Origin: Betaproteobacteria bacterium HGW-Betaproteobacteria-18
Lineage (GTDB): Bacteria > Pseudomonadota > Gammaproteobacteria > Burkholderiales > Burkholderiaceae_C
Reading direction: 5' to 3'
Length of the DNA: 52,508 nucleotides
NCBI GenBank assembly: GCA_002842265.1
Contig: PHCO01000002.1
Location: forward strand, 1-52,508
The notes below the pieces were generated by a model. It searched no databases. It was given only the letters and a program-made list of their open reading frames with translations, and was not told the origin of the DNA. A program made the translations under genes and the position numbers. Of the stretch, positions 1 to 52,508 are shown one piece after another. The number at the start of each line of letters is the position of its first letter. Positions within the stretch are counted from its first letter, which is position 1.

Positions 1-1
1 T

Positions 2-280
2 GCGCCCGACCTGTTGCCCAAAGTTCGTGAATTGAGCTCGCGCCAGTTTGTGAGTCTGGTGCTCACACGCTACGACTGGAATCTGCCGGTGGCCCAGGCC
101 GGCGGCGACAGCGCCGCGCGCGCGGACTTGATCGAACAAATCCTGCAGCGCAAGCAAGGTGCGCTCACCATGCCCGTGTGGCAGGGCGAACCCCGCGTGA
201 GTGCCCATATTGCAGACCTCTACGCCTACCTCTCGGCGCGCGCCGATGGCACGCAGGGGCCGGAGCGGCCGGTGCGCTAG
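2..280 (+). CDS. Cytochrome c-like protein, C-terminal part (5' end outside window)
   Basis: Open frame running in from the left edge and ending at TAG 278-280, so only about 92 C-terminal residues are seen. The tail 'MPVWQGEPRVSAHIADLYAY' followed by LSARADG resembles the end of class I cytochrome c domains, where a Met (sixth haem ligand) precedes a final helix with the pattern HIxDLYAYLxARADG. The CxxCH haem site would lie upstream, outside the window, so the haem assignment is inferred from the tail alone. The likely role is periplasmic electron transfer. The lipoprotein gene starts 24 nt downstream. Confidence 0.6.
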   Translation, partial: APDLLPKVRELSSRQFVSLVLTRYDWNLPVAQAGGDSAARADLIEQILQRKQGALTMPVWQGEPRVSAHIADLYAYLSARADGTQGPERPVR

Positions 281-304
281 CACTGGTCACTCAGCAGGAG
301 GTAC

Positions 305-1558
305 ATGCAAATGTCAAGTTTCAAAAGACTGGTTTATCGCGGGGTCTGGTTGACGGCGCTGGCCCTTGCGGCGTGTGGCGGTGGTGGCGGCAGCAGCGGC
401 GATGTTGTCATACCACCGTTCTGGAGCCGCAGCGGGATTGTGGTGGCCGACTTCAACACTGACGGGCGTGATGACCTTGCCGTGGCAGCCGCCTACATAG
501 ACGGCCCACCGCCCCATCCCGGCTACGTGGAGATTTATATGCAAAGTGCCGCGGGCGTCTTTGCTGCCCCAGTTCGGTACCCGATCGGCCCCGACCCATG
601 GGGCATGTCGGCGGGTGACGTGAATGGCGATGGTCATCTGGACCTGGTCATCGCCACACCGAATGCGCTGCCGATTCAGGTCAATACGATCAGTGACAGC
701 GGCGGCATTTCGCTTTTGCGCCAGGATGTTGCCCATCCGGGAAGTTTTCTGGCGTCGCAGTGGGTGGCCACCGGCGGCATGGCCGAAGATGCCGCCATAG
801 CGCATCTGAATGACGATGCACTGGCGGACCTGATTGTTGCGGACGGTGTCAGCGTCAATGGCCGCGCCTTGTTGCTGCCGCAGCTGGCGCAGCCGCCTGG
901 CGCGTTTTCGGCACCCGTGTCATTGCTCACTGGCAGCGGCCGGGGTTCCGATGATGTGGCTGTGGCTGATCTCAATGGAGACGGTCGCGCCGACATCGTG
1001 CTGGCAGCCAGTGACAGAGTCGCCGTCTTCTACCGGAAATCGACAGGCGGCTTTGAGCAGGTCGTTTTGCTGGATGCGGGTTTGCGTGTCCAGGGCGTTG
1101 CGGTGGCGGATATGGATGGCGATGGTCGTGCCGACATTGTGGCCGCCAACGCGGGCAGTGCGCCGGTGGGCGGCACGGGCGGCTCCAGCGTCACATTTCT
1201 GCTTCAGAAAAGCCCCGGTAATTTCGTTGCCACAAATATTCCAGTGGCCGACGGTGCGCGCCGCGTGGCCATTGGCGACCTCAACCAGGATGGCGTGCCG
1301 GATGTGGCGGTGGTGTCCATGGTCTACCAAAACATCTATTCGCCATCGCGCATCTCTGTGTTGCTGCAGTCGTCTGCGAGCCGGGGCCTGTTCACGGTTG
1401 CAGGCGATTACGCAGGCACCGTTCCAGGGAGCTTCATCGCCATCGGCGACATGAATGGCGATGGCCGCAACGACCTGGTTCTGGAGAATGGCCCCAGCGT
1501 GCTTGTGCAATCGGCCTCGGCCCCCGGAGCGTTCGAAGCTGTTCAGACCTTGCGCTGA
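305..1558 (+). CDS. FG-GAP/VCBS repeat lipoprotein
   Basis: 417 residues. The N-terminus is a lipoprotein signal: basic start, hydrophobic stretch, then a lipobox LAAC followed by a glycine run, so the protein is probably exported and lipid-anchored at Cys24. The body carries about seven FG-GAP/VCBS-type repeats, each with a calcium-binding-like loop: DFNTDGRDDL, DVNGDGHLDL, HLNDDALADL, DLNGDGRADI, DMDGDGRADI, DLNQDGVPDV and DMNGDGRNDL. Such repeats fold into a beta-propeller. The third loop has lost most of its acidic ligands. A start 6 nt later (MSSFK) is also possible; an AGGAGG-like site at 295-301 precedes the chosen start. Specific function is unknown. Confidence 0.85.
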   Translation: MQMSSFKRLVYRGVWLTALALAACGGGGGSSGDVVIPPFWSRSGIVVADFNTDGRDDLAVAAAYIDGPPPHPGYVEIYMQSAAGVFAAPVRYPIGPDPWGMSAGDVNGDGHLDLVIATPNALPIQVNTISDSGGISLLRQDVAHPGSFLASQWVATGGMAEDAAIAHLNDDALADLIVADGVSVNGRALLLPQLAQPPGAFSAPVSLLTGSGRGSDDVAVADLNGDGRADIVLAASDRVAVFYRKSTGGFEQVVLLDAGLRVQGVAVADMDGDGRADIVAANAGSAPVGGTGGSSVTFLLQKSPGNFVATNIPVADGARRVAIGDLNQDGVPDVAVVSMVYQNIYSPSRISVLLQSSASRGLFTVAGDYAGTVPGSFIAIGDMNGDGRNDLVLENGPSVLVQSASAPGAFEAVQTLR

Positions 1559-1724
1559 GCGCTGTGTGGCCAAGATCAACGCCTGCCCCGGCGCCAGGGA
1601 GGTTGGCAACATGTCAGGCGGCCTCGCCATTGCCTTGCAACATCCGGACGAAGCGATTCTCAAAGTGATTGTGGTTCATTAAACTAGTTTTTTATTATTT
1701 GCCAAAATTAAAAAAGGACTCAGC

Positions 1725-2606
1725 ATGAACACACCACTTGCCCAGCAGACCGTGGCGCAGACGCGCACGGTTGAGCAACTGATTGCCGGCCAGGCCACGT
1801 CTGACGGCGCGGGCGTCAAACTGACCCGCGTGCTGACGCACAACCTGCAGCACCGGCTGGACCCGTTTCTGATGCTCGATGCCTTTGGCAGCGACCAGCC
1901 CGACGACTACATTGCCGGCTTTCCCGACCACCCGCACCGCGGTTTCGAGACCATCACCTACATGATTTCCGGGCGCATGTTGCACCGTGACAGCGCCGGC
2001 CACGAGGGGCTGCTGGAAAACGGTGGCGTGCAGTGGATGACAGCCGGAAAAGGCGTGATCCACTCCGAGATTCCGCAACAGGAAGAAGGCGTGATGGAGG
2101 GCTTTCAGCTCTGGCTGAACCTGCCCAAACGCGACAAGATGATCACGCCCTGGTACCGTGACTTCAAAGCCGATGAACTGCCCAGGTTTGAAACCGAAGA
2201 AGGCGTGGCCGTGACGGTGATAGCCGGTTCAAGCCATGGCACCAGCGGTGCCGTGACACGCGACGCCACGCAGCCCAACTACCTGGACCTGCACCTTCCC
2301 GCGGGCAGCCACTTCGCGCAGCCGCTGCCCGCAGGCCACACCGCTTTTGTCTATGTCTATCGCGGCGAGGTCAGCATTGCGGATAAAGCCGTGCCAGCGC
2401 AGCGCATGGCCATTTTGGCCAATGACGCGCAGGCCGATGGCGTGGTGATCGAGGCCAGCGTTGACGCCAAACTGCTGCTGGTGTCAGGCCAGCCCTTGAA
2501 GGAACCCATTGTTCAGTATGGCCCATTCGTGATGAACTCGCAGGATGAGATTTACCAGGCGCTGAGCGATTTTCGCGATGGCCGGCTGGGGGAGGAGGCT
2601 GCCTGA
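1725..2606 (+). CDS. Pirin family protein
   Basis: 293 residues, normal for a pirin. It has the bicupin fold signature: HPHRGFET at 69-76 and a second metal motif with H113 and E115 (VIHSE), matching the two His, His and Glu that bind iron in pirins. The C-terminal cupin half (QPNYLDLHLPAG onward) is intact. Bacterial pirins are cytoplasmic, and some oxidise quercetin-like substrates or modulate metabolic enzymes; nothing here narrows the role. A good ribosome site (AAAAAAGGAC) lies just ahead of the ATG, and the gene appears to be a single transcription unit with an AT-rich leader. Confidence 0.93.
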   Translation: MNTPLAQQTVAQTRTVEQLIAGQATSDGAGVKLTRVLTHNLQHRLDPFLMLDAFGSDQPDDYIAGFPDHPHRGFETITYMISGRMLHRDSAGHEGLLENGGVQWMTAGKGVIHSEIPQQEEGVMEGFQLWLNLPKRDKMITPWYRDFKADELPRFETEEGVAVTVIAGSSHGTSGAVTRDATQPNYLDLHLPAGSHFAQPLPAGHTAFVYVYRGEVSIADKAVPAQRMAILANDAQADGVVIEASVDAKLLLVSGQPLKEPIVQYGPFVMNSQDEIYQALSDFRDGRLGEEAA

Positions 2607-2776
2607 GACCTTGTGTCCCTGTCGCATCATCAGTTTGAGAAAAGCCAAAAGCCGAGAGGTAAAGCGCTACGAATGCCGCCCTATTCTGAGGCGACCTGGT
2701 CATCACCACCGTACTGTGCTTCGCGCACAGCCTTACGCAATGCATGCCCAGTAAGTGCCGAGAACTGCGGGCGGAC

Positions 2777-2800
2777 CGGTAGCTTGCCGGCAAGCTACCG
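2777..2800. repeat. 24-nt perfect palindrome
   Basis: Positions 2777-2788 are the exact reverse complement of 2789-2800, with centre TTGCCGGCAA. The stop codon of the doubtful leftward ORF 2795-3208 falls inside it. No T-run follows on either strand, so it is not a standard intrinsic terminator. It may be a protein-binding dyad, a recombination site or a remnant of a mobile sequence. Confidence 0.85.
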
Positions 2801-3208
2801 TTGCAGGCCGTCTTGCGCCAACTCATCGTCTTCCAAGGCATGCAGCGCGCGGTAAACCTCGTCACGCCCAACGTCCTCGCTGCCAACATAAAACTGGGCA
2901 TAGACGGCGCTCGTCGAAACGAATCCCAAACTCTCCATGACATCCTCATGCGGTACGGTCTTGGCAGTGCCAGCGTCAATTTCAGTCACTTGCTCTTTCA
3001 AACCCTGGCCGATTTTTTCACTGTCTTCGGGCGAGCCATGCCATGACAGCTCCCACAAAATCTCCCGGATAAAGTTGCCCAAGGTGATGCGCTCACTTTT
3101 GACGACTTGCAGCGTGTTGGCGTACTGCTTTGCATCCATGTCGGCCTCACAGACGAGCACTTCACTATTGACACGGACCGGTAGGTGCAACAGTTCGCTT
3201 GCGCACAA
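2795..3208 (-). CDS. Hypothetical protein, start uncertain, possibly degraded
   Basis: Open frame of 137 codons from a TTG. The frame stays open for 14 more codons upstream (to a TAG at 3251-3253) without an ATG, and ATG at 3139-3137 (MDAKQYANTLQ) is the first ATG inside. The sequence has protein-like composition and a charged C-terminus (HALEDDELAQDGLQR). I do not recognise a family. The middle stretch AGTAKTVPHEDVMESL is reminiscent of small antitoxin tails, which is only a hint. It lies alone in a gene-poor kilobase beside a tRNA, which suits a remnant of an integrated element. Confidence 0.4.
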   Translation of the reverse strand: MCASELLHLPVRVNSEVLVCEADMDAKQYANTLQVVKSERITLGNFIREILWELSWHGSPEDSEKIGQGLKEQVTEIDAGTAKTVPHEDVMESLGFVSTSAVYAQFYVGSEDVGRDEVYRALHALEDDELAQDGLQR

Positions 3209-3570
3209 GACGGGGACCAGCGATAAGTTGAAGTTCAGACATGTTGTTTGCTAATCTTTTTTTGACCGCAAGCCAGGAACTTGTCAGCTTTGGTCGCAGG
3301 CTCGTTAATCTACCAACGCTTTTAGCGGCGCATCCCGCGCATCTTGGTGCAGCGCATTATCCAGTTTGGTCGCCATGTCTGTCGTTTGTACCGTTCCTCT
3401 GGTGTGAGCGCGGTCCGACGTAAACGCAAGGCTTGTAGGGAATGGGGTTGGCTTTGGCAAACTTATTCACCTGAAGGACGGTCGTCTTCAGTCGGATGAC
3501 GCAAACGGAGTAAGCCGTAGGTACCTCCCCCCTGTTTGTTTTGAGTCTGGTGCTAGCCCGGTGCTAGCCG
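3209..3570. other. Gene-poor stretch with a tandem 10-nt repeat
   Basis: No frame with convincing protein character was found here on either strand. The only structure seen is GGTGCTAGCC repeated at 3549-3558 and 3560-3569, just before the terminator that flanks tRNA-Thr. The sequence downstream of a tRNA 3' end is a common scar of past integration, but no integrase remnant was recognised. Confidence 0.5.
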
Positions 3571-3607
3571 AAAAAAATCCGCTACGGTTTAAGTAGCGGA
3601 TTTTTTT
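3571..3607. terminator. Intrinsic terminator, bidirectional
   Basis: Arms 3571-3585 and 3593-3607 pair perfectly (core ATCCGCTAC/GTAGCGGAT) around a 7-nt loop. An A-run on one side and a T-run on the other give a U-tract in both directions. It would terminate leftward transcription coming through tRNA-Thr and any rightward read-through. Confidence 0.9.
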
Positions 3608-3616
3608 TGATTTTGT

Positions 3617-3692
3617 TGGTGCCGGAGAGATGAATCGAACACCCGACCTTCTCATTACGAATGAGCTGCTCTACCGACTGAGCTACACCGGC
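3617..3692 (-). tRNA. tRNA-Thr (anticodon CGT)
   Basis: Reads as a 76-nt cloverleaf on the minus strand, from GCCGGTGTAGCTC to the encoded CCA. The anticodon stem-loop CTCAT-TCGTAAT-style loop gives anticodon CGT, hence threonine. The acceptor stem has one T-T mismatch at pair 6, and the T stem contains wobble pairs. It is followed, in its own direction, by the terminator at 3571-3607. It sits 29 nt beyond the fbp stop codon and may be co-transcribed with fbp. Confidence 0.95.
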
Positions 3693-3721
3693 TTGGAAAG
3701 AGCGCAATTATAGCGGCCGCA

Positions 3722-4726
3722 TCAAGCCTCGCTGTGGTAGCGGGTGACGCGTTCGACCTCGTTTTTGGAGCCCATGAAAACGCTCACACGCTCGTGCAGT
3801 TTTGTGGGTGTGATGTCCATGATGCGGCGCTTGCCGTCGGTGGCGACACCACCAGCCTGCTCGATCAGCCAGCTCATCGGGTTGGCCTCGTACATCAAGC
3901 GCAGCTTGCCCTGTTTTTCTGGCTCGCGCTTGTCCCATGGGTACAAAAAGATGCCGCCACGGCTCAGGATGCGGTGCACATCGGCCACCATGCTGCCGAC
4001 CCAGCGCATGTTGAAATCCTTGCCACGCGGGCCGTCCCTGCCTTGCATGCATTCGTCGATGTAGCGCGTCACCGGTGCGGCCCAATGGCGCTGGTTGCTC
4101 ATGTTGACGGCAAATTCCTGGGTGTCTTCAGGGATGCGCAGGTCTTCTTCGGTCAGGATGAATGAGCCTTGCTCACGGTCCAGTGTGAACACCGCCACGC
4201 CATCGCCCACGGTGAGCACCAGCGTGGTTTGCGGGCCAAAGACGCAGTAGCCGGCGGCAACCTGCTGGGTGCCCGGTTGCAAAAAGTCCTGCTCCGAGAC
4301 GCCCGTGCCTTCGGGTTTGAGCAGTACGCTGAAGATGGTGCCAATGCTGACGTTGACGTCGATGTTGCTGGAGCCGTCCAGCGGGTCGAACATCAGCAGG
4401 TATTCGCCTTGCGGGTAGCGGTTGGGCACCACGTAGATGCCTTCCATTTCCTCGCTGGCCATGGCGGCCAGGTGACCGCCCCATTCGTTGGCCTCGATCA
4501 GCACTTCGTTGGCGATGATGTCGAGTTTTTTCTGCATTTCGCCCTGCACGTTTTGGCTTTCGGCGCTGCCCATCACGTCACCCAGGGCGCCTTTGTTGAC
4601 GGCCTGGCTGATGCGTTTGCAGGCGCGGGCCACCACTTCAAGCAGCAGGCGCAACTCGGGCGGAATGTGGCCCTCCAGGCGCTGTTGTTCCACCAGATAA
4701 CGCGTCAGGGATATTCTTTTGGGCAT
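3722..4726 (-). CDS. fbp: Fructose-1,6-bisphosphatase, class 1
   Basis: 334 residues, the usual length for class 1 FBPase. It hydrolyses fructose-1,6-bisphosphate to fructose-6-phosphate in gluconeogenesis and, in autotrophs, the Calvin cycle. The metal and substrate signature DPLDGSS is at 114-120, with the acidic pair SEE at 91-93. The substrate-site segments [17 protein letters not shown] and the closing region after KRRIMDITP are present. It is the last gene of a leftward run, starting 34 nt after the pepN stop, with tRNA-Thr beyond it. Confidence 0.97.
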
Positions 4727-4760
4727 GGATGTCTCTTTGTTTGGGTTGTGAACCTGTTAT

Positions 4761-7508
4761 TCAATCTGCCAATGCGCGACTGACCACCTCGCGCACGTCG
4801 TTGCTCAAATCGGCCTTGGCGGCCACGCGCTTGAGGGCCTCAAAAGCCGCATTGCGATAAGGTTCGGCCAGCTTTTTCCAACGGTCCATGGCGCGCGCCA
4901 GGCGCGAGGCCACTTGCGGGTTGATGGCATCGAGCGCCAGCACCTGATCGCTCCAGAACACATAGCCCGCCGCATCGGCACGGTGAAATGCGCCAGGGTT
5001 GGCGCTGCAGTAGCTGAAGATCACACTGCGGGCGCGATTCGGGTTGCGGATGTGGAAATCGGGGTGCTTGAGCAACTGGCGCACCGCCGGCAGCACCTGG
5101 CCGCCGCGGTCGGTGGTGCCAGCTTGCAGCGCAAACCACTTGTCCAGCACCAGTTCTTCTGTCTTGAACAGGCTGTGAAAACGCGCCAGCGCGGGCGTGG
5201 CCAGTGCATGGCCGCTGTGCACCATTGCACTCAGGGCATTGAAACGGTCGGTCATGTTGTCGGCATCCTTGAAGCGCTGGTAGGCCTTGCCGGGCCAGAC
5301 CGAAACCTGCCCTGAGCTGCCTGTCCTGAGCTCCGTCGAAGGGGGCGAAGGGTCGCCCGTGCTGCGGGCGGCCAGGCACAGAAAGTTCAGCGCCAGGCCT
5401 GCCAGCGCGCGCCGGCCGCTGGACAAGGTGTCGGGGTGGTAGCCACCGTTTTGGCAATGCGCCTCATACGCCCATTGCCAATCTGCGGCAAGCTCGCTGG
5501 CAAGTTGCTCGCGCATGGCTTCGCGCACCGCGTGGATGCGCTGCGGATCGACCACGTCAAGCTGCTCGGCGATGTAGGTTTCGGACGGCAGCGTCAGCAC
5601 CAGCTCCTTGAACGCGGCATCCAGCGTGGGATGGCGCAGCACCGCGCGCATGGCTGACATGTAGGCCGCATTGAGGCCGCTAGCTGCCTGGCCAACCGTA
5701 TTGATGGATTGGATCGCGCTGCGCAAGGCCAGGCGTTGGCCCGCTTCCCAGCGGTTGAACGGGTCGGGGTCGTTGGCCAGCAGGGTGAGCAATTGCGCGT
5801 CGCTGTAGTCAAAGTCCACGATCACCGGGGCGCTGAAAGCCCGCAGGATCGACGGCACAGGCTCCTCCAGCACGTTTTCGAACGTGATCGACTCAGCCAC
5901 CTGCGTCATGACAAACAGATGGCTGTCACTTTCTGCAACCGGACTGCCTTGCACTTGCAAGGGCAGGGCGGCACCGCTGTTGGCGCCCACCAGCCCGAGG
6001 CTGACCGGAATCACAAACGGCTCCTTGCTGTCCTGGCCCGGCGTGGCGGGACAGCTCTGGACAAAGTTCAGCGTATAGGTGTGTGCTGCAGCATCGTAGT
6101 TTGCGGAGGTGGCCAGTCGCGGTGTGCCGGCCTGGCTGTACCAGCGCTTGAACTGTGGCAGCAAGCGGGCCAGGGCGGAGTCGGGGTTGGCATCGGCGAT
6201 GGCCTGAGCGAAGTCGTCACAAGTGACAGCGTTGCCATCATGGCGGGAAAAGTACAGCGTCATGCCTTTGGCAAAACCGGCGCGGCCCACCAGGGTTTGC
6301 ATCATGCGAACCACCTCGGCCCCTTTTTCGTAGATGGTGACGGTGTAGAAGTTGTTGATCTCGATGTAGCTGTCGGGTCGTACCGGGTGCGCCATGGGGC
6401 CGGCATCTTCGGGAAACTGGGCGGTGCGCAGCACGCGCACGTCTTCGATGCGCTTGACGGCGCGGCTTGACGCGTCGGCACACAGGTCCATGCTGAATTC
6501 CTGGTCGCGGAATACCGTCAGGCCTTCTTTCAGACTCAACTGAAACCAGTCGCGGCAGGTGATGCGGTTGCCGGTCCAGTTGTGAAAATATTCGTGACCG
6601 ACCACGCTCTCGATGTTGGCAAAGTCGACATCGGTGGCGGTGGCCTGGTTGGCCAGCACGTATTTGGTGTTGAAGACGTTCAGGCCCTTGTTTTCCATGG
6701 CACCCATATTGAAGTCGCTGGTGGCCACGATCATGAAGCGCTCCAGGTCCAGTGGCAGGCCAAAGCGGGCTTCGTCCCAAATGACGGAGTTGATCAGCGA
6801 GTTCATGGCGTGCTCGGTTTTGTCCATGTCGCCAGGGCGCACATAGACCTGCAGCAGGTGGTCTTTGCCGCCTCTGGAAGTGATGTGTTGCTCGCGGCAC
6901 ACCAGCTTGCCGGCCACCAGGGCAAACAGGTAGCAGGGTTTTTTGTGCGGATCGACCCAGGTGGCAAAGTGGCGGCCATCGTCGAGCGTGCCACTGTCTG
7001 TCAGGTTGCCATTGGAGAGCAACACCGGGTATTTGGCTTTGTCGGCCCGCAGCGTCACGGTAAAGCTGGCCATCACATCGGGGCGGTCCAGAAAATAGGT
7101 GATGCGCCTGAAACCTTCGGCCTCGCATTGGGTAAAGAACGAGTCGTTGCTGACGTACAAGCCCATCAGCTTGGTGTTTTTGACGGGTGTGCAGGTGGTA
7201 AAGATTTCCAGCTCAAAACTGCCCTCCAAAGGCAGGTTTTCCAGCACCAGTTGGCCGGCATCCATCTTGAATGATGTGCCGGCGCCGTTGACCAGCACGC
7301 GCGCCAGATTGAGCTCGTCGCCGTCCAGGCGCAGCGCTTGCGCTGGCACGTCCGGGTTGCGGCGCAGCGTCATTTTGTTGAGCACGCGGGTCTTGGCGGG
7401 GTCGAGGTCAAAGCTCAGGTGCACGGTGTCGATCCAGTACGCCGGGGCGGCATAGTCAGCGCGGCGAACCACCGTGGCTGCGCCGTTCGAGTCATTTCGT
7501 TGCAACAT
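4761..7508 (-). CDS. pepN: Aminopeptidase N (M1 family)
   Basis: 915 residues from ATG 7508, the start that begins MLQRND and overlaps the upstream HAD gene by 17 nt. It is a zinc metallopeptidase that removes N-terminal residues from peptides in the cytoplasm. The GAMEN substrate motif lies near residue 267 and HEYFHNW (HExxH zinc site) near residue 304, with the distal zinc Glu in LKEGLTVFRDQEF. It is about 45 residues longer than E. coli PepN. Part of the excess is a Pro/Ser/Thr-rich insert (GDPSPPSTELRTGSSG) encoded by an interspersed repeat at about 5309-5350, which keeps the frame open. Confidence 0.96.
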   Translation of the reverse strand: MLQRNDSNGAATVVRRADYAAPAYWIDTVHLSFDLDPAKTRVLNKMTLRRNPDVPAQALRLDGDELNLARVLVNGAGTSFKMDAGQLVLENLPLEGSFELEIFTTCTPVKNTKLMGLYVSNDSFFTQCEAEGFRRITYFLDRPDVMASFTVTLRADKAKYPVLLSNGNLTDSGTLDDGRHFATWVDPHKKPCYLFALVAGKLVCREQHITSRGGKDHLLQVYVRPGDMDKTEHAMNSLINSVIWDEARFGLPLDLERFMIVATSDFNMGAMENKGLNVFNTKYVLANQATATDVDFANIESVVGHEYFHNWTGNRITCRDWFQLSLKEGLTVFRDQEFSMDLCADASSRAVKRIEDVRVLRTAQFPEDAGPMAHPVRPDSYIEINNFYTVTIYEKGAEVVRMMQTLVGRAGFAKGMTLYFSRHDGNAVTCDDFAQAIADANPDSALARLLPQFKRWYSQAGTPRLATSANYDAAAHTYTLNFVQSCPATPGQDSKEPFVIPVSLGLVGANSGAALPLQVQGSPVAESDSHLFVMTQVAESITFENVLEEPVPSILRAFSAPVIVDFDYSDAQLLTLLANDPDPFNRWEAGQRLALRSAIQSINTVGQAASGLNAAYMSAMRAVLRHPTLDAAFKELVLTLPSETYIAEQLDVVDPQRIHAVREAMREQLASELAADWQWAYEAHCQNGGYHPDTLSSGRRALAGLALNFLCLAARSTGDPSPPSTELRTGSSGQVSVWPGKAYQRFKDADNMTDRFNALSAMVHSGHALATPALARFHSLFKTEELVLDKWFALQAGTTDRGGQVLPAVRQLLKHPDFHIRNPNRARSVIFSYCSANPGAFHRADAAGYVFWSDQVLALDAINPQVASRLARAMDRWKKLAEPYRNAAFEALKRVAAKADLSNDVREVVSRALAD
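5309..5350 (-). repeat. Interspersed repeat copy inside pepN
   Basis: Read on the minus strand the segment contains CCCTTCGACGGAGCTCAGGA and a partial second copy (CAGCTCAGGGCAG). It resembles the dispersed 'CTTCGACAGGCTCAGG' family that I know from many proteobacterial genomes. Here it lies in frame within a coding sequence and supplies a low-complexity loop of about 15-20 residues. The family assignment is from memory. Confidence 0.55.
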
Positions 7509-8259
7509 GCAAGCTCTCCAAAAATTTTGATTCCAACAATTCGTTGTAGTTGCGCACCGCAGCCAGCACATGCGGGCCTGACAGCTCTTCAGGGCTGTGG
7601 CCGGTGCAAACAGCCACCGCGCGCATGCCCGCGCGGCGTGCGGCTTCAATGCCAAAGGGCGCGTCTTCAAACACAATACAGTGCGCAGGTAGAACGTCCA
7701 TGCGCTGGGCTGCTGCCAAAAAGATAGCGGGCGTGGGTTTTCCGGTCAGGCCCTCGTCGCCGCGCGCGATGGCATCTGGCGGTGGGTTCATCTTCAAGTG
7801 GCCCAGCGCAAATTCCACGTTGTGGATGTCTCCTGCCGTGCCCACGCCGACGTTGAGCCCATGCGAGCGGGTTGCTGCATAAAAAGCGCTGAAGCCTGCC
7901 ACCTCGGCAAAGATCGGCCCGAAGATGTCGCGGTAGAGCTGCTCTTTCTCGGCAATCAAGGCCCAGGCTTCATCAGCGGCCATGTCTCTTTGAAACAGTT
8001 CACACATGCACTCGGCCCCGGTGCGCCCGGTGGTGCGGCGCATCAGGTCGTCAATTTCAATACTTAAACCGTGCTGGCGGGCAAAGAGTTCCCAGCTTTG
8101 TGCGTGATAGCCCATCGAATCGATCATGGTGCCGTCCATGTCGAAGATAAAGGCCCCCACGTTTGTCGCTTCGCGTACTGCACTGCCCCCCGAGGGGGTC
8201 TTCGCGCCTTGGGGCGGCCCGGCGGCGCTCAAGGCTTCGTCGATCGGCGAATGGGTCAT
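7492..8259 (-). CDS. HAD family hydrolase (beta-phosphoglucomutase-like)
   Basis: 255 residues from ATG 8259, which overlaps the prfB stop as ATGA. HAD motifs are intact: FDMDGT (motif I, nucleophile Asp), VGVGTAG (motif II), GKPTPAIF (Lys) and [11 protein letters not shown] (motif IV). A helical cap lies between motifs I and II, as in the phosphoglucomutase/phosphatase subgroup; the substrate cannot be told. Residues from about 11 to 33 are Gly/Ser/Pro-rich and encoded by a dispersed GC-rich repeat (8155-8232). The domain proper begins at [10 protein letters not shown], where a GTG (8160) could serve as an alternative start. Confidence 0.88.
8155..8232. repeat. GC-rich dispersed repeat overlapping the start of the HAD gene
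   Basis: The segment has a CCCCCC-GA-GGGGG hairpin (about 8185-8199) followed by TTCGCGCCTTGGGGCGGCCC and GGCGGCGCTCA. This pattern matches, from memory, a repeat that is very common between genes in Comamonadaceae. Here it lies within the 5' end of a coding frame and encodes residues about 11-33 of the HAD protein. Confidence 0.6.
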
Positions 8260-9360
8260 ACACCCTGCTTCAAAGAGGCTTCAATGAACTGGTCCAGGTC
8301 GCCGTCAAGCACCTTTTGCGTGGCCGAGGTTTCGTAGTTGGTGCGCAGGTCCTTGATGCGGCTGTTGTCGAGCACGTAACTGCGAATCTGGTGGCCCCAG
8401 CCCACGTCGGTCTTGCCGTCTTCGAGCTTTTGCTGCTCTTCCTGCTGCTTGCGCAACTCAAAGTCATAGAGCTTGGAGCGCAAGCGCTTCCAGGCGATGT
8501 CGCGGTTGCCGTGCTGGCTGCGTCCGTCCTGGCACTGCACCACGATGCCGGTGGGGATGTGCGTCAGGCGCACGGCGGAATCAGTCTTGTTGATGTGTTG
8601 GCCGCCCGCACCACTGGCGCGGTAGGTGTCGGTGCGCACGTCCGATGGGTTGATGTTGATCTCGATCGAATCGTCAATCTCGGGGTAAACAAACACGCTG
8701 GCAAAGCTGGTGTGGCGCCCGCCGGACGAGTCAAACGGGCTCTTGCGCACCAGGCGGTGGACGCCGGTTTCGGTGCGCAATAGGCCAAAGGCGTATTCGC
8801 CCTCGACCTTGAACGACGCACCCTTGATGCCGGCCGTGTCGCCCGGTGTTTCGTCTTCAATCTCGGTTTTGAAACCCTTGCGCTCGCAGTAACGCAGGTA
8901 CTGGCGCAGCAACATGCTGGCCCAGTCGCAGGCCTCGGTGCCACCGGCGCCGGATTGAATGTCCACGAAGCAGTTCAGCGGGTCAGCCGGGTTGTTGAAC
9001 ATGCGGCGGAATTCAAGGCCCTTGACGATCTCTTCGAGCTTGGCGGCCTCGGCTTCAATCGTGATCAGGCCGGCTTCGTCGTTGTCTTCCTTGCTCATCT
9101 CGAACAACTCGGTGTTGTCAGAAAGCTCGCGTTCCAGGTCGCTGATGGTGACCACCACGCCATCGAGCGCTTTTTTCTCGCGGCCCAGCTCCTGGGCGCG
9201 CTTGGGGTCGTTCCAGACCGTGGGGTCTTCGAGTGAGGCGTTGACGGTTCTCAGGCGTTCAAATTTGGCATCGTAGTCAAAGATACCCCCGTAAATCGAG
9301 GGTACGGGCGCTCAAATCGGCTAATTTTGTGCCAATGGCGTTGATGCGTTCTGCTTCCAT
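8256..9360 (-). CDS. prfB: Peptide chain release factor 2, with programmed +1 frameshift
   Basis: The gene starts at ATG 9360 ([13 protein letters not shown]) and reads 27 codons to CTT followed by an in-frame TGA (9279-9277). A +1 shift there joins it to the long frame that continues [10 protein letters not shown] to the stop at 8256, giving 367 residues. RF2 recognises UGA and UAA stop codons. The decoding tripeptide SPF (in [11 protein letters not shown]) and the catalytic GGQ (in [12 protein letters not shown]) are present. A gene caller that ignores the shift would start about 68 codons too late. It is co-directional with the HAD gene downstream, with a 4-nt overlap. Confidence 0.97.
9276..9292 (-). 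promoter_or_regulatory. prfB autoregulatory +1 frameshift site
   Basis: On the minus strand the sequence reads CGGGGGTATCTTTGAC: a Shine-Dalgarno-like G-run three bases ahead of the slippery CTT and the UGA stop. This is the classical RF2 element, in which low RF2 slows termination at UGA and lets the ribosome slip forward by one base, so RF2 controls its own synthesis. Confidence 0.96.
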
Positions 9361-9415
9361 GGTGCGGGTCCTAATCTATTGGTATATCAACAACCTGCTA
9401 TTTTCTCACGGCAAG

Positions 9416-10330
9416 CTATCGCGTGAAGCGTTCCAGTAAAGCAGCCACAGCCTGCGGCTGGTCATGGTGCAGCATGTGGCCGCAGTCGGGCACCTGGACA
9501 ATCTCAAGATCGGCTACGGACTGCAGGCGTTCGCGGTGCTCTGCCTTGGTGAATTTGTCCTTCCACCACAGTGCCATGCTGTCGTCTTCAGCTTCCACCA
9601 TCAGGGTCGGGGCGGAGATGTTGCGGTAAATGGACAGCACCTCATCGACCCGATAAAGATGCGCGGTGGTGATCTTGTGCGCCGCTTCACCCAAAATCGA
9701 CCACTGGCCCGGCGCCAGCTCGGCCGACCAGTGGCTGGCCAGCCAGCGTGCTTTGTCCGCGCTCAGGCGCTGGTTGGTCTTCATCAGGCGCTCAGCCACG
9801 GCATCGAGCGTGGCGTAGGTTTTGAGCTGGAGCTTGCCGCTGTTGAATTGCTTGACCTCGTTCATCCACTGCGCATAACGGCCCGCCGCCTGTGCGGGCT
9901 GGCTGGCGGGCATGCCAAAGCCCTCCAGATTGATCAGGCGGCGAATGCGCTCGGGGCGCACGCCCGCGTAGATCATGGCCACGTTGCCACCCATGCTGTG
10001 ACCTGCCAGATTGACCGGTGTGTCGGGGGCGTAATGGTCCAGCAGGGCATCCAGGTCGGCCAGGTAGTCGGGAAACCAAAAACAGTCGGCGCCGCCTGAT
10101 GCAGTCAAACCAAAGCCGCGCCAGTCGGGGGCGATGATGAAATGCTCCTGGGCCAGGGCATCCACCACAAACTGGAAGCTGGCCGCCACGTCCATCCAGC
10201 CATGCAACAGCACCAGTGGCGTTTGGTCGGTGCCGGGCTTGCCCCAGCAGCGCACGTGGTAACAAAGTGTGCGAATAGGGACAAACTCGCTATGGGAAAT
10301 TCTTTGGATTGGGTACATTTGACCGATCAT
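9416..10330 (-). CDS. Alpha/beta hydrolase
   Basis: 304 residues (ATG 10330; an in-frame ATG at 10318 is equally possible). The alpha/beta hydrolase fold is clear: oxyanion-hole motif LHGW at 42-45, nucleophile elbow GHSMGG at 110-115 (Ser112), a plausible acid in the MVEAEDDS segment and the catalytic His in CGHMLHHD near the C-terminus. No signal peptide is visible, so it is probably cytoplasmic. The substrate is unknown. It is the first gene of the leftward run and is divergent from the acyl-CoA synthetase, whose ribosome site begins right at this gene's start codon. Confidence 0.88.
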   Translation of the reverse strand: MIGQMYPIQRISHSEFVPIRTLCYHVRCWGKPGTDQTPLVLLHGWMDVAASFQFVVDALAQEHFIIAPDWRGFGLTASGGADCFWFPDYLADLDALLDHYAPDTPVNLAGHSMGGNVAMIYAGVRPERIRRLINLEGFGMPASQPAQAAGRYAQWMNEVKQFNSGKLQLKTYATLDAVAERLMKTNQRLSADKARWLASHWSAELAPGQWSILGEAAHKITTAHLYRVDEVLSIYRNISAPTLMVEAEDDSMALWWKDKFTKAEHRERLQSVADLEIVQVPDCGHMLHHDQPQAVAALLERFTR

Positions 10331-10344
10331 AAGGAGTCTTCACC

Positions 10345-12204
10345 ATGTCAGTCAGTCAATCCAGCGACAAAGCGGCTGGGCAACAGTCCACCAGCGTGGT
10401 ACGTGCATGGGATTTGCCATCCAGTTACGCCCGGCTGCACAGCGCCTTTGCCTGGCAGGTGCCCGCGCAGTTCAACATGGCGCAAGCCTGTTGCGCGCGC
10501 TGGGCAGCGCAGCCAGGTGCTTCTAAAAATGTAGCTGTCCACGCATTTCAAACCGCCTCTGACAGTACTTTTCATACCTATGCCGGGTTGCAGGACCAGG
10601 CCAACCGGCTGGCCAATGTGCTGGTCGGCCTGGGCGTCAAGGCGGGTGACCGGGTTGCCATTGTGATGCCGCAGCGCTTCGAGACCGCCGTGGCCTACAT
10701 GGCGGTGCTGCAAATGGGCGCGGTCGCCATGCCGCTGTCGCAACTGTTTGGCCCGGAGGCGCTTGAATTCAGGTTGCAGGACAGTGCCGCGGTGGTGGCC
10801 ATTGGTGACGCGCAAACCCTGGGTAGTGTGCAGGCGGTGCGAACACGCTGCCCTGGTTTGCGCCAGGTGCTGGGCGTGGGGCTTGACGCTGAAACCCAAC
10901 ATCTGGCCGATATGGCCTACACGACGGCGCTTGCTGCTGCCAGCGACCAGTTTGCCATGGTGGCCACGCGCGCTGATGCCCCGGCGATATTGATCTACAC
11001 CAGTGGCACCACGGGCAATCCCAAAGGCGCGCTGATCCCGCACCGGGCGCTGATCGGCAACCTGACCGGGTTTTTGTGCAGCCAGAACTGGTTCGGCTTC
11101 GACATGGCAGGGCAGGGCGAGCCGGTCGAGAGCTTGCGCCAGTTGACCAACCCGGACCAGCTGCCAACGGGTTCCAAGGCGGTGTTCTGGAGCCCGGCCG
11201 ACTGGGCCTGGACCGGGGGCCTGATGGACGCGCTGTTGCCCTCGCTTTATTTTGGCCGCCCCATCGTGGCGTTCAATGGCCGCTTCAGCCCGCAAGTCGC
11301 ACTGGAGTTGCTGCGCGACTGCGGCGTCACGCACAGCTTTTTGTTCCCCACCGCGCTCAAGGCGATGATGAAAGCCTACCCCGGCAGCGCCGGCCAGAGC
11401 GTCAACCAGCAGTTTGGCTTGAAGTTGCAAGCCATCATGAGCGCCGGCGAGGCGGTGGGCGATGCGGTGTTTGACTACTGCCAGGCGCAGTTGGGCGTCA
11501 CAGTCAACGAAATGTTTGGCCAGACCGAAATCAACTACATCGTCGGCAACTGCGCCGCCCTGTGGCCGGCCAAACCCGGCAGCATGGGCATGGGCTACCC
11601 CGGCCACCGGCTGGCGGTGATCGACGACAACGGCCATGAGTGCGCCGAGGGCGTGGCCGGTGATGTGGCCGTCCATCGCCTTGACATCCACGGCCAGAGT
11701 GACCCCATCTTCTTTTTGGGCTATTGGAAAAATGCAGCATCCACGATGGCCAAGTTCACCGGCGACTGGTGCCGCACCGGCGACCTGGCCAGCCGCGACG
11801 CCCAGGGCTATCTGTGGTACCAGGGCCGCAGCGACGACGTGTTCAAGGCCGCTGGCTACCGCATCGGCCCGGGCGAGATCGAGAACTGCCTGGTCAAGCA
11901 CCCGGCCGTGGCCAATGTGGCGGTGGTGCCCAAGCCCGATGCGGTGCGCGGCGCGGTGGTCAAGGCCTATGTGGTGTTGTCGCCCGATTTTGTAACTGCT
12001 CGCGCCAGCTTTGCGGGATCGAAGGCGCAATTCGATGCTGAACTGATCGAACAACTGCAGGCCCACGTCAAAGACAAACTGGCGCCCTACGAATACCCCA
12101 AGGAGATCGAGTTTCTGGAGACCCTGCCGATGACCACCACCGGCAAGGTGCAGCGCCGGGTGCTGCGGCTGCAGGAAGAGGCGCGGGCTCAAACCACCGT
12201 GTGA
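10345..12204 (+). CDS. Acyl-CoA synthetase, AMP-forming (medium-chain type)
   Basis: 619 residues, preceded by an AAGGAG ribosome site at 10331-10336. It is an ANL-superfamily enzyme that activates a carboxylic acid through an acyl-adenylate. The P-loop-like YTSGTTGNPKG is at about 218-228. Further motifs are NEMFGQTEINYIVGN (adenine/acyl pocket), TGDLASRDAQGYLWYQGRSDD (hinge region), YRIGPGEIEN and the C-terminal PMTTTGKVQRR with the catalytic Lys. The sequence best fits the medium-chain acyl-CoA/acetyl-CoA-like subgroup; the substrate cannot be told. Starts are divergent from the alpha/beta hydrolase with only 14 nt between them. Confidence 0.92.
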   Translation: MSVSQSSDKAAGQQSTSVVRAWDLPSSYARLHSAFAWQVPAQFNMAQACCARWAAQPGASKNVAVHAFQTASDSTFHTYAGLQDQANRLANVLVGLGVKAGDRVAIVMPQRFETAVAYMAVLQMGAVAMPLSQLFGPEALEFRLQDSAAVVAIGDAQTLGSVQAVRTRCPGLRQVLGVGLDAETQHLADMAYTTALAAASDQFAMVATRADAPAILIYTSGTTGNPKGALIPHRALIGNLTGFLCSQNWFGFDMAGQGEPVESLRQLTNPDQLPTGSKAVFWSPADWAWTGGLMDALLPSLYFGRPIVAFNGRFSPQVALELLRDCGVTHSFLFPTALKAMMKAYPGSAGQSVNQQFGLKLQAIMSAGEAVGDAVFDYCQAQLGVTVNEMFGQTEINYIVGNCAALWPAKPGSMGMGYPGHRLAVIDDNGHECAEGVAGDVAVHRLDIHGQSDPIFFLGYWKNAASTMAKFTGDWCRTGDLASRDAQGYLWYQGRSDDVFKAAGYRIGPGEIENCLVKHPAVANVAVVPKPDAVRGAVVKAYVVLSPDFVTARASFAGSKAQFDAELIEQLQAHVKDKLAPYEYPKEIEFLETLPMTTTGKVQRRVLRLQEEARAQTTV

Positions 12205-12376
12205 GACGGGAATCTGTTGCCCTGAATCGGCGAGCAGGTCTGCGTCTTCAGGCTTTACCCAGGCTTCATACTTCTCAACCAAGTGGATATGCATGGACTG
12301 CACACTGCCGTCCATGCATTGCCTCAACCTGAAAACACGGGCTTGAAGCGGGCGATGCAAGCAAAGGAAAGCGTTC

Positions 12377-12883
12377 ATGGATAGCAACAATAAATCCGTT
12401 ACCCCCGCAACTGAGCGGTTGGCCACGACCGAGTTCGACATTCCGATGGATCAACGGGCTGAAGAGGTGTACGCGTCGGCTCCTCCCAAGGTCAAAAACG
12501 CCATCCTGACCCAGTTGGTGGGCAAAATTTATCAGGAAGCCCCGCCTGTGCAGCGCAGTGCCTTGATTGCGCAGTTGATGAAGCCGCTGGGCATCCTGTC
12601 GCTGGTAGCCGTGGCGAATGGTGTGTTCGCGAAAATCCGGTTTCGTGCCGGTTGGCCCGAGCTGCAAGCCAGGGTGGATGACGTGCAAAACATCCAGGTG
12701 AGTGACATCATGGCGCTGGCCAGCTACGCCCAGCAAGTCAGTGGCGAGGCCATCGGTGGCCTGGCTGATTTGCTCATTGCCTCGCCGCTACTGGCAAGTT
12801 CAGTGGCAGCGGCACTGCTGGTCAAAATTTTGCTTAAAACCCGCCGAAGCCCCATCAATCATGATGCGCAATGGGGTGATTGA
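12377..12883 (+). CDS. Hypothetical protein
   Basis: 168 residues, not recognised. The N-terminal half is charged and helical. Two hydrophobic stretches, PLGILSLVAVANGVFAKI and LIASPLLASSVAAALLVKIL, could be membrane-associated helices. The C-terminus is short and polar. An AAGGAAAG ribosome site precedes ATG 12377. The frame has the base composition and codon use of its neighbours, so I regard it as a real gene. It is followed 75 nt later by the Nramp gene. Confidence 0.7.
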   Translation: MDSNNKSVTPATERLATTEFDIPMDQRAEEVYASAPPKVKNAILTQLVGKIYQEAPPVQRSALIAQLMKPLGILSLVAVANGVFAKIRFRAGWPELQARVDDVQNIQVSDIMALASYAQQVSGEAIGGLADLLIASPLLASSVAAALLVKILLKTRRSPINHDAQWGD

Positions 12884-12958
12884 CCTTGCGTTTGACCCAT
12901 TCAGCGCAAGTTGAAGCGTATCGCCGCAGAGTTTGCTGGCTCTTACTGGGTGAGTTCG

Positions 12959-14167
12959 ATGATTGCCAAAATCAGGAAAATCAACCTTAAATCGGGCATG
13001 AGTCGGCTCGGCCCCGGGCTGATCACCGGCGCGGCCGATGACGACCCCAGCGGCATTGCCACCTATTCACAGGCCGGCGCGCAGTTTGGTTTTTCCATGC
13101 TGTGGACGGTGGTGCTGACCCTGCCTCTGATGGTAGCCATCCAGTTGGTGAGCGCGCGCATCGGGTTTGTCACCCGGCGCGGGTTGGCCGCCAACATCAA
13201 GGCAAGTTTTCCGCGCTGGGTGCTGCTTTCGGTGGTGGGCATGCTGCTGGTAGGTGGCTCGGCGCATGTCTATGCGGTGACTTTTGGCCTGCTCTGCCTG
13301 GTGTTGCAGGTGTTCTTGCCCTACAAGACCTATGTGCGGTGGTTGAAGTGGCTGACACTGGCGTTGCTGTCGTATGTTGCCGTGGTGTTCTCGCTGCACG
13401 TGGACTGGCGGCAGGTGGCCAGTCAGGTCGTGTGGCCCCAATGGCCTGAAGGCGTTCAGGGGCATGACGTGCTGTTGATGGTGGTGGCGGTGTTTGGCAC
13501 CACCATCAGCCCCTACCTGTTCTTTTGGCAAGCGGCGCAGGAGATGGAGGACACCCGTGACAGCGCCCCTGAGTCACCCAAAGACGTGCGTCGTCACCTT
13601 CGGCGCATCAAGCTTGACACGGTCATCGGCATGGCGTTCTCCAACCTGATCGCCTTCTTCATCATCCTGAGCACGGCAGCCACCCTGCATGCGGCTGGTG
13701 TCACCGACATCCAGACCTCAGCGCAGGCAGCTGAGGCGCTGCGACCATTGGCGGGCGACCTGACGTTTTTGCTGTTTAGCCTGGGCATCATTGGCACCGG
13801 CTTGCTGGCCGTGCCGGTGCTAGCGGGCTCGGCGGGTTACGCGGTGGCTGAGGCGGCAGGTTGGCCAGGCAGCCTGAGCTCGCGCCTGGATAAGGGCGAG
13901 GGCCGCGGCTTTTACGCGGTGGTTGCTGCGGCGACCGTAGGGGGCGTGATTTTGTGCTTCACGCCGATGGATCCGGTCAAGGAATTGTTCTGGTCGGCGG
14001 TGTTGAACGGCATCATTGCCGTTCCCATCATGGCCGTCATGATGGTGCTGGCCTCACGCGCCAAGACCATGGGTGCGCATGTGATCAGTGCGCGGCTGCG
14101 TTGGCTGGGGTGGATCGCCACGGCCGTGATGATGGTGACCGTTGTGGCCATGTTCATGACGAGTTGA
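12959..14167 (+). CDS. Nramp family divalent metal ion transporter
   Basis: About 402 residues from ATG 12959; a longer TTG start at 12911 and a shorter ATG at 12998 are possible. The family signature DDDPSGIATY (TM1 metal-binding segment with the DPSG motif) lies at about residues 27-36, and about ten to eleven hydrophobic segments follow. The TM6 metal-site equivalent would be in the segment around LLFSLGIIGTGLLAVPVLAG, which lacks the usual MPH-type methionine motif, so the substrate may not be manganese. Inner membrane; proton-coupled uptake is the family's usual mode. Confidence 0.85.
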   Translation: MIAKIRKINLKSGMSRLGPGLITGAADDDPSGIATYSQAGAQFGFSMLWTVVLTLPLMVAIQLVSARIGFVTRRGLAANIKASFPRWVLLSVVGMLLVGGSAHVYAVTFGLLCLVLQVFLPYKTYVRWLKWLTLALLSYVAVVFSLHVDWRQVASQVVWPQWPEGVQGHDVLLMVVAVFGTTISPYLFFWQAAQEMEDTRDSAPESPKDVRRHLRRIKLDTVIGMAFSNLIAFFIILSTAATLHAAGVTDIQTSAQAAEALRPLAGDLTFLLFSLGIIGTGLLAVPVLAGSAGYAVAEAAGWPGSLSSRLDKGEGRGFYAVVAAATVGGVILCFTPMDPVKELFWSAVLNGIIAVPIMAVMMVLASRAKTMGAHVISARLRWLGWIATAVMMVTVVAMFMTS

Positions 14168-14275
14168 CTGTAGCCATGGTGGCCTATAAACATGGCTGTA
14201 TGCCTCAAGAAAGCACGTTGGTAAACCCGTAAACTTGAACCATCGGCTGCCAAGCCTTTTTTATTGAAGCAACGC

Positions 14276-15340
14276 ATGAAAACCATTCAACTGGGTCAAA
14301 GCGACCTGCACGTCACGCCCATCTGCCTGGGCACCATGACCTTTGGTGAGCAGGTCGATGAGGCCACTGCTTTTGACATTTTGGACCGCTCACTTGAGCG
14401 CGATGTCAACTTTATCGACACGGCCGAGATGTACGCTGTGCCACCCCGTGCCGAAACCTTCAACGCCACCGAAAAAATCATCGGCAACTGGTTTAACCAG
14501 CGCCCCGGTGCACGGCAAAAGCTGGTGCTGGCCACCAAGGTGGCCGGTCCTTCGCGCAACATGCCGTGGATTCGCGGCGGTAGCCCGGATTTGACCGGCA
14601 AAGACATTTTGGAAGCCTGCGATGGCAGTCTGAAACGCCTGCAAACCGACGTCATTGATCTGTACCAGATTCACTGGCCGGTGCGCTCAGTCCCCGCGTT
14701 TGGCAATATGTATTACCAGCCTGCCAGTGGCGGTGAGGGCACGTCCATTCATGCCCAGCTTGAAGCTTTGCACACGCTGGTGCAGGCAGGCAAGGTGCGC
14801 GCCGTGGGCTTGTCCAACGAAACACCATATGGCGTGCATGAGTTCGTGCGGCTGGCTGAACAGTATGGTTTACCGCGCGTGGCCACGGTGCAAAACGGCT
14901 ACAGCCTGCTCAACCGTAGCGTGGAAAACGCGCTGGACGAAACCCTGCAGCGCCTGAATGTGTCGCTGCTGGCCTATTCGCCCTTGTCGTTTGGCTTGCT
15001 CACGGGCAAGTACGACGACACCGGCCTGACTGGTCCCGGCGCACCGGCACAGGCGCGACTGACCAGGTTCGAGTCGTCGCGCAAGCAACGTTGGGGCCGC
15101 CCGGAGGCACTGGCTGCGGCCAAGCGTTACAGCGCACTGGCGCGTGAACATGGGTTAACCCCGCTACAGATGGCGCTGGCGTTTTGTTACACCAAATGGC
15201 AGGTGGCAAGCACCATCATTGGCGTGACCTCGGTGGCGCAACTCGATGAATGCCTGGATGTCTGGGGTACCACGCTGCCCCCGGAATTGATCAAGGAGAT
15301 TGATGCGCTGCGTTGGGAGATTCGCGACCCGGCGCAATGA
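14276..15340 (+). CDS. tas: NADP(H)-dependent aldo-keto reductase, Tas-like
   Basis: 354 residues from ATG 14276 (MKTIQLG). It closely follows E. coli Tas in motif order: GTMTFGEQ, DTAEMYAVPPR, SNETPYGVHEF, QNGYSLLNR and AYSPLSFGLLTGKY. The catalytic tetrad is visible as D48, Y53, K88 and H133. It is a cytoplasmic NADPH-dependent carbonyl reductase; the natural substrate of Tas is not settled. The gene ends just before a palindromic repeat (15348-15423). Confidence 0.92.
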   Translation: MKTIQLGQSDLHVTPICLGTMTFGEQVDEATAFDILDRSLERDVNFIDTAEMYAVPPRAETFNATEKIIGNWFNQRPGARQKLVLATKVAGPSRNMPWIRGGSPDLTGKDILEACDGSLKRLQTDVIDLYQIHWPVRSVPAFGNMYYQPASGGEGTSIHAQLEALHTLVQAGKVRAVGLSNETPYGVHEFVRLAEQYGLPRVATVQNGYSLLNRSVENALDETLQRLNVSLLAYSPLSFGLLTGKYDDTGLTGPGAPAQARLTRFESSRKQRWGRPEALAAAKRYSALAREHGLTPLQMALAFCYTKWQVASTIIGVTSVAQLDECLDVWGTTLPPELIKEIDALRWEIRDPAQ

Positions 15341-15347
15341 TTTACGC

Positions 15348-15423
15348 CGTCATCGCGAGGACGAAGGACGTGGCGATCCATGGGTTCTGGATTGCCGCGT
15401 CGCTGGCGCTCCTCGCAATGACG
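15348..15423. repeat. Palindromic interspersed repeat, copy 1
   Basis: Imperfect inverted repeat whose arms end in CGTCATCGCGAGGACGAAGG and, on the other side, CTCCTCGCAATGACG, with GGCGATCCA/TGGATTGCC nearer the centre. The same element occurs at 21140-21209. It could form a long hairpin in RNA. It lies in the 3' intergenic space between tas and ybaK. Confidence 0.9.
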
Positions 15424-15457
15424 GTTCAATAGTCTGATTACTGCACAGGGTTTTGCC

Positions 15458-15952
15458 ATGGCCAAACACGTCAGCCTGACCCCCGCCACCCAACTGCTCA
15501 AGGCCAACAGGGTGGCTTTTACCGAGCACCCTTACGACTACCTGGAACACGGTGGCGCGCTGCACAGCGCGTCTGAGTTGGGCTGGGACCCGTTCCATGT
15601 GGTCAAGACGCTGATCATGCAGGACCAGGATGGCAAGCCGCTGGTGGTGTTGATGCACGGCAACCGCAAGGTCTCCACAAAAAATCTGGCGCGCCAGATC
15701 GGCGCCAAGTTGGTCGAGCCCTGCACGCCCGAAGTCGCCAACCGGCACAGTGGTTATCTGGTGGGTGGCACCTCGCCTTTTGGCACCCGACGCGCCATGC
15801 CGGTGTTCATCGAATCGACCATTCTGGCGCAGCCAAAAATCCTGATCAACGGCGGGCGGCGCGGCTATCTGGTGGGCATCGACCCGCAGGTGTGTGTCAT
15901 GCTGCTGGGGGCCAAACCGGTCCAGTGTGCACAGCCTGACGTACTGACCTGA
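15458..15952 (+). CDS. ybaK: Aminoacyl-tRNA deacylase, YbaK/EbsC family
   Basis: 164 residues, normal for YbaK. The enzyme clears mischarged Cys-tRNA(Pro) in trans. The conserved Lys segment (FHVVKTLIMQ), GNRKVSTKNLA, and the GYLVGGTSPFGTRR and INGGRRGYLVGIDP motifs of the YbaK fold are present. It begins 34 nt after the palindromic repeat with its own ATG and is followed by plsY after 82 nt. Confidence 0.93.
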   Translation: MAKHVSLTPATQLLKANRVAFTEHPYDYLEHGGALHSASELGWDPFHVVKTLIMQDQDGKPLVVLMHGNRKVSTKNLARQIGAKLVEPCTPEVANRHSGYLVGGTSPFGTRRAMPVFIESTILAQPKILINGGRRGYLVGIDPQVCVMLLGAKPVQCAQPDVLT

Positions 15953-16034
15953 ACAGGCGTGGGTGAACGCTGCACGCGTCACACTGGCAAAATAGCCCCA
16001 TTGCGTTCAAACGGTTGAGCAACCAGGAGTTGAT

Positions 16035-16775
16035 TTGGAATCCATGCAGAGTTTTTTTCCGCTGTTGGCAGTCTTGGCCGGCTACCTGATCGGGTCGCTG
16101 TCGTTTGCGGTCATCGTCAGTCGCGTCATGGGCTTGAGTGACCCGCGCACCTTTGGCAGCAAAAACCCGGGGGCGACCAATGTACTGCGTTCTGGCAGCA
16201 AGGCGGCGGCCATCGTCACGCTGCTGCTGGACGCGGCCAAGGGCTGGTTGCCGGTGGTACTGGTCAGGTGGTACGGCCCGGCCTATGGGCTGGGTGATGG
16301 CACCTTGGCGCTGGTGGGTCTGGCGGCGTTTTTGGGTCATGTGTTTCCGGTGTTTTTCAGGTTTTCCGGGGGCAAGGGCGTGGCCACGGCCCTGGGCGTG
16401 TTGCTGGGCTTGAGCGGCTGGCTGGGGCTGGCCACGGCCTTGATCTGGTTGCTGATGGCGCTGGTGTTTCGCTACTCGTCGCTGGCCTCGATTACCGCCG
16501 CGCTGTTGGCACCGGCGGTGTATGTGCTGGGTGATGGCGGGCTGTGGATCATGAGTAAAAGCGTGGCCGTGAGTGTGGCCGTGATGTCCCTGTTTTTGCT
16601 CTATCGTCATGCCGAGAACATCAACCGCCTGATCAAGGGCACTGAATCAAAATTGGGAAAGAAAGCCAGCGCCGAGCCCGTGGCGCATGCACCAGCGCAT
16701 GGACACGCCAAGCATGGCCATCGGCATCCGCCACACGCTGATCAAAAACCTCGCACAAAAAATGATCATCCATGA
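16035..16775 (+). CDS. plsY: Glycerol-3-phosphate acyltransferase PlsY, with His-rich tail
   Basis: 246 residues from TTG 16035. The CCAGGAG ribosome site at 16023-16029 sits 5 nt before the TTG and 14 nt before ATG 16044, so the TTG is favoured. PlsY transfers an acyl group from acyl-phosphate to glycerol-3-phosphate, the first step of phospholipid synthesis, in the inner membrane. The motif GSKNPGATN is at 41-49, and GHVFPVFFRFSGGKGVAT is the second conserved loop. About five membrane helices follow the usual pattern. The last 30 or so residues form a His/Pro-rich cytoplasmic tail (HAPAHGHAKHGHRHPPHAD) not typical of the family. Confidence 0.94.
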   Translation: MESMQSFFPLLAVLAGYLIGSLSFAVIVSRVMGLSDPRTFGSKNPGATNVLRSGSKAAAIVTLLLDAAKGWLPVVLVRWYGPAYGLGDGTLALVGLAAFLGHVFPVFFRFSGGKGVATALGVLLGLSGWLGLATALIWLLMALVFRYSSLASITAALLAPAVYVLGDGGLWIMSKSVAVSVAVMSLFLLYRHAENINRLIKGTESKLGKKASAEPVAHAPAHGHAKHGHRHPPHADQKPRTKNDHP

Positions 16776-17509
16776 AGCTCTGCATTCTTGACAACGACTT
16801 TCTGGACCCCGCGGTCGAGCCGACCTACATCGGCTACGGCGCCATGTTCGAGCGCCTCTTGCGCCAGGCCGGGGCCGAGGGCACCTTTGATATTTTCAAC
16901 ACCGTGAAAGGCGAGTATCCGGCCTCGTTCGATGCCTATGACGCGGTGCTGCTCACGGGCAGCAAGGCCGATGCATTTTCACAAGAGCCCTGGGTGCTGA
17001 CGCTCAAAGGTAAGGTAGAAGAACTCTTGAAAGCCAAAAAAAAGCTGATTGGTGTGTGTTTCGGTCACCAGTTGATTGCGCTGTGTCTGGGCGCCAAAGT
17101 GGGTCGTGCGCCGCAAGGTTGGGGCGCCGGGCGCATGCAGTACCAGTGGACTGCGCCCGAGCTGGCGCAGGCTCAGGGCAGCCCCGAAGTGGCGCTGCTC
17201 GCCAGCCACCAGGACCAGGTGTTTGACTTGCCCAGCGGCACCAGGCTGCTCGCGACCAGCGACTTTTGCCCGGTGGCGGCATTCGGCATCGATGACCAGG
17301 TGTTTTGCGTGCAACCGCATCCCGAGTTTGTCGAGGACTACAGCGCTTTTTTGCTCAACAAACGGCGAGCCATGTTTGGCGAAGCAAAGTACCAGGCCTT
17401 CATGCAAAGCTTGGCCAAGGGCCAAGACGGTCTGGCTGTGGCGCGCATGATGGTGGCGTTCATCAATGGTGCCCCTGTGTGCCCAGTTGCAGGATCAAGT
17501 GGTGGTTGA
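16772..17509 (+). CDS. Class I glutamine amidotransferase-like protein
   Basis: 245 residues; its ATG overlaps the plsY stop by 4 nt (ATGA), so translational coupling is likely. The triad is visible: C96 in GVCFGHQ and the His/Glu pair in QPHPEF near residue 183. It resembles the free-standing GMP-synthase-like GATase group that acts on gamma-glutamyl compounds. No synthase domain is attached, and the partner or substrate is unknown. Its 3' end overlaps the convergent HD-domain gene by 47 nt. Confidence 0.85.
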   Translation: MKLCILDNDFLDPAVEPTYIGYGAMFERLLRQAGAEGTFDIFNTVKGEYPASFDAYDAVLLTGSKADAFSQEPWVLTLKGKVEELLKAKKKLIGVCFGHQLIALCLGAKVGRAPQGWGAGRMQYQWTAPELAQAQGSPEVALLASHQDQVFDLPSGTRLLATSDFCPVAAFGIDDQVFCVQPHPEFVEDYSAFLLNKRRAMFGEAKYQAFMQSLAKGQDGLAVARMMVAFINGAPVCPVAGSSGG

Positions 17510-18422
17510 CCTGTTCCTGTACCGTCGATGCTGGCAAGGCCGCGGTGATGACCGGACTGCCGTCGGCACTTGAGTGCAGGCTGGGGGGGCGCATCAGGTG
17601 GCCTTTGTCATTGAGCACAATGGCCACGTCGGGGCGGTTGTCCTGGCGGCCGCGGCGCAGCACCACCCCCACGGTGGCGTTGTCAAGCTGCACAAATGTG
17701 CCGGGCGGGAACAAACCCACCACATGCACCAGTGTCTGGCCCACCTGGTTGTTGTGCGCGTTGCTGGTGTTGACGATGCTTTGGGCAGACTCCGTCGCGC
17801 TACGGCCCTCACGCGACTGCCGCGGGCTGATCATGGCGGCGTAGCGGTCAACCACATTCAAAATATGCACCAGGCGCTGCGGCGCCGACAAAGTCAGCAG
17901 ATCCTGTTGGAAGGCTGGGTCTTGATGATGCTGTTGCACCGTTTGCAGCCAGAGTTCATTTTTGATGCCCAGGTTACGCAGCAGCTCTGCCCCTTGCGCT
18001 CCGTGGGTGCGCAAGGCGACTTCCTGCTCTGGCGTTGGGCGACCGCGTTGGTTGGCCAGTTGGTCTTGCAGCGCGGTCATGGCCATGTTCATGGTCAGAG
18101 CTGCATGGACCAGACTGTCGCGCTCGGGCTCAGGCAGATGAAATTCCCGGGCCACCAAGTGGCACAACACGGCACAGACCAGCGCGTGAGAGGCGCTGTA
18201 CCCCACTGGTGAGTGGGCGGCCAGTTGAAACAGCAGGTACAGCGCCACGTCGGTATCGTGCTGGATCAGGTTGTTCATCCAGCGGTCGTACTGGTGAATG
18301 CGCGCCTCAAACTCCTGCACCTTATGCGGGTGACTCAAGACCATGCCCAAACCCGATTCCAGGTCCGACCAAAGACCCAGCAGGTCTTCGTACTCGTCTT
18401 CAGATTTCAGGATGAAACTCAT
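17463..18422 (-). CDS. HD-GYP-like domain protein with degenerate HD motif
   Basis: 319 residues. The helical core matches HD-GYP c-di-GMP phosphodiesterases: the first His in SASHALVC, THGAQGAELL, QQHHQD, and VVDRYAAMISPR in place of the usual DxYDAMTSxR. After the domain comes FPPGTFVQLDNATVGVVLRRG, the C-terminal sub-domain common in such proteins. The name-giving HD pair is absent: where LLHDIGK is expected the sequence is AALTMNMAMTAL. Catalysis is therefore doubtful, and a c-di-GMP-sensing or scaffolding role is likelier. It lies 36 nt downstream of yajQ on the same strand. Confidence 0.75.
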   Translation of the reverse strand: MSFILKSEDEYEDLLGLWSDLESGLGMVLSHPHKVQEFEARIHQYDRWMNNLIQHDTDVALYLLFQLAAHSPVGYSASHALVCAVLCHLVAREFHLPEPERDSLVHAALTMNMAMTALQDQLANQRGRPTPEQEVALRTHGAQGAELLRNLGIKNELWLQTVQQHHQDPAFQQDLLTLSAPQRLVHILNVVDRYAAMISPRQSREGRSATESAQSIVNTSNAHNNQVGQTLVHVVGLFPPGTFVQLDNATVGVVLRRGRQDNRPDVAIVLNDKGHLMRPPSLHSSADGSPVITAALPASTVQEQVNHHLILQLGTQGHH

Positions 18423-18458
18423 GGCGCAGCGCCTGCTCAGGCCCGTGGGGGGTGCTGG

Positions 18459-18944
18459 TTAATCGCGAAAGTTGTCAAAACTCAGCGGAATATCAATGAT
18501 TTCCTTGCGCATCAGGGCCATGGCGGCCTGCAGGTCGTCGCGCTTGGTGCCGCTCACGCGCAACTTGCCGTCCTGGATGGCGGCCTGCACCTTGATCTTG
18601 CTGTCCTTGATGAGTCGCTGGATTTTTTTGCCCAGTTCGGTCTCGATGCCGTCGCGCACCTTGATGACCTGCTTGACTTTGTCGCCGCCCATTTTTTGAA
18701 CGTCGCCCTTGTCCAGAAAACGCACATCGACATTGCGCTTGGTGAGCTTGTTGCGCAGGATGTCTTCGATCTGGCTGAGCTGAAAATCAGCGTCGCCAAT
18801 CAGTGTGATTTCCTTGTCCTTGAGCTCGATGGCAGCCGGTGTGCCCTTGAAGTCAAAACGGGTGGTGATTTCCTTGCTGGTGTTTTCAATGGCGTGTTTC
18901 ACATCGACCATGCTGGCTTCGCAAACGGTATCAAAAGAGGGCAT
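18459..18944 (-). CDS. yajQ: YajQ family c-di-GMP-binding protein
   Basis: 161 residues, the standard length. The opening [20 protein letters not shown], the [13 protein letters not shown] segment and the closing SFDNFRD are hallmark YajQ sequences. YajQ proteins are small cytoplasmic nucleotide-binding proteins, and some bind cyclic di-GMP and act with transcription factors. The start is 15 nt from the divergent murB start. The downstream neighbour is an HD-GYP-like protein, which suits a shared c-di-GMP theme. Confidence 0.96.
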
Positions 18945-18959
18945 GAGGGTTCTCGCTAA

Positions 18960-20054
18960 ATGTTCGACAATCCCGCCATGTTAGTCCAGAAAAACGTTCC
19001 CCTGCAGCCCTTCAATACCTTTCACATCGTGGCCAAGGCGCATGCGCTGGTGCGCATCACCGGTGAATCCGACGTGCAGGCGCTGCTGGCCGACCCCGAA
19101 ATGGCCGCCGTGCCCAAGTTTGTGCTCGGTGGCGGCAGCAACATTGTGCTCACCGGCGATGTCAGGGCGCTGGTGCTCAAGGTCGAGGTGATGGGCCGTC
19201 GCCTGGTGCGGGAAACGGCCAAGGCCTTCATTGTGGAAGCCGGTGCTGGCGAAAACTGGCATGACTTTGTCACCTGGACGTTAGACGCTGGCTATCCCGG
19301 GCTGGAAAACATGGCACTGATCCCCGGCACGGTGGGTGCCTCACCGGTGCAAAACATCGGTGCCTACGGGGTCGAGCTGCAAGACCGTTTTGATTCGCTC
19401 GATGCCATCGACTTGCAGACCGGGCAACTTTTTACCCTGAATGCGGCGCAATGCGCCTTTGGCTACCGTGACTCGGTGTTCAAGCACGTCAGTGCGTCTG
19501 ACACTGAGGCGGGTCATCGGGCCGTGGGCCTGAAAGACCGGGCCCTGATTTTGCGCGTGCGCTTTGCCCTGCCCAAGCCTTGGGAACCGGTGCTGGGTTA
19601 TGCCGACATCGACAAACAAATGGCCGAGCACCAATGCACCCAACCCAACGCGCAGCAGTTGTATGACTGGGTGTGCGCCATTCGCCGTGCCAAGCTGCCT
19701 GACCCCGACGTGATCGGCAACGCCGGCAGTTTCTTCAAAAACCCCACCGTGAGTTCCGAGCAATGTGCCGACATCATTGCCCGCGATCCCAAGCTGGTGC
19801 ATTACGTGCTGGCCGACGGCTCGGTCAAACTGGCGGCGGGCTGGCTGATTGATGCCTGCGGCTGGCGCGGCAAGTCGGTGGGGCAGGCGGGTGTCTATGA
19901 AAAACAGGCGCTGGTGCTGGTCAATCGCGGCACCGGCTTGGTGGGCGGCTCAGGCGCCACTGGCGGCGAGGTCATGCTGCTTGCAAAAGCGATCCAGACC
20001 AGTGTCTATGAACGTTTTGGGATTTTGTTGGAGACTGAGCCAGTCATTATTTAA
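18960..20054 (+). CDS. murB: UDP-N-acetylenolpyruvoylglucosamine reductase
   Basis: 364 residues. MurB reduces UDP-GlcNAc-enolpyruvate to UDP-MurNAc with NADPH and FAD, in the cytoplasm, for peptidoglycan precursors. The FAD-binding motifs [13 protein letters not shown] and [20 protein letters not shown], the substrate arginine in GYRDSVFK, and [10 protein letters not shown] with the proton-donor Ser are all present. The ATG at 18960 could be replaced by the one six codons on (MLVQKN). The gene is divergent from yajQ across only 15 nt. Confidence 0.97.
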
Positions 20055-20133
20055 CCGGGAGGGTTCATGAGGGCACGGATAATCCTGGTTTAACCTTGGG
20101 GCAGTGACAGTCCTTTTTTGGTGCAACAACTCT

Positions 20134-21096
20134 ATGAAAAAAATCATTGTCTTAGGTGGTACCGGCTTCGTCGGTACCCATGTGTGTGAAAAATTGGTGC
20201 GCGGGGGCTGGCAGGTGACCGTGCCAACACGACGCGCTTCCAACGCCAAAGCAGTCATGCATTTGCCAGGCCTGACCGTGCAGGAACTCGATGTGCATAA
20301 CGAAGCCGCCTTGGCACATGTGGCCGCAGGCCATGACGCGCTGGTCAATCTGGTGGCCATTCTGCATGGCACGCAGGCAGCATTCGAGCATGTGCATGTG
20401 GCCTTGCCGCAAAAAATTGCCCATGCCTGCCTGGCCGCCGGTGTCGGTCAGGTGGTGCATGTCAGTGCGCTGGGGGCTGACTCGCTACAACCCACGCTGG
20501 CACCGTCCATGTACCTGCGCACCAAAGGCGAAGGCGAGGCCGTGCTGGTGCAAGCTGCCATGGGCGGAAGCGCGGGGGACGTAGCGCAGGCAGGGTTCGA
20601 TCTGAGCATTCTGCGCCCCAGTGTGATTTTTGGTGAAGGCGACAAATTTCTGAACCTGTTCGCCAAGCTGCAACAGGTGTTGCCGATGCTGCCCCTGGCG
20701 GGCGCGGCGGCGCGCTTTCAGCCGGTGTGGGTGCAAGACGTGGCCACAGCGGTGGTGCGATGCCTGGCTGGGGCCAGTGCCCAATCATCTCCCCGCGTCA
20801 TCGAGGCCTTTGGCCCGGAGGTTTTCACCTTAAAGGAACTGGTGCAAGTTTCTGCCCAGCTCAGTGGCGTGGGCGGCGGCATGGGCCGGCTGGTGATTCC
20901 CTTGCCCGCATGGGCCGGGCGGCTGCAAGCCACACTCATGGGCATGGCCCCAGGCGAGCCGCTGATGAGCGTGGACAACCTGGATTCGATGAAGGTTGAT
21001 AACGTGGCCAGTGGCAAGCAGCCCGGCCTGGATTCCCTGGGTATCACGGCCTCGGCCCTGCGGCCGATTGCCAAGCAGTACCTCGGTCGGTGTTAA
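20134..21096 (+). CDS. NAD-binding complex I NDUFA9-family protein
   Basis: 320 residues from ATG 20134 (MKKIIVLGG). Atypical short-chain dehydrogenase with the Rossmann motif GGTGFVG at 8-14, followed by TRRASNAKAV in place of a typical NADP loop. The later segments HVSALGADSLQPS-like and YLRTKGEGE match the NDUFA9-like proteins of proteobacteria, which lack a classical YxxxK (here YLRTKG). The role is unclear; relatives accompany quinone or respiratory-complex functions. It ends before palindromic repeat copy 2, convergent with argG. Confidence 0.85.
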   Translation: MKKIIVLGGTGFVGTHVCEKLVRGGWQVTVPTRRASNAKAVMHLPGLTVQELDVHNEAALAHVAAGHDALVNLVAILHGTQAAFEHVHVALPQKIAHACLAAGVGQVVHVSALGADSLQPTLAPSMYLRTKGEGEAVLVQAAMGGSAGDVAQAGFDLSILRPSVIFGEGDKFLNLFAKLQQVLPMLPLAGAAARFQPVWVQDVATAVVRCLAGASAQSSPRVIEAFGPEVFTLKELVQVSAQLSGVGGGMGRLVIPLPAWAGRLQATLMGMAPGEPLMSVDNLDSMKVDNVASGKQPGLDSLGITASALRPIAKQYLGRC

Positions 21097-21139
21097 TTCT
21101 CGGTGGCATTGAAGCCACTGAGAAACCAATAACAATATT

Positions 21140-21209
21140 GTCATTGCGAGGAGCGCCAGCGACGCGGCAATCCAGACTACATGGATTGCCGCGCTACGCT
21201 CGCAATGAC
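21140..21209. repeat. Palindromic interspersed repeat, copy 2
   Basis: Left arm 21140-21174 begins GTCATTGCGAGGAGCGCCAG and ends GGCAATCCA. The right arm 21182-21209 is its near-complement (TGGATTGCCGCG ... CGCAATGAC) across a 7-nt loop. It shares the arm sequences of the copy at 15348-15423. It sits between two convergent genes and could fold as a shared terminator-like hairpin, though without a T-run. Confidence 0.92.
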
Positions 21210-21230
21210 GGTCCTCTCTGATATGAATTA

Positions 21231-22897
<1,667 letters not shown>

Positions 22898-22930
22898 GGG
22901 GGTTTGCAACTGGTTGGAAAGTTGCTGATT

Positions 22931-23296
22931 TTAGGTGACCCGATGGGCGGCAAAGTTGGCCGCATCAAAGCCCACGCTCACCTGTCCGTCGGGCCACGCC
23001 ACCACCGGGCGCTTGATCACGCTGGGCTGGGCCAACATCAGCGCGGTGGCCGATGGCGCGTCCACCACGGCCAGACGCGTGGCTTCATCGAGCTTGCGCC
23101 AGGTGGTGCCTTTGCGGTTGACCAGCTGTTCCCAGCCCACGGTGGCAATCCAGCCGGGCAGCAGGTCAGCGGGCACACCCTGTTTCTTGAAATCGTGGAA
23201 AACATACGCAAGCCCCTGCTCGGTCAGCCAGGTGCGGGCGGTTTTGACGGTGTTGCAGTTGGGAATGCCGTAAAGTGTGGGAGTGGAGGTCTTCAT
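22931..23296 (-). CDS. ArsC-family reductase, YffB/Spx-like
   Basis: About 121 residues from ATG 23296 (MKTSTPTLYG); two ATGs lie just upstream. Thioredoxin-fold protein with a single Cys at C14 (PNCNTVKTAR), GTTWRKLD and IKRPVVAW, following E. coli YffB closely. It lacks the three-cysteine set-up of arsenate reductases, so arsenate activity should not be assumed. Relatives bind glutathione. It is divergent from folC. Confidence 0.9.
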   Translation of the reverse strand: MKTSTPTLYGIPNCNTVKTARTWLTEQGLAYVFHDFKKQGVPADLLPGWIATVGWEQLVNRKGTTWRKLDEATRLAVVDAPSATALMLAQPSVIKRPVVAWPDGQVSVGFDAANFAAHRVT

Positions 23297-23374
23297 ACCC
23301 GCCATCATGCCATGGGCAGGATTTAAAACTGCAGTGCTGCCGTCTGCCGGGTCGTCTGGTGGACAATTCAGGCT

Positions 23375-24694
23375 ATGACGACATCAACGCTTCACACTCT
23401 TCAAGACTGGCTCGACTACTGCGAGCGCTTGCATCCCTCCGCGATTGATCTGGGCCTGGAGCGTGTGCACACCGTGGCACGGCGCATGGGTATCCGCTTT
23501 GATTGCCCCGTAATCACCGTTGCCGGCACCAACGGCAAGGGCTCGACCTGCGTCATGCTGGAATCCATTCTGCTGCAGGCGGGCTACCGCACCGGGGTCT
23601 ATACCTCGCCGCATCTGGTGCATTTTGAAGAACGGCTGCGCCTCAATGGCGAGGCCGTCAAAGCATCAGAACTGGTGTCTGCCTTTGCCCGCGTGGAAGG
23701 CGCCCGGGTACAGGACCACGATGCCATCTCGCTGACTTATTTTGAATTCTCCACACTGGCCATTCTGGACGTGATGCAACGCAGCACGCTGGAGGTGGTG
23801 ATTCTTGAAGTCGGCCTGGGCGGGCGACTGGATGCAGTCAACATCATCGAGCCCGACTGCGCCATCATCACCAGCATTGATCTGGACCACACCGCGCTGC
23901 TCGGCGAAACCCGTGAAGCCATCGGTTTTGAGAAGGCCGGCATCATGCGCACCGACAAACCGGTGGTGGTGAGCGACCCGCTGCCGCCGCAAAGTGTGCT
24001 GGACCGGGCGCTCGAAGTGGGCGCCGACCTGTGGCGCGTGGGCATTGACTTCAATGTGACCGGCGACAAGCAGCAGTGGGGCTGGGCCGGGCGCGGACGG
24101 CGTTACAGCGGCATGGCCTACCCGGCGCTGCGCGGCGCCAATCAGCTGGTCAATGCCGCCGGCGTGCTGGCCGCGCTGACGGCACTGCGCGATCGTCTGC
24201 CGATCACGGCGCAGGCGGTGCGCAATGGCTTTGCCTTTGTTGATTTACCGGGGCGCTTTCAAATTGTGCCGGGCCAGCCCACCCTGGTGCTCGATGTGGC
24301 GCACAACCCGCATGCGGCAGCGGCGCTGGCCGCCAACCTCGATGCCATGGGCTTTTTCCCGACCACGCGCGCGGTGTTTGGCGCCATGGCCGACAAAGAC
24401 ATCGCGGCGGTGCTGACGCGCCTCAGTCCGCTGGTGGACAAGTGGTATTTCACCAATTTGCCCACCGGGCGGGCCGCCCGGGCCACCGATTTGATGGCGC
24501 AATGGCAGGCCATCAACCAGCGCAAAGACTGCTCGGCAGCGGTCTGTGTCGATCCGGAGTCGGCACTGCAGGCGGCACTGGCTGCGGCAGACCCCGCTGA
24601 TAGAATTGTCGTTTTCGGATCGTTCTTGGCTGTGGGCGGCGTGCTCAAAGAGGGCGTCCCCCAATTGCAGGCCAAGCATTTGCCTCATTCCTGA
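23375..24694 (+). CDS. folC: Bifunctional dihydrofolate/tetrahydrofolate (folylpolyglutamate) synthase
   Basis: 439 residues. Mur-ligase-like ATPase that makes dihydrofolate and adds glutamates to folates. The P-loop VAGTNGKGST is at 49-58, followed by SPHLVHFEERLRLNG (folate site). VILEVGLGGRLDAVN and VLDVAHNPHAA of the C-terminal domain are also present. It is first in the conserved rightward run folC - SPOR - cvpA - purF - metZ - gltX; the SPOR gene starts 19 nt later. Confidence 0.97.
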   Translation: MTTSTLHTLQDWLDYCERLHPSAIDLGLERVHTVARRMGIRFDCPVITVAGTNGKGSTCVMLESILLQAGYRTGVYTSPHLVHFEERLRLNGEAVKASELVSAFARVEGARVQDHDAISLTYFEFSTLAILDVMQRSTLEVVILEVGLGGRLDAVNIIEPDCAIITSIDLDHTALLGETREAIGFEKAGIMRTDKPVVVSDPLPPQSVLDRALEVGADLWRVGIDFNVTGDKQQWGWAGRGRRYSGMAYPALRGANQLVNAAGVLAALTALRDRLPITAQAVRNGFAFVDLPGRFQIVPGQPTLVLDVAHNPHAAAALAANLDAMGFFPTTRAVFGAMADKDIAAVLTRLSPLVDKWYFTNLPTGRAARATDLMAQWQAINQRKDCSAAVCVDPESALQAALAAADPADRIVVFGSFLAVGGVLKEGVPQLQAKHLPHS

Positions 24695-24713
24695 TTCACT
24701 CAAACTTATCTGC

Positions 24714-25430
24714 ATGGACTTTTTCAAGTTTCGCAAAAAAGGCGATCCCGCCCCGAGCGCGTCGGTTCAGCCTGAGAGTGTGGAGCGCATGCGCCAACGC
24801 GCCAAGCATCGCCTGATCGGGGCCGCCGTGCTGGTGCTGATTGGTGTCATCGGTTTTCCGCTGCTGTTTGACAAGCAGCCCCGCCCCATCGCGGTGGACA
24901 CCCCGATTGACATTCCGGACAAAAACAAGGTTCTGCCCCTGGTGTTGCCTGAGTCGCCAGCCTCCAAGGTGGCCACTGCGGCACCTGTTGTACCTGATGA
25001 GCCGAAGGTATCAGCACCCCAGTCTGTGGTGATCACCGAGACAGCAGAGCTACCAAAAGTTGAAAAAACCGCTGATAAAAACATGGCAGCAGAAGTCGTC
25101 AAGCCCAGCACGAATGCAGTCACGGCCAAACCAACCGAAGCCGACAAAGCCCAGGCGCTGCTGGATGGCAAAGCGGCTGATGCGCCACCTGCCGCCTCAG
25201 AAGGCCGCTTTGTGGTGCAAGTAGGTGCCTTTGCCGATGCCGCGCGAGCGCGTGAAGTGCGCCAAAAGTTGGAGCGTGCCGGCCTGAAGACATACACCCA
25301 TGTGGCCGACACCAAGGACGGTCAGCGCATTCGCGTGCGGGTGGGGCCATTCGCAGCCAGGGCAGACGCTGAAAAAGCAGCGGAAAAAATCAAAAAACTG
25401 AACTTGCCTGCCGTCTTGCTGACGCTGTGA
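24714..25430 (+). CDS. SPOR domain inner-membrane protein (DedD-like)
   Basis: 238 residues from ATG 24714 (MDFFKFRKKG). There is a short cytoplasmic N-terminus, one membrane helix at about 33-52, a Pro/Ala/Val-rich periplasmic linker and a C-terminal SPOR domain at about 163-238 (FVVQVGAFADAARAREV ... RVRVGPFAARADAEKA). SPOR domains bind denuded peptidoglycan at the division septum. Position and architecture match DedD between folC and cvpA. Confidence 0.93.
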   Translation: MDFFKFRKKGDPAPSASVQPESVERMRQRAKHRLIGAAVLVLIGVIGFPLLFDKQPRPIAVDTPIDIPDKNKVLPLVLPESPASKVATAAPVVPDEPKVSAPQSVVITETAELPKVEKTADKNMAAEVVKPSTNAVTAKPTEADKAQALLDGKAADAPPAASEGRFVVQVGAFADAARAREVRQKLERAGLKTYTHVADTKDGQRIRVRVGPFAARADAEKAAEKIKKLNLPAVLLTL

Positions 25431-25446
25431 GGCGTGGTTTGTGACC

Positions 25447-25947
25447 ATGGCTGCGTTGGACTGGATTTTTGCGACGGTATTGCTGCTGTCGGTGCTGCTG
25501 GGCGGCTGGCGCGGCCTGGTGTTCGAGGTCTTGTCGCTGCTGAGCTGGGTGGCTGCGTTTGTGCTGGCGCAGTGGCTGGCGCTGGACGTGGCGCACTATT
25601 TGCCGATGGGTGGCTCCAGCGACATGATGCGCTACGGCGCAGGTTTTTTGTTGGTGTTCATAGCCGTGGCCATGTTGGGCGGCCTGCTGGCCGCGCTCCT
25701 GAAAAAATTGATGGCCAAAGTGGGCTTGCGGCCGGTGGATCGGGTGTTGGGGGCGACTTTTGGCGCACTCCGGGGCGTTTTACTGTTGCTGTTGGCCACC
25801 GTGCTGGCTGCCATGACACCTTTCAAATCCAGCCCCGCATGGCAAGAATCCAGAGGCGTGACCATGTCGTTGTCCGTCATGCAGGGCCTTAAACCCGCCC
25901 TGCCAGGTGAATTGGTGAAGTATCTGCCCGTTTGGACAAGTCGTTGA
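25447..25947 (+). CDS. cvpA: CvpA family membrane protein
   Basis: About 166 residues from ATG 25447 (a GTG 6 nt upstream is possible). Four hydrophobic segments, with the CvpA pattern LDWIFATVLLLSVLLGGWRG at the start and VDRVLGATFGALRGVLLLL in the middle. CvpA is an inner-membrane protein required for colicin V production and envelope homeostasis in enterobacteria. It precedes purF by 15 nt, the classical arrangement. Confidence 0.94.
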   Translation: MAALDWIFATVLLLSVLLGGWRGLVFEVLSLLSWVAAFVLAQWLALDVAHYLPMGGSSDMMRYGAGFLLVFIAVAMLGGLLAALLKKLMAKVGLRPVDRVLGATFGALRGVLLLLLATVLAAMTPFKSSPAWQESRGVTMSLSVMQGLKPALPGELVKYLPVWTSR

Positions 25948-25962
25948 ATAGATTGGAAAACT

Positions 25963-27462
25963 ATGTGTGGAATCGTTGGTGTTGTCAGTCATGCGCCGGT
26001 AAATCAGCTTATTTACGACGCGTTGCTGTTGTTGCAGCATCGCGGCCAGGACGCAGCGGGCATCGTGACGCAGCAGGAGCGCAAATTTTTCATGCACAAG
26101 GCCAAAGGCATGGTGCGTGATGTGTTTCGTACCCGCAACATGCGCTCGCTTCCGGGCAACTGCGGTCTGGGTCAGGTGCGTTACCCGACGGCAGGCAATG
26201 CCTTCAGTGATGCAGAGGCCCAGCCGTTTTATGTCAATGCGCCGTTTGGCATTGTGCTGGTGCACAACGGCAACCTGACCAATGCACACGCCCTGAAAGC
26301 CGAGCTGTTCAGCGCTGACCATCGCCACATCAACACCGAGAGCGACTCCGAGGTTTTGCTCAATGTGCTGGCGCACGAAATTGGTGAAACCACGCGTGGC
26401 CTGCCACTGACGCCGCACGACGTGTTTGAGGCGGTGCGCAAGGTGCATCGGCGCGTCAGGGGCTCGTATGCCGTGATTGCCATGATCGCTGGTCATGGCG
26501 TGTTGGCTTTTCGCGATCCTTACGGCATTCGCCCGCTGTGCATGGGCGTGTCTGACGGCACCGTGATGCTGGCCAGCGAATCAGTGGCTATGGAAGGCAC
26601 CAATCATAAATTTGAGCGCAATATCCAGCCGGGCGAAGCCGTGTTTATCGACCTGCAAGGTCGGGTGCACGCACAGCAGTGTGCCGATCACCCGGTGTTG
26701 AATCCCTGTATTTTTGAATTTGTCTATCTGGCACGTCCAGATTCGGTGATGGACGGCATCTCGGTCTATCAAGCCCGCTTGAATCTGGGCGAATCATTGG
26801 CCAAGCGGGTGATCTCGACCGTGCCGCCCAACGAGATTGATGTGGTCATCCCGATCCCGGAATCCAGTCGCCCCAGCGCCGCGCAACTGGCACAGTTGCT
26901 GGGCTTGCCGTACCGCGAAGGGTTTGTGAAAAATCGCTATGTCGGGCGCACCTTCATCATGCCGGGGCAATCGGTGCGAAAAAAATCGGTGCGCCAAAAG
27001 CTCAATGCGATTGCCAGCGAGTTCAAGGGCCGCAATGTGTTGCTGGTGGATGACTCGATTGTGCGCGGTACCACCAGCCGCGAGATTGTGCAAATGGCGC
27101 GCGATGCCGGTGCCAACAAGGTTTACATGGCCAGTGCGGCGCCGCCCGTGCGTTATCCCAACGTGTATGGCATTGACATGCCGACACCGCAAGAGCTGGT
27201 GGCGCATAACCGCACGGTGGAACAAATCCGCCAGATCATTGGCTGCGATGCCCTGATTTACCAGGATGTGGACGGTATGAAAAAAGCCATTGGCTCGCTC
27301 AATGCCAATATCAAGGATTTTGATGCGTCATGCTTTGACGGCGTCTATGTCACGGGTGACATCACGCTGGAAGATATTGTTCGCTTGAATTCCAACCGGG
27401 TCAATGGCGACGAAAACCAGGAAGATACCTCGCGCCTGGCACTGCCCAACCATGAAGACTGA
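25963..27462 (+). CDS. purF: Amidophosphoribosyltransferase
   Basis: 499 residues. It makes phosphoribosylamine from PRPP and glutamine, the first committed step of purine synthesis. The start MCGIVGVV exposes Cys2 as the glutaminase nucleophile after Met removal. GQVRYPTAG and NGNLTN belong to the Ntn domain, and LLVDDSIVRGTTSREIV near 360-377 is the PRPP-binding loop. It lies within the cvpA-purF-metZ run, with 2 nt to metZ. Confidence 0.98.
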   Translation: MCGIVGVVSHAPVNQLIYDALLLLQHRGQDAAGIVTQQERKFFMHKAKGMVRDVFRTRNMRSLPGNCGLGQVRYPTAGNAFSDAEAQPFYVNAPFGIVLVHNGNLTNAHALKAELFSADHRHINTESDSEVLLNVLAHEIGETTRGLPLTPHDVFEAVRKVHRRVRGSYAVIAMIAGHGVLAFRDPYGIRPLCMGVSDGTVMLASESVAMEGTNHKFERNIQPGEAVFIDLQGRVHAQQCADHPVLNPCIFEFVYLARPDSVMDGISVYQARLNLGESLAKRVISTVPPNEIDVVIPIPESSRPSAAQLAQLLGLPYREGFVKNRYVGRTFIMPGQSVRKKSVRQKLNAIASEFKGRNVLLVDDSIVRGTTSREIVQMARDAGANKVYMASAAPPVRYPNVYGIDMPTPQELVAHNRTVEQIRQIIGCDALIYQDVDGMKKAIGSLNANIKDFDASCFDGVYVTGDITLEDIVRLNSNRVNGDENQEDTSRLALPNHED

Positions 27463-27464
27463 CC

Positions 27465-28688
27465 ATGCCCGCTAAAAAACTCCCAGACCATCTGCACCGT
27501 GACACGCTGGCGGTGCGCGCGGGCATTGCGCCCAGCCAGTATGGCGAAAACTCCGAGGCGCTGTACCTGACCAGCAGTTTTGTGCAGCCCGATGCCGAGA
27601 CCGCCCGCAAGCGTTTTGCCAATGAAGAAGACGGCTACACCTACACCCGCGTCGGCAACCCGACCGTGACCGGCATGGAACAGCGCCTGGCGGCGCTCGA
27701 AGGCACAGAAGCCGCCATTGCCACATCGAGTGGCATGGCCGCCGTGCTGTTGCTGGGCATGGGCCTGTTGCGCGCCGGCGACCACGTGGTGTGCTCGCAG
27801 TCAGTGTTCGGCTCCACGCTGCGCCTGTTTGCCGGCGAGTTTGCCAAGTTCGGTGTCGAGACCACCTTTGTCTCGCAAACCGACGTGGCGCAGTGGCGCG
27901 ACGCGCTCAAACCCAACACCAAACTGCTGTTTGCCGAAACCCCGACCAACCCGCTCACCGACATTTGTGATATCGCCGCGTTGGCCGAAGTGGCGCACAC
28001 CGGCGGCGCGCTGCTGGCGGTGGACAACTGCTTTTGCACGCCTGCGCTGCAACGCCCGATCGAGTTCGGCGCCGACTTTGTGATCCACTCCGGCACCAAG
28101 TACCTGGACGGTCAGGGCAGGGTGGTGGCAGGTGCCATTTGCTGCTCGCAAAAGTATGTCAACGACGTGTTCTGGCCGATCAACCGCACCGTCGGCATGG
28201 TGCTGTCGCCGTTCAACGCGTGGGTGGTGACCAAGGGCATGGAAACGCTGGCGATTCGCATGCGCGCCCAGTGCGACAGTGCGCTGGCGCTGGCGCACTG
28301 GCTGGAGAAACAAGCCAACGTGTCGCATGTCTATTACCCTGGCCTGGCCTCGCACCCGCAGCACGCCTTGGCCATGCGCCAGCAAAGCGGGCTGGGTGGC
28401 GCCGTGGTGTCATTTGATGTGCGCGCGTCAGACGCGGCACAAGCCCGCAAGCGCGCTTTTCATGTGATTGACAGCACGCTGGTGTGCTCTGTTACCACCA
28501 ATCTGGGCGATACCAAAACCACCATTGCCCACCCCGCCACCACCTCGCATGGCCGCCTTTCCGAGGCCCAGCGCCAGGCCGCCGGCATTGGCCAGGGCCT
28601 GATCCGCATCGCCGTGGGGCTGGAGCACCTGGATGACATTCAAGCCGATCTGACCCGCGGACTGCAACAACTCGACACCCTGTTATGA
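27465..28688 (+). CDS. metZ: O-succinylhomoserine sulfhydrylase
   Basis: 407 residues. PLP-dependent Cys/Met metabolism enzyme, assigned as MetZ from its position after purF and sequence type. It would convert O-succinylhomoserine and sulfide to homocysteine. [30 protein letters not shown], and [16 protein letters not shown] with the PLP lysine near 212 are clear. Substrate choice (succinyl- versus acetyl-homoserine) is inferred from family, not from a visible residue. The stop overlaps the gltX start (ATGA). Confidence 0.94.
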
Positions 28689-30070
28689 CCAAAACCCGCA
28701 CCCGTTTCGCCCCGTCGCCCACCGGCTTCATTCACCTGGGCAACATTCGCTCGGCCCTGTACCCCTGGGCCTTTGCCCGCTCGACCGGCGGCGACTTCAT
28801 CTTGCGCATCGAAGACACCGATCTGGAGCGTTCGACTCAGGCCGCCGTCGATGTGATCATCGAGAGCATGAGTTGGCTCGGGCTGGACTACGACGAAGGC
28901 CCGTTCTACCAGATGCTGCGCATGGACCGCTACAAAGCCGTATTGGCTGAACTCGTTGCCGCTGGCCATGTTTACCCCTGTTACATGAGCATGGCAGAAC
29001 TCGATGCCCTGCGCGAGCGCCAGACCGCCGCCAAGGAAAAACCGCGCTACGACGGCACCTGGCGGCCCGCGCCGGGCAAAACACTGCCGCCCGTTCCTAC
29101 GGGCGTGCAACCGGTGCTGCGCTTTAAAAATCCGCAAGGCGGCTCGGTGGTATGGGACGACAAGGTCAAGGGCCGCATCGAGATCAGCAACGACGAACTC
29201 GATGATCTGGTGATTGCGCGCCCGGACGGCACGCCCACCTACAACTTTTGCGTGGTGGTGGACGACCTGGACATGGCCATCACCCACGTGATTCGCGGCG
29301 ACGACCACGTCAACAACACGCCGCGCCAGATCAACATCTTCAAGGCGTTGGGCAAAGAACCGCCGGTGTACGCCCATTTGCCCACCGTGCTCAACGAGCA
29401 GGGCGAAAAAATGAGCAAGCGCAACGGCGCCAAGCCGGTGACGCAGTACCGCGAGGAAGGCTACCTGCCCGATGCCATGGTGAATTACCTGGCGCGCCTG
29501 GGCTGGAGCCATGGCGACGACGAAATTTTCAGCCGGGCACAGTTCATCGGATGGTTCAACCTGGACCACCTGGGCAAGAGCGCGGCCCAGTTCGACGAAG
29601 CCAAGCTGCGCTGGGTCAATGCCCAGCACATCAAGATCGCCGCCGACGAGGTGTTGGCGCCGCTGGTGCAGGCGCAATTGCACAAGCGCGGAATTTCGGC
29701 GGATGAGCGCCTGCCGCGTATCTGCGCGCTGTTCAAGGATCGCTGCGACACCACGGTGACACTGGCCGACTGGGCGACGGTGTTTTATGCCGACGTGCAA
29801 CCCGCTGAGGCCGACCTGGCCCAACACGTCACCGAAGCGGTCAAACCCGCGTTGGTCCTGCTGGCCGAAAAACTGGCCGTTTGCGCCTGGGACAAAGCCG
29901 CAATTTCCGCCGTCATCAAAGAAGTGCTGGCCGCCTGCAGCCTGAAAATGCCGCATCTGGCCATGCCGGTGCGGGTGCTGGTGGCTGGTAATGCGCACAC
30001 GCCGTCGCTGGATGCCGTGCTTGAACTGTTTGATCGCGAAAAAGTCATCAGCCGCCTAAAACCCATCTGA
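28685..30070 (+). CDS. gltX: Glutamyl-tRNA synthetase
   Basis: 461 residues. Class I synthetase with [19 protein letters not shown] (HIGH-type motif, here HLGN) at the N-terminus and EKMSKRNGA (KMSKS motif) near 242. [23 protein letters not shown] is the conserved catalytic-core segment. It lacks the extended zinc-binding cysteine set of some GluRS. It is translationally coupled to metZ and is followed after 62 nt by a cluster that includes tRNA-Glu, its own substrate. Confidence 0.96.
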
Positions 30071-30079
30071 ATATCACGC

Positions 30080-30085
30080 TATAAT
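30080..30085 (+). promoter_or_regulatory. Probable -10 element of the tRNA cluster promoter
   Basis: TATAAT, a perfect sigma-70 -10 hexamer, lies 48 nt before tRNA-Ala. No good -35 is visible 17 nt upstream, where the end of gltX overlaps. The position suits a dedicated promoter for the three tRNAs. Confidence 0.5.
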
Positions 30086-30132
30086 TCGAGGCTTGGAAAT
30101 TTATGATGCTTGTTAAAAAGCGTCGTGGATTC

Positions 30133-30208
<76 letters not shown>

Positions 30209-30242
30209 AATTTTCAAGATGTGACGGAAGTCTATAGGTTTT

Positions 30243-30318
30243 GACCCCATCGTCTAGAGGCCTAGGACACTACCCTTTCACGGTAGGTACCGGGGTTCGA
30301 ATCCCCGTGGGGTCGCCA
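30243..30318 (+). tRNA. tRNA-Glu (anticodon TTC)
   Basis: 76 nt including CCA. Acceptor GACCCCA/TGGGGTC, anticodon stem CTACC/GGTAG around CTTTCAC with anticodon TTC, and T arm CGGGG-TTCGAAT-CCCCG. It lies downstream of gltX, which charges it. Confidence 0.98.
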
Positions 30319-30407
30319 GCTTGCTGAAAAGTAAAATGGCGCAAGTCGGTAACGGTTTGTCTGCAAAGACAAATGACTTGGCTCGCAAGAGCAAACGTTA
30401 GCTACCA

Positions 30408-30484
30408 GGAGTGGTAGTTCAGTTGGTTAGAATACCGGCCTGTCACGCCGGGGGTCGCGGGTTCGAGTCCCGTCCGCTCCGCCA
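30408..30484 (+). tRNA. tRNA-Asp (anticodon GTC)
   Basis: 77 nt including CCA. Acceptor GGAGTGG/CCGCTCC (one T-G), anticodon stem CCGGC/GCCGG around CTGTCAC with anticodon GTC, T loop GGGTTCGAGTCCC. It marks the last core feature; island-type genes begin right after it. Confidence 0.98.
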
Positions 30485-30557
30485 AGTATGTGTTGTAAGT
30501 GGTTGATTGTTAAGAGGTTTTGTCATTTTAACATTCTTTCACTATCAAAACAACTAT

Positions 30558-30597
30558 CAAAATGCCGTAACGGTTTCGTTACGGCATTTTGTTTTTG
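30558..30597 (+). terminator. Intrinsic terminator after the tRNA cluster
   Basis: Perfect 15-bp stem (30558-30572 with 30577-30591; core ATGCCGTAACG) and GTTT loop, followed by TTTTT on the plus strand. Strong rho-independent signal for the tRNA transcript. The repeated 9-mer CTATCAAAA (30542-30550, 30554-30562) leads into it. Confidence 0.92.
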
Positions 30598-30999
30598 TGC
30601 TTCCGGATTTTGATATGTTGGCGTTGTCTGCAAAGCAGAGCTTGCCGAAATCATCAAAATTCATTCGGGCTGCACTACTTTTTACCGACTCTTTCGCCGT
30701 CGAATTTCCGGACGAAAAACCGGGGCCGACAATTTCGTCTGCGATATACGCGAAGTTATTTTGTCAAATTTTCCGAAACTGCTCCTATTACAATAGCACC
30801 GTCAAGTCGAACTTTCGCAAGTCGGACAGCAAGATTTGACAGCACTGGCGTAAGCAGCGCCCGACAGCCGCGACCCCGAGCATTTCCGCTCAGGATCTCG
30901 CAAACAGACTCCCATTTTTCTTTACTTCAACGGGACCAAGTTCACCCCTGGCGTGGCCGCTGCATTGCGCTTTTTACTTCACCACTTTGGAGAAAAGCT
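30598..30999. other. About 400-nt stretch without a recognised gene, at the edge of the accessory region
   Basis: A rightward open frame (to 30839) crosses the terminator and has no usable start or family resemblance. A second open frame is continuous with the gene starting at 31000 but lacks a start signal. No copy of the tRNA-Asp 3' end, integrase remnant or inverted repeat was found. This is where an island boundary would be expected. Confidence 0.5.
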
Positions 31000-31524
31000 A
31001 TGGCTTCAGCACCCACAAAACCCGGCAACGGTCAACTACCACCCGGGTTTGTTTCACCTTTCAAACGTGTTCCCATGCTGGGCACCCACGACGACTTATT
31101 GGCATGCGCCGCCACTTTGTGCGGCAAGACGATTGAAGAGGTCAAGAAAATGGCCGTCACCCTTGGCTTGCGTGCCAACGGGCCGTTTTATATGGACGAG
31201 AAACTGTTTCGCAAGATTCTGTTCAACCTCTCGAATCTTGCTGTCAGCGACTACAAGGACTTCAAAAGTGTCGCCGCACTACCCGACGTTTGCGTGCTCT
31301 GCGTGGACTACGACGCTGATGAAACCTGCCGCCATGTGGTCTTTCATCACGTCCGAGGCACACCGGAAATTCCGGCATTTTCGTATGTGATCGACGTTGG
31401 CAACTGGATCGAATCCAAGCAGCAAATCACAACAGACTTCAGTCACCTACGGATTGATGTGAAGGTGGCCTGGTACTTGGAAATCACGCAACGCCAAAAT
31501 CCGGCGGGCACCAAGGGCAAGTAA
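31000..31524 (+). CDS. Hypothetical protein, possible papain-like (C39-type) cysteine peptidase fold
   Basis: 174 residues from ATG 31000, chosen because GGAG at 30989-30992 precedes it. No known family was recognised with confidence. The order of motifs suggests a papain-like fold: DDLLACAATLCGKTIEEV (Cys at the start of a helix, as in xxCxxAxxxGK), later CRHVVFHHVRG (His on a strand), then FSYVIDVGNW (Asp/Asn on the next strand). The canonical CG pair before the nucleophile is missing, so the assignment is tentative. It is first of three small genes on the same strand, with 116 nt to the next. Confidence 0.6.
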   Translation: MASAPTKPGNGQLPPGFVSPFKRVPMLGTHDDLLACAATLCGKTIEEVKKMAVTLGLRANGPFYMDEKLFRKILFNLSNLAVSDYKDFKSVAALPDVCVLCVDYDADETCRHVVFHHVRGTPEIPAFSYVIDVGNWIESKQQITTDFSHLRIDVKVAWYLEITQRQNPAGTKGK

Positions 31525-31640
31525 ATCGACGATCAGCGGCAGATCGCAATGGTCTGCTGCTTCTCAGTGGCTGGCGTGACGTCATCAGTCACAGCCCGCT
31601 TATTCATTCCCCGATTCACACCGAAAAATGGAGTTCAAAC

Positions 31641-32000
31641 ATGAACGTCAGAAGCAAAGCCGACGACGAAAACACGTCGCCTGATGAGAGTGACGTAATC
31701 GTCCTCACCGACGAACCAAAATCAAACCTCGGGCTAATCGAGGTAACCGTCGCAGCCAGGGGCCTGTTGAAAGCACAAAATTTGCAGCCGGGATTTCTCT
31801 TGGGCTGGCACGCCATGGACACCAGTGATGCCATTGACCGTCTTGTTCAGTCGCTAAGCAGCGCCGCATTGGAAGACTGCAACCCGATTGCGACACGATA
31901 CGAGACTCAGTTCGGCCCACTTGTGGTTGTGACCGAAGCCTGTAATGACGGTGTGAACCGTGTCAAGACACGACTCTCGCTGCCCTTGGAAGAGAGCTGA
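31641..32000 (+). CDS. Hypothetical protein
   Basis: 119 residues, acidic N-terminus (ADDENTSPDESD) followed by a compact alpha/beta-looking region ending in VKTRLSLPLEES. No family recognised. GGAG at 31629-31632 lies upstream of the ATG. The next gene starts one base after this stop codon, so the two are probably co-translated and may form a complex. Confidence 0.65.
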   Translation: MNVRSKADDENTSPDESDVIVLTDEPKSNLGLIEVTVAARGLLKAQNLQPGFLLGWHAMDTSDAIDRLVQSLSSAALEDCNPIATRYETQFGPLVVVTEACNDGVNRVKTRLSLPLEES

Positions 32001-32001
32001 A

Positions 32002-32346
32002 ATGGAACGGCTACTTCCAGACGAACCGATGCGAAATCTGATGGACTGGTTGCCCATGCTCCCCGTCACCAGTGCACAACAGGTGGACTACCAAGCTGCC
32101 GACCCGGCCGTACTTATCGTGCTTGCTGAGGCCGCAGAGACCACGATGAATGTCCTGCACAGCGGCATCGGCTCCATCGGAAATTTACTTGCACATTCCG
32201 CCGTCGCTATCGAAGATGGCTCTATCAGTTCTGACTCGGTAGAGGCGTTAGGACACCTCATGGCAGAGCTTGGTGCGTTGGCGGCTGGTTCTATGGTGTT
32301 GGCAGCTAGGTGTCGCCGTGAAACTGCTGACTACCAACCAACTTGA
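32002..32346 (+). CDS. Hypothetical protein
   Basis: 114 residues from ATG 32002, directly after the upstream stop (TGA-A-ATG). Mostly helical, with an Ala/Leu/Gly-rich middle (LLAHSAVAIEDGSISSDSVEALGHLMAELGALAAGSMVLAARCR). No family recognised; the length and helix pattern resemble small DUF3077-like helical proteins, which is only a guess. It is convergent with the XRE gene, 10 nt apart. Confidence 0.6.
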   Translation: MERLLPDEPMRNLMDWLPMLPVTSAQQVDYQAADPAVLIVLAEAAETTMNVLHSGIGSIGNLLAHSAVAIEDGSISSDSVEALGHLMAELGALAAGSMVLAARCRRETADYQPT

Positions 32347-32356
32347 CCTGTGCCGC

Positions 32357-32602
32357 TCAGGCGCTCTCGGCAGGCGTAGCTGTTACCAATGCTTCCATGC
32401 CAACACCCAACGCCAAAGCGATTCTGGCGATGTTGCAGATGGATATGTTTCGTTCACCTCGTTCGACCGAGCTGACGTAGTTGGGATGGAGGTCAGCAAC
32501 CTCCGCCACCTTTTCTTGGGTCAGCTTTTTCTCATGCCGGATACGCCGCATGTTTGTCGCGAAAAGTTGCTGCGCTCCACTCTTTTGAGTTTGGTTGCGC
32601 AT
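32357..32602 (-). CDS. XRE-family helix-turn-helix regulator
   Basis: 81 residues with one Cro/CI-type HTH: NMRRIRHEKKLTQEKVAEVA, then DLHPNYVSSVERGERNISIC (recognition helix) and NIARIALALGVGMEALV. Such small HTH proteins act as dimeric repressors of adjacent genes. It is divergent from the secreted hydrolase across 139 nt, so it may control that promoter and its own. Confidence 0.88.
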   Translation of the reverse strand: MRNQTQKSGAQQLFATNMRRIRHEKKLTQEKVAEVADLHPNYVSSVERGERNISICNIARIALALGVGMEALVTATPAESA

Positions 32603-32741
32603 GGCAGAAGTATTTCGGGGCAGCTTGATTTAATCCACAGCCTTTGAGTTTGGTTTTGCCATAAACTGATTCAGTTGCCAAACGCAAAGTGTTGTTTTCC
32701 CTGTATTGACGATTCCAATGTTTTGAAAAGATACCAACTCC

Positions 32742-33536
32742 ATGTTTCAATTTAGAGCCAGATTAATCGGTCTTTCGGTTACCTTGTGTGGGCTGCTTCT
32801 TTCAACTTTTGCTGCCCAAGCAGAAATGCTGCAAGTTCCAACAGGCCGTGGTGACACCGTTCCGGTTTACTGGGACAAGGTTGAAGGTGCGACAGCCACC
32901 GTGTTCTTGTTTAACGGTGGGAACGGGTTTGTACCGTTCAACAAAGCAGGGATGCCACGCGGTCAAAACTTCTTGCTGAAAAGCTACCCGCTGTTTGCGG
33001 CCAAGCAGGTCAACGTCGTGGTGGTTGGAACTCGTGAAGCCGTCGCTCAAATGCCCGACGAATACCGATTCAACGAACATCCTGCCGATATTCGTGCCAT
33101 TGCGAAGGTCATCAAAGAAAAGAGCGATGCTCCGATTTGGTTGGTTGGCACAAGTCGCGGAACAGTATCTGTGGTGGCTGCTGCCAACGGAGACACTGAA
33201 AAGCTTTACGCCGGGATTGTGTTGACCTCCAGCTTTGTCGAGCCTAAGAATCCATATACGGTGGTTCGCCTAAACGTGGACAAGATCAAGGTTCCCGTTT
33301 TGGTTTATCACCACTCCGGTGATGGTTGCCGTGCAGCCAAGCCATCTGATGCAGAGTGGGCCGCAAAGCGATTCAGCAGTGCCTCTGTCAAAAGTTTCGT
33401 GACCGTCAGTGGTGGAGATGAGGTTGCGTCGGGTGATCCGTGCAGTTCTGGCCACCACACGTTCATTGGCATGGAGGAAAAGGCTGTGTCTGATATCGTT
33501 AGCTGGATCAACCATCCTACGGCGAACATCAAATAG
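32742..33536 (+). CDS. Secreted alpha/beta hydrolase
   Basis: 264 residues. The N-terminus is a Sec signal peptide: RARLIGLSVTLCGLLLSTFAAQA with likely cleavage after AQA (about residue 27). Mature part: alpha/beta hydrolase with nucleophile elbow GTSRG (Ser), an acidic residue in HHSGDGC, and His in SGHHTFIG near the C-terminus, plus paired cysteines suited to the periplasm. It resembles dienelactone-hydrolase-like proteins; the substrate is unknown. The next gene, also with an export signal, begins 67 nt downstream, suggesting a periplasmic pair. Confidence 0.82.
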   Translation: MFQFRARLIGLSVTLCGLLLSTFAAQAEMLQVPTGRGDTVPVYWDKVEGATATVFLFNGGNGFVPFNKAGMPRGQNFLLKSYPLFAAKQVNVVVVGTREAVAQMPDEYRFNEHPADIRAIAKVIKEKSDAPIWLVGTSRGTVSVVAAANGDTEKLYAGIVLTSSFVEPKNPYTVVRLNVDKIKVPVLVYHHSGDGCRAAKPSDAEWAAKRFSSASVKSFVTVSGGDEVASGDPCSSGHHTFIGMEEKAVSDIVSWINHPTANIK

Positions 33537-33603
33537 CGCTCCCTCCTTTCATGCAAAGGACTGGCCCCCTCAATCTTCCAACGCAATAAAACCGGAACTC
33601 ACA

Positions 33604-34329
33604 ATGGACAGGCGGATATTGTTGAAGGGTCTTGGCGCTGGCGCAGTCAGTATTGCGCACGCTCCTTCGGCATGGTCAGGATCAGTTTTGATGCCATCAA
33701 AATCACCAGTGTCCGAAACGCCGCCCCGTCCTCGGACGACAAAAATCATCGGCGTTGGCGGCGCAGGCTGCAACTTCATTCAGTCATTCAGGTTAAGCAT
33801 TGACCAGCACAAACTCACAAATGTGACGGAACTGGTGTGCGTTGACCTTGGAATGCAGGGCCTGTTGTCGGTCGAAAACCTCTACGAAACGGCGGCTGGC
33901 AGTCTGTTATTGAAGATGATTTCACTTGCACCCTACGGTGCTGGTGGTCGGGTGAACGCTGCACGTGCCGCCGCACTGTGCAATATCGACGTATTAAATG
34001 CCACCGTAAACGGTGCAGGCACGGTCATACTGGCCGCTGGCCTTGGTGGCGGTACTGGCAGTGGTGTTTTGCCGATCATCGCAAGGGCGGCGCGGAACGC
34101 TGGTGCAGTGACTGTTGCGGCTGTCGTGATGCCCTTTGACTTTGAAGGCCCTCGCAATGGAACAGCCGTCGCCGCTTTGACCTACCTTGCGAGGGAGGTT
34201 GACTTGGTGATGCCGTTTTCGAATCAGGACCTTGGCGACTCTATGGGCGATGGCGCTCAACTTGCCGACACTTACGCCCAGCAAGACCGACGCATCATGG
34301 CTTGGCTACAGCGGATCAGTCTGGGATGA
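33604..34329 (+). CDS. FtsZ/tubulin-like GTP-binding protein with Tat signal
   Basis: 241 residues from ATG 33604. The N-terminus is a twin-arginine signal (DRRILLKGLGAGAVSIAHA). From residue 46 the sequence follows the nucleotide-binding half of FtsZ: GVGGAGCN at 50-57 (T1), VCVDLGMQGL at 78-87 (T2), GLGGGTGSGVLPIIARAARN at 146-165 (T4 tubulin signature) and TVAAVVMPFDFEG at 170-182 (as FtsZ TVAVVTKPFxFEG), then DLVMPFSNQDL where FtsZ has DSLITIPNDKL. The protein ends shortly after, so the C-terminal domain with the catalytic T7 loop and the FtsA/ZipA-binding tail are absent. GTP binding is likely; hydrolysis or polymerisation as in FtsZ is doubtful. An exported tubulin relative is highly unusual. 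Confidence 0.85.
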   Translation: MDRRILLKGLGAGAVSIAHAPSAWSGSVLMPSKSPVSETPPRPRTTKIIGVGGAGCNFIQSFRLSIDQHKLTNVTELVCVDLGMQGLLSVENLYETAAGSLLLKMISLAPYGAGGRVNAARAAALCNIDVLNATVNGAGTVILAAGLGGGTGSGVLPIIARAARNAGAVTVAAVVMPFDFEGPRNGTAVAALTYLAREVDLVMPFSNQDLGDSMGDGAQLADTYAQQDRRIMAWLQRISLG

Positions 34330-34358
34330 CTAGGCAACAAAGCACAGCCGAAAAAAAA

Positions 34359-34376
34359 GCCCACAGCAAAGTGGGC
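34359..34376 (-). terminator. Small hairpin, possible leftward terminator
   Basis: GCCCAC (34359-34364) pairs with GTGGGC (34371-34376). An A-run at 34351-34358 would give a U-tract only for leftward transcription. No leftward gene is seen to its right nearby, so its purpose is unclear. Confidence 0.4.
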
Positions 34377-34526
34377 GTAATGCCATCACTGGCACCCGCT
34401 CAGGGAGGTGAAGCGGGGGGGTACAAATTGCACCCGGACGGATTCTACGGCCGAAGGTGTTGTTGGCAGGTTTTATAAGGGCTGCGAAAGCAAAGATGGC
34501 ACAACTACTTCCCTGTTAAAAATAAT

Positions 34527-34574
34527 GAGTATTTCGATCTTTACACGTAGCGTAAAGATGCGTATACTCAGATC
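34527..34574 (+). promoter_or_regulatory. Promoter and nested-palindrome operator of the toxin-antitoxin operon
   Basis: TTTACA (34540-34545) and TATACT (34563-34568) are separated by 17 nt, a near-perfect sigma-70 promoter. Two inverted repeats overlap it: ATCTTTAC (34537-34544) with GTAAAGAT (34552-34559), and GAGTAT (34527-34532) with ATACTC (34564-34569). An HTH antitoxin dimer bound there would block both hexamers. Transcription should start at about 34575, which is the A of the toxin ATG. Confidence 0.85.
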
Positions 34575-34871
34575 ATGGAAATTGAGTTCGCAGATTCAAG
34601 TTACGACCGCCTAGAGGTAGATGCAAGCTACACGGGTAAATTTTCAGCGTCCGTAGTTAAAGCCTACCGCAAAAGAATTCAACTGATTCGCGGAGCGGAG
34701 GATGAGCGCGACTTTTATGCACTGAAATCACTTCACTTTGAGAAGCTTTCGGGCGACCGAGATGGTCAATTTTCGATGCGTCTCAATGATCAGTGGCGAT
34801 TAATACTTGAGTTGAAGAGGGAGTCCAAAGGCAAACTGGTAGTGATCATAAGTATTACGGACTATCACTAA
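34575..34871 (+). CDS. higB: HigB/RelE-type toxin
   Basis: 98 residues, RelE-superfamily mRNA interferase of the HigB (plasmid killer) type: MEIEFADSSYDRLEVD, FSASVVKAYRKRIQLIRGAEDERDFYALKSLHFEKLSGDRDGQ and MRLNDQWRLILEL are typical. The strand with NDQWRL and the C-terminal ITDYH match the family's active-site edge. No ribosome site precedes the ATG, and the predicted transcription start coincides with it. It is followed 14 nt later by the antitoxin gene. Confidence 0.92.
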   Translation: MEIEFADSSYDRLEVDASYTGKFSASVVKAYRKRIQLIRGAEDERDFYALKSLHFEKLSGDRDGQFSMRLNDQWRLILELKRESKGKLVVIISITDYH

Positions 34872-34885
34872 AAATGGAGAATGGC

Positions 34886-36016
34886 ATGAGTAAACGTACA
34901 CCGGCGGAGGTGTTTCCGCCTGGGGAATTCTTAAAAGATGAGTTGGAAAGCCGTAACTGGACACAGGTCGAGTTCGCGGAGATTATTGGTAAAGATGCTC
35001 GACTAGTAAACGAAGTGATAAGTGGAAAACGGGCGATCACTCCAGAGACTGCGATTGTCTTTTCTGAGGCCCTTGGTACAAGCCCTGATCTTTGGCTGCG
35101 TCTGGAAGCTCAGTATCAGTTGTCGAAAGTTAGGACCGGGGATAGTGCAGTCGCCAAAAAAGCAGCGTTGCATTCAAATTTCCCTGTTCGGGAAATGATC
35201 AAACGCGGATGGATAGAAGGTTCAAAAAACATTGAAGTTTTGCAGGCTCAGATTTGTGCATTCTTCAATATTAAAACCGTTGCTGAGCAGCCTAGTCTTG
35301 CATATGCCGCGAAATCTGGCTGTGTTGGTTTAACGCCAATTGCTCAGTCTGCTTGGTACTTCCGGGCACGAAACATTGCTCAGAGCGCTCCAGCCGCCAA
35401 ATTTAATGCGGCCAAGTTGGATGAACTGGTCGTTGCCTTAAAGGAGAAGATTGCTCATCCTGAAGCGACTCAAGATGCTCCGGCAATTTTGGCAAATGCG
35501 GGAATTCGATTCGTTATCGTTGAAGCTTTGCCTGGATCAAAAATTGATGGCGCATGTTTTTGGTTGAACAAATCATCGCCTGTAGTCGCTATGTCCATGC
35601 GCTTTGATCGTATTGATAATTTCTGGCATACGCTGTTCCATGAAATCGACCATGTCGCGCACAGGGAGGGTATGGATGCGCCTATTTTGGATGTGGACAT
35701 CCAGAGTATTGAAGGAACACAAGCAAGTGAAATAGAGGTACGTGCGAATGAAGTTGCGGCCAGTCGATTAGTTGACCCCAGTGAGTTGGAAGGGTTTATT
35801 GCAAGGGTCAATCCGATTTTTTCTGACGATCAAATTCTTGGGTTTTCACGGCGAATCGGTTCACACCCTGGGTTGGTTGTCGGGCAACTTCAGAACCGAG
35901 GATTGATACCTTGGAGCTATCACAGGAAGCACTTGGTAAAAGTGCGCGAGATCGTCTTAGCCAATGCGCTTACAGACGGTTTCGGCAGGCGCGTACTTGA
36001 GCAGCAATATGTCTAA
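34886..36016 (+). CDS. HigA-type antitoxin fused to ImmA/IrrE-like metallopeptidase
   Basis: About 376 residues from ATG 34886 (GGAG 7 nt upstream; ATG 34874 also possible). Residues 1-95 form a HigA HTH: TPAEVFPPGEFLKDELESRN, then TQVEFAEIIGKDARLVNEVI (recognition helix) and TPETAIVFSEALGTSPDLWL. The C-terminal half has the zinc motif HTLFHEIDHVAHREG (HExxH near residue 252) and E-x-x-A-N-E-V-A-A-S-R-L (EVRANEVAASRL), the standard ImmA/IrrE third-ligand region. The fusion suggests an antitoxin-repressor that is cleaved, or that cleaves, on a signal. It is four times longer than a normal HigA. Confidence 0.9.
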   Translation: MSKRTPAEVFPPGEFLKDELESRNWTQVEFAEIIGKDARLVNEVISGKRAITPETAIVFSEALGTSPDLWLRLEAQYQLSKVRTGDSAVAKKAALHSNFPVREMIKRGWIEGSKNIEVLQAQICAFFNIKTVAEQPSLAYAAKSGCVGLTPIAQSAWYFRARNIAQSAPAAKFNAAKLDELVVALKEKIAHPEATQDAPAILANAGIRFVIVEALPGSKIDGACFWLNKSSPVVAMSMRFDRIDNFWHTLFHEIDHVAHREGMDAPILDVDIQSIEGTQASEIEVRANEVAASRLVDPSELEGFIARVNPIFSDDQILGFSRRIGSHPGLVVGQLQNRGLIPWSYHRKHLVKVREIVLANALTDGFGRRVLEQQYV

Positions 36017-36025
36017 GGATTTGAA

Positions 36026-36490
36026 ATGACTACAAAAACAGAACAATTGCAGAACATCATCAATGCATACAGAGATTCCGGAGAAAAGTGGCCCGCAACC
36101 TCCAAGGAAATGGCCGCTTGGGCGATACGAGCAAGACTATGGTACCCCCATCCATCTGCAGTAGAGACTCAGTGTGCAGAGGAACTTTCGCGGGCAATGC
36201 GAGACGAATACGTCACTGATGCCCAGGGCCGTAAGGTTCGATCCAAACATGCGGCCAGCTATGGAGAGGGACCTGAACAAACAGTCTTGTGGGATGACAT
36301 TCGCACAGCTCCGACAGAGCATATGCACAGGGCTTTTCAGCAGAGGCGATATCAAATTCTTGGCGACTGTAAGCAGCTAAAGACTGACCTTGATAGTTTT
36401 AATGACAACCGAAAACCTCTAAAGCTCATCCAAATCGTTTTTGACTTTTCACTTGACTTGGAAGAAGCAGAATATCGCCGTAGGGCATAA
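36026..36490 (+). CDS. Hypothetical protein downstream of HigA-ImmA
   Basis: 154 residues, charged and mostly helical, with no signal peptide or membrane segment. No family recognised. The segment AEELSRAMRDEYVTDAQGRKVRSKHAA is followed by WDDIRTAPTEHMHRAFQQRRYQILGDCKQL, a regular helical pattern. AAGGA lies 7 nt before the ATG, and the gap to the preceding stop is 9 nt, so it belongs to the higBA transcript. It may be a partner of the antitoxin-peptidase. Confidence 0.75.
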   Translation: MTTKTEQLQNIINAYRDSGEKWPATSKEMAAWAIRARLWYPHPSAVETQCAEELSRAMRDEYVTDAQGRKVRSKHAASYGEGPEQTVLWDDIRTAPTEHMHRAFQQRRYQILGDCKQLKTDLDSFNDNRKPLKLIQIVFDFSLDLEEAEYRRRA

Positions 36491-36525
36491 GCGTTTGGTC
36501 ATCAACTTCAATGGAGTAAATAGAC

Positions 36526-36765
36526 ATGGCAACAAAAGTTACTGGTAGTCAAGCTGCGAAAAATTCCTCTGCCGTTCTTTCAAACGGATCAACGGGCAAG
36601 TCATCTAAGTCCGCCGCCGGTAGCGCACTTTCACAAGTTTCACCCCAAAAGGTAACTTCTGCAAAGGCTGCTACCACCGCATCACAGGTTCTAAGGGATG
36701 GACGATCCAGTGCTGCGTCCAAAAGTGCCGCTGGTTCAGCACTGGCGCAAAAACAAAAAAAGTAG
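36526..36765 (+). CDS. Small Ala/Ser/Lys-rich repeat protein
   Basis: 79 residues built of two similar halves: ASQ/SAVL-x-(N/D)G-x-S-x-x-SKSAAGSALxQ occurs as SSAVLSNGSTGKSSKSAAGS and as SQVLRDGRSSAASKSAAGSA. Almost no hydrophobic core, strongly basic, low complexity. I recall similar small proteins of unknown function beside HTH/metallopeptidase genes in accessory DNA, but no function is known to me. It follows the 154-residue gene by 35 nt. Confidence 0.7.
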   Translation: MATKVTGSQAAKNSSAVLSNGSTGKSSKSAAGSALSQVSPQKVTSAKAATTASQVLRDGRSSAASKSAAGSALAQKQKK

Positions 36766-36770
36766 GTCCT

Positions 36771-36851
36771 TTGGTTAAGCGCAGTGACTTTGACCACTAT
36801 CTGAGCATGGTGCCGGATAAGCCTGCACAGATGGGAGACGAGCGGGTGTAA
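36771..36851 (+). CDS. Candidate 26-codon micro-ORF upstream of the helicase
   Basis: TTG 36771 to TAA 36849-36851 would encode MVKRSDFDHYLSMVPDKPAQ and six more residues. The composition is protein-like, and it fits between the repeat-protein stop (36765) and the helicase start (36878). No strong ribosome site. It could be a remnant of an antitoxin-like tail, a leader peptide or chance. Confidence 0.25.
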   Translation: MVKRSDFDHYLSMVPDKPAQMGDERV

Positions 36852-36877
36852 GCCCTGGCTCGATAACGAAGAAAAAT

Positions 36878-39841
36878 GTGAATTACAGCCAGCACCAACT
36901 CGCCTTTTTCGCGCACCAACTCACACGTAGGGCCGCCTCCAGTTCCATGGAGGCCATGGCGGGGGCGTTGCTGGATGCACAAGTTGACTTGAACCCGCAT
37001 CAGATTGATGCGGCCATGTTCGCCACTAGCAACCCACTATCCAAGGGCGTAATACTGGCTGACGAAGTTGGCTTGGGCAAAACCATTGAGGCGGGTTTGC
37101 TGATCGCCCAGCGGTGGGCGGAGCGAAAGCGACGCATTTTGGTCATAACCCCCGCCAATCTTCGTAAGCAGTGGCATCAAGAGTTGGCGGATAAGTTTGG
37201 TTTGACTGCGACCATTCTCGAAGCCAAATCGTTCCGGCAGGCGGTGAAAGATGGCGCAACCAACCCGCTCAACACGTCGGGCATCATCATCTGTTCGTAC
37301 CAGTTCGCCGCTCGCAGGGCTGCTGAAGTCAAAGCCGTGGCCTGGGACTTGGTCGTTATTGACGAAGCGCACCGACTGCGCAACGTCTACAAGACGGACA
37401 ACAAAACCGCACGCATCCTGCGCGATGCGCTGGCAACCCCGCTCAAGGTGCTTCTGACTGCAACGCCACTCCAGAACTCCCTGCTTGAGCTGTATGGTCT
37501 GGTTAGCTTTGTAGACGATCGTGTGTTTGGTGACTTGGACAGCTTCAAGACCCAGTTTGCATCTGTCAAAAATGCCGAAAGCTTTGATGCGCTGAAAAAT
37601 CGGATTGCCCCCATTTGCAAGCGCACCTTGCGGCGGCAGGTGGAAGCCTACGTCAAGTACACCAAGCGCATACCGCTGTTGCGCGAGTTCATTCCGGGTG
37701 CCAATGAAATCGAGTTGTACAACCAGGTCTCCGCATACCTTGAGCGGGAGACGCTGTTTGCCCTTCCCAATAGTCAGCGGCAGCTCATTACTCTGGTACT
37801 GAGGAAATTGTTGGCATCCAGCACGTTTGCGATTGCTGGGGCACTTGAGACCCTGACAAATCGCCTCAAAAAAACGCTGGCAGAAAAGGCATCCACGCTT
37901 GAAGACGGTGAATCTCTGGTCGATGAACTTGATCAGGATTTTGAGTCACTGGATGAGCTTGCCGATGAGATCGAATCGCCTCCAGTAGACGTGGCCAAAG
38001 CCCATACCCAGGCGCAGGTTCAAGCCATTCGGTGCGAAATAGCTGATTTGGAGGCATTCCGCAAACTTGCCGTTTCCATCACCGAGAACTCTAAAGGCAC
38101 GGCGCTACTACAGGCATTGCGGGTTGCCTTCGCCAAGCTGGAAGAACTGGGTGCTGCCAAAAAAGCCATTGTCTTCACTGAGTCACGCCGTACACAAGAG
38201 TATTTGCTGACTCTGTTGGCAAAAACACCCTATGGTGCTGGTGTCGTCCTCTTCAATGGCAGCAACACTGACGCGGCATCTAAGCAGATTTACACCGACT
38301 GGATTACGCGCCACGCTGGCACTGACCGCGTAACCGGATCACGATCTGCTGACACCCGCGCCGCTCTTGTCGAGCACTTCCGTGAATTTAATGGCTCGGA
38401 CGGTGCCATCATGATCGCTACTGAAGCGGGCGCAGAAGGCATTAACCTCCAGTTCTGTTCCATGGTCATCAACTACGACTTGCCCTGGAACCCGCAGCGC
38501 GTTGAACAACGCATCGGGCGCTGTCACCGCTATGGTCAGAAGCATGACGTGGTGGTGGTCAACTTCTTGAATCGTGAAAACGAGGCTGACAAGCGCGTCT
38601 ACGAGCTGCTTGCACAGAAGTTCAAACTCTTCGATGGTGTCTTTGGTGCCAGTGATGAAGTCTTGGGTGCTGTCGAATCGGGTGTCGATTTCGAGCGGCG
38701 AATCGCTGAGATATACCAGACGTGCAGGCAACCAGCCGCCATCCATGCCGCATTTGAACAACTCCAGCTCGATATGGCCGGTGAAATCAGCGATGCCATG
38801 TTGAATGCCCGCAAGTCACTGTTGGAAAACTTTGACGAGGACGTACAGGAGCGTTTGCGCCTGCGTAACCAAGATGCAAAAGCGTCGCTGGGCAAGTTGG
38901 AACGCCTTCTGATGCGCTTCACACGCGGTGCGCTACAGGGCCACGCTGATTTTGCTGATGACGATACGAACTTTGTTCTAAATTCCATTCCACCTGCACT
39001 GCAAAGCGGGGTTGAGCCGGGAAGTGGAAGCGATATTGCCCAAGCTGTATCCGCTGTAAGCACTTCCCAGTTGGGTCGATACGAGTTACCGCGCCGCTCC
39101 GAAAACGCCCACATCTACAGGCTTGGGCATCCCCTGGCGCAAGCACTATTGCAACATGCCAAGCAACAACCGCTGGGAACTTCCAAGATCGTTCTCGACT
39201 ATGCTGCTTATGGAGTCAAGGTTTCCGTCCTTGAATCAATGAGGCAACGCAGCGGTTGGCTGGAGGTGCAGTCACTTCAAATTCGGTCCCTGGGTGCTAT
39301 CGAAGAACACTTGCTGGTTGCCGCAGTGGATGAAATTGGGCAAGCCTATGACCAGGATGTGACCGAGCGACTGCTGAACCTGCCATGCGGTAAGTCATCT
39401 CGCCTTGATGGGCAACAGTCCATCGGATTCTCCCCAGCGGATCGAAAACCTCTGGATGCTGAAATCACACGTCAAAAAAACGTCATCATTTCTGACCTTG
39501 AGTCACGCAACATGGGGGCATTCACCCAAGAGGCGGAAAAACTTGACGATTGGGCTGACGACCTCAAGGTAGGTTTGGAGCGCGAAATCAAGGAACTCGA
39601 TAGGCGCATCAGAGAGGCACGTACCAAGAGCAAAGGCGCAGCGACCCTGGCTGAAAAACTGGCGGCTCAGAAGGAGCAGCGTGACCTCGAATGCCAGCGT
39701 GACAAGAAACGGCGCGAATTATTTGATCGTCAGGACGAGATTCAACGTAAACGCGATGGTCTAATTGACGAGTTGGAACGTCAGTTGAAACAAGAAATAA
39801 CTGTCAGCACTGTACTGGCATGTGAATGGGAGATTATTTAG
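36878..39841 (+). CDS. SNF2-type DEAD/DEAH-box helicase/translocase
   Basis: 987 residues from GTG 36878 (NYSQHQLAFFAHQL, an opening I associate with this helicase type). Motif I ADEVGLGKT at 61-69, DEAH at 162-165 and TATPLQNS form lobe one. FNGSNTDAASKQIYTDW, ATEAGAEGINLQF and RVEQRIGRCHRYGQ (motif VI, near 540) form lobe two; this is the RapA/SNF2 class. From about 860 to 970 there is a long charged coiled coil (DAEITRQKNVIISDLESRN onward). It probably moves along DNA with ATP and supports the restriction machinery encoded downstream. The stop codon overlaps the next gene. Confidence 0.93.
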   Translation: MNYSQHQLAFFAHQLTRRAASSSMEAMAGALLDAQVDLNPHQIDAAMFATSNPLSKGVILADEVGLGKTIEAGLLIAQRWAERKRRILVITPANLRKQWHQELADKFGLTATILEAKSFRQAVKDGATNPLNTSGIIICSYQFAARRAAEVKAVAWDLVVIDEAHRLRNVYKTDNKTARILRDALATPLKVLLTATPLQNSLLELYGLVSFVDDRVFGDLDSFKTQFASVKNAESFDALKNRIAPICKRTLRRQVEAYVKYTKRIPLLREFIPGANEIELYNQVSAYLERETLFALPNSQRQLITLVLRKLLASSTFAIAGALETLTNRLKKTLAEKASTLEDGESLVDELDQDFESLDELADEIESPPVDVAKAHTQAQVQAIRCEIADLEAFRKLAVSITENSKGTALLQALRVAFAKLEELGAAKKAIVFTESRRTQEYLLTLLAKTPYGAGVVLFNGSNTDAASKQIYTDWITRHAGTDRVTGSRSADTRAALVEHFREFNGSDGAIMIATEAGAEGINLQFCSMVINYDLPWNPQRVEQRIGRCHRYGQKHDVVVVNFLNRENEADKRVYELLAQKFKLFDGVFGASDEVLGAVESGVDFERRIAEIYQTCRQPAAIHAAFEQLQLDMAGEISDAMLNARKSLLENFDEDVQERLRLRNQDAKASLGKLERLLMRFTRGALQGHADFADDDTNFVLNSIPPALQSGVEPGSGSDIAQAVSAVSTSQLGRYELPRRSENAHIYRLGHPLAQALLQHAKQQPLGTSKIVLDYAAYGVKVSVLESMRQRSGWLEVQSLQIRSLGAIEEHLLVAAVDEIGQAYDQDVTERLLNLPCGKSSRLDGQQSIGFSPADRKPLDAEITRQKNVIISDLESRNMGAFTQEAEKLDDWADDLKVGLEREIKELDRRIREARTKSKGAATLAEKLAAQKEQRDLECQRDKKRRELFDRQDEIQRKRDGLIDELERQLKQEITVSTVLACEWEII

Positions 39842-41634
39842 TGGCAACATTGGCAGAAAACTTCGATGCAATATTGAAGACAAAGCTGAAGGCGGAGTTT
39901 GTACCTAGATTACCGCCTTTATTGAATAAAAATGCAAAGCCGGAAGAGCAAGATAAAAAGCAGCTTTCCCGTGCTTTCGCAGGATTTGTATTGCATAAGC
40001 ATCTTGACCTTAGCGTTGTCGAGGCTTGTGCGTCCGTAATTGACGATTTTGATGATTGCGGTGTTGATGCCATTGCCTGTGTGGATCAAGTGCTCTACTT
40101 TGTACAGGTTAAATTGAAGAGTAAAGCGTTTGACCAAGAAGATGCGCTCAAATTTCGCAACGGAATTGCATCGTTATTGAAGGGCAAGTTCGATCAATTC
40201 AATACCAATGTGCAAAAAAGAGTTCCTGAACTTGAAGCTGCTTTTAACAATTGTGATGCGATCAAACTGATAGTTGGCTATACAGGTGACTGCATAACTG
40301 AACATGCAAAACAAGTTTTCATTGCTCTTTATGATGAAGTAATTGACGAAGAGCCACGACTTGACAAAACGGTTATCGAATTTGAAGCGACTCAAATTAC
40401 CGAAACACTGCTTGAGGAAAAAGCTTTAGGGACTGTCGATGTAACCATTCCTTTTTCCAAGCTTCAACTAGTGGCGGAACCAAGGCCTACCTATTTTGGC
40501 ATTGTTAAGTTGCATGATCTAGTCGTACTACATCAGGATAAAAGCAAAGCTCTTTACGAGCGCAATATTCGATATTTTTTGGGTACGAAAAGCTCCAATG
40601 TAAATCAGTCGATTCAGGAAACCCTTCGCTCGAATAAGAAGGCGTTTTTTTATCTGAATAACGGCGTTACTGCGCTTGCAGATTCAATTGAAAAAAAGGG
40701 AACCGCAGTCAGCCAAAAACTCAAACTCAAGGGTTTATCCGTAATCAATGGCGCGCAAACTATTTCGTCTGCTGCTGACTACGTAAAGAGGTTTCCTGAT
40801 GACGACATTAATGAAGCACGGGTATTGCTCACAATAATTCAAGCTGGCTCTGATAGTGATTTTGGACGTTCTGTTACCAAGGCACGCAATCACCAAAATC
40901 CAGTAACGGCCGGTAATTTTGCAGCGCTCGATTCTGCTCAAGAAAATCTTCGTCGTGAGCTTGACTATCTAGGATACTCCTATCACTACCGACCGGAGGC
41001 CCTGCCTATTGGAGCGGAAAAAACTCCTCAAGTTATTACTTTTGAGTTGGCCATGCGATCACTGGCAATGTTCGGAACAGATTCCCATTTTCCATTCTGG
41101 CTAAAGAACGAGCCCATTCGCTTTCAGCAAATAGATTCGCCCGAATACGCATCCTTGTTCAGTCCTGCCCCCATGGGCTCAATACTTGTTAACAAGGTGA
41201 ATTGTTATCGGTTCATCAGGGATGTTCTCGCAGCTAACGATGCACCTGGCGGAGAAGAAGGTGAGCGCCTTTTTTATAGACATGGTGTTTATCTGATTGC
41301 AGCAGTTTTGGCAAAGAGGCTTATCGGTTTGGTGAATTCACCAACTCTGGTGAAACATGAAGTTCTCAATCAGTTGGTTAGTGCCCCATTGGATGAGTGT
41401 CGTCATCTGTGCTGGGAGTGCGCCAAAGGCTATGTTGGTACTAGAAATGGCGTTCTGGCCTTCTTTCGGAACCAAGGCAACACAGTTTCTCTTTTGGAGC
41501 GTTGCATGTCTACCGTTTACAAACTAGGCGATAGCCCGGAACTTGCCGCAGTCAAGGCTCAAAGTTTTGTGGGTGAGAAGTACCCGAAAGAACGCGTCTT
41601 CCGGTACTTGGTAGCCAATTGTCCCAAGATTTAA
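39841..41634 (+). CDS. AIPR (abortive phage resistance) protein with N-terminal nuclease motif
   Basis: About 597 residues. GTG 39841 is preferred because GGGAG (39828-39832) is well spaced and it shares one base with the helicase stop; ATG 39826 in the same frame is the alternative. AIPR motifs: YERNIRYFLGTKSSNVNQSI, FFYLNNGVTALAD and LSVINGAQTISSA, as in AbiR/AIPR proteins. Near the N-terminus GVDAIACVDQ ... LYFVQVKLKSK (D81, Q94, K96 counted from the ATG) fits a PD-(D/E)xK nuclease. The gene looks clearly more AT-rich than the helicase, suggesting separate ancestry. Cytoplasmic; probably cleaves DNA or RNA during phage attack. Confidence 0.9.
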   Translation: MATLAENFDAILKTKLKAEFVPRLPPLLNKNAKPEEQDKKQLSRAFAGFVLHKHLDLSVVEACASVIDDFDDCGVDAIACVDQVLYFVQVKLKSKAFDQEDALKFRNGIASLLKGKFDQFNTNVQKRVPELEAAFNNCDAIKLIVGYTGDCITEHAKQVFIALYDEVIDEEPRLDKTVIEFEATQITETLLEEKALGTVDVTIPFSKLQLVAEPRPTYFGIVKLHDLVVLHQDKSKALYERNIRYFLGTKSSNVNQSIQETLRSNKKAFFYLNNGVTALADSIEKKGTAVSQKLKLKGLSVINGAQTISSAADYVKRFPDDDINEARVLLTIIQAGSDSDFGRSVTKARNHQNPVTAGNFAALDSAQENLRRELDYLGYSYHYRPEALPIGAEKTPQVITFELAMRSLAMFGTDSHFPFWLKNEPIRFQQIDSPEYASLFSPAPMGSILVNKVNCYRFIRDVLAANDAPGGEEGERLFYRHGVYLIAAVLAKRLIGLVNSPTLVKHEVLNQLVSAPLDECRHLCWECAKGYVGTRNGVLAFFRNQGNTVSLLERCMSTVYKLGDSPELAAVKAQSFVGEKYPKERVFRYLVANCPKI

Positions 41635-41645
41635 GGACTCAATTA

Positions 41646-43349
41646 ATGAGACAAAAACTAGAACTTACATGGATTGGCAAGGATTCTCGCCCTAAGCTGG
41701 AGCCACGCATATTGCTTGAAGACCCGAGCAAAAGCTACCATGCAAACCATCGTGTTAGAGAATCAGACCTTTTCGATAACAGGTTGATATTTGGCGATAA
41801 CTTACTGGCGTTGAAAGCCCTTGAACAGGAGTTCGCTGGAAAGGTGAAGTGCGTCTTTATTGATCCACCCTACAACACAGGAAGTGCATTTGAGCACTAT
41901 GAAGATGGTTTAGAACACTCAATCTGGCTAGGTTTAATTCGTGATCGATTAGAAATTATTAGGCGATTGCTATCACCTGATGGATCTTTATGGATAGCCA
42001 TTGACGATAACGAAGGGCACTACTTAAAAGTGCTATGTGACGAAATTTTTGGCCGGAGTGCTTTTGTTTCCTCAATGGTTTGGGAAAACTTCTATGGACG
42101 AAGCAACGCTGCGGCAATATCACCAGCCCACAACTATGTCTTGCTCTATTCGCCAATGGGGCAAGATTGGAAAAAAGTCCGAAATCTTCTGCCGCGTGGA
42201 GATGAAAGTTCCAGCAAATACAAAAATCCAGATAACGACACTCGCGGACCGTGGCGGCTAGGTCCTATTTTTGCGGCAGGGGAGCGTCATGAAGGACTCA
42301 TGTACACAATTAGTACTCCGTCAGGTAGGAAGGTTAGTCCGCCGAAGGGAAGCCATTGGCGAATGATTGAAGCGCAGTTTTGGAAAATGGTAGATGAAGG
42401 CCGAATTTTGTTTGGCGAAAAAGGTGACAACAATCCCGCTGTTAAGCTCTTTCTGAGCGAAGTACAAGAGGGTCTGGTACCTAGAACGTGGTGGTCACAT
42501 TCGGAAGTCGGACATTCCCAAGAGGCAAAGAGAGAGATTCAGGCTCTGTTCCCTGGTGATACACCGTTTGACACCCCCAAACCTGAAAGATTGTTGAATC
42601 AAGTCATCACAATTGCTACAAACCCTGGTGACATTGTTCTTGATTCTTTCGCTGGTTCGGGGACGACTGGTGCTGTGGCGCACAAGATGGGAAGACGGTG
42701 GATCATGATTGAACTTGGCGAACACTGCCACTCTTACATCATTCCACGTATGAAAAAGGTTGTTGATGGCAAGGATTTGGGTGGCGTGACGGACGTTACA
42801 GGCTGGCAAGGTGGAGGTGGATTCCGCTACTTTTCACTGGCACCAAGTCTCTTGGAAAAAGACCGCTGGGGAAATTGGATCGTCAACAAGGAATACAACA
42901 GTGGGATGCTTGCCGCTGCTATATGCAAGTTGGAAGGTTTTACCTATGCACCGTCCGACACCTATTACTGGCAGCACGGCCACAGCACCGAGACAGACTT
43001 CATTTACGTGACCACACAAACCCTGAATGCCGATCAATTACAGGCATTGAGTGATGACGTGGCTGACTCAAGTAGTCTGCTGGTGTGTTGTAGCGCCTTT
43101 AAGGGTGATGCTAACCGTTACCCCAACCTAACTCTCAAGAAAATTCCCAAGATGGTATTGACCAAGTGTGAATGGGGGCATGACGACTACAGTTTGAATG
43201 TGGAAAACTTACCCATGCAACATCAGTCTGCCGTTGAACCAGTGCCAACAAAACGCGTAGCCTCCGCGAAGGCAGTACAGACGGCACAAGGTGGTTTGTT
43301 TGATGCAACTGCCACGGCTACACCTGCCAATGTGGAGGTGAAACCATGA
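41646..43349 (+). CDS. Site-specific adenine DNA methyltransferase (type III Mod-like)
   Basis: 567 residues from ATG 41646, 11 nt after the AIPR stop, with AAGGA ahead. Beta-class order: catalytic DPPYNTGSAF at about 73-82, then FAGSGTTG (SAM binding) near 336. DPPY indicates N6-adenine (or N4-cytosine) methylation; Mod-like segments DGLEHSIWLGLIRDRLEIIR and DGSLWIAIDDNE support N6-adenine. The long insert between motifs would hold target recognition. The C-terminus ends in a QGGLFDATATA-type tail. The stop overlaps the Res start by 4 nt. It would protect host DNA from the nucleases of the operon. Confidence 0.94.
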   Translation: MRQKLELTWIGKDSRPKLEPRILLEDPSKSYHANHRVRESDLFDNRLIFGDNLLALKALEQEFAGKVKCVFIDPPYNTGSAFEHYEDGLEHSIWLGLIRDRLEIIRRLLSPDGSLWIAIDDNEGHYLKVLCDEIFGRSAFVSSMVWENFYGRSNAAAISPAHNYVLLYSPMGQDWKKVRNLLPRGDESSSKYKNPDNDTRGPWRLGPIFAAGERHEGLMYTISTPSGRKVSPPKGSHWRMIEAQFWKMVDEGRILFGEKGDNNPAVKLFLSEVQEGLVPRTWWSHSEVGHSQEAKREIQALFPGDTPFDTPKPERLLNQVITIATNPGDIVLDSFAGSGTTGAVAHKMGRRWIMIELGEHCHSYIIPRMKKVVDGKDLGGVTDVTGWQGGGGFRYFSLAPSLLEKDRWGNWIVNKEYNSGMLAAAICKLEGFTYAPSDTYYWQHGHSTETDFIYVTTQTLNADQLQALSDDVADSSSLLVCCSAFKGDANRYPNLTLKKIPKMVLTKCEWGHDDYSLNVENLPMQHQSAVEPVPTKRVASAKAVQTAQGGLFDATATATPANVEVKP

Positions 43350-46198
43350 GCCAGAATCCAATTCAAAAAGACAGCGGGCGCGAAAAAGTTGCGCGTTCAA
43401 TTGCTGGCCGACTGAGCCTGCGCCAGCCACAAACTGACAGCCTTGACATTTTGCACAACGCGCTGGAGGCCGTGCCCGCCTTGCGTGATTCTCACGCTCG
43501 TTCCCCAGACAAACTCAAGGCAATGCAGACGGCGCTGGCAAGTCAGTTTCCGACCTTGACTGACTTTGAACGTGAGTTTCCGTCAATGTGCTTTGCGCTT
43601 GCTACGGGCGTAGGCAAGACGCGCTTGATGGGCGCATTCATCAGCTACCTGTACGCCGCATATGGGTACAAGCACTTCTTTGTTCTCGCCCCAAATTTGG
43701 TGATTTACGAAAAGCTGATTCAGGACTTCACCCCTAATACTCCAAAGTACGTGTTTAAGGGGATCGCAGAATTTGCAACCGCCGTGCCGGAAGTGATTAC
43801 GGGTGAAACCTACGAGCAAAGAGGCGACTTGGTTTCACAAGCGATTGATGCGCCCGTTCAGATCAATATCTTCAACATTGCAAAGATCAATTCTGAAGTT
43901 CGTGGCGGCAAAGCACCAAGGATCAAACGCCTGTCGGAATATCTTGGGCAAAGCTACTTTGATTACCTTGCAAGCTTGCCCGACTTGGTTCTCATCATGG
44001 ACGAGTCGCACCGTTACCGCGCCGGTGCTGGTATTCGTGCCCTGAATGAACTCAAACCCTTGCTTGGCCTAGAGCTGACGGCAACTCCATTCACGGAAGG
44101 CACTGCGGGAAAGACTGTCCCATTCAAGAACGTGGTGATGGACTACCCGTTAGCACGCGCCATTGAAGACGGTTTTGTCAAGGAACCTGCCGTTGTTACC
44201 CAGCAGAACTTTAACCCCGCCGACCATAGCGCAGAGCAGATTGAGGTTATCAAGATCAAAGACGGCATTCGCGTGCATGAGGAAACAAAGGTTCATTTGC
44301 TAACCTACGCTGCGCAGACCGGTCAAAAGCCAGTCAAGCCGTTTGTGCTTGTAATTGCACGCGACACAACCCACGCTGCGCAACTCCTGGCTCAGATCGA
44401 AAGCGATAGCTTCTTCAGCGGCAATTACAAAGGCAAGGTGATCCAGGTCGATTCAAGCCGCACCGGCGCGGAGGAAGAGGAAATGATTCGCCGCCTGCTT
44501 GCGGTGGAAAGCTACGATGAACTGACAGAGATTGTGATTCACGTCAACATGCTCAAAGAAGGCTGGGACGTGACCAACCTCTACACCATCGTGCCCCTGC
44601 GAGCTGCCAATGCCCGAACGCTGATCGAGCAGTCTATTGGGCGTGGCTTGCGTTTGCCCTATGGTCGAAAGACTGGTGTTGAGGTTGTTGACCGTCTGAA
44701 CATCATCGCCCACGACAAGTTTCAGGAAGTTATTGCGGAAGCGAACAAGGGTGATTCACCTATACGGCTGAAGCAACTCAAGCTTGATCCGACTGACTCG
44801 GATGGCAACAGGTTGACCAGCTACACGGTGCCCTCAATGATGGCTGTGGTCCTTGGTTTGGCGCAAACTCAGGGTGTGGGCGGCAACGGTCAATCCGTTG
44901 CACCGGGTATTTCTGCCGGGTCATCAAGTGGAAGCGGCACTATCGCCAGTTCAAATCTACCATCGGGGACATTGCAAATTTCACCCGTATTTCACACAGG
45001 TGAAGACCGACAGATTGCTATTGCAGCAATGGAGGTCATTGCTGAAGTTGGTCGTTATCGTGATGGTGCCTCTATTGCACCCACCAGCGCATCATTATCA
45101 GCGCCCAGCGTTCAACAGCACATTGCAGAATTGGTGCAGCAACGTTTAGTTCCAATGCAGCCAGGCACACAAGGTGAGTTGCTGGAGTCGAAGTTCAATA
45201 ACTCTGCAGCCGTGGCCGAAGTGGTCAGGCAAGCAGTGAGTGTCTTTGTTGAACACACGATTGATATTCCTCGCATTTCTGTGGTGCCAGTTGGCCCGGT
45301 CAAAAGCGGATACGCATCGTTCACCTTGGATATTTCCCGATTGAACTATCAACCGTTAGCCAATACGCTTGAGTCCCATGGCTTGCAGTCCAACAGGGTT
45401 CTGACTTATGGTGATGCGGCTGTGGTGGAGGAATCTCGGTTTGAGGATTACATCGTCCGTGAGTTAATTAACTTTGACGACGTTTCCTACGACGACCATG
45501 CGGATTTCATCTACCAATTGGCAGATCAGGCAGTCAATCACTTCAAGTCTTACCTGACTGAAGAGGATGCGCTCCACAATGTCCTGGCAAATTACGCAAA
45601 ACCCATCGCGGAAATCATTCACACGCAGATGGCAAAGCACTACGTGGAGGAATCCGCTGGCTCTGACGTGGTGGTGAGCCAAGGTTTTGTGCCGCTGAAG
45701 CCATGCGCGTTCACCGCCAAGGACGAATTGAAGCCCTTGCACTGGGCACCCGACGACAAGCGAACCATCGGCCAGTACCTGTACAGCGGGTTTGCGCGGT
45801 GCTCTTACCCATACCAGAAGTTCCATTCCGACACCGAGCGCATTCTTGCGACCGTACTGGAGCGGCAAGCCAAACGTTGGTTCAGACCAGCAGCCGGTCA
45901 GTTCAACATCTACTATCGGTCTGGCGCGTTTCAGCCCGAGTACATCCCTGACTTTGTGGCGGCGCTGGATGATGTGATTCTGATGATCGAGACCAAAAAA
46001 GCGCAAGAGGTGACAGCCTCGCTGGAATCAGAAACTGATGTGAGAGCCAAGGCAGATCAGGCGGCACTCTGGTGCAAAAACGCGACTGACTATTCCAAAA
46101 AGGTTGGGGGCAAGCCTTGGCGTTACTTGCTGATCCCACATGATGCAGTTGCAGCCAACGTGACGCTGGATAACTTGATCTCAAGGTTTGGTGTCTGA
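43346..46198 (+). CDS. Type III restriction enzyme Res subunit (helicase-nuclease)
   Basis: 950 residues. Helicase motif I FALATGVGKTRLMGAF at 83-98, DESH (motif II) at 219-222, LTATPF (motif III), NMLKEGWDVTNLY and IEQSIGRGLRLPYG (motif VI). The C-terminal nuclease shows PDF (868-870) and IETKK with E882 and K884, the PD-(D/E)xK layout of type III Res enzymes. A Gly/Ser-rich linker (about 511-540) separates the halves. With the methyltransferase it forms a complete Mod-Res pair that would travel along DNA and cut unmethylated targets. Start codon coupled to the methyltransferase stop (ATGA). Confidence 0.95.
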   Translation: MSQNPIQKDSGREKVARSIAGRLSLRQPQTDSLDILHNALEAVPALRDSHARSPDKLKAMQTALASQFPTLTDFEREFPSMCFALATGVGKTRLMGAFISYLYAAYGYKHFFVLAPNLVIYEKLIQDFTPNTPKYVFKGIAEFATAVPEVITGETYEQRGDLVSQAIDAPVQINIFNIAKINSEVRGGKAPRIKRLSEYLGQSYFDYLASLPDLVLIMDESHRYRAGAGIRALNELKPLLGLELTATPFTEGTAGKTVPFKNVVMDYPLARAIEDGFVKEPAVVTQQNFNPADHSAEQIEVIKIKDGIRVHEETKVHLLTYAAQTGQKPVKPFVLVIARDTTHAAQLLAQIESDSFFSGNYKGKVIQVDSSRTGAEEEEMIRRLLAVESYDELTEIVIHVNMLKEGWDVTNLYTIVPLRAANARTLIEQSIGRGLRLPYGRKTGVEVVDRLNIIAHDKFQEVIAEANKGDSPIRLKQLKLDPTDSDGNRLTSYTVPSMMAVVLGLAQTQGVGGNGQSVAPGISAGSSSGSGTIASSNLPSGTLQISPVFHTGEDRQIAIAAMEVIAEVGRYRDGASIAPTSASLSAPSVQQHIAELVQQRLVPMQPGTQGELLESKFNNSAAVAEVVRQAVSVFVEHTIDIPRISVVPVGPVKSGYASFTLDISRLNYQPLANTLESHGLQSNRVLTYGDAAVVEESRFEDYIVRELINFDDVSYDDHADFIYQLADQAVNHFKSYLTEEDALHNVLANYAKPIAEIIHTQMAKHYVEESAGSDVVVSQGFVPLKPCAFTAKDELKPLHWAPDDKRTIGQYLYSGFARCSYPYQKFHSDTERILATVLERQAKRWFRPAAGQFNIYYRSGAFQPEYIPDFVAALDDVILMIETKKAQEVTASLESETDVRAKADQAALWCKNATDYSKKVGGKPWRYLLIPHDAVAANVTLDNLISRFGV

Positions 46199-46223
46199 GT
46201 TAATCAAAAATGGGGAAGAAATA

Positions 46224-47324
46224 ATGCCGCTATATCGCGTCGCTAAAGACAAGCTTGAAGCCGTCAAGCAGACCTCATTCATTGAAGAGAAATTCTTCGA
46301 GCGTAAAGATTTGCAGCGCCTGTTGAGAGCTGACATTTCTGTGATCGGAGATGATCTGATGGTCATCTCTGAAGAGTTTGGCGAATGGGACGAAAGCAAT
46401 CGACGCATCGACCTGCTGTGCTTGGACAAGCAGGCCCGTTTGGTAGTCGTTGAAATTAAGCGTACCGACGACGGCGGACATATGGAGTTGCAGGCGATAC
46501 GTTACGCGGCAATGGTTTCCAGCATGACCCTCGATCAGGCCATTGCGGCGTATGCAAAAAGCCTTGGTGATCAAGATGCGGAGGTTACGGCGCGGCGCGA
46601 GATTTTGGAGTTCTTGGAACTTGACACCACCGAAGAGGCCGAGCTTACCGACGAGGTTCGCATCATTCTGGTATCAGCTGACTTTTCAACCGAAATCACC
46701 ACCTCTGTCATATGGCTCAACCGTCATGGGATTGACATTACGTGCGTGCGTTTGAAGCCCTATCGGATGAATGATGAGTTGCTGGTCGATGTAGCGCAGA
46801 TTATTCCGCTTCCAGAAGCTGCCGACTATGAAATCAAGGTTCGAGCACAAGCCCAGGAAATTAAGAAGGTCCGCAGCGCACGACAGGAAATATTCCGGCG
46901 CTTCTGGTCACAGTTCATTGAACGGTCAAAACCTAAAACTAGTCTGTACGCGAATCGCAGCACTTCATCTGACCATTGGATGTCAGCCGGTATCGGGCGC
47001 GGCGGATTTTCACTGAATGCGTCCGTCACTGAAGACAGAGCACGCATCGAGTGCTACATCAGTATGGGCAAAGATAGTGATGCCCGGAACAAAGCGGCGT
47101 ATGGTGCACTTTACGAAAAAAAGGCGGAAATTGAACAAGCGTTTGGTGGTCCCCTTGATTGGCAAGAACTTCCAACACGTATCGGGTGCCGAATCTGCGT
47201 TGACATTGATGGTGGCTGGAAAACCCCGGAAGCCGATTGGCCTGCGCTCCAAGACCAAATGCTTGTGCAGATGATGAGACTGGAATCGGCATTGAAGGGC
47301 CCGATCCAAGCACTAAAGATGTGA
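46224..47324 (+). CDS. DUF4268 protein with NucS/DUF91-like nuclease domain
   Basis: 366 residues from ATG 46224 (GGGGAAGAA upstream; the frame is open back to 46188). The N-terminal domain has NRRIDLLCLDKQARLVVVEIKR (D63, E77, K79) and a following QAIRYAAMVSSM helix, a PD-(D/E)xK pattern as in NucS/DUF91 endonucleases. The C-terminal part (ARQEIFRRFWSQFIERSK onward, with GIGRGGFSLNASVTEDRARI) is the DUF4268 domain, often found with restriction genes. It lies 25 nt after the Res stop in the same operon, so it is a second nuclease candidate or a regulator of the Mod-Res pair. Confidence 0.88.
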   Translation: MPLYRVAKDKLEAVKQTSFIEEKFFERKDLQRLLRADISVIGDDLMVISEEFGEWDESNRRIDLLCLDKQARLVVVEIKRTDDGGHMELQAIRYAAMVSSMTLDQAIAAYAKSLGDQDAEVTARREILEFLELDTTEEAELTDEVRIILVSADFSTEITTSVIWLNRHGIDITCVRLKPYRMNDELLVDVAQIIPLPEAADYEIKVRAQAQEIKKVRSARQEIFRRFWSQFIERSKPKTSLYANRSTSSDHWMSAGIGRGGFSLNASVTEDRARIECYISMGKDSDARNKAAYGALYEKKAEIEQAFGGPLDWQELPTRIGCRICVDIDGGWKTPEADWPALQDQMLVQMMRLESALKGPIQALKM

Positions 47325-47347
47325 CAAAAAAAGACAGGGAGACTTTG

Positions 47348-48211
47348 ATGGCTAGGAAACGCAAAACAAGCCCCATGGAGGACATGCTCGATCTGGTGTC
47401 TTTGCTGCCTTGGTGGGCGGGTGTCGCAATTGCGGCTATTGGCTATGTGGTTCTGCACCGCATGGCATCACCAGTTCAGGTGATGACTGTTCAGCCCGGA
47501 CAGGTCGGCAATCTCATCACGCACACCGTGATTTCTGGTTTGGCAACGGCTGGTCAGTACATCGTGCCATTGGTCGGTCTGGTCGGTGCTGCAATGTCAT
47601 TTTTTCGACGTAGACAGCGTACAGCGTTAGTCACAGACGTGGCCCAGGCAACAAGTGCCAACGCTCTAGACGGTATGTCCTGGCGTGAATTTGAGATTCT
47701 GGTCGGTGAAGCATACAGGTTGCAAGGCTACCAGGTAACCGAAACTGGTGGCGGCGGCGCGGATGGTGGCATTGACTTGGCCTTGACCAAGGGTGGTGAA
47801 AAGTTTCTTGTCCAATGCAAGCAGTGGAAAGCCTTCAAAGTGGGCGTAGACGTAGTGCGAGAGTTGTATGGCGTGATGGCTGCCAAGGGCGCTACCGGTG
47901 GGTTTGTGGTCACGTCTGGTCGGTTTACCGAGGACGCGAAGGCGTTTGCAGATGGCCGCAATGTTCAACTGGTTGATGGCCCCAAGCTTTTCGCCATGAT
48001 CAAGCAGGCCAAACAGTCCATCGCGACCAAGGCTCCCAAGCCAACAGCACCGCCAATTGCAAGCGTGTCAAAGTCTGAAATCGCGCCTGCTTGTCCACAA
48101 TGTGGCTCCAGCATGGTCAAGCGGACTGCACGTAAAGGTAAAAACGCGGGAGATGAGTTCTGGGGTTGTTCAAAATTCCCGGCCTGTAGAGGTGTCCGAC
48201 AGGTAAGCTAA
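47348..48211 (+). CDS. Membrane-anchored Mrr-type restriction endonuclease with C-terminal zinc ribbon
   Basis: 287 residues from ATG 47348 (AGGGAG upstream). Two predicted membrane helices (about 17-37 and 62-85) precede an Mrr_cat domain: MSWREFEILVGEAYRLQGYQ, GGGGADGGIDLAL (D143) and FLVQCKQWK (Q156, K158), then FVVTSGRFTEDAKAFA. The C-terminus has a topoisomerase-type zinc ribbon with CPQCG at about 253 and a later C-x5-C (GCSKFPACRG). Mrr enzymes cut modified or foreign DNA. Membrane anchoring could place it where phage DNA enters. It starts 23 nt after the DUF4268 gene. Confidence 0.9.
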   Translation: MARKRKTSPMEDMLDLVSLLPWWAGVAIAAIGYVVLHRMASPVQVMTVQPGQVGNLITHTVISGLATAGQYIVPLVGLVGAAMSFFRRRQRTALVTDVAQATSANALDGMSWREFEILVGEAYRLQGYQVTETGGGGADGGIDLALTKGGEKFLVQCKQWKAFKVGVDVVRELYGVMAAKGATGGFVVTSGRFTEDAKAFADGRNVQLVDGPKLFAMIKQAKQSIATKAPKPTAPPIASVSKSEIAPACPQCGSSMVKRTARKGKNAGDEFWGCSKFPACRGVRQVS

Positions 48212-48281
48212 TTGATTTTTTAATTCAATTTTGTAAGCCTAGACCACCTCATTTTGCAGTAACGACATCAGGGACATTTGC

Positions 48282-50066
48282 ATGGCTTTTCTTAGAAACG
48301 ACCCGTTGACCCAGCTTGCGTTTTCAATTGTTGAAAATAAAGGTGTATTCGCAGTTTTGATTGGTTCCGGCTTATCACGTTCGGCAAATATTCCGACTGG
48401 CTGGGAAATCACTCTCGATCTGGTGCGGCGTGTCGCTTTGTCGCAGGGTATCGAAGAGCAACCCGATTGGGCCAAGTGGTTTCGCGATACGACGGGAGAG
48501 GAACCAAATTATTCTGTTTTACTGGAAAGCTTAGCAACATCGCCAGAAGAGCGGCGTTCAATACTTCACAGTTATATCGAGCCAGATCAGTCAGATCGAG
48601 AAGAGGGTCGAAAAATCCCAACTCCGGCACATCAAGCGATAGCCTCTTTGGTTCGCTCTGGGCATATACGTGTGATCATCACCACCAATTTCGACCGATT
48701 GATGGAAAATGCCCTTCGGGAATATGGGGTTGAGCCTACCGTTGTGTCGTCTGTCGACGCGCTTAAGGGTGCAGAGCCGTTTTCACACAGCCAGTGCTAT
48801 TTGCTGAAACTTCATGGCGATTACAAAGATGCTCGTATTCTGAACACGGATTCAGAACTGAACGCCTATCCAAAAGAGTACGACAGCCTACTCGATAGAC
48901 TTTTTGATGAACACGGGCTGATCATCTGTGGCTGGTCTGGTGAATGGGATCATGCCCTACGGGCTGCGTTTCTACGTGCACCAAATCGCCGTTATTCTGT
49001 TTTTTGGACGACACGTGATTCCTTGGGGGTGGGTGCTCAGGAACTTGCGACCCATCGGCGCGCCAAGGAGATACAAATCACAGGAGCTGATCAGTTTTTT
49101 TCTGTGTTGCAGCAAAAGGTTGAAACTTTGGAGCAGAGTCGTCGGCAGAACCCATTGAGTATTGAGTTATTGATAAATAGCGCCAAACGTTACATCGCAA
49201 AAGCAGAGTATCGGGTCCAACTGGATGAACTCTTTTCGCAATCGACGGAGCAGCTACTTGAAAAAATCGACGCTTCCAATCTGGCCTGCCAAGTTCAATG
49301 GAGCCAGGATGAATTCCGGTCGCGGATTCAATATTACGAATCGGTAACTGAACCGTTGGCTCGTATGCTCGGTGTCCTTGGTCGATGGGGGGATGGACGC
49401 GAATTTGCAATGGTTTTGGACATCATCCGAACGTTGTATGGCAATGCCGAAAAGGTGGCAAATGGGCTGACGGTTTGGTTGAATATGCGGTCCTACCCCG
49501 CTGTCTTAGCCTTTACTGCCTACGGATTGGGATTAACACGTGCGCAGCGTTGGCACGATATGCATGGCCTGTTATCTTCAACGCTTTTTCGTGAACACCG
49601 CGAACCGCAAAAAGTTGTTTCGACACTTTTCCTCTGGTCATGGAAAGGTACAGAAAATGAAGTATGGAAAAATATTGAAGGATTTAGTGACAGGAAAACA
49701 CCACTCAGTGATCACCTTCTGAATGTAATGACAGAATGGAAAACGAGCTTCGTGGGTGTTGAGCCAAATTTTGAACTAATGTTCGATAGATTTGAAACCC
49801 TCGCATCACTTGTCAGTTTTGAGGACAACGATGAAGCCAGCATAGATGAATCTATTGCGACGAATTCAGGTGAAATTCTTGCTTGGATGCCTGTTGGCCG
49901 GGTCGGGTGGCACACCGCGTCTTACAAAGCTTTAGTACAGGAGTTGGAAAGTGAGACCACAATTGTTTCTTTGCTCAAAGCTGGTTTTGCAAAGAACAGT
50001 CGCCGATTCCTCCAGTTATTTATTGCTAATCTTGGGCGATACAACAAAAGAATGTTTTGGCGGTAA
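48282..50066 (+). CDS. SIR2-domain defence protein, probable NADase
   Basis: 594 residues. The N-terminal 270 or so residues are a SIR2 Rossmann fold: LIGSGLSRSANIPTGWEI (NAD loop, 27-44), ITTNFDRLMENAL near 135, KLHGDYKD near 178 (catalytic His), and IICGWSGEWDHALRAAF. The rest is helical without known motifs and would sense the trigger or oligomerise. SIR2 proteins of this kind in defence loci deplete NAD+ and stop the infected cell. It is separated from the Mrr gene by 70 nt of AT-rich sequence, more than any other gap in the operon, so it may have its own promoter. Confidence 0.9.
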   Translation: MAFLRNDPLTQLAFSIVENKGVFAVLIGSGLSRSANIPTGWEITLDLVRRVALSQGIEEQPDWAKWFRDTTGEEPNYSVLLESLATSPEERRSILHSYIEPDQSDREEGRKIPTPAHQAIASLVRSGHIRVIITTNFDRLMENALREYGVEPTVVSSVDALKGAEPFSHSQCYLLKLHGDYKDARILNTDSELNAYPKEYDSLLDRLFDEHGLIICGWSGEWDHALRAAFLRAPNRRYSVFWTTRDSLGVGAQELATHRRAKEIQITGADQFFSVLQQKVETLEQSRRQNPLSIELLINSAKRYIAKAEYRVQLDELFSQSTEQLLEKIDASNLACQVQWSQDEFRSRIQYYESVTEPLARMLGVLGRWGDGREFAMVLDIIRTLYGNAEKVANGLTVWLNMRSYPAVLAFTAYGLGLTRAQRWHDMHGLLSSTLFREHREPQKVVSTLFLWSWKGTENEVWKNIEGFSDRKTPLSDHLLNVMTEWKTSFVGVEPNFELMFDRFETLASLVSFEDNDEASIDESIATNSGEILAWMPVGRVGWHTASYKALVQELESETTIVSLLKAGFAKNSRRFLQLFIANLGRYNKRMFWR

Positions 50067-50087
50067 TGCGATTGAATTGAAGGTGTT

Positions 50088-50672
50088 CTAGGTCGCCATC
50101 CCCGCCAGCATCTGCCGCTCAGTCATCCATCGCCGAACACTTTGCCGCAACTTGCCTTCAATTGAACAGAACGCCTCCCCGTGATGCTGTTCCCAGAGGT
50201 GCGAAACTTCGTGGTACGCGAGGTCCAAGGTATCGCCGTGCCGAAATCCGGCCTCGGTGGTCAGCAGCAACGGGTTGACCAATACACGGTGTGAAGTGCC
50301 TTCTGCGACCGAAACTGTGCAAAGCCCTTCGGCGGTGGCAATAAAACAGAACCCGGCATCTACCCGACGACCGCCATGGAACGCCTGCAGGTCGGTAACG
50401 CTGCCGTCAAAGTTGTTCCAGTCAACGACCAGTCCATCGCCATCGTAAAGTGTCACCCCATTCGCGATTGCCCAGTCGCAACAAAGGATGGTCATCAGTG
50501 CCGCCCGCCAACTACGGGCCAGCTTCGCATTGCGCTGCTTGTTCAATTCAGCGACCAGCGCAGGTGCGGTGATGTAGGCCTCAGAAGTTCGACACCATTT
50601 CGCCTGAATTTCGATTTTTTCGCCCTGGCCCTCTAATGAATTCAACCACTTACCGCAGTTTTCAAGCTTCAT
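50088..50672 (-). CDS. HExxH-containing protein, putative metallopeptidase-like
   Basis: 194 residues, leftward, ending 22 nt from the SIR2 stop (convergent). Near the C-terminus DLAYHEVSHLWEQHHGEAFC contains HEVSH plus a further HHGEAF, the pattern HExxH-x4-HHGxxF that SprT/minigluzincin-like zinc proteins use for metal binding. The N-terminal half (WLNSLEGQGEKIEIQAKWCR, ELNKQRNAKLARSWRAALM) is not recognised. The family is not identified; metal binding is likely, peptidase activity is not shown. It may be a cargo or anti-defence gene rather than part of the operon. Confidence 0.65.
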   Translation of the reverse strand: MKLENCGKWLNSLEGQGEKIEIQAKWCRTSEAYITAPALVAELNKQRNAKLARSWRAALMTILCCDWAIANGVTLYDGDGLVVDWNNFDGSVTDLQAFHGGRRVDAGFCFIATAEGLCTVSVAEGTSHRVLVNPLLLTTEAGFRHGDTLDLAYHEVSHLWEQHHGEAFCSIEGKLRQSVRRWMTERQMLAGMAT

Positions 50673-50824
50673 TTGTAAATTGCTTGTAGTGGCACGTTTA
50701 GCGATATATGTAGTTTTTTATTTCTCCAGATTACGCTACACTCAGCGCCATGTTTGCGTATTTCAGCGATCGTGGACGCCTGTTTCAAACTGATCGTGGA
50801 CGGCGTTTCGGCGCCATCGTGGAC

Positions 50825-51059
50825 GCGCAGGGATGCGCGCAAGCGAGGTCGTAATGTATCTCAAGCCTCGGAGAATGGGCCAGCCAGTGGTGCACGTGAA
50901 GCGCTGGTTTTTGACTTCTGACTTTGATTTTTGGGCTGCTGCCTTCTGGAATTTTTAACTTCATAGGCCCCTGCCAGGGCCGCCGGCAGGCCCCCCCGGT
51001 TGTGCGTGTACCCATGCATTACCAAGCTGACTCCCGACGGTGTTGTGTGAGCAATGCCA
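50825..51059. other. Untranslated part of the IS21 element between terminal repeats and istB
   Basis: No convincing gene on either strand. It includes an AT-richer patch around 50900-50960 and a G/C-rich CCGCCGGCAGGCCCCCC stretch. It could hold the istAB transcript's 3' untranslated region. Confidence 0.5.
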
Positions 51060-51791
51060 TCACTTTGCATTCGGATCTCGCAGCGTGGCACCCTTGAGAT
51101 CAATCCTGTGGCTGCTATGCACGACACGATCGAGAATGGCATCGGCCAGCGTTGGATCGTCCAAATAGGTATGCCACGCTTTGACCGGTAATTGACTGGT
51201 GATCAAAGTCGAACGCGTGCCCACCCGGTCATCGAGCACCTCCAGCAAATCGTTCCTCTCGGGCGCGCCCATTGGAGAAATTGCAAAGTCATCAATGAGC
51301 AGCAGATCCAGTTTGGCCAGTTGACTCATGCGACGGGCAAAGCTGCCATCACCATGGGCCACATGCAATTCATCAAAGAGCCGCCCAGCGCGGGTGTACA
51401 GCACTGAGAAGCCCGACCTGGCCGCCTGATGTGCCAAGGCACAGCCAAGCCAGGTCTTGCCACAACCGGTGGCACCGGTGATCAGCAGATTTTGTCCATT
51501 GCGAATCCAGTCGCCCGCTGCCAAGGCAGTCACCAGGGAGCGATCCAGTGCGCGACTGGCACGCCAATTGATATCTTCGATACAGGCCGAGCTCACCTTG
51601 AGTTTGGCGGCTTTAAGCAGACGCTCGACCCGGCGCTCATCACGCCAGGCTACCTCACGCTGCACCAACAGGGAGAAGCGTTCATCAAAGCCCAGGGCAC
51701 TGGCAGCGGTGCTGGTGGCTTGCTCTTCAATGGCGCGCACCATGCCGTCCAGGCGCATGCCGCGTAATTGGGTCAGGGTATGTTCGTTCAT
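51060..51791 (-). CDS. istB: IS21 transposition helper ATPase
   Basis: About 243 residues from ATG 51791 ([17 protein letters not shown]; a TTG 6 nt upstream is also open). IstB is the AAA+ partner of IstA: the N-terminal [16 protein letters not shown], Walker [16 protein letters not shown], Walker [15 protein letters not shown] and the sensor segment [15 protein letters not shown] are all intact. Intact length suggests the element could be active. Confidence 0.96.
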
Positions 51792-51832
51792 GCTCAATCC
51801 GATCTTGTTGTGCGTGTTGGGTCGGTGTGTGT

Positions 51833-52508
51833 TCAGTGGAAATAATCTGAGCCACGGATGTTGTCGTGCAGGGGCAGTGAGCCCGGTGTCATGGTGGGCA
51901 GGTTTTGCTGACGATCCAAGCCTGTTTTGAGGATGGAGGCCACGCTGCGGTACGTCAGGGATCGAATGGCCACCGCTCTGGTACAGGCCGCCTCCAGGCG
52001 CACGGGCGTGTATTCACGGGCCAAACGTTGCAAGCCCAAACAAGCCCGGTAGCCCTGCTCAGGATGTGCGCGGTGGTCAAGCTGCCAGGTCACCACCGCT
52101 GCGGTGCTGACCCCAATACGCAGGCCCCAGTCGATGAGCTTTTGCGGGGTCCACTCCAGGTGTGCCCGGTGGGAATCGGGCATGTGCTCAGGCATGGTGG
52201 TGTGGGCACCGCGCTGGTGGCTGACAGCGTGGCAAGCCACGCGCTGATTGAAGGAATAACACTCCAGCAAGGTGTCACTCGCACGCAGTTCTACCGTGGT
52301 GCGCACCAGGGTGTGGGGCACGCTGTAGTAATGGCCCTCAAATTCCACGTGGTAGTCGACGTTGACCTTGGCAGACTTCCAGCGGAATAACTCAAAGCGT
52401 TTGGGCGGCAGTGGCCGCAGGGCTGGAAGATCAAGTTGCTCAAAAGCACTGCGTCTGTTGCCAGGCAGCTTTTTGAAAGCACGCTGGTTCAAATCGTTCA
52501 GGAGCAAG
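51833..52508 (-). CDS. istA: IS21 transposase, C-terminal part (5' end outside window)
   Basis: 225 or so residues to the stop at 51833, frame open to the window edge. It covers the end of the IstA catalytic region and the Mu-type C-terminal domain: [40 protein letters not shown] and [20 protein letters not shown]. The DDE residues lie outside the window. istB starts 42 nt downstream, the normal IS21 arrangement. Confidence 0.95.

Follow-up and report, generated by a model that had tools for sequence, protein, structure and literature searches.

What would the GTPase domain of FtsZ be doing behind an export signal? FtsZ and tubulin are cytosolic polymer-formers driven by GTP, and the window (the whole stretch of DNA that was analyzed, 52,508 nucleotides) contains a gene whose product appears to join the first half of such a protein to a twin-arginine (Tat) signal. 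We favor, with moderate confidence, the reading that the gene belongs to a mobile island and encodes an exported FtsZ-type GTPase domain, which would work as a non-polymerizing periplasmic binding or scaffold protein. The gene is laid out as follows.

33604 to 34329, plus strand: Tat-signal, T7-less FtsZ-like protein of 241 aa with an ATG start (ORF translation, MDRRILLKGLGAGAVSIAHAPSAWSG...)
33604 to 33678, plus strand: putative Tat signal, residues 1 to 25, MDRRILLKGLGAGAVSIAHAPSAWS, with RRILLK and then an uncharged h-region (conserved in nine of nine members; curated HMMs below cut-off)
33736 to 34311, plus strand: FtsZ/tubulin N-terminal GTPase domain, residues 45 to 236, ending inside H7 (profile matches)
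33751 to 33774, plus strand: T1 loop GVGGAGCN, residues 50 to 57 (alignment)
34039 to 34065, plus strand: T4 loop GLGGGTGSG, residues 146 to 154 (alignment)
34132 to 34149, plus strand: T5 segment PFDFEG, residues 177 to 182 (alignment)
34219 to 34224, plus strand: T6 Ser-Asn, with the Asn invariant across the nine members (alignment)

All three motifs that the initial annotation had read in the domain (T1, T4, and PFDFEG) are thus present, and the Asn of T6 presumably has a role in base contact. By its match to PF00091 (Tubulin; residues 47 to 212, E value 3.9e-24, 86.4 bits against a cut-off of 33) and by its predicted fold, the protein is a GTPase domain of the FtsZ/tubulin superfamily. The TIGR00065 ftsZ profile aligns with residues 45 to 238 over positions 19 to 202 of 353 only, and its equivalog cut-off is missed (103.9 versus 295.2 bits). 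A phmmer search of the PDB returned 51 distinct sequences (E values up to 1), each of them annotated as FtsZ or an FtsZ homolog, and the host genome codes for a separate, ordinary FtsZ with 37% identity to the window protein over residues 45 to 226. The initial annotation had named a predicted fold other than that of the tubulin/FtsZ GTPase as a result that would refute it. AF2 gave a pTM of 0.64 and a pLDDT of 57 with four sequences, and 0.71 and 69.3 with six, where most of the domain was above 70 and the signal and linker (residues 26 to 44) below 50; for both models the top 50 PDB matches shown by Foldseek were FtsZ entries or FtsZ complexes (FtsZ E value, 2e-13). The predicted fold is therefore that of the FtsZ GTPase domain, in a model of moderate quality.

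We identified nine distinct members of this family, all of them with an M-x-RR-x-x-L start and without the C-terminal domain. Close homologs align from residue 1 with 81% (L004), 70% (L005), and 75% (L006) identity; L007 and L008 are full-length ordinary FtsZ. Among 89 genomes of the genus, seven contain a member, namely, the host's own, G860 (the L004 contig), G857 (the L006 contig), G832 (L088), G788 (L089), G839 (L090), and G790 (L091). The remaining genus matches, of about 101 to 116 bits and in open frames of 356 to 473 aa, resemble ordinary FtsZ, and those with a fetched locus were inspected for a Tat-like start. The family search (399 genomes) found the host's own gene and one from another genus with 39% identity (L009, the same gene as in L092), so that seven members come from the genus, one from another genus, and one more from the close-homolog search. 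In samples of the order (399 genomes), phylum (398), and class (369), which overlap and for which only the best candidates per genome were scored, the window's own gene is the sole one among the matches listed whose alignment starts at residue 1; three matches starting at residues 3 to 7 are ordinary FtsZ read through upstream, and a further one starts at residue 13.

Carriage of the truncated form by viruses or plasmids was set aside. None was found in viral contigs, nor in plasmids with the window protein as the query. The L089 protein as the query matched 88 plasmid and 18 phage records; the two inspected (H1 and H21) are full-length FtsZ, and the rest were judged from the matches listed, with 68 plasmid records outside these. 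The L089 member lies on a 4.7-Mb contig of a two-contig genome and so is no assembly scrap.

The end point of the protein was located with an HMM of 394 positions made from 72 ordinary FtsZ proteins (340 to 700 aa), in which the consensus T7, NVDFAD, falls at position 209. The match of the window protein stops at position 189, short of T7, as the initial annotation had claimed, and those of the nine members stop at positions 185 to 197. All nine stop in or just past H7, and the T7 loop with its catalytic Asp, the C-terminal domain, and the tail peptide are missing in every one of them. A frame-shifted or lost downstream half was set aside, since an unfiltered hmmsearch (E values up to 10) of six frames at the nine loci found no C-terminal FtsZ remnant.

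Is this a gene or the debris of one? A truncated paralog in the course of being lost would share the truncation seen in nine of nine members and the altered T4 of five of nine, and the dN/dS of the window's clade (0.38 to 0.49) is not very low. Decay is nevertheless very improbable in our view, as the frame is open in all nine members with a nearly identical end point, no remnant of the lost half is left, the signal is conserved, and dN/dS is well below 1, reaching 0.26 to 0.42 among L088, L089, and L091 (all values are from close pairs, silent sites being saturated in the distant ones). In a quick tree, with SH-aLRT as its only support value, the nine members also form one group (SH-aLRT 99) that excludes 30 ordinary FtsZ domains; long branches flagged by the program (L092, L090, L096, L007, and others) make individual placements unsure. 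Conservation and purifying selection, both read from the sequences, argue strongly that the signal and the half-FtsZ behind it are a selected unit.

The signal itself begins M-[DNK]-R-R-x-x-L in every member, with M1, R3, R4, L7, and G11 invariant, and the pattern M-x-RR-x-x-L-x-x-x-G is found in all nine, gap-free over residues 1 to 15. The initial annotation had placed a Tat motif ahead of the FtsZ motifs and had asked whether homologs without the RR segment exist; we found none among the nine. Among four divergent members, identity is 61% (55/90) over residues 1 to 15, falls to 15% (18/123) over residues 16 to 44, and is 41% (474/1146) in the domain, and a signal segment kept more strictly than the domain that follows is unlikely to be without function. 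The window protein shows the features of Tat substrates (RR motif, short positive n-region, weakly hydrophobic uncharged h-region). Across the members, the uncharged run after residue 8 has a length of 9 to 24 residues and the mean hydropathy of residues 9 to 20 is 0.29 to 1.61.

A Tat rule of our own is passed by eight of the nine members, L004 failing because of an Asp at residue 18. When the first 44 residues of the window protein were shuffled 200,000 times, 310 of the products passed the same rule, and of 205 ORFs at 14 loci that overlap in part, 13 passed (ten rows are Tat-FtsZ, and the other three represent two genes). Curated models are less generous: TIGR01409 matches six of nine members at E values up to 10 (best, 0.04; window protein, 9.0 bits against a cut-off of 16.7), PF10518 matches three of eight N termini (L088 left out; best, 22.0 bits against 22.7) and neither the window protein nor its clade, and no member tested reaches either cut-off. 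These low scores are what one would see if the RR segment were a membrane- or partner-binding extension of a cytosolic protein. We regard this as quite improbable, given that RR and an uncharged run occur in nine of nine members and that only one of 93 other FtsZ genes (some of them the same gene counted in two loci) passes the rule that eight of our nine pass; that one is the Thiodictyon plasmid FtsZ described below.

Cleavage was called with a simple, loose -3/-1 rule, under which each member has at least one formally allowed site. The sites look good in L088 and L089 (SSA, followed directly by the first strand of the domain) and in L090 (AQA), mediocre in the window's clade (AWS and TWS), and poor in L091; for the window protein, the possible site is AWS|GS, near residue 25. 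The start codon is an ATG at the same position in nine of nine members, preceded by AAAGGAG in L088 and L089, AAAGGA in L091, and AGGA in L005 and L006; the ribosome-binding site is weak (GGA) in the window and L004, and none is clear in L090 and L092. An internal start at M30 was rejected, as L005 lacks this Met and the position falls in the variable linker. TatC is found in the host genome, and Tat export of the signal plus half-FtsZ unit is likely, as far as it can be judged from sequence.

As for the domain that would be exported, T1 is kept across the members with small changes in L089 and L092, and all nine have the T5 PF and the T6 Asn, with the Glu of FEG missing in L090. T4 reads exactly GGGTGSG in four (the window, L088, L091, and L092) and is altered in five (GGATGSG in L004, GGDTGSA in L005, GGGTGAN in L006, GGGTGSS in L089, and GSGTGSG in L090), so some members may no longer bind a nucleotide. 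GTP hydrolysis by FtsZ uses the T7 Asp of the next subunit, and the protein alone should therefore not hydrolyze GTP. The combination of largely kept T1, T5, and T6 with an absent T7 fits, as would be expected, a nucleotide-binder without GTP hydrolysis of its own.

The surfaces that face other FtsZ subunits tell against another role that the initial annotation had proposed, that of a decoy for division proteins. In its membrane-held form, the signal would dock on the inner membrane or on TatBC with slow or no export, the T7-less domain would cap cytosolic FtsZ filaments and delay division, and export would be the off switch. The domain does retain the GTP-site side and lose the T7 side, like a one-sided filament cap, and the mediocre cleavage site in the window's clade would suit slow export. 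However, the interface loops have diverged: T2 has changed from NTDxQ to D-L-[GD] (DLG/DLD) in seven of nine members, and the protein is longer by five residues ahead of T3 and by another five or six between H1 and S2. It is only 37% identical to the host FtsZ domain, the export signal is the best conserved part of the protein, and an exported protein would have no access to cytosolic FtsZ. These points make the decoy less favored; it ranks second to the exported binding or scaffold protein, and we hold it to be unlikely.

The one other FtsZ gene that passes our Tat rule lies on plasmid pTs485 of "Candidatus Thiodictyon syntrophicum" (NZ_CP020372.1, L096:5001-6200; WP_100923325.1), which was reached with the L089 query. 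An ATG at locus position 5001, preceded by AAAGAGGAGACAGCGTG, opens a Tat-type N terminus, MKRRIFLQGLGAGSALCLGNAWG, like that of the family, while the annotated start is a TTG 36 codons further in, which cuts the signal off. Unlike the family, this full-length FtsZ retains the C-terminal domain together with T7 (GVDFGDV) and ends in a DIPAFLRR tail. In the quick tree it falls among ordinary FtsZ, away from the nine members, so the simplest reading, under the long-branch caution given above, is that a Tat-type signal may have arisen twice on FtsZ. The Thiodictyon protein as the query matched 100 plasmid records at 1e-20, and among the 60 listed its own match alone spans the signal. As gene calls can remove such signals, more may be hidden. 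In L096, genes for a Sir2 protein and for a toxin-antitoxin pair of Phd/VapC type lie nearby.

The window gene lies downstream of a tRNA-Ala/Glu/Asp cluster, four small genes (one on the opposite strand), and an alpha/beta hydrolase.

30408 to 30484, plus strand: tRNA-Asp, left side of the island
31000 to 31524, plus strand: 174-aa island protein with no Pfam match; look-alikes (by eye) in L004, L005, L006, L090, and L092
31641 to 32000, plus strand: 119-aa island protein; look-alikes (by eye) in L004 and L006
31960 to 32346, plus strand: 128-aa island protein; look-alikes (by eye) in L004, L005, L006, and L090
32357 to 32602, minus strand: HTH_3 regulator; look-alike (by eye) in L005
32742 to 33536, plus strand: alpha/beta hydrolase, 67 bp upstream of the FtsZ-like gene (Hydrolase_4, 25.2 bits, just below the cut-off of 27)

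L092 possibly has two look-alikes of the 174-aa protein, by eye. A tRNA-Asp repeat as the island end was set aside, as no second copy (any piece of at least 14 bases) occurs in the window outside the tRNA itself. By eye, the hydrolase carries a GTSRG motif and what appears to be a Sec signal, and it is likely on the same transcript as the FtsZ-like gene. It was rejected as a fixed partner, being present in 18 of the 89 genus genomes, of which only three also have a Tat-FtsZ, and is at best an occasional rather than an obligate one. No partner gene is constant across the members.

Downstream of the window gene are HigB- and HigA-like genes, a DrmD-like helicase, an AIPR protein, a type III restriction-modification (R-M) pair, and a SIR2 protein. 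The HigB-like toxin is paired with a long (380 aa) HigA-like antitoxin that carries a C-terminal HExxH-like HEIDH, by eye (34575 to 36016). The DrmD-like SNF2 helicase, the AIPR/AbiU-like protein, and the type III methyltransferase and restriction subunit (36878 to 46198) look like a single combined defense cluster, and PADLOC gives the candidates PDC-S11 (46188 to 47324) and PDC-S65, with a SIR2 domain (48282 to 50066, 751 bits). At 51060 to 52507, two minus-strand ORFs resemble, by eye, what we take to be an IS21-type transposase pair.

Could the protein be a defense or exclusion component, with the exported domain blocking phage or plasmid entry at the envelope? This would add a purpose to the exported binding or scaffold protein rather than compete with it. 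Besides the defense genes of the window island, there are DruE-like (L092), AbiJ/Abi_C (L093, on the same contig as L006), and IetA-like (L088) genes near other members, as well as HsdM (L005) and HsdR- and HsdM-like (L090) genes. Against this, PADLOC has no match to the FtsZ-like protein at an E value of 0.001, such islands commonly hold defense genes, the downstream neighbor scanned in L004 codes for a GGDEF/EAL protein, and the L089 neighborhood gives a weak PDC-M15A match only. The defense neighbors point to island carriage, not to function; an integrase is the adjoining gene in L092, and another is found about 2.6 kb before the gene in L093. We see a defense function as fairly unlikely, and a role at the envelope in the biology of the island, such as phage exclusion, is a guess from the neighborhood. 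L088, L089, and L091 share a different neighborhood, with a WYL regulator, a SHOCT protein, HAD_SAK_2, and unknown proteins (families scanned in L089, the others by eye), and L089 seems, by eye, to have a shortened version of the 805-aa IetA-like protein found in L088.

Compared with bacterial FtsZ (TIGR00065, PF00091), the family shares the N-terminal GTPase fold and the T1, T4, T5, and T6 motifs but adds a Tat signal, stops before T7, lacks the C-terminal domain, linker, and tail peptide, and has diverged in T2 and T3. FtsZ-superfamily paralogs beside the host FtsZ are described in the available passages of Makarova and Koonin (2010; PMC2875224) as FtsZl1, with T6-H7 elements that are not identifiable, a coiled coil, and a helical C-terminal domain, and FtsZl2, with about 300 C-terminal residues. 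The window protein is likewise a paralog beside the host FtsZ but, unlike those described there, ends inside H7 without a long C-terminal region. The same passages report no signal peptide on an FtsZ-like protein; they mention one crenarchaeal relative with N-terminal transmembrane helices, and a reviewer terms FtsZl1 "likely cytoplasmic." Literature searches of open-license PMC, which has no preprints and few subscription journals, showed no report of an exported FtsZ, as judged by title.

From these data we infer export, nucleotide occupancy, and a scaffold role as one sequence of events. The protein would fold in the cytoplasm, probably around a guanine nucleotide, which the protein alone would not hydrolyze, as T7 is missing; the twin-arginine signal would pass the folded protein to Tat; and the mature domain, on the periplasmic side of the inner membrane, would act as a non-polymerizing binding or scaffold protein. 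The use of an enzyme fold as a scaffold is modeled on SufI/FtsP of Escherichia coli, a Tat-exported protein at the septal ring that its authors, in the passages available, take for a scaffold (PMC2661564); its multicopper-oxidase fold is unrelated to the family, and the likeness is one of analogy only. More tentatively, FtsZ-type proteins may have been re-routed to the periplasm via Tat at least twice, as a full-length form on a plasmid and as a T7-less domain that spread with genomic islands, with the truncated form carrying a trapped guanine nucleotide and so placing a GTP-loaded tubulin fold outside the cytoplasm; we consider this possible but doubtful. If export is true, the family would be, to our knowledge, the first case of the FtsZ/tubulin fold acting outside the bacterial cytoplasm, and it would raise the question of how a GTP-fold is used where a GTP supply is absent.
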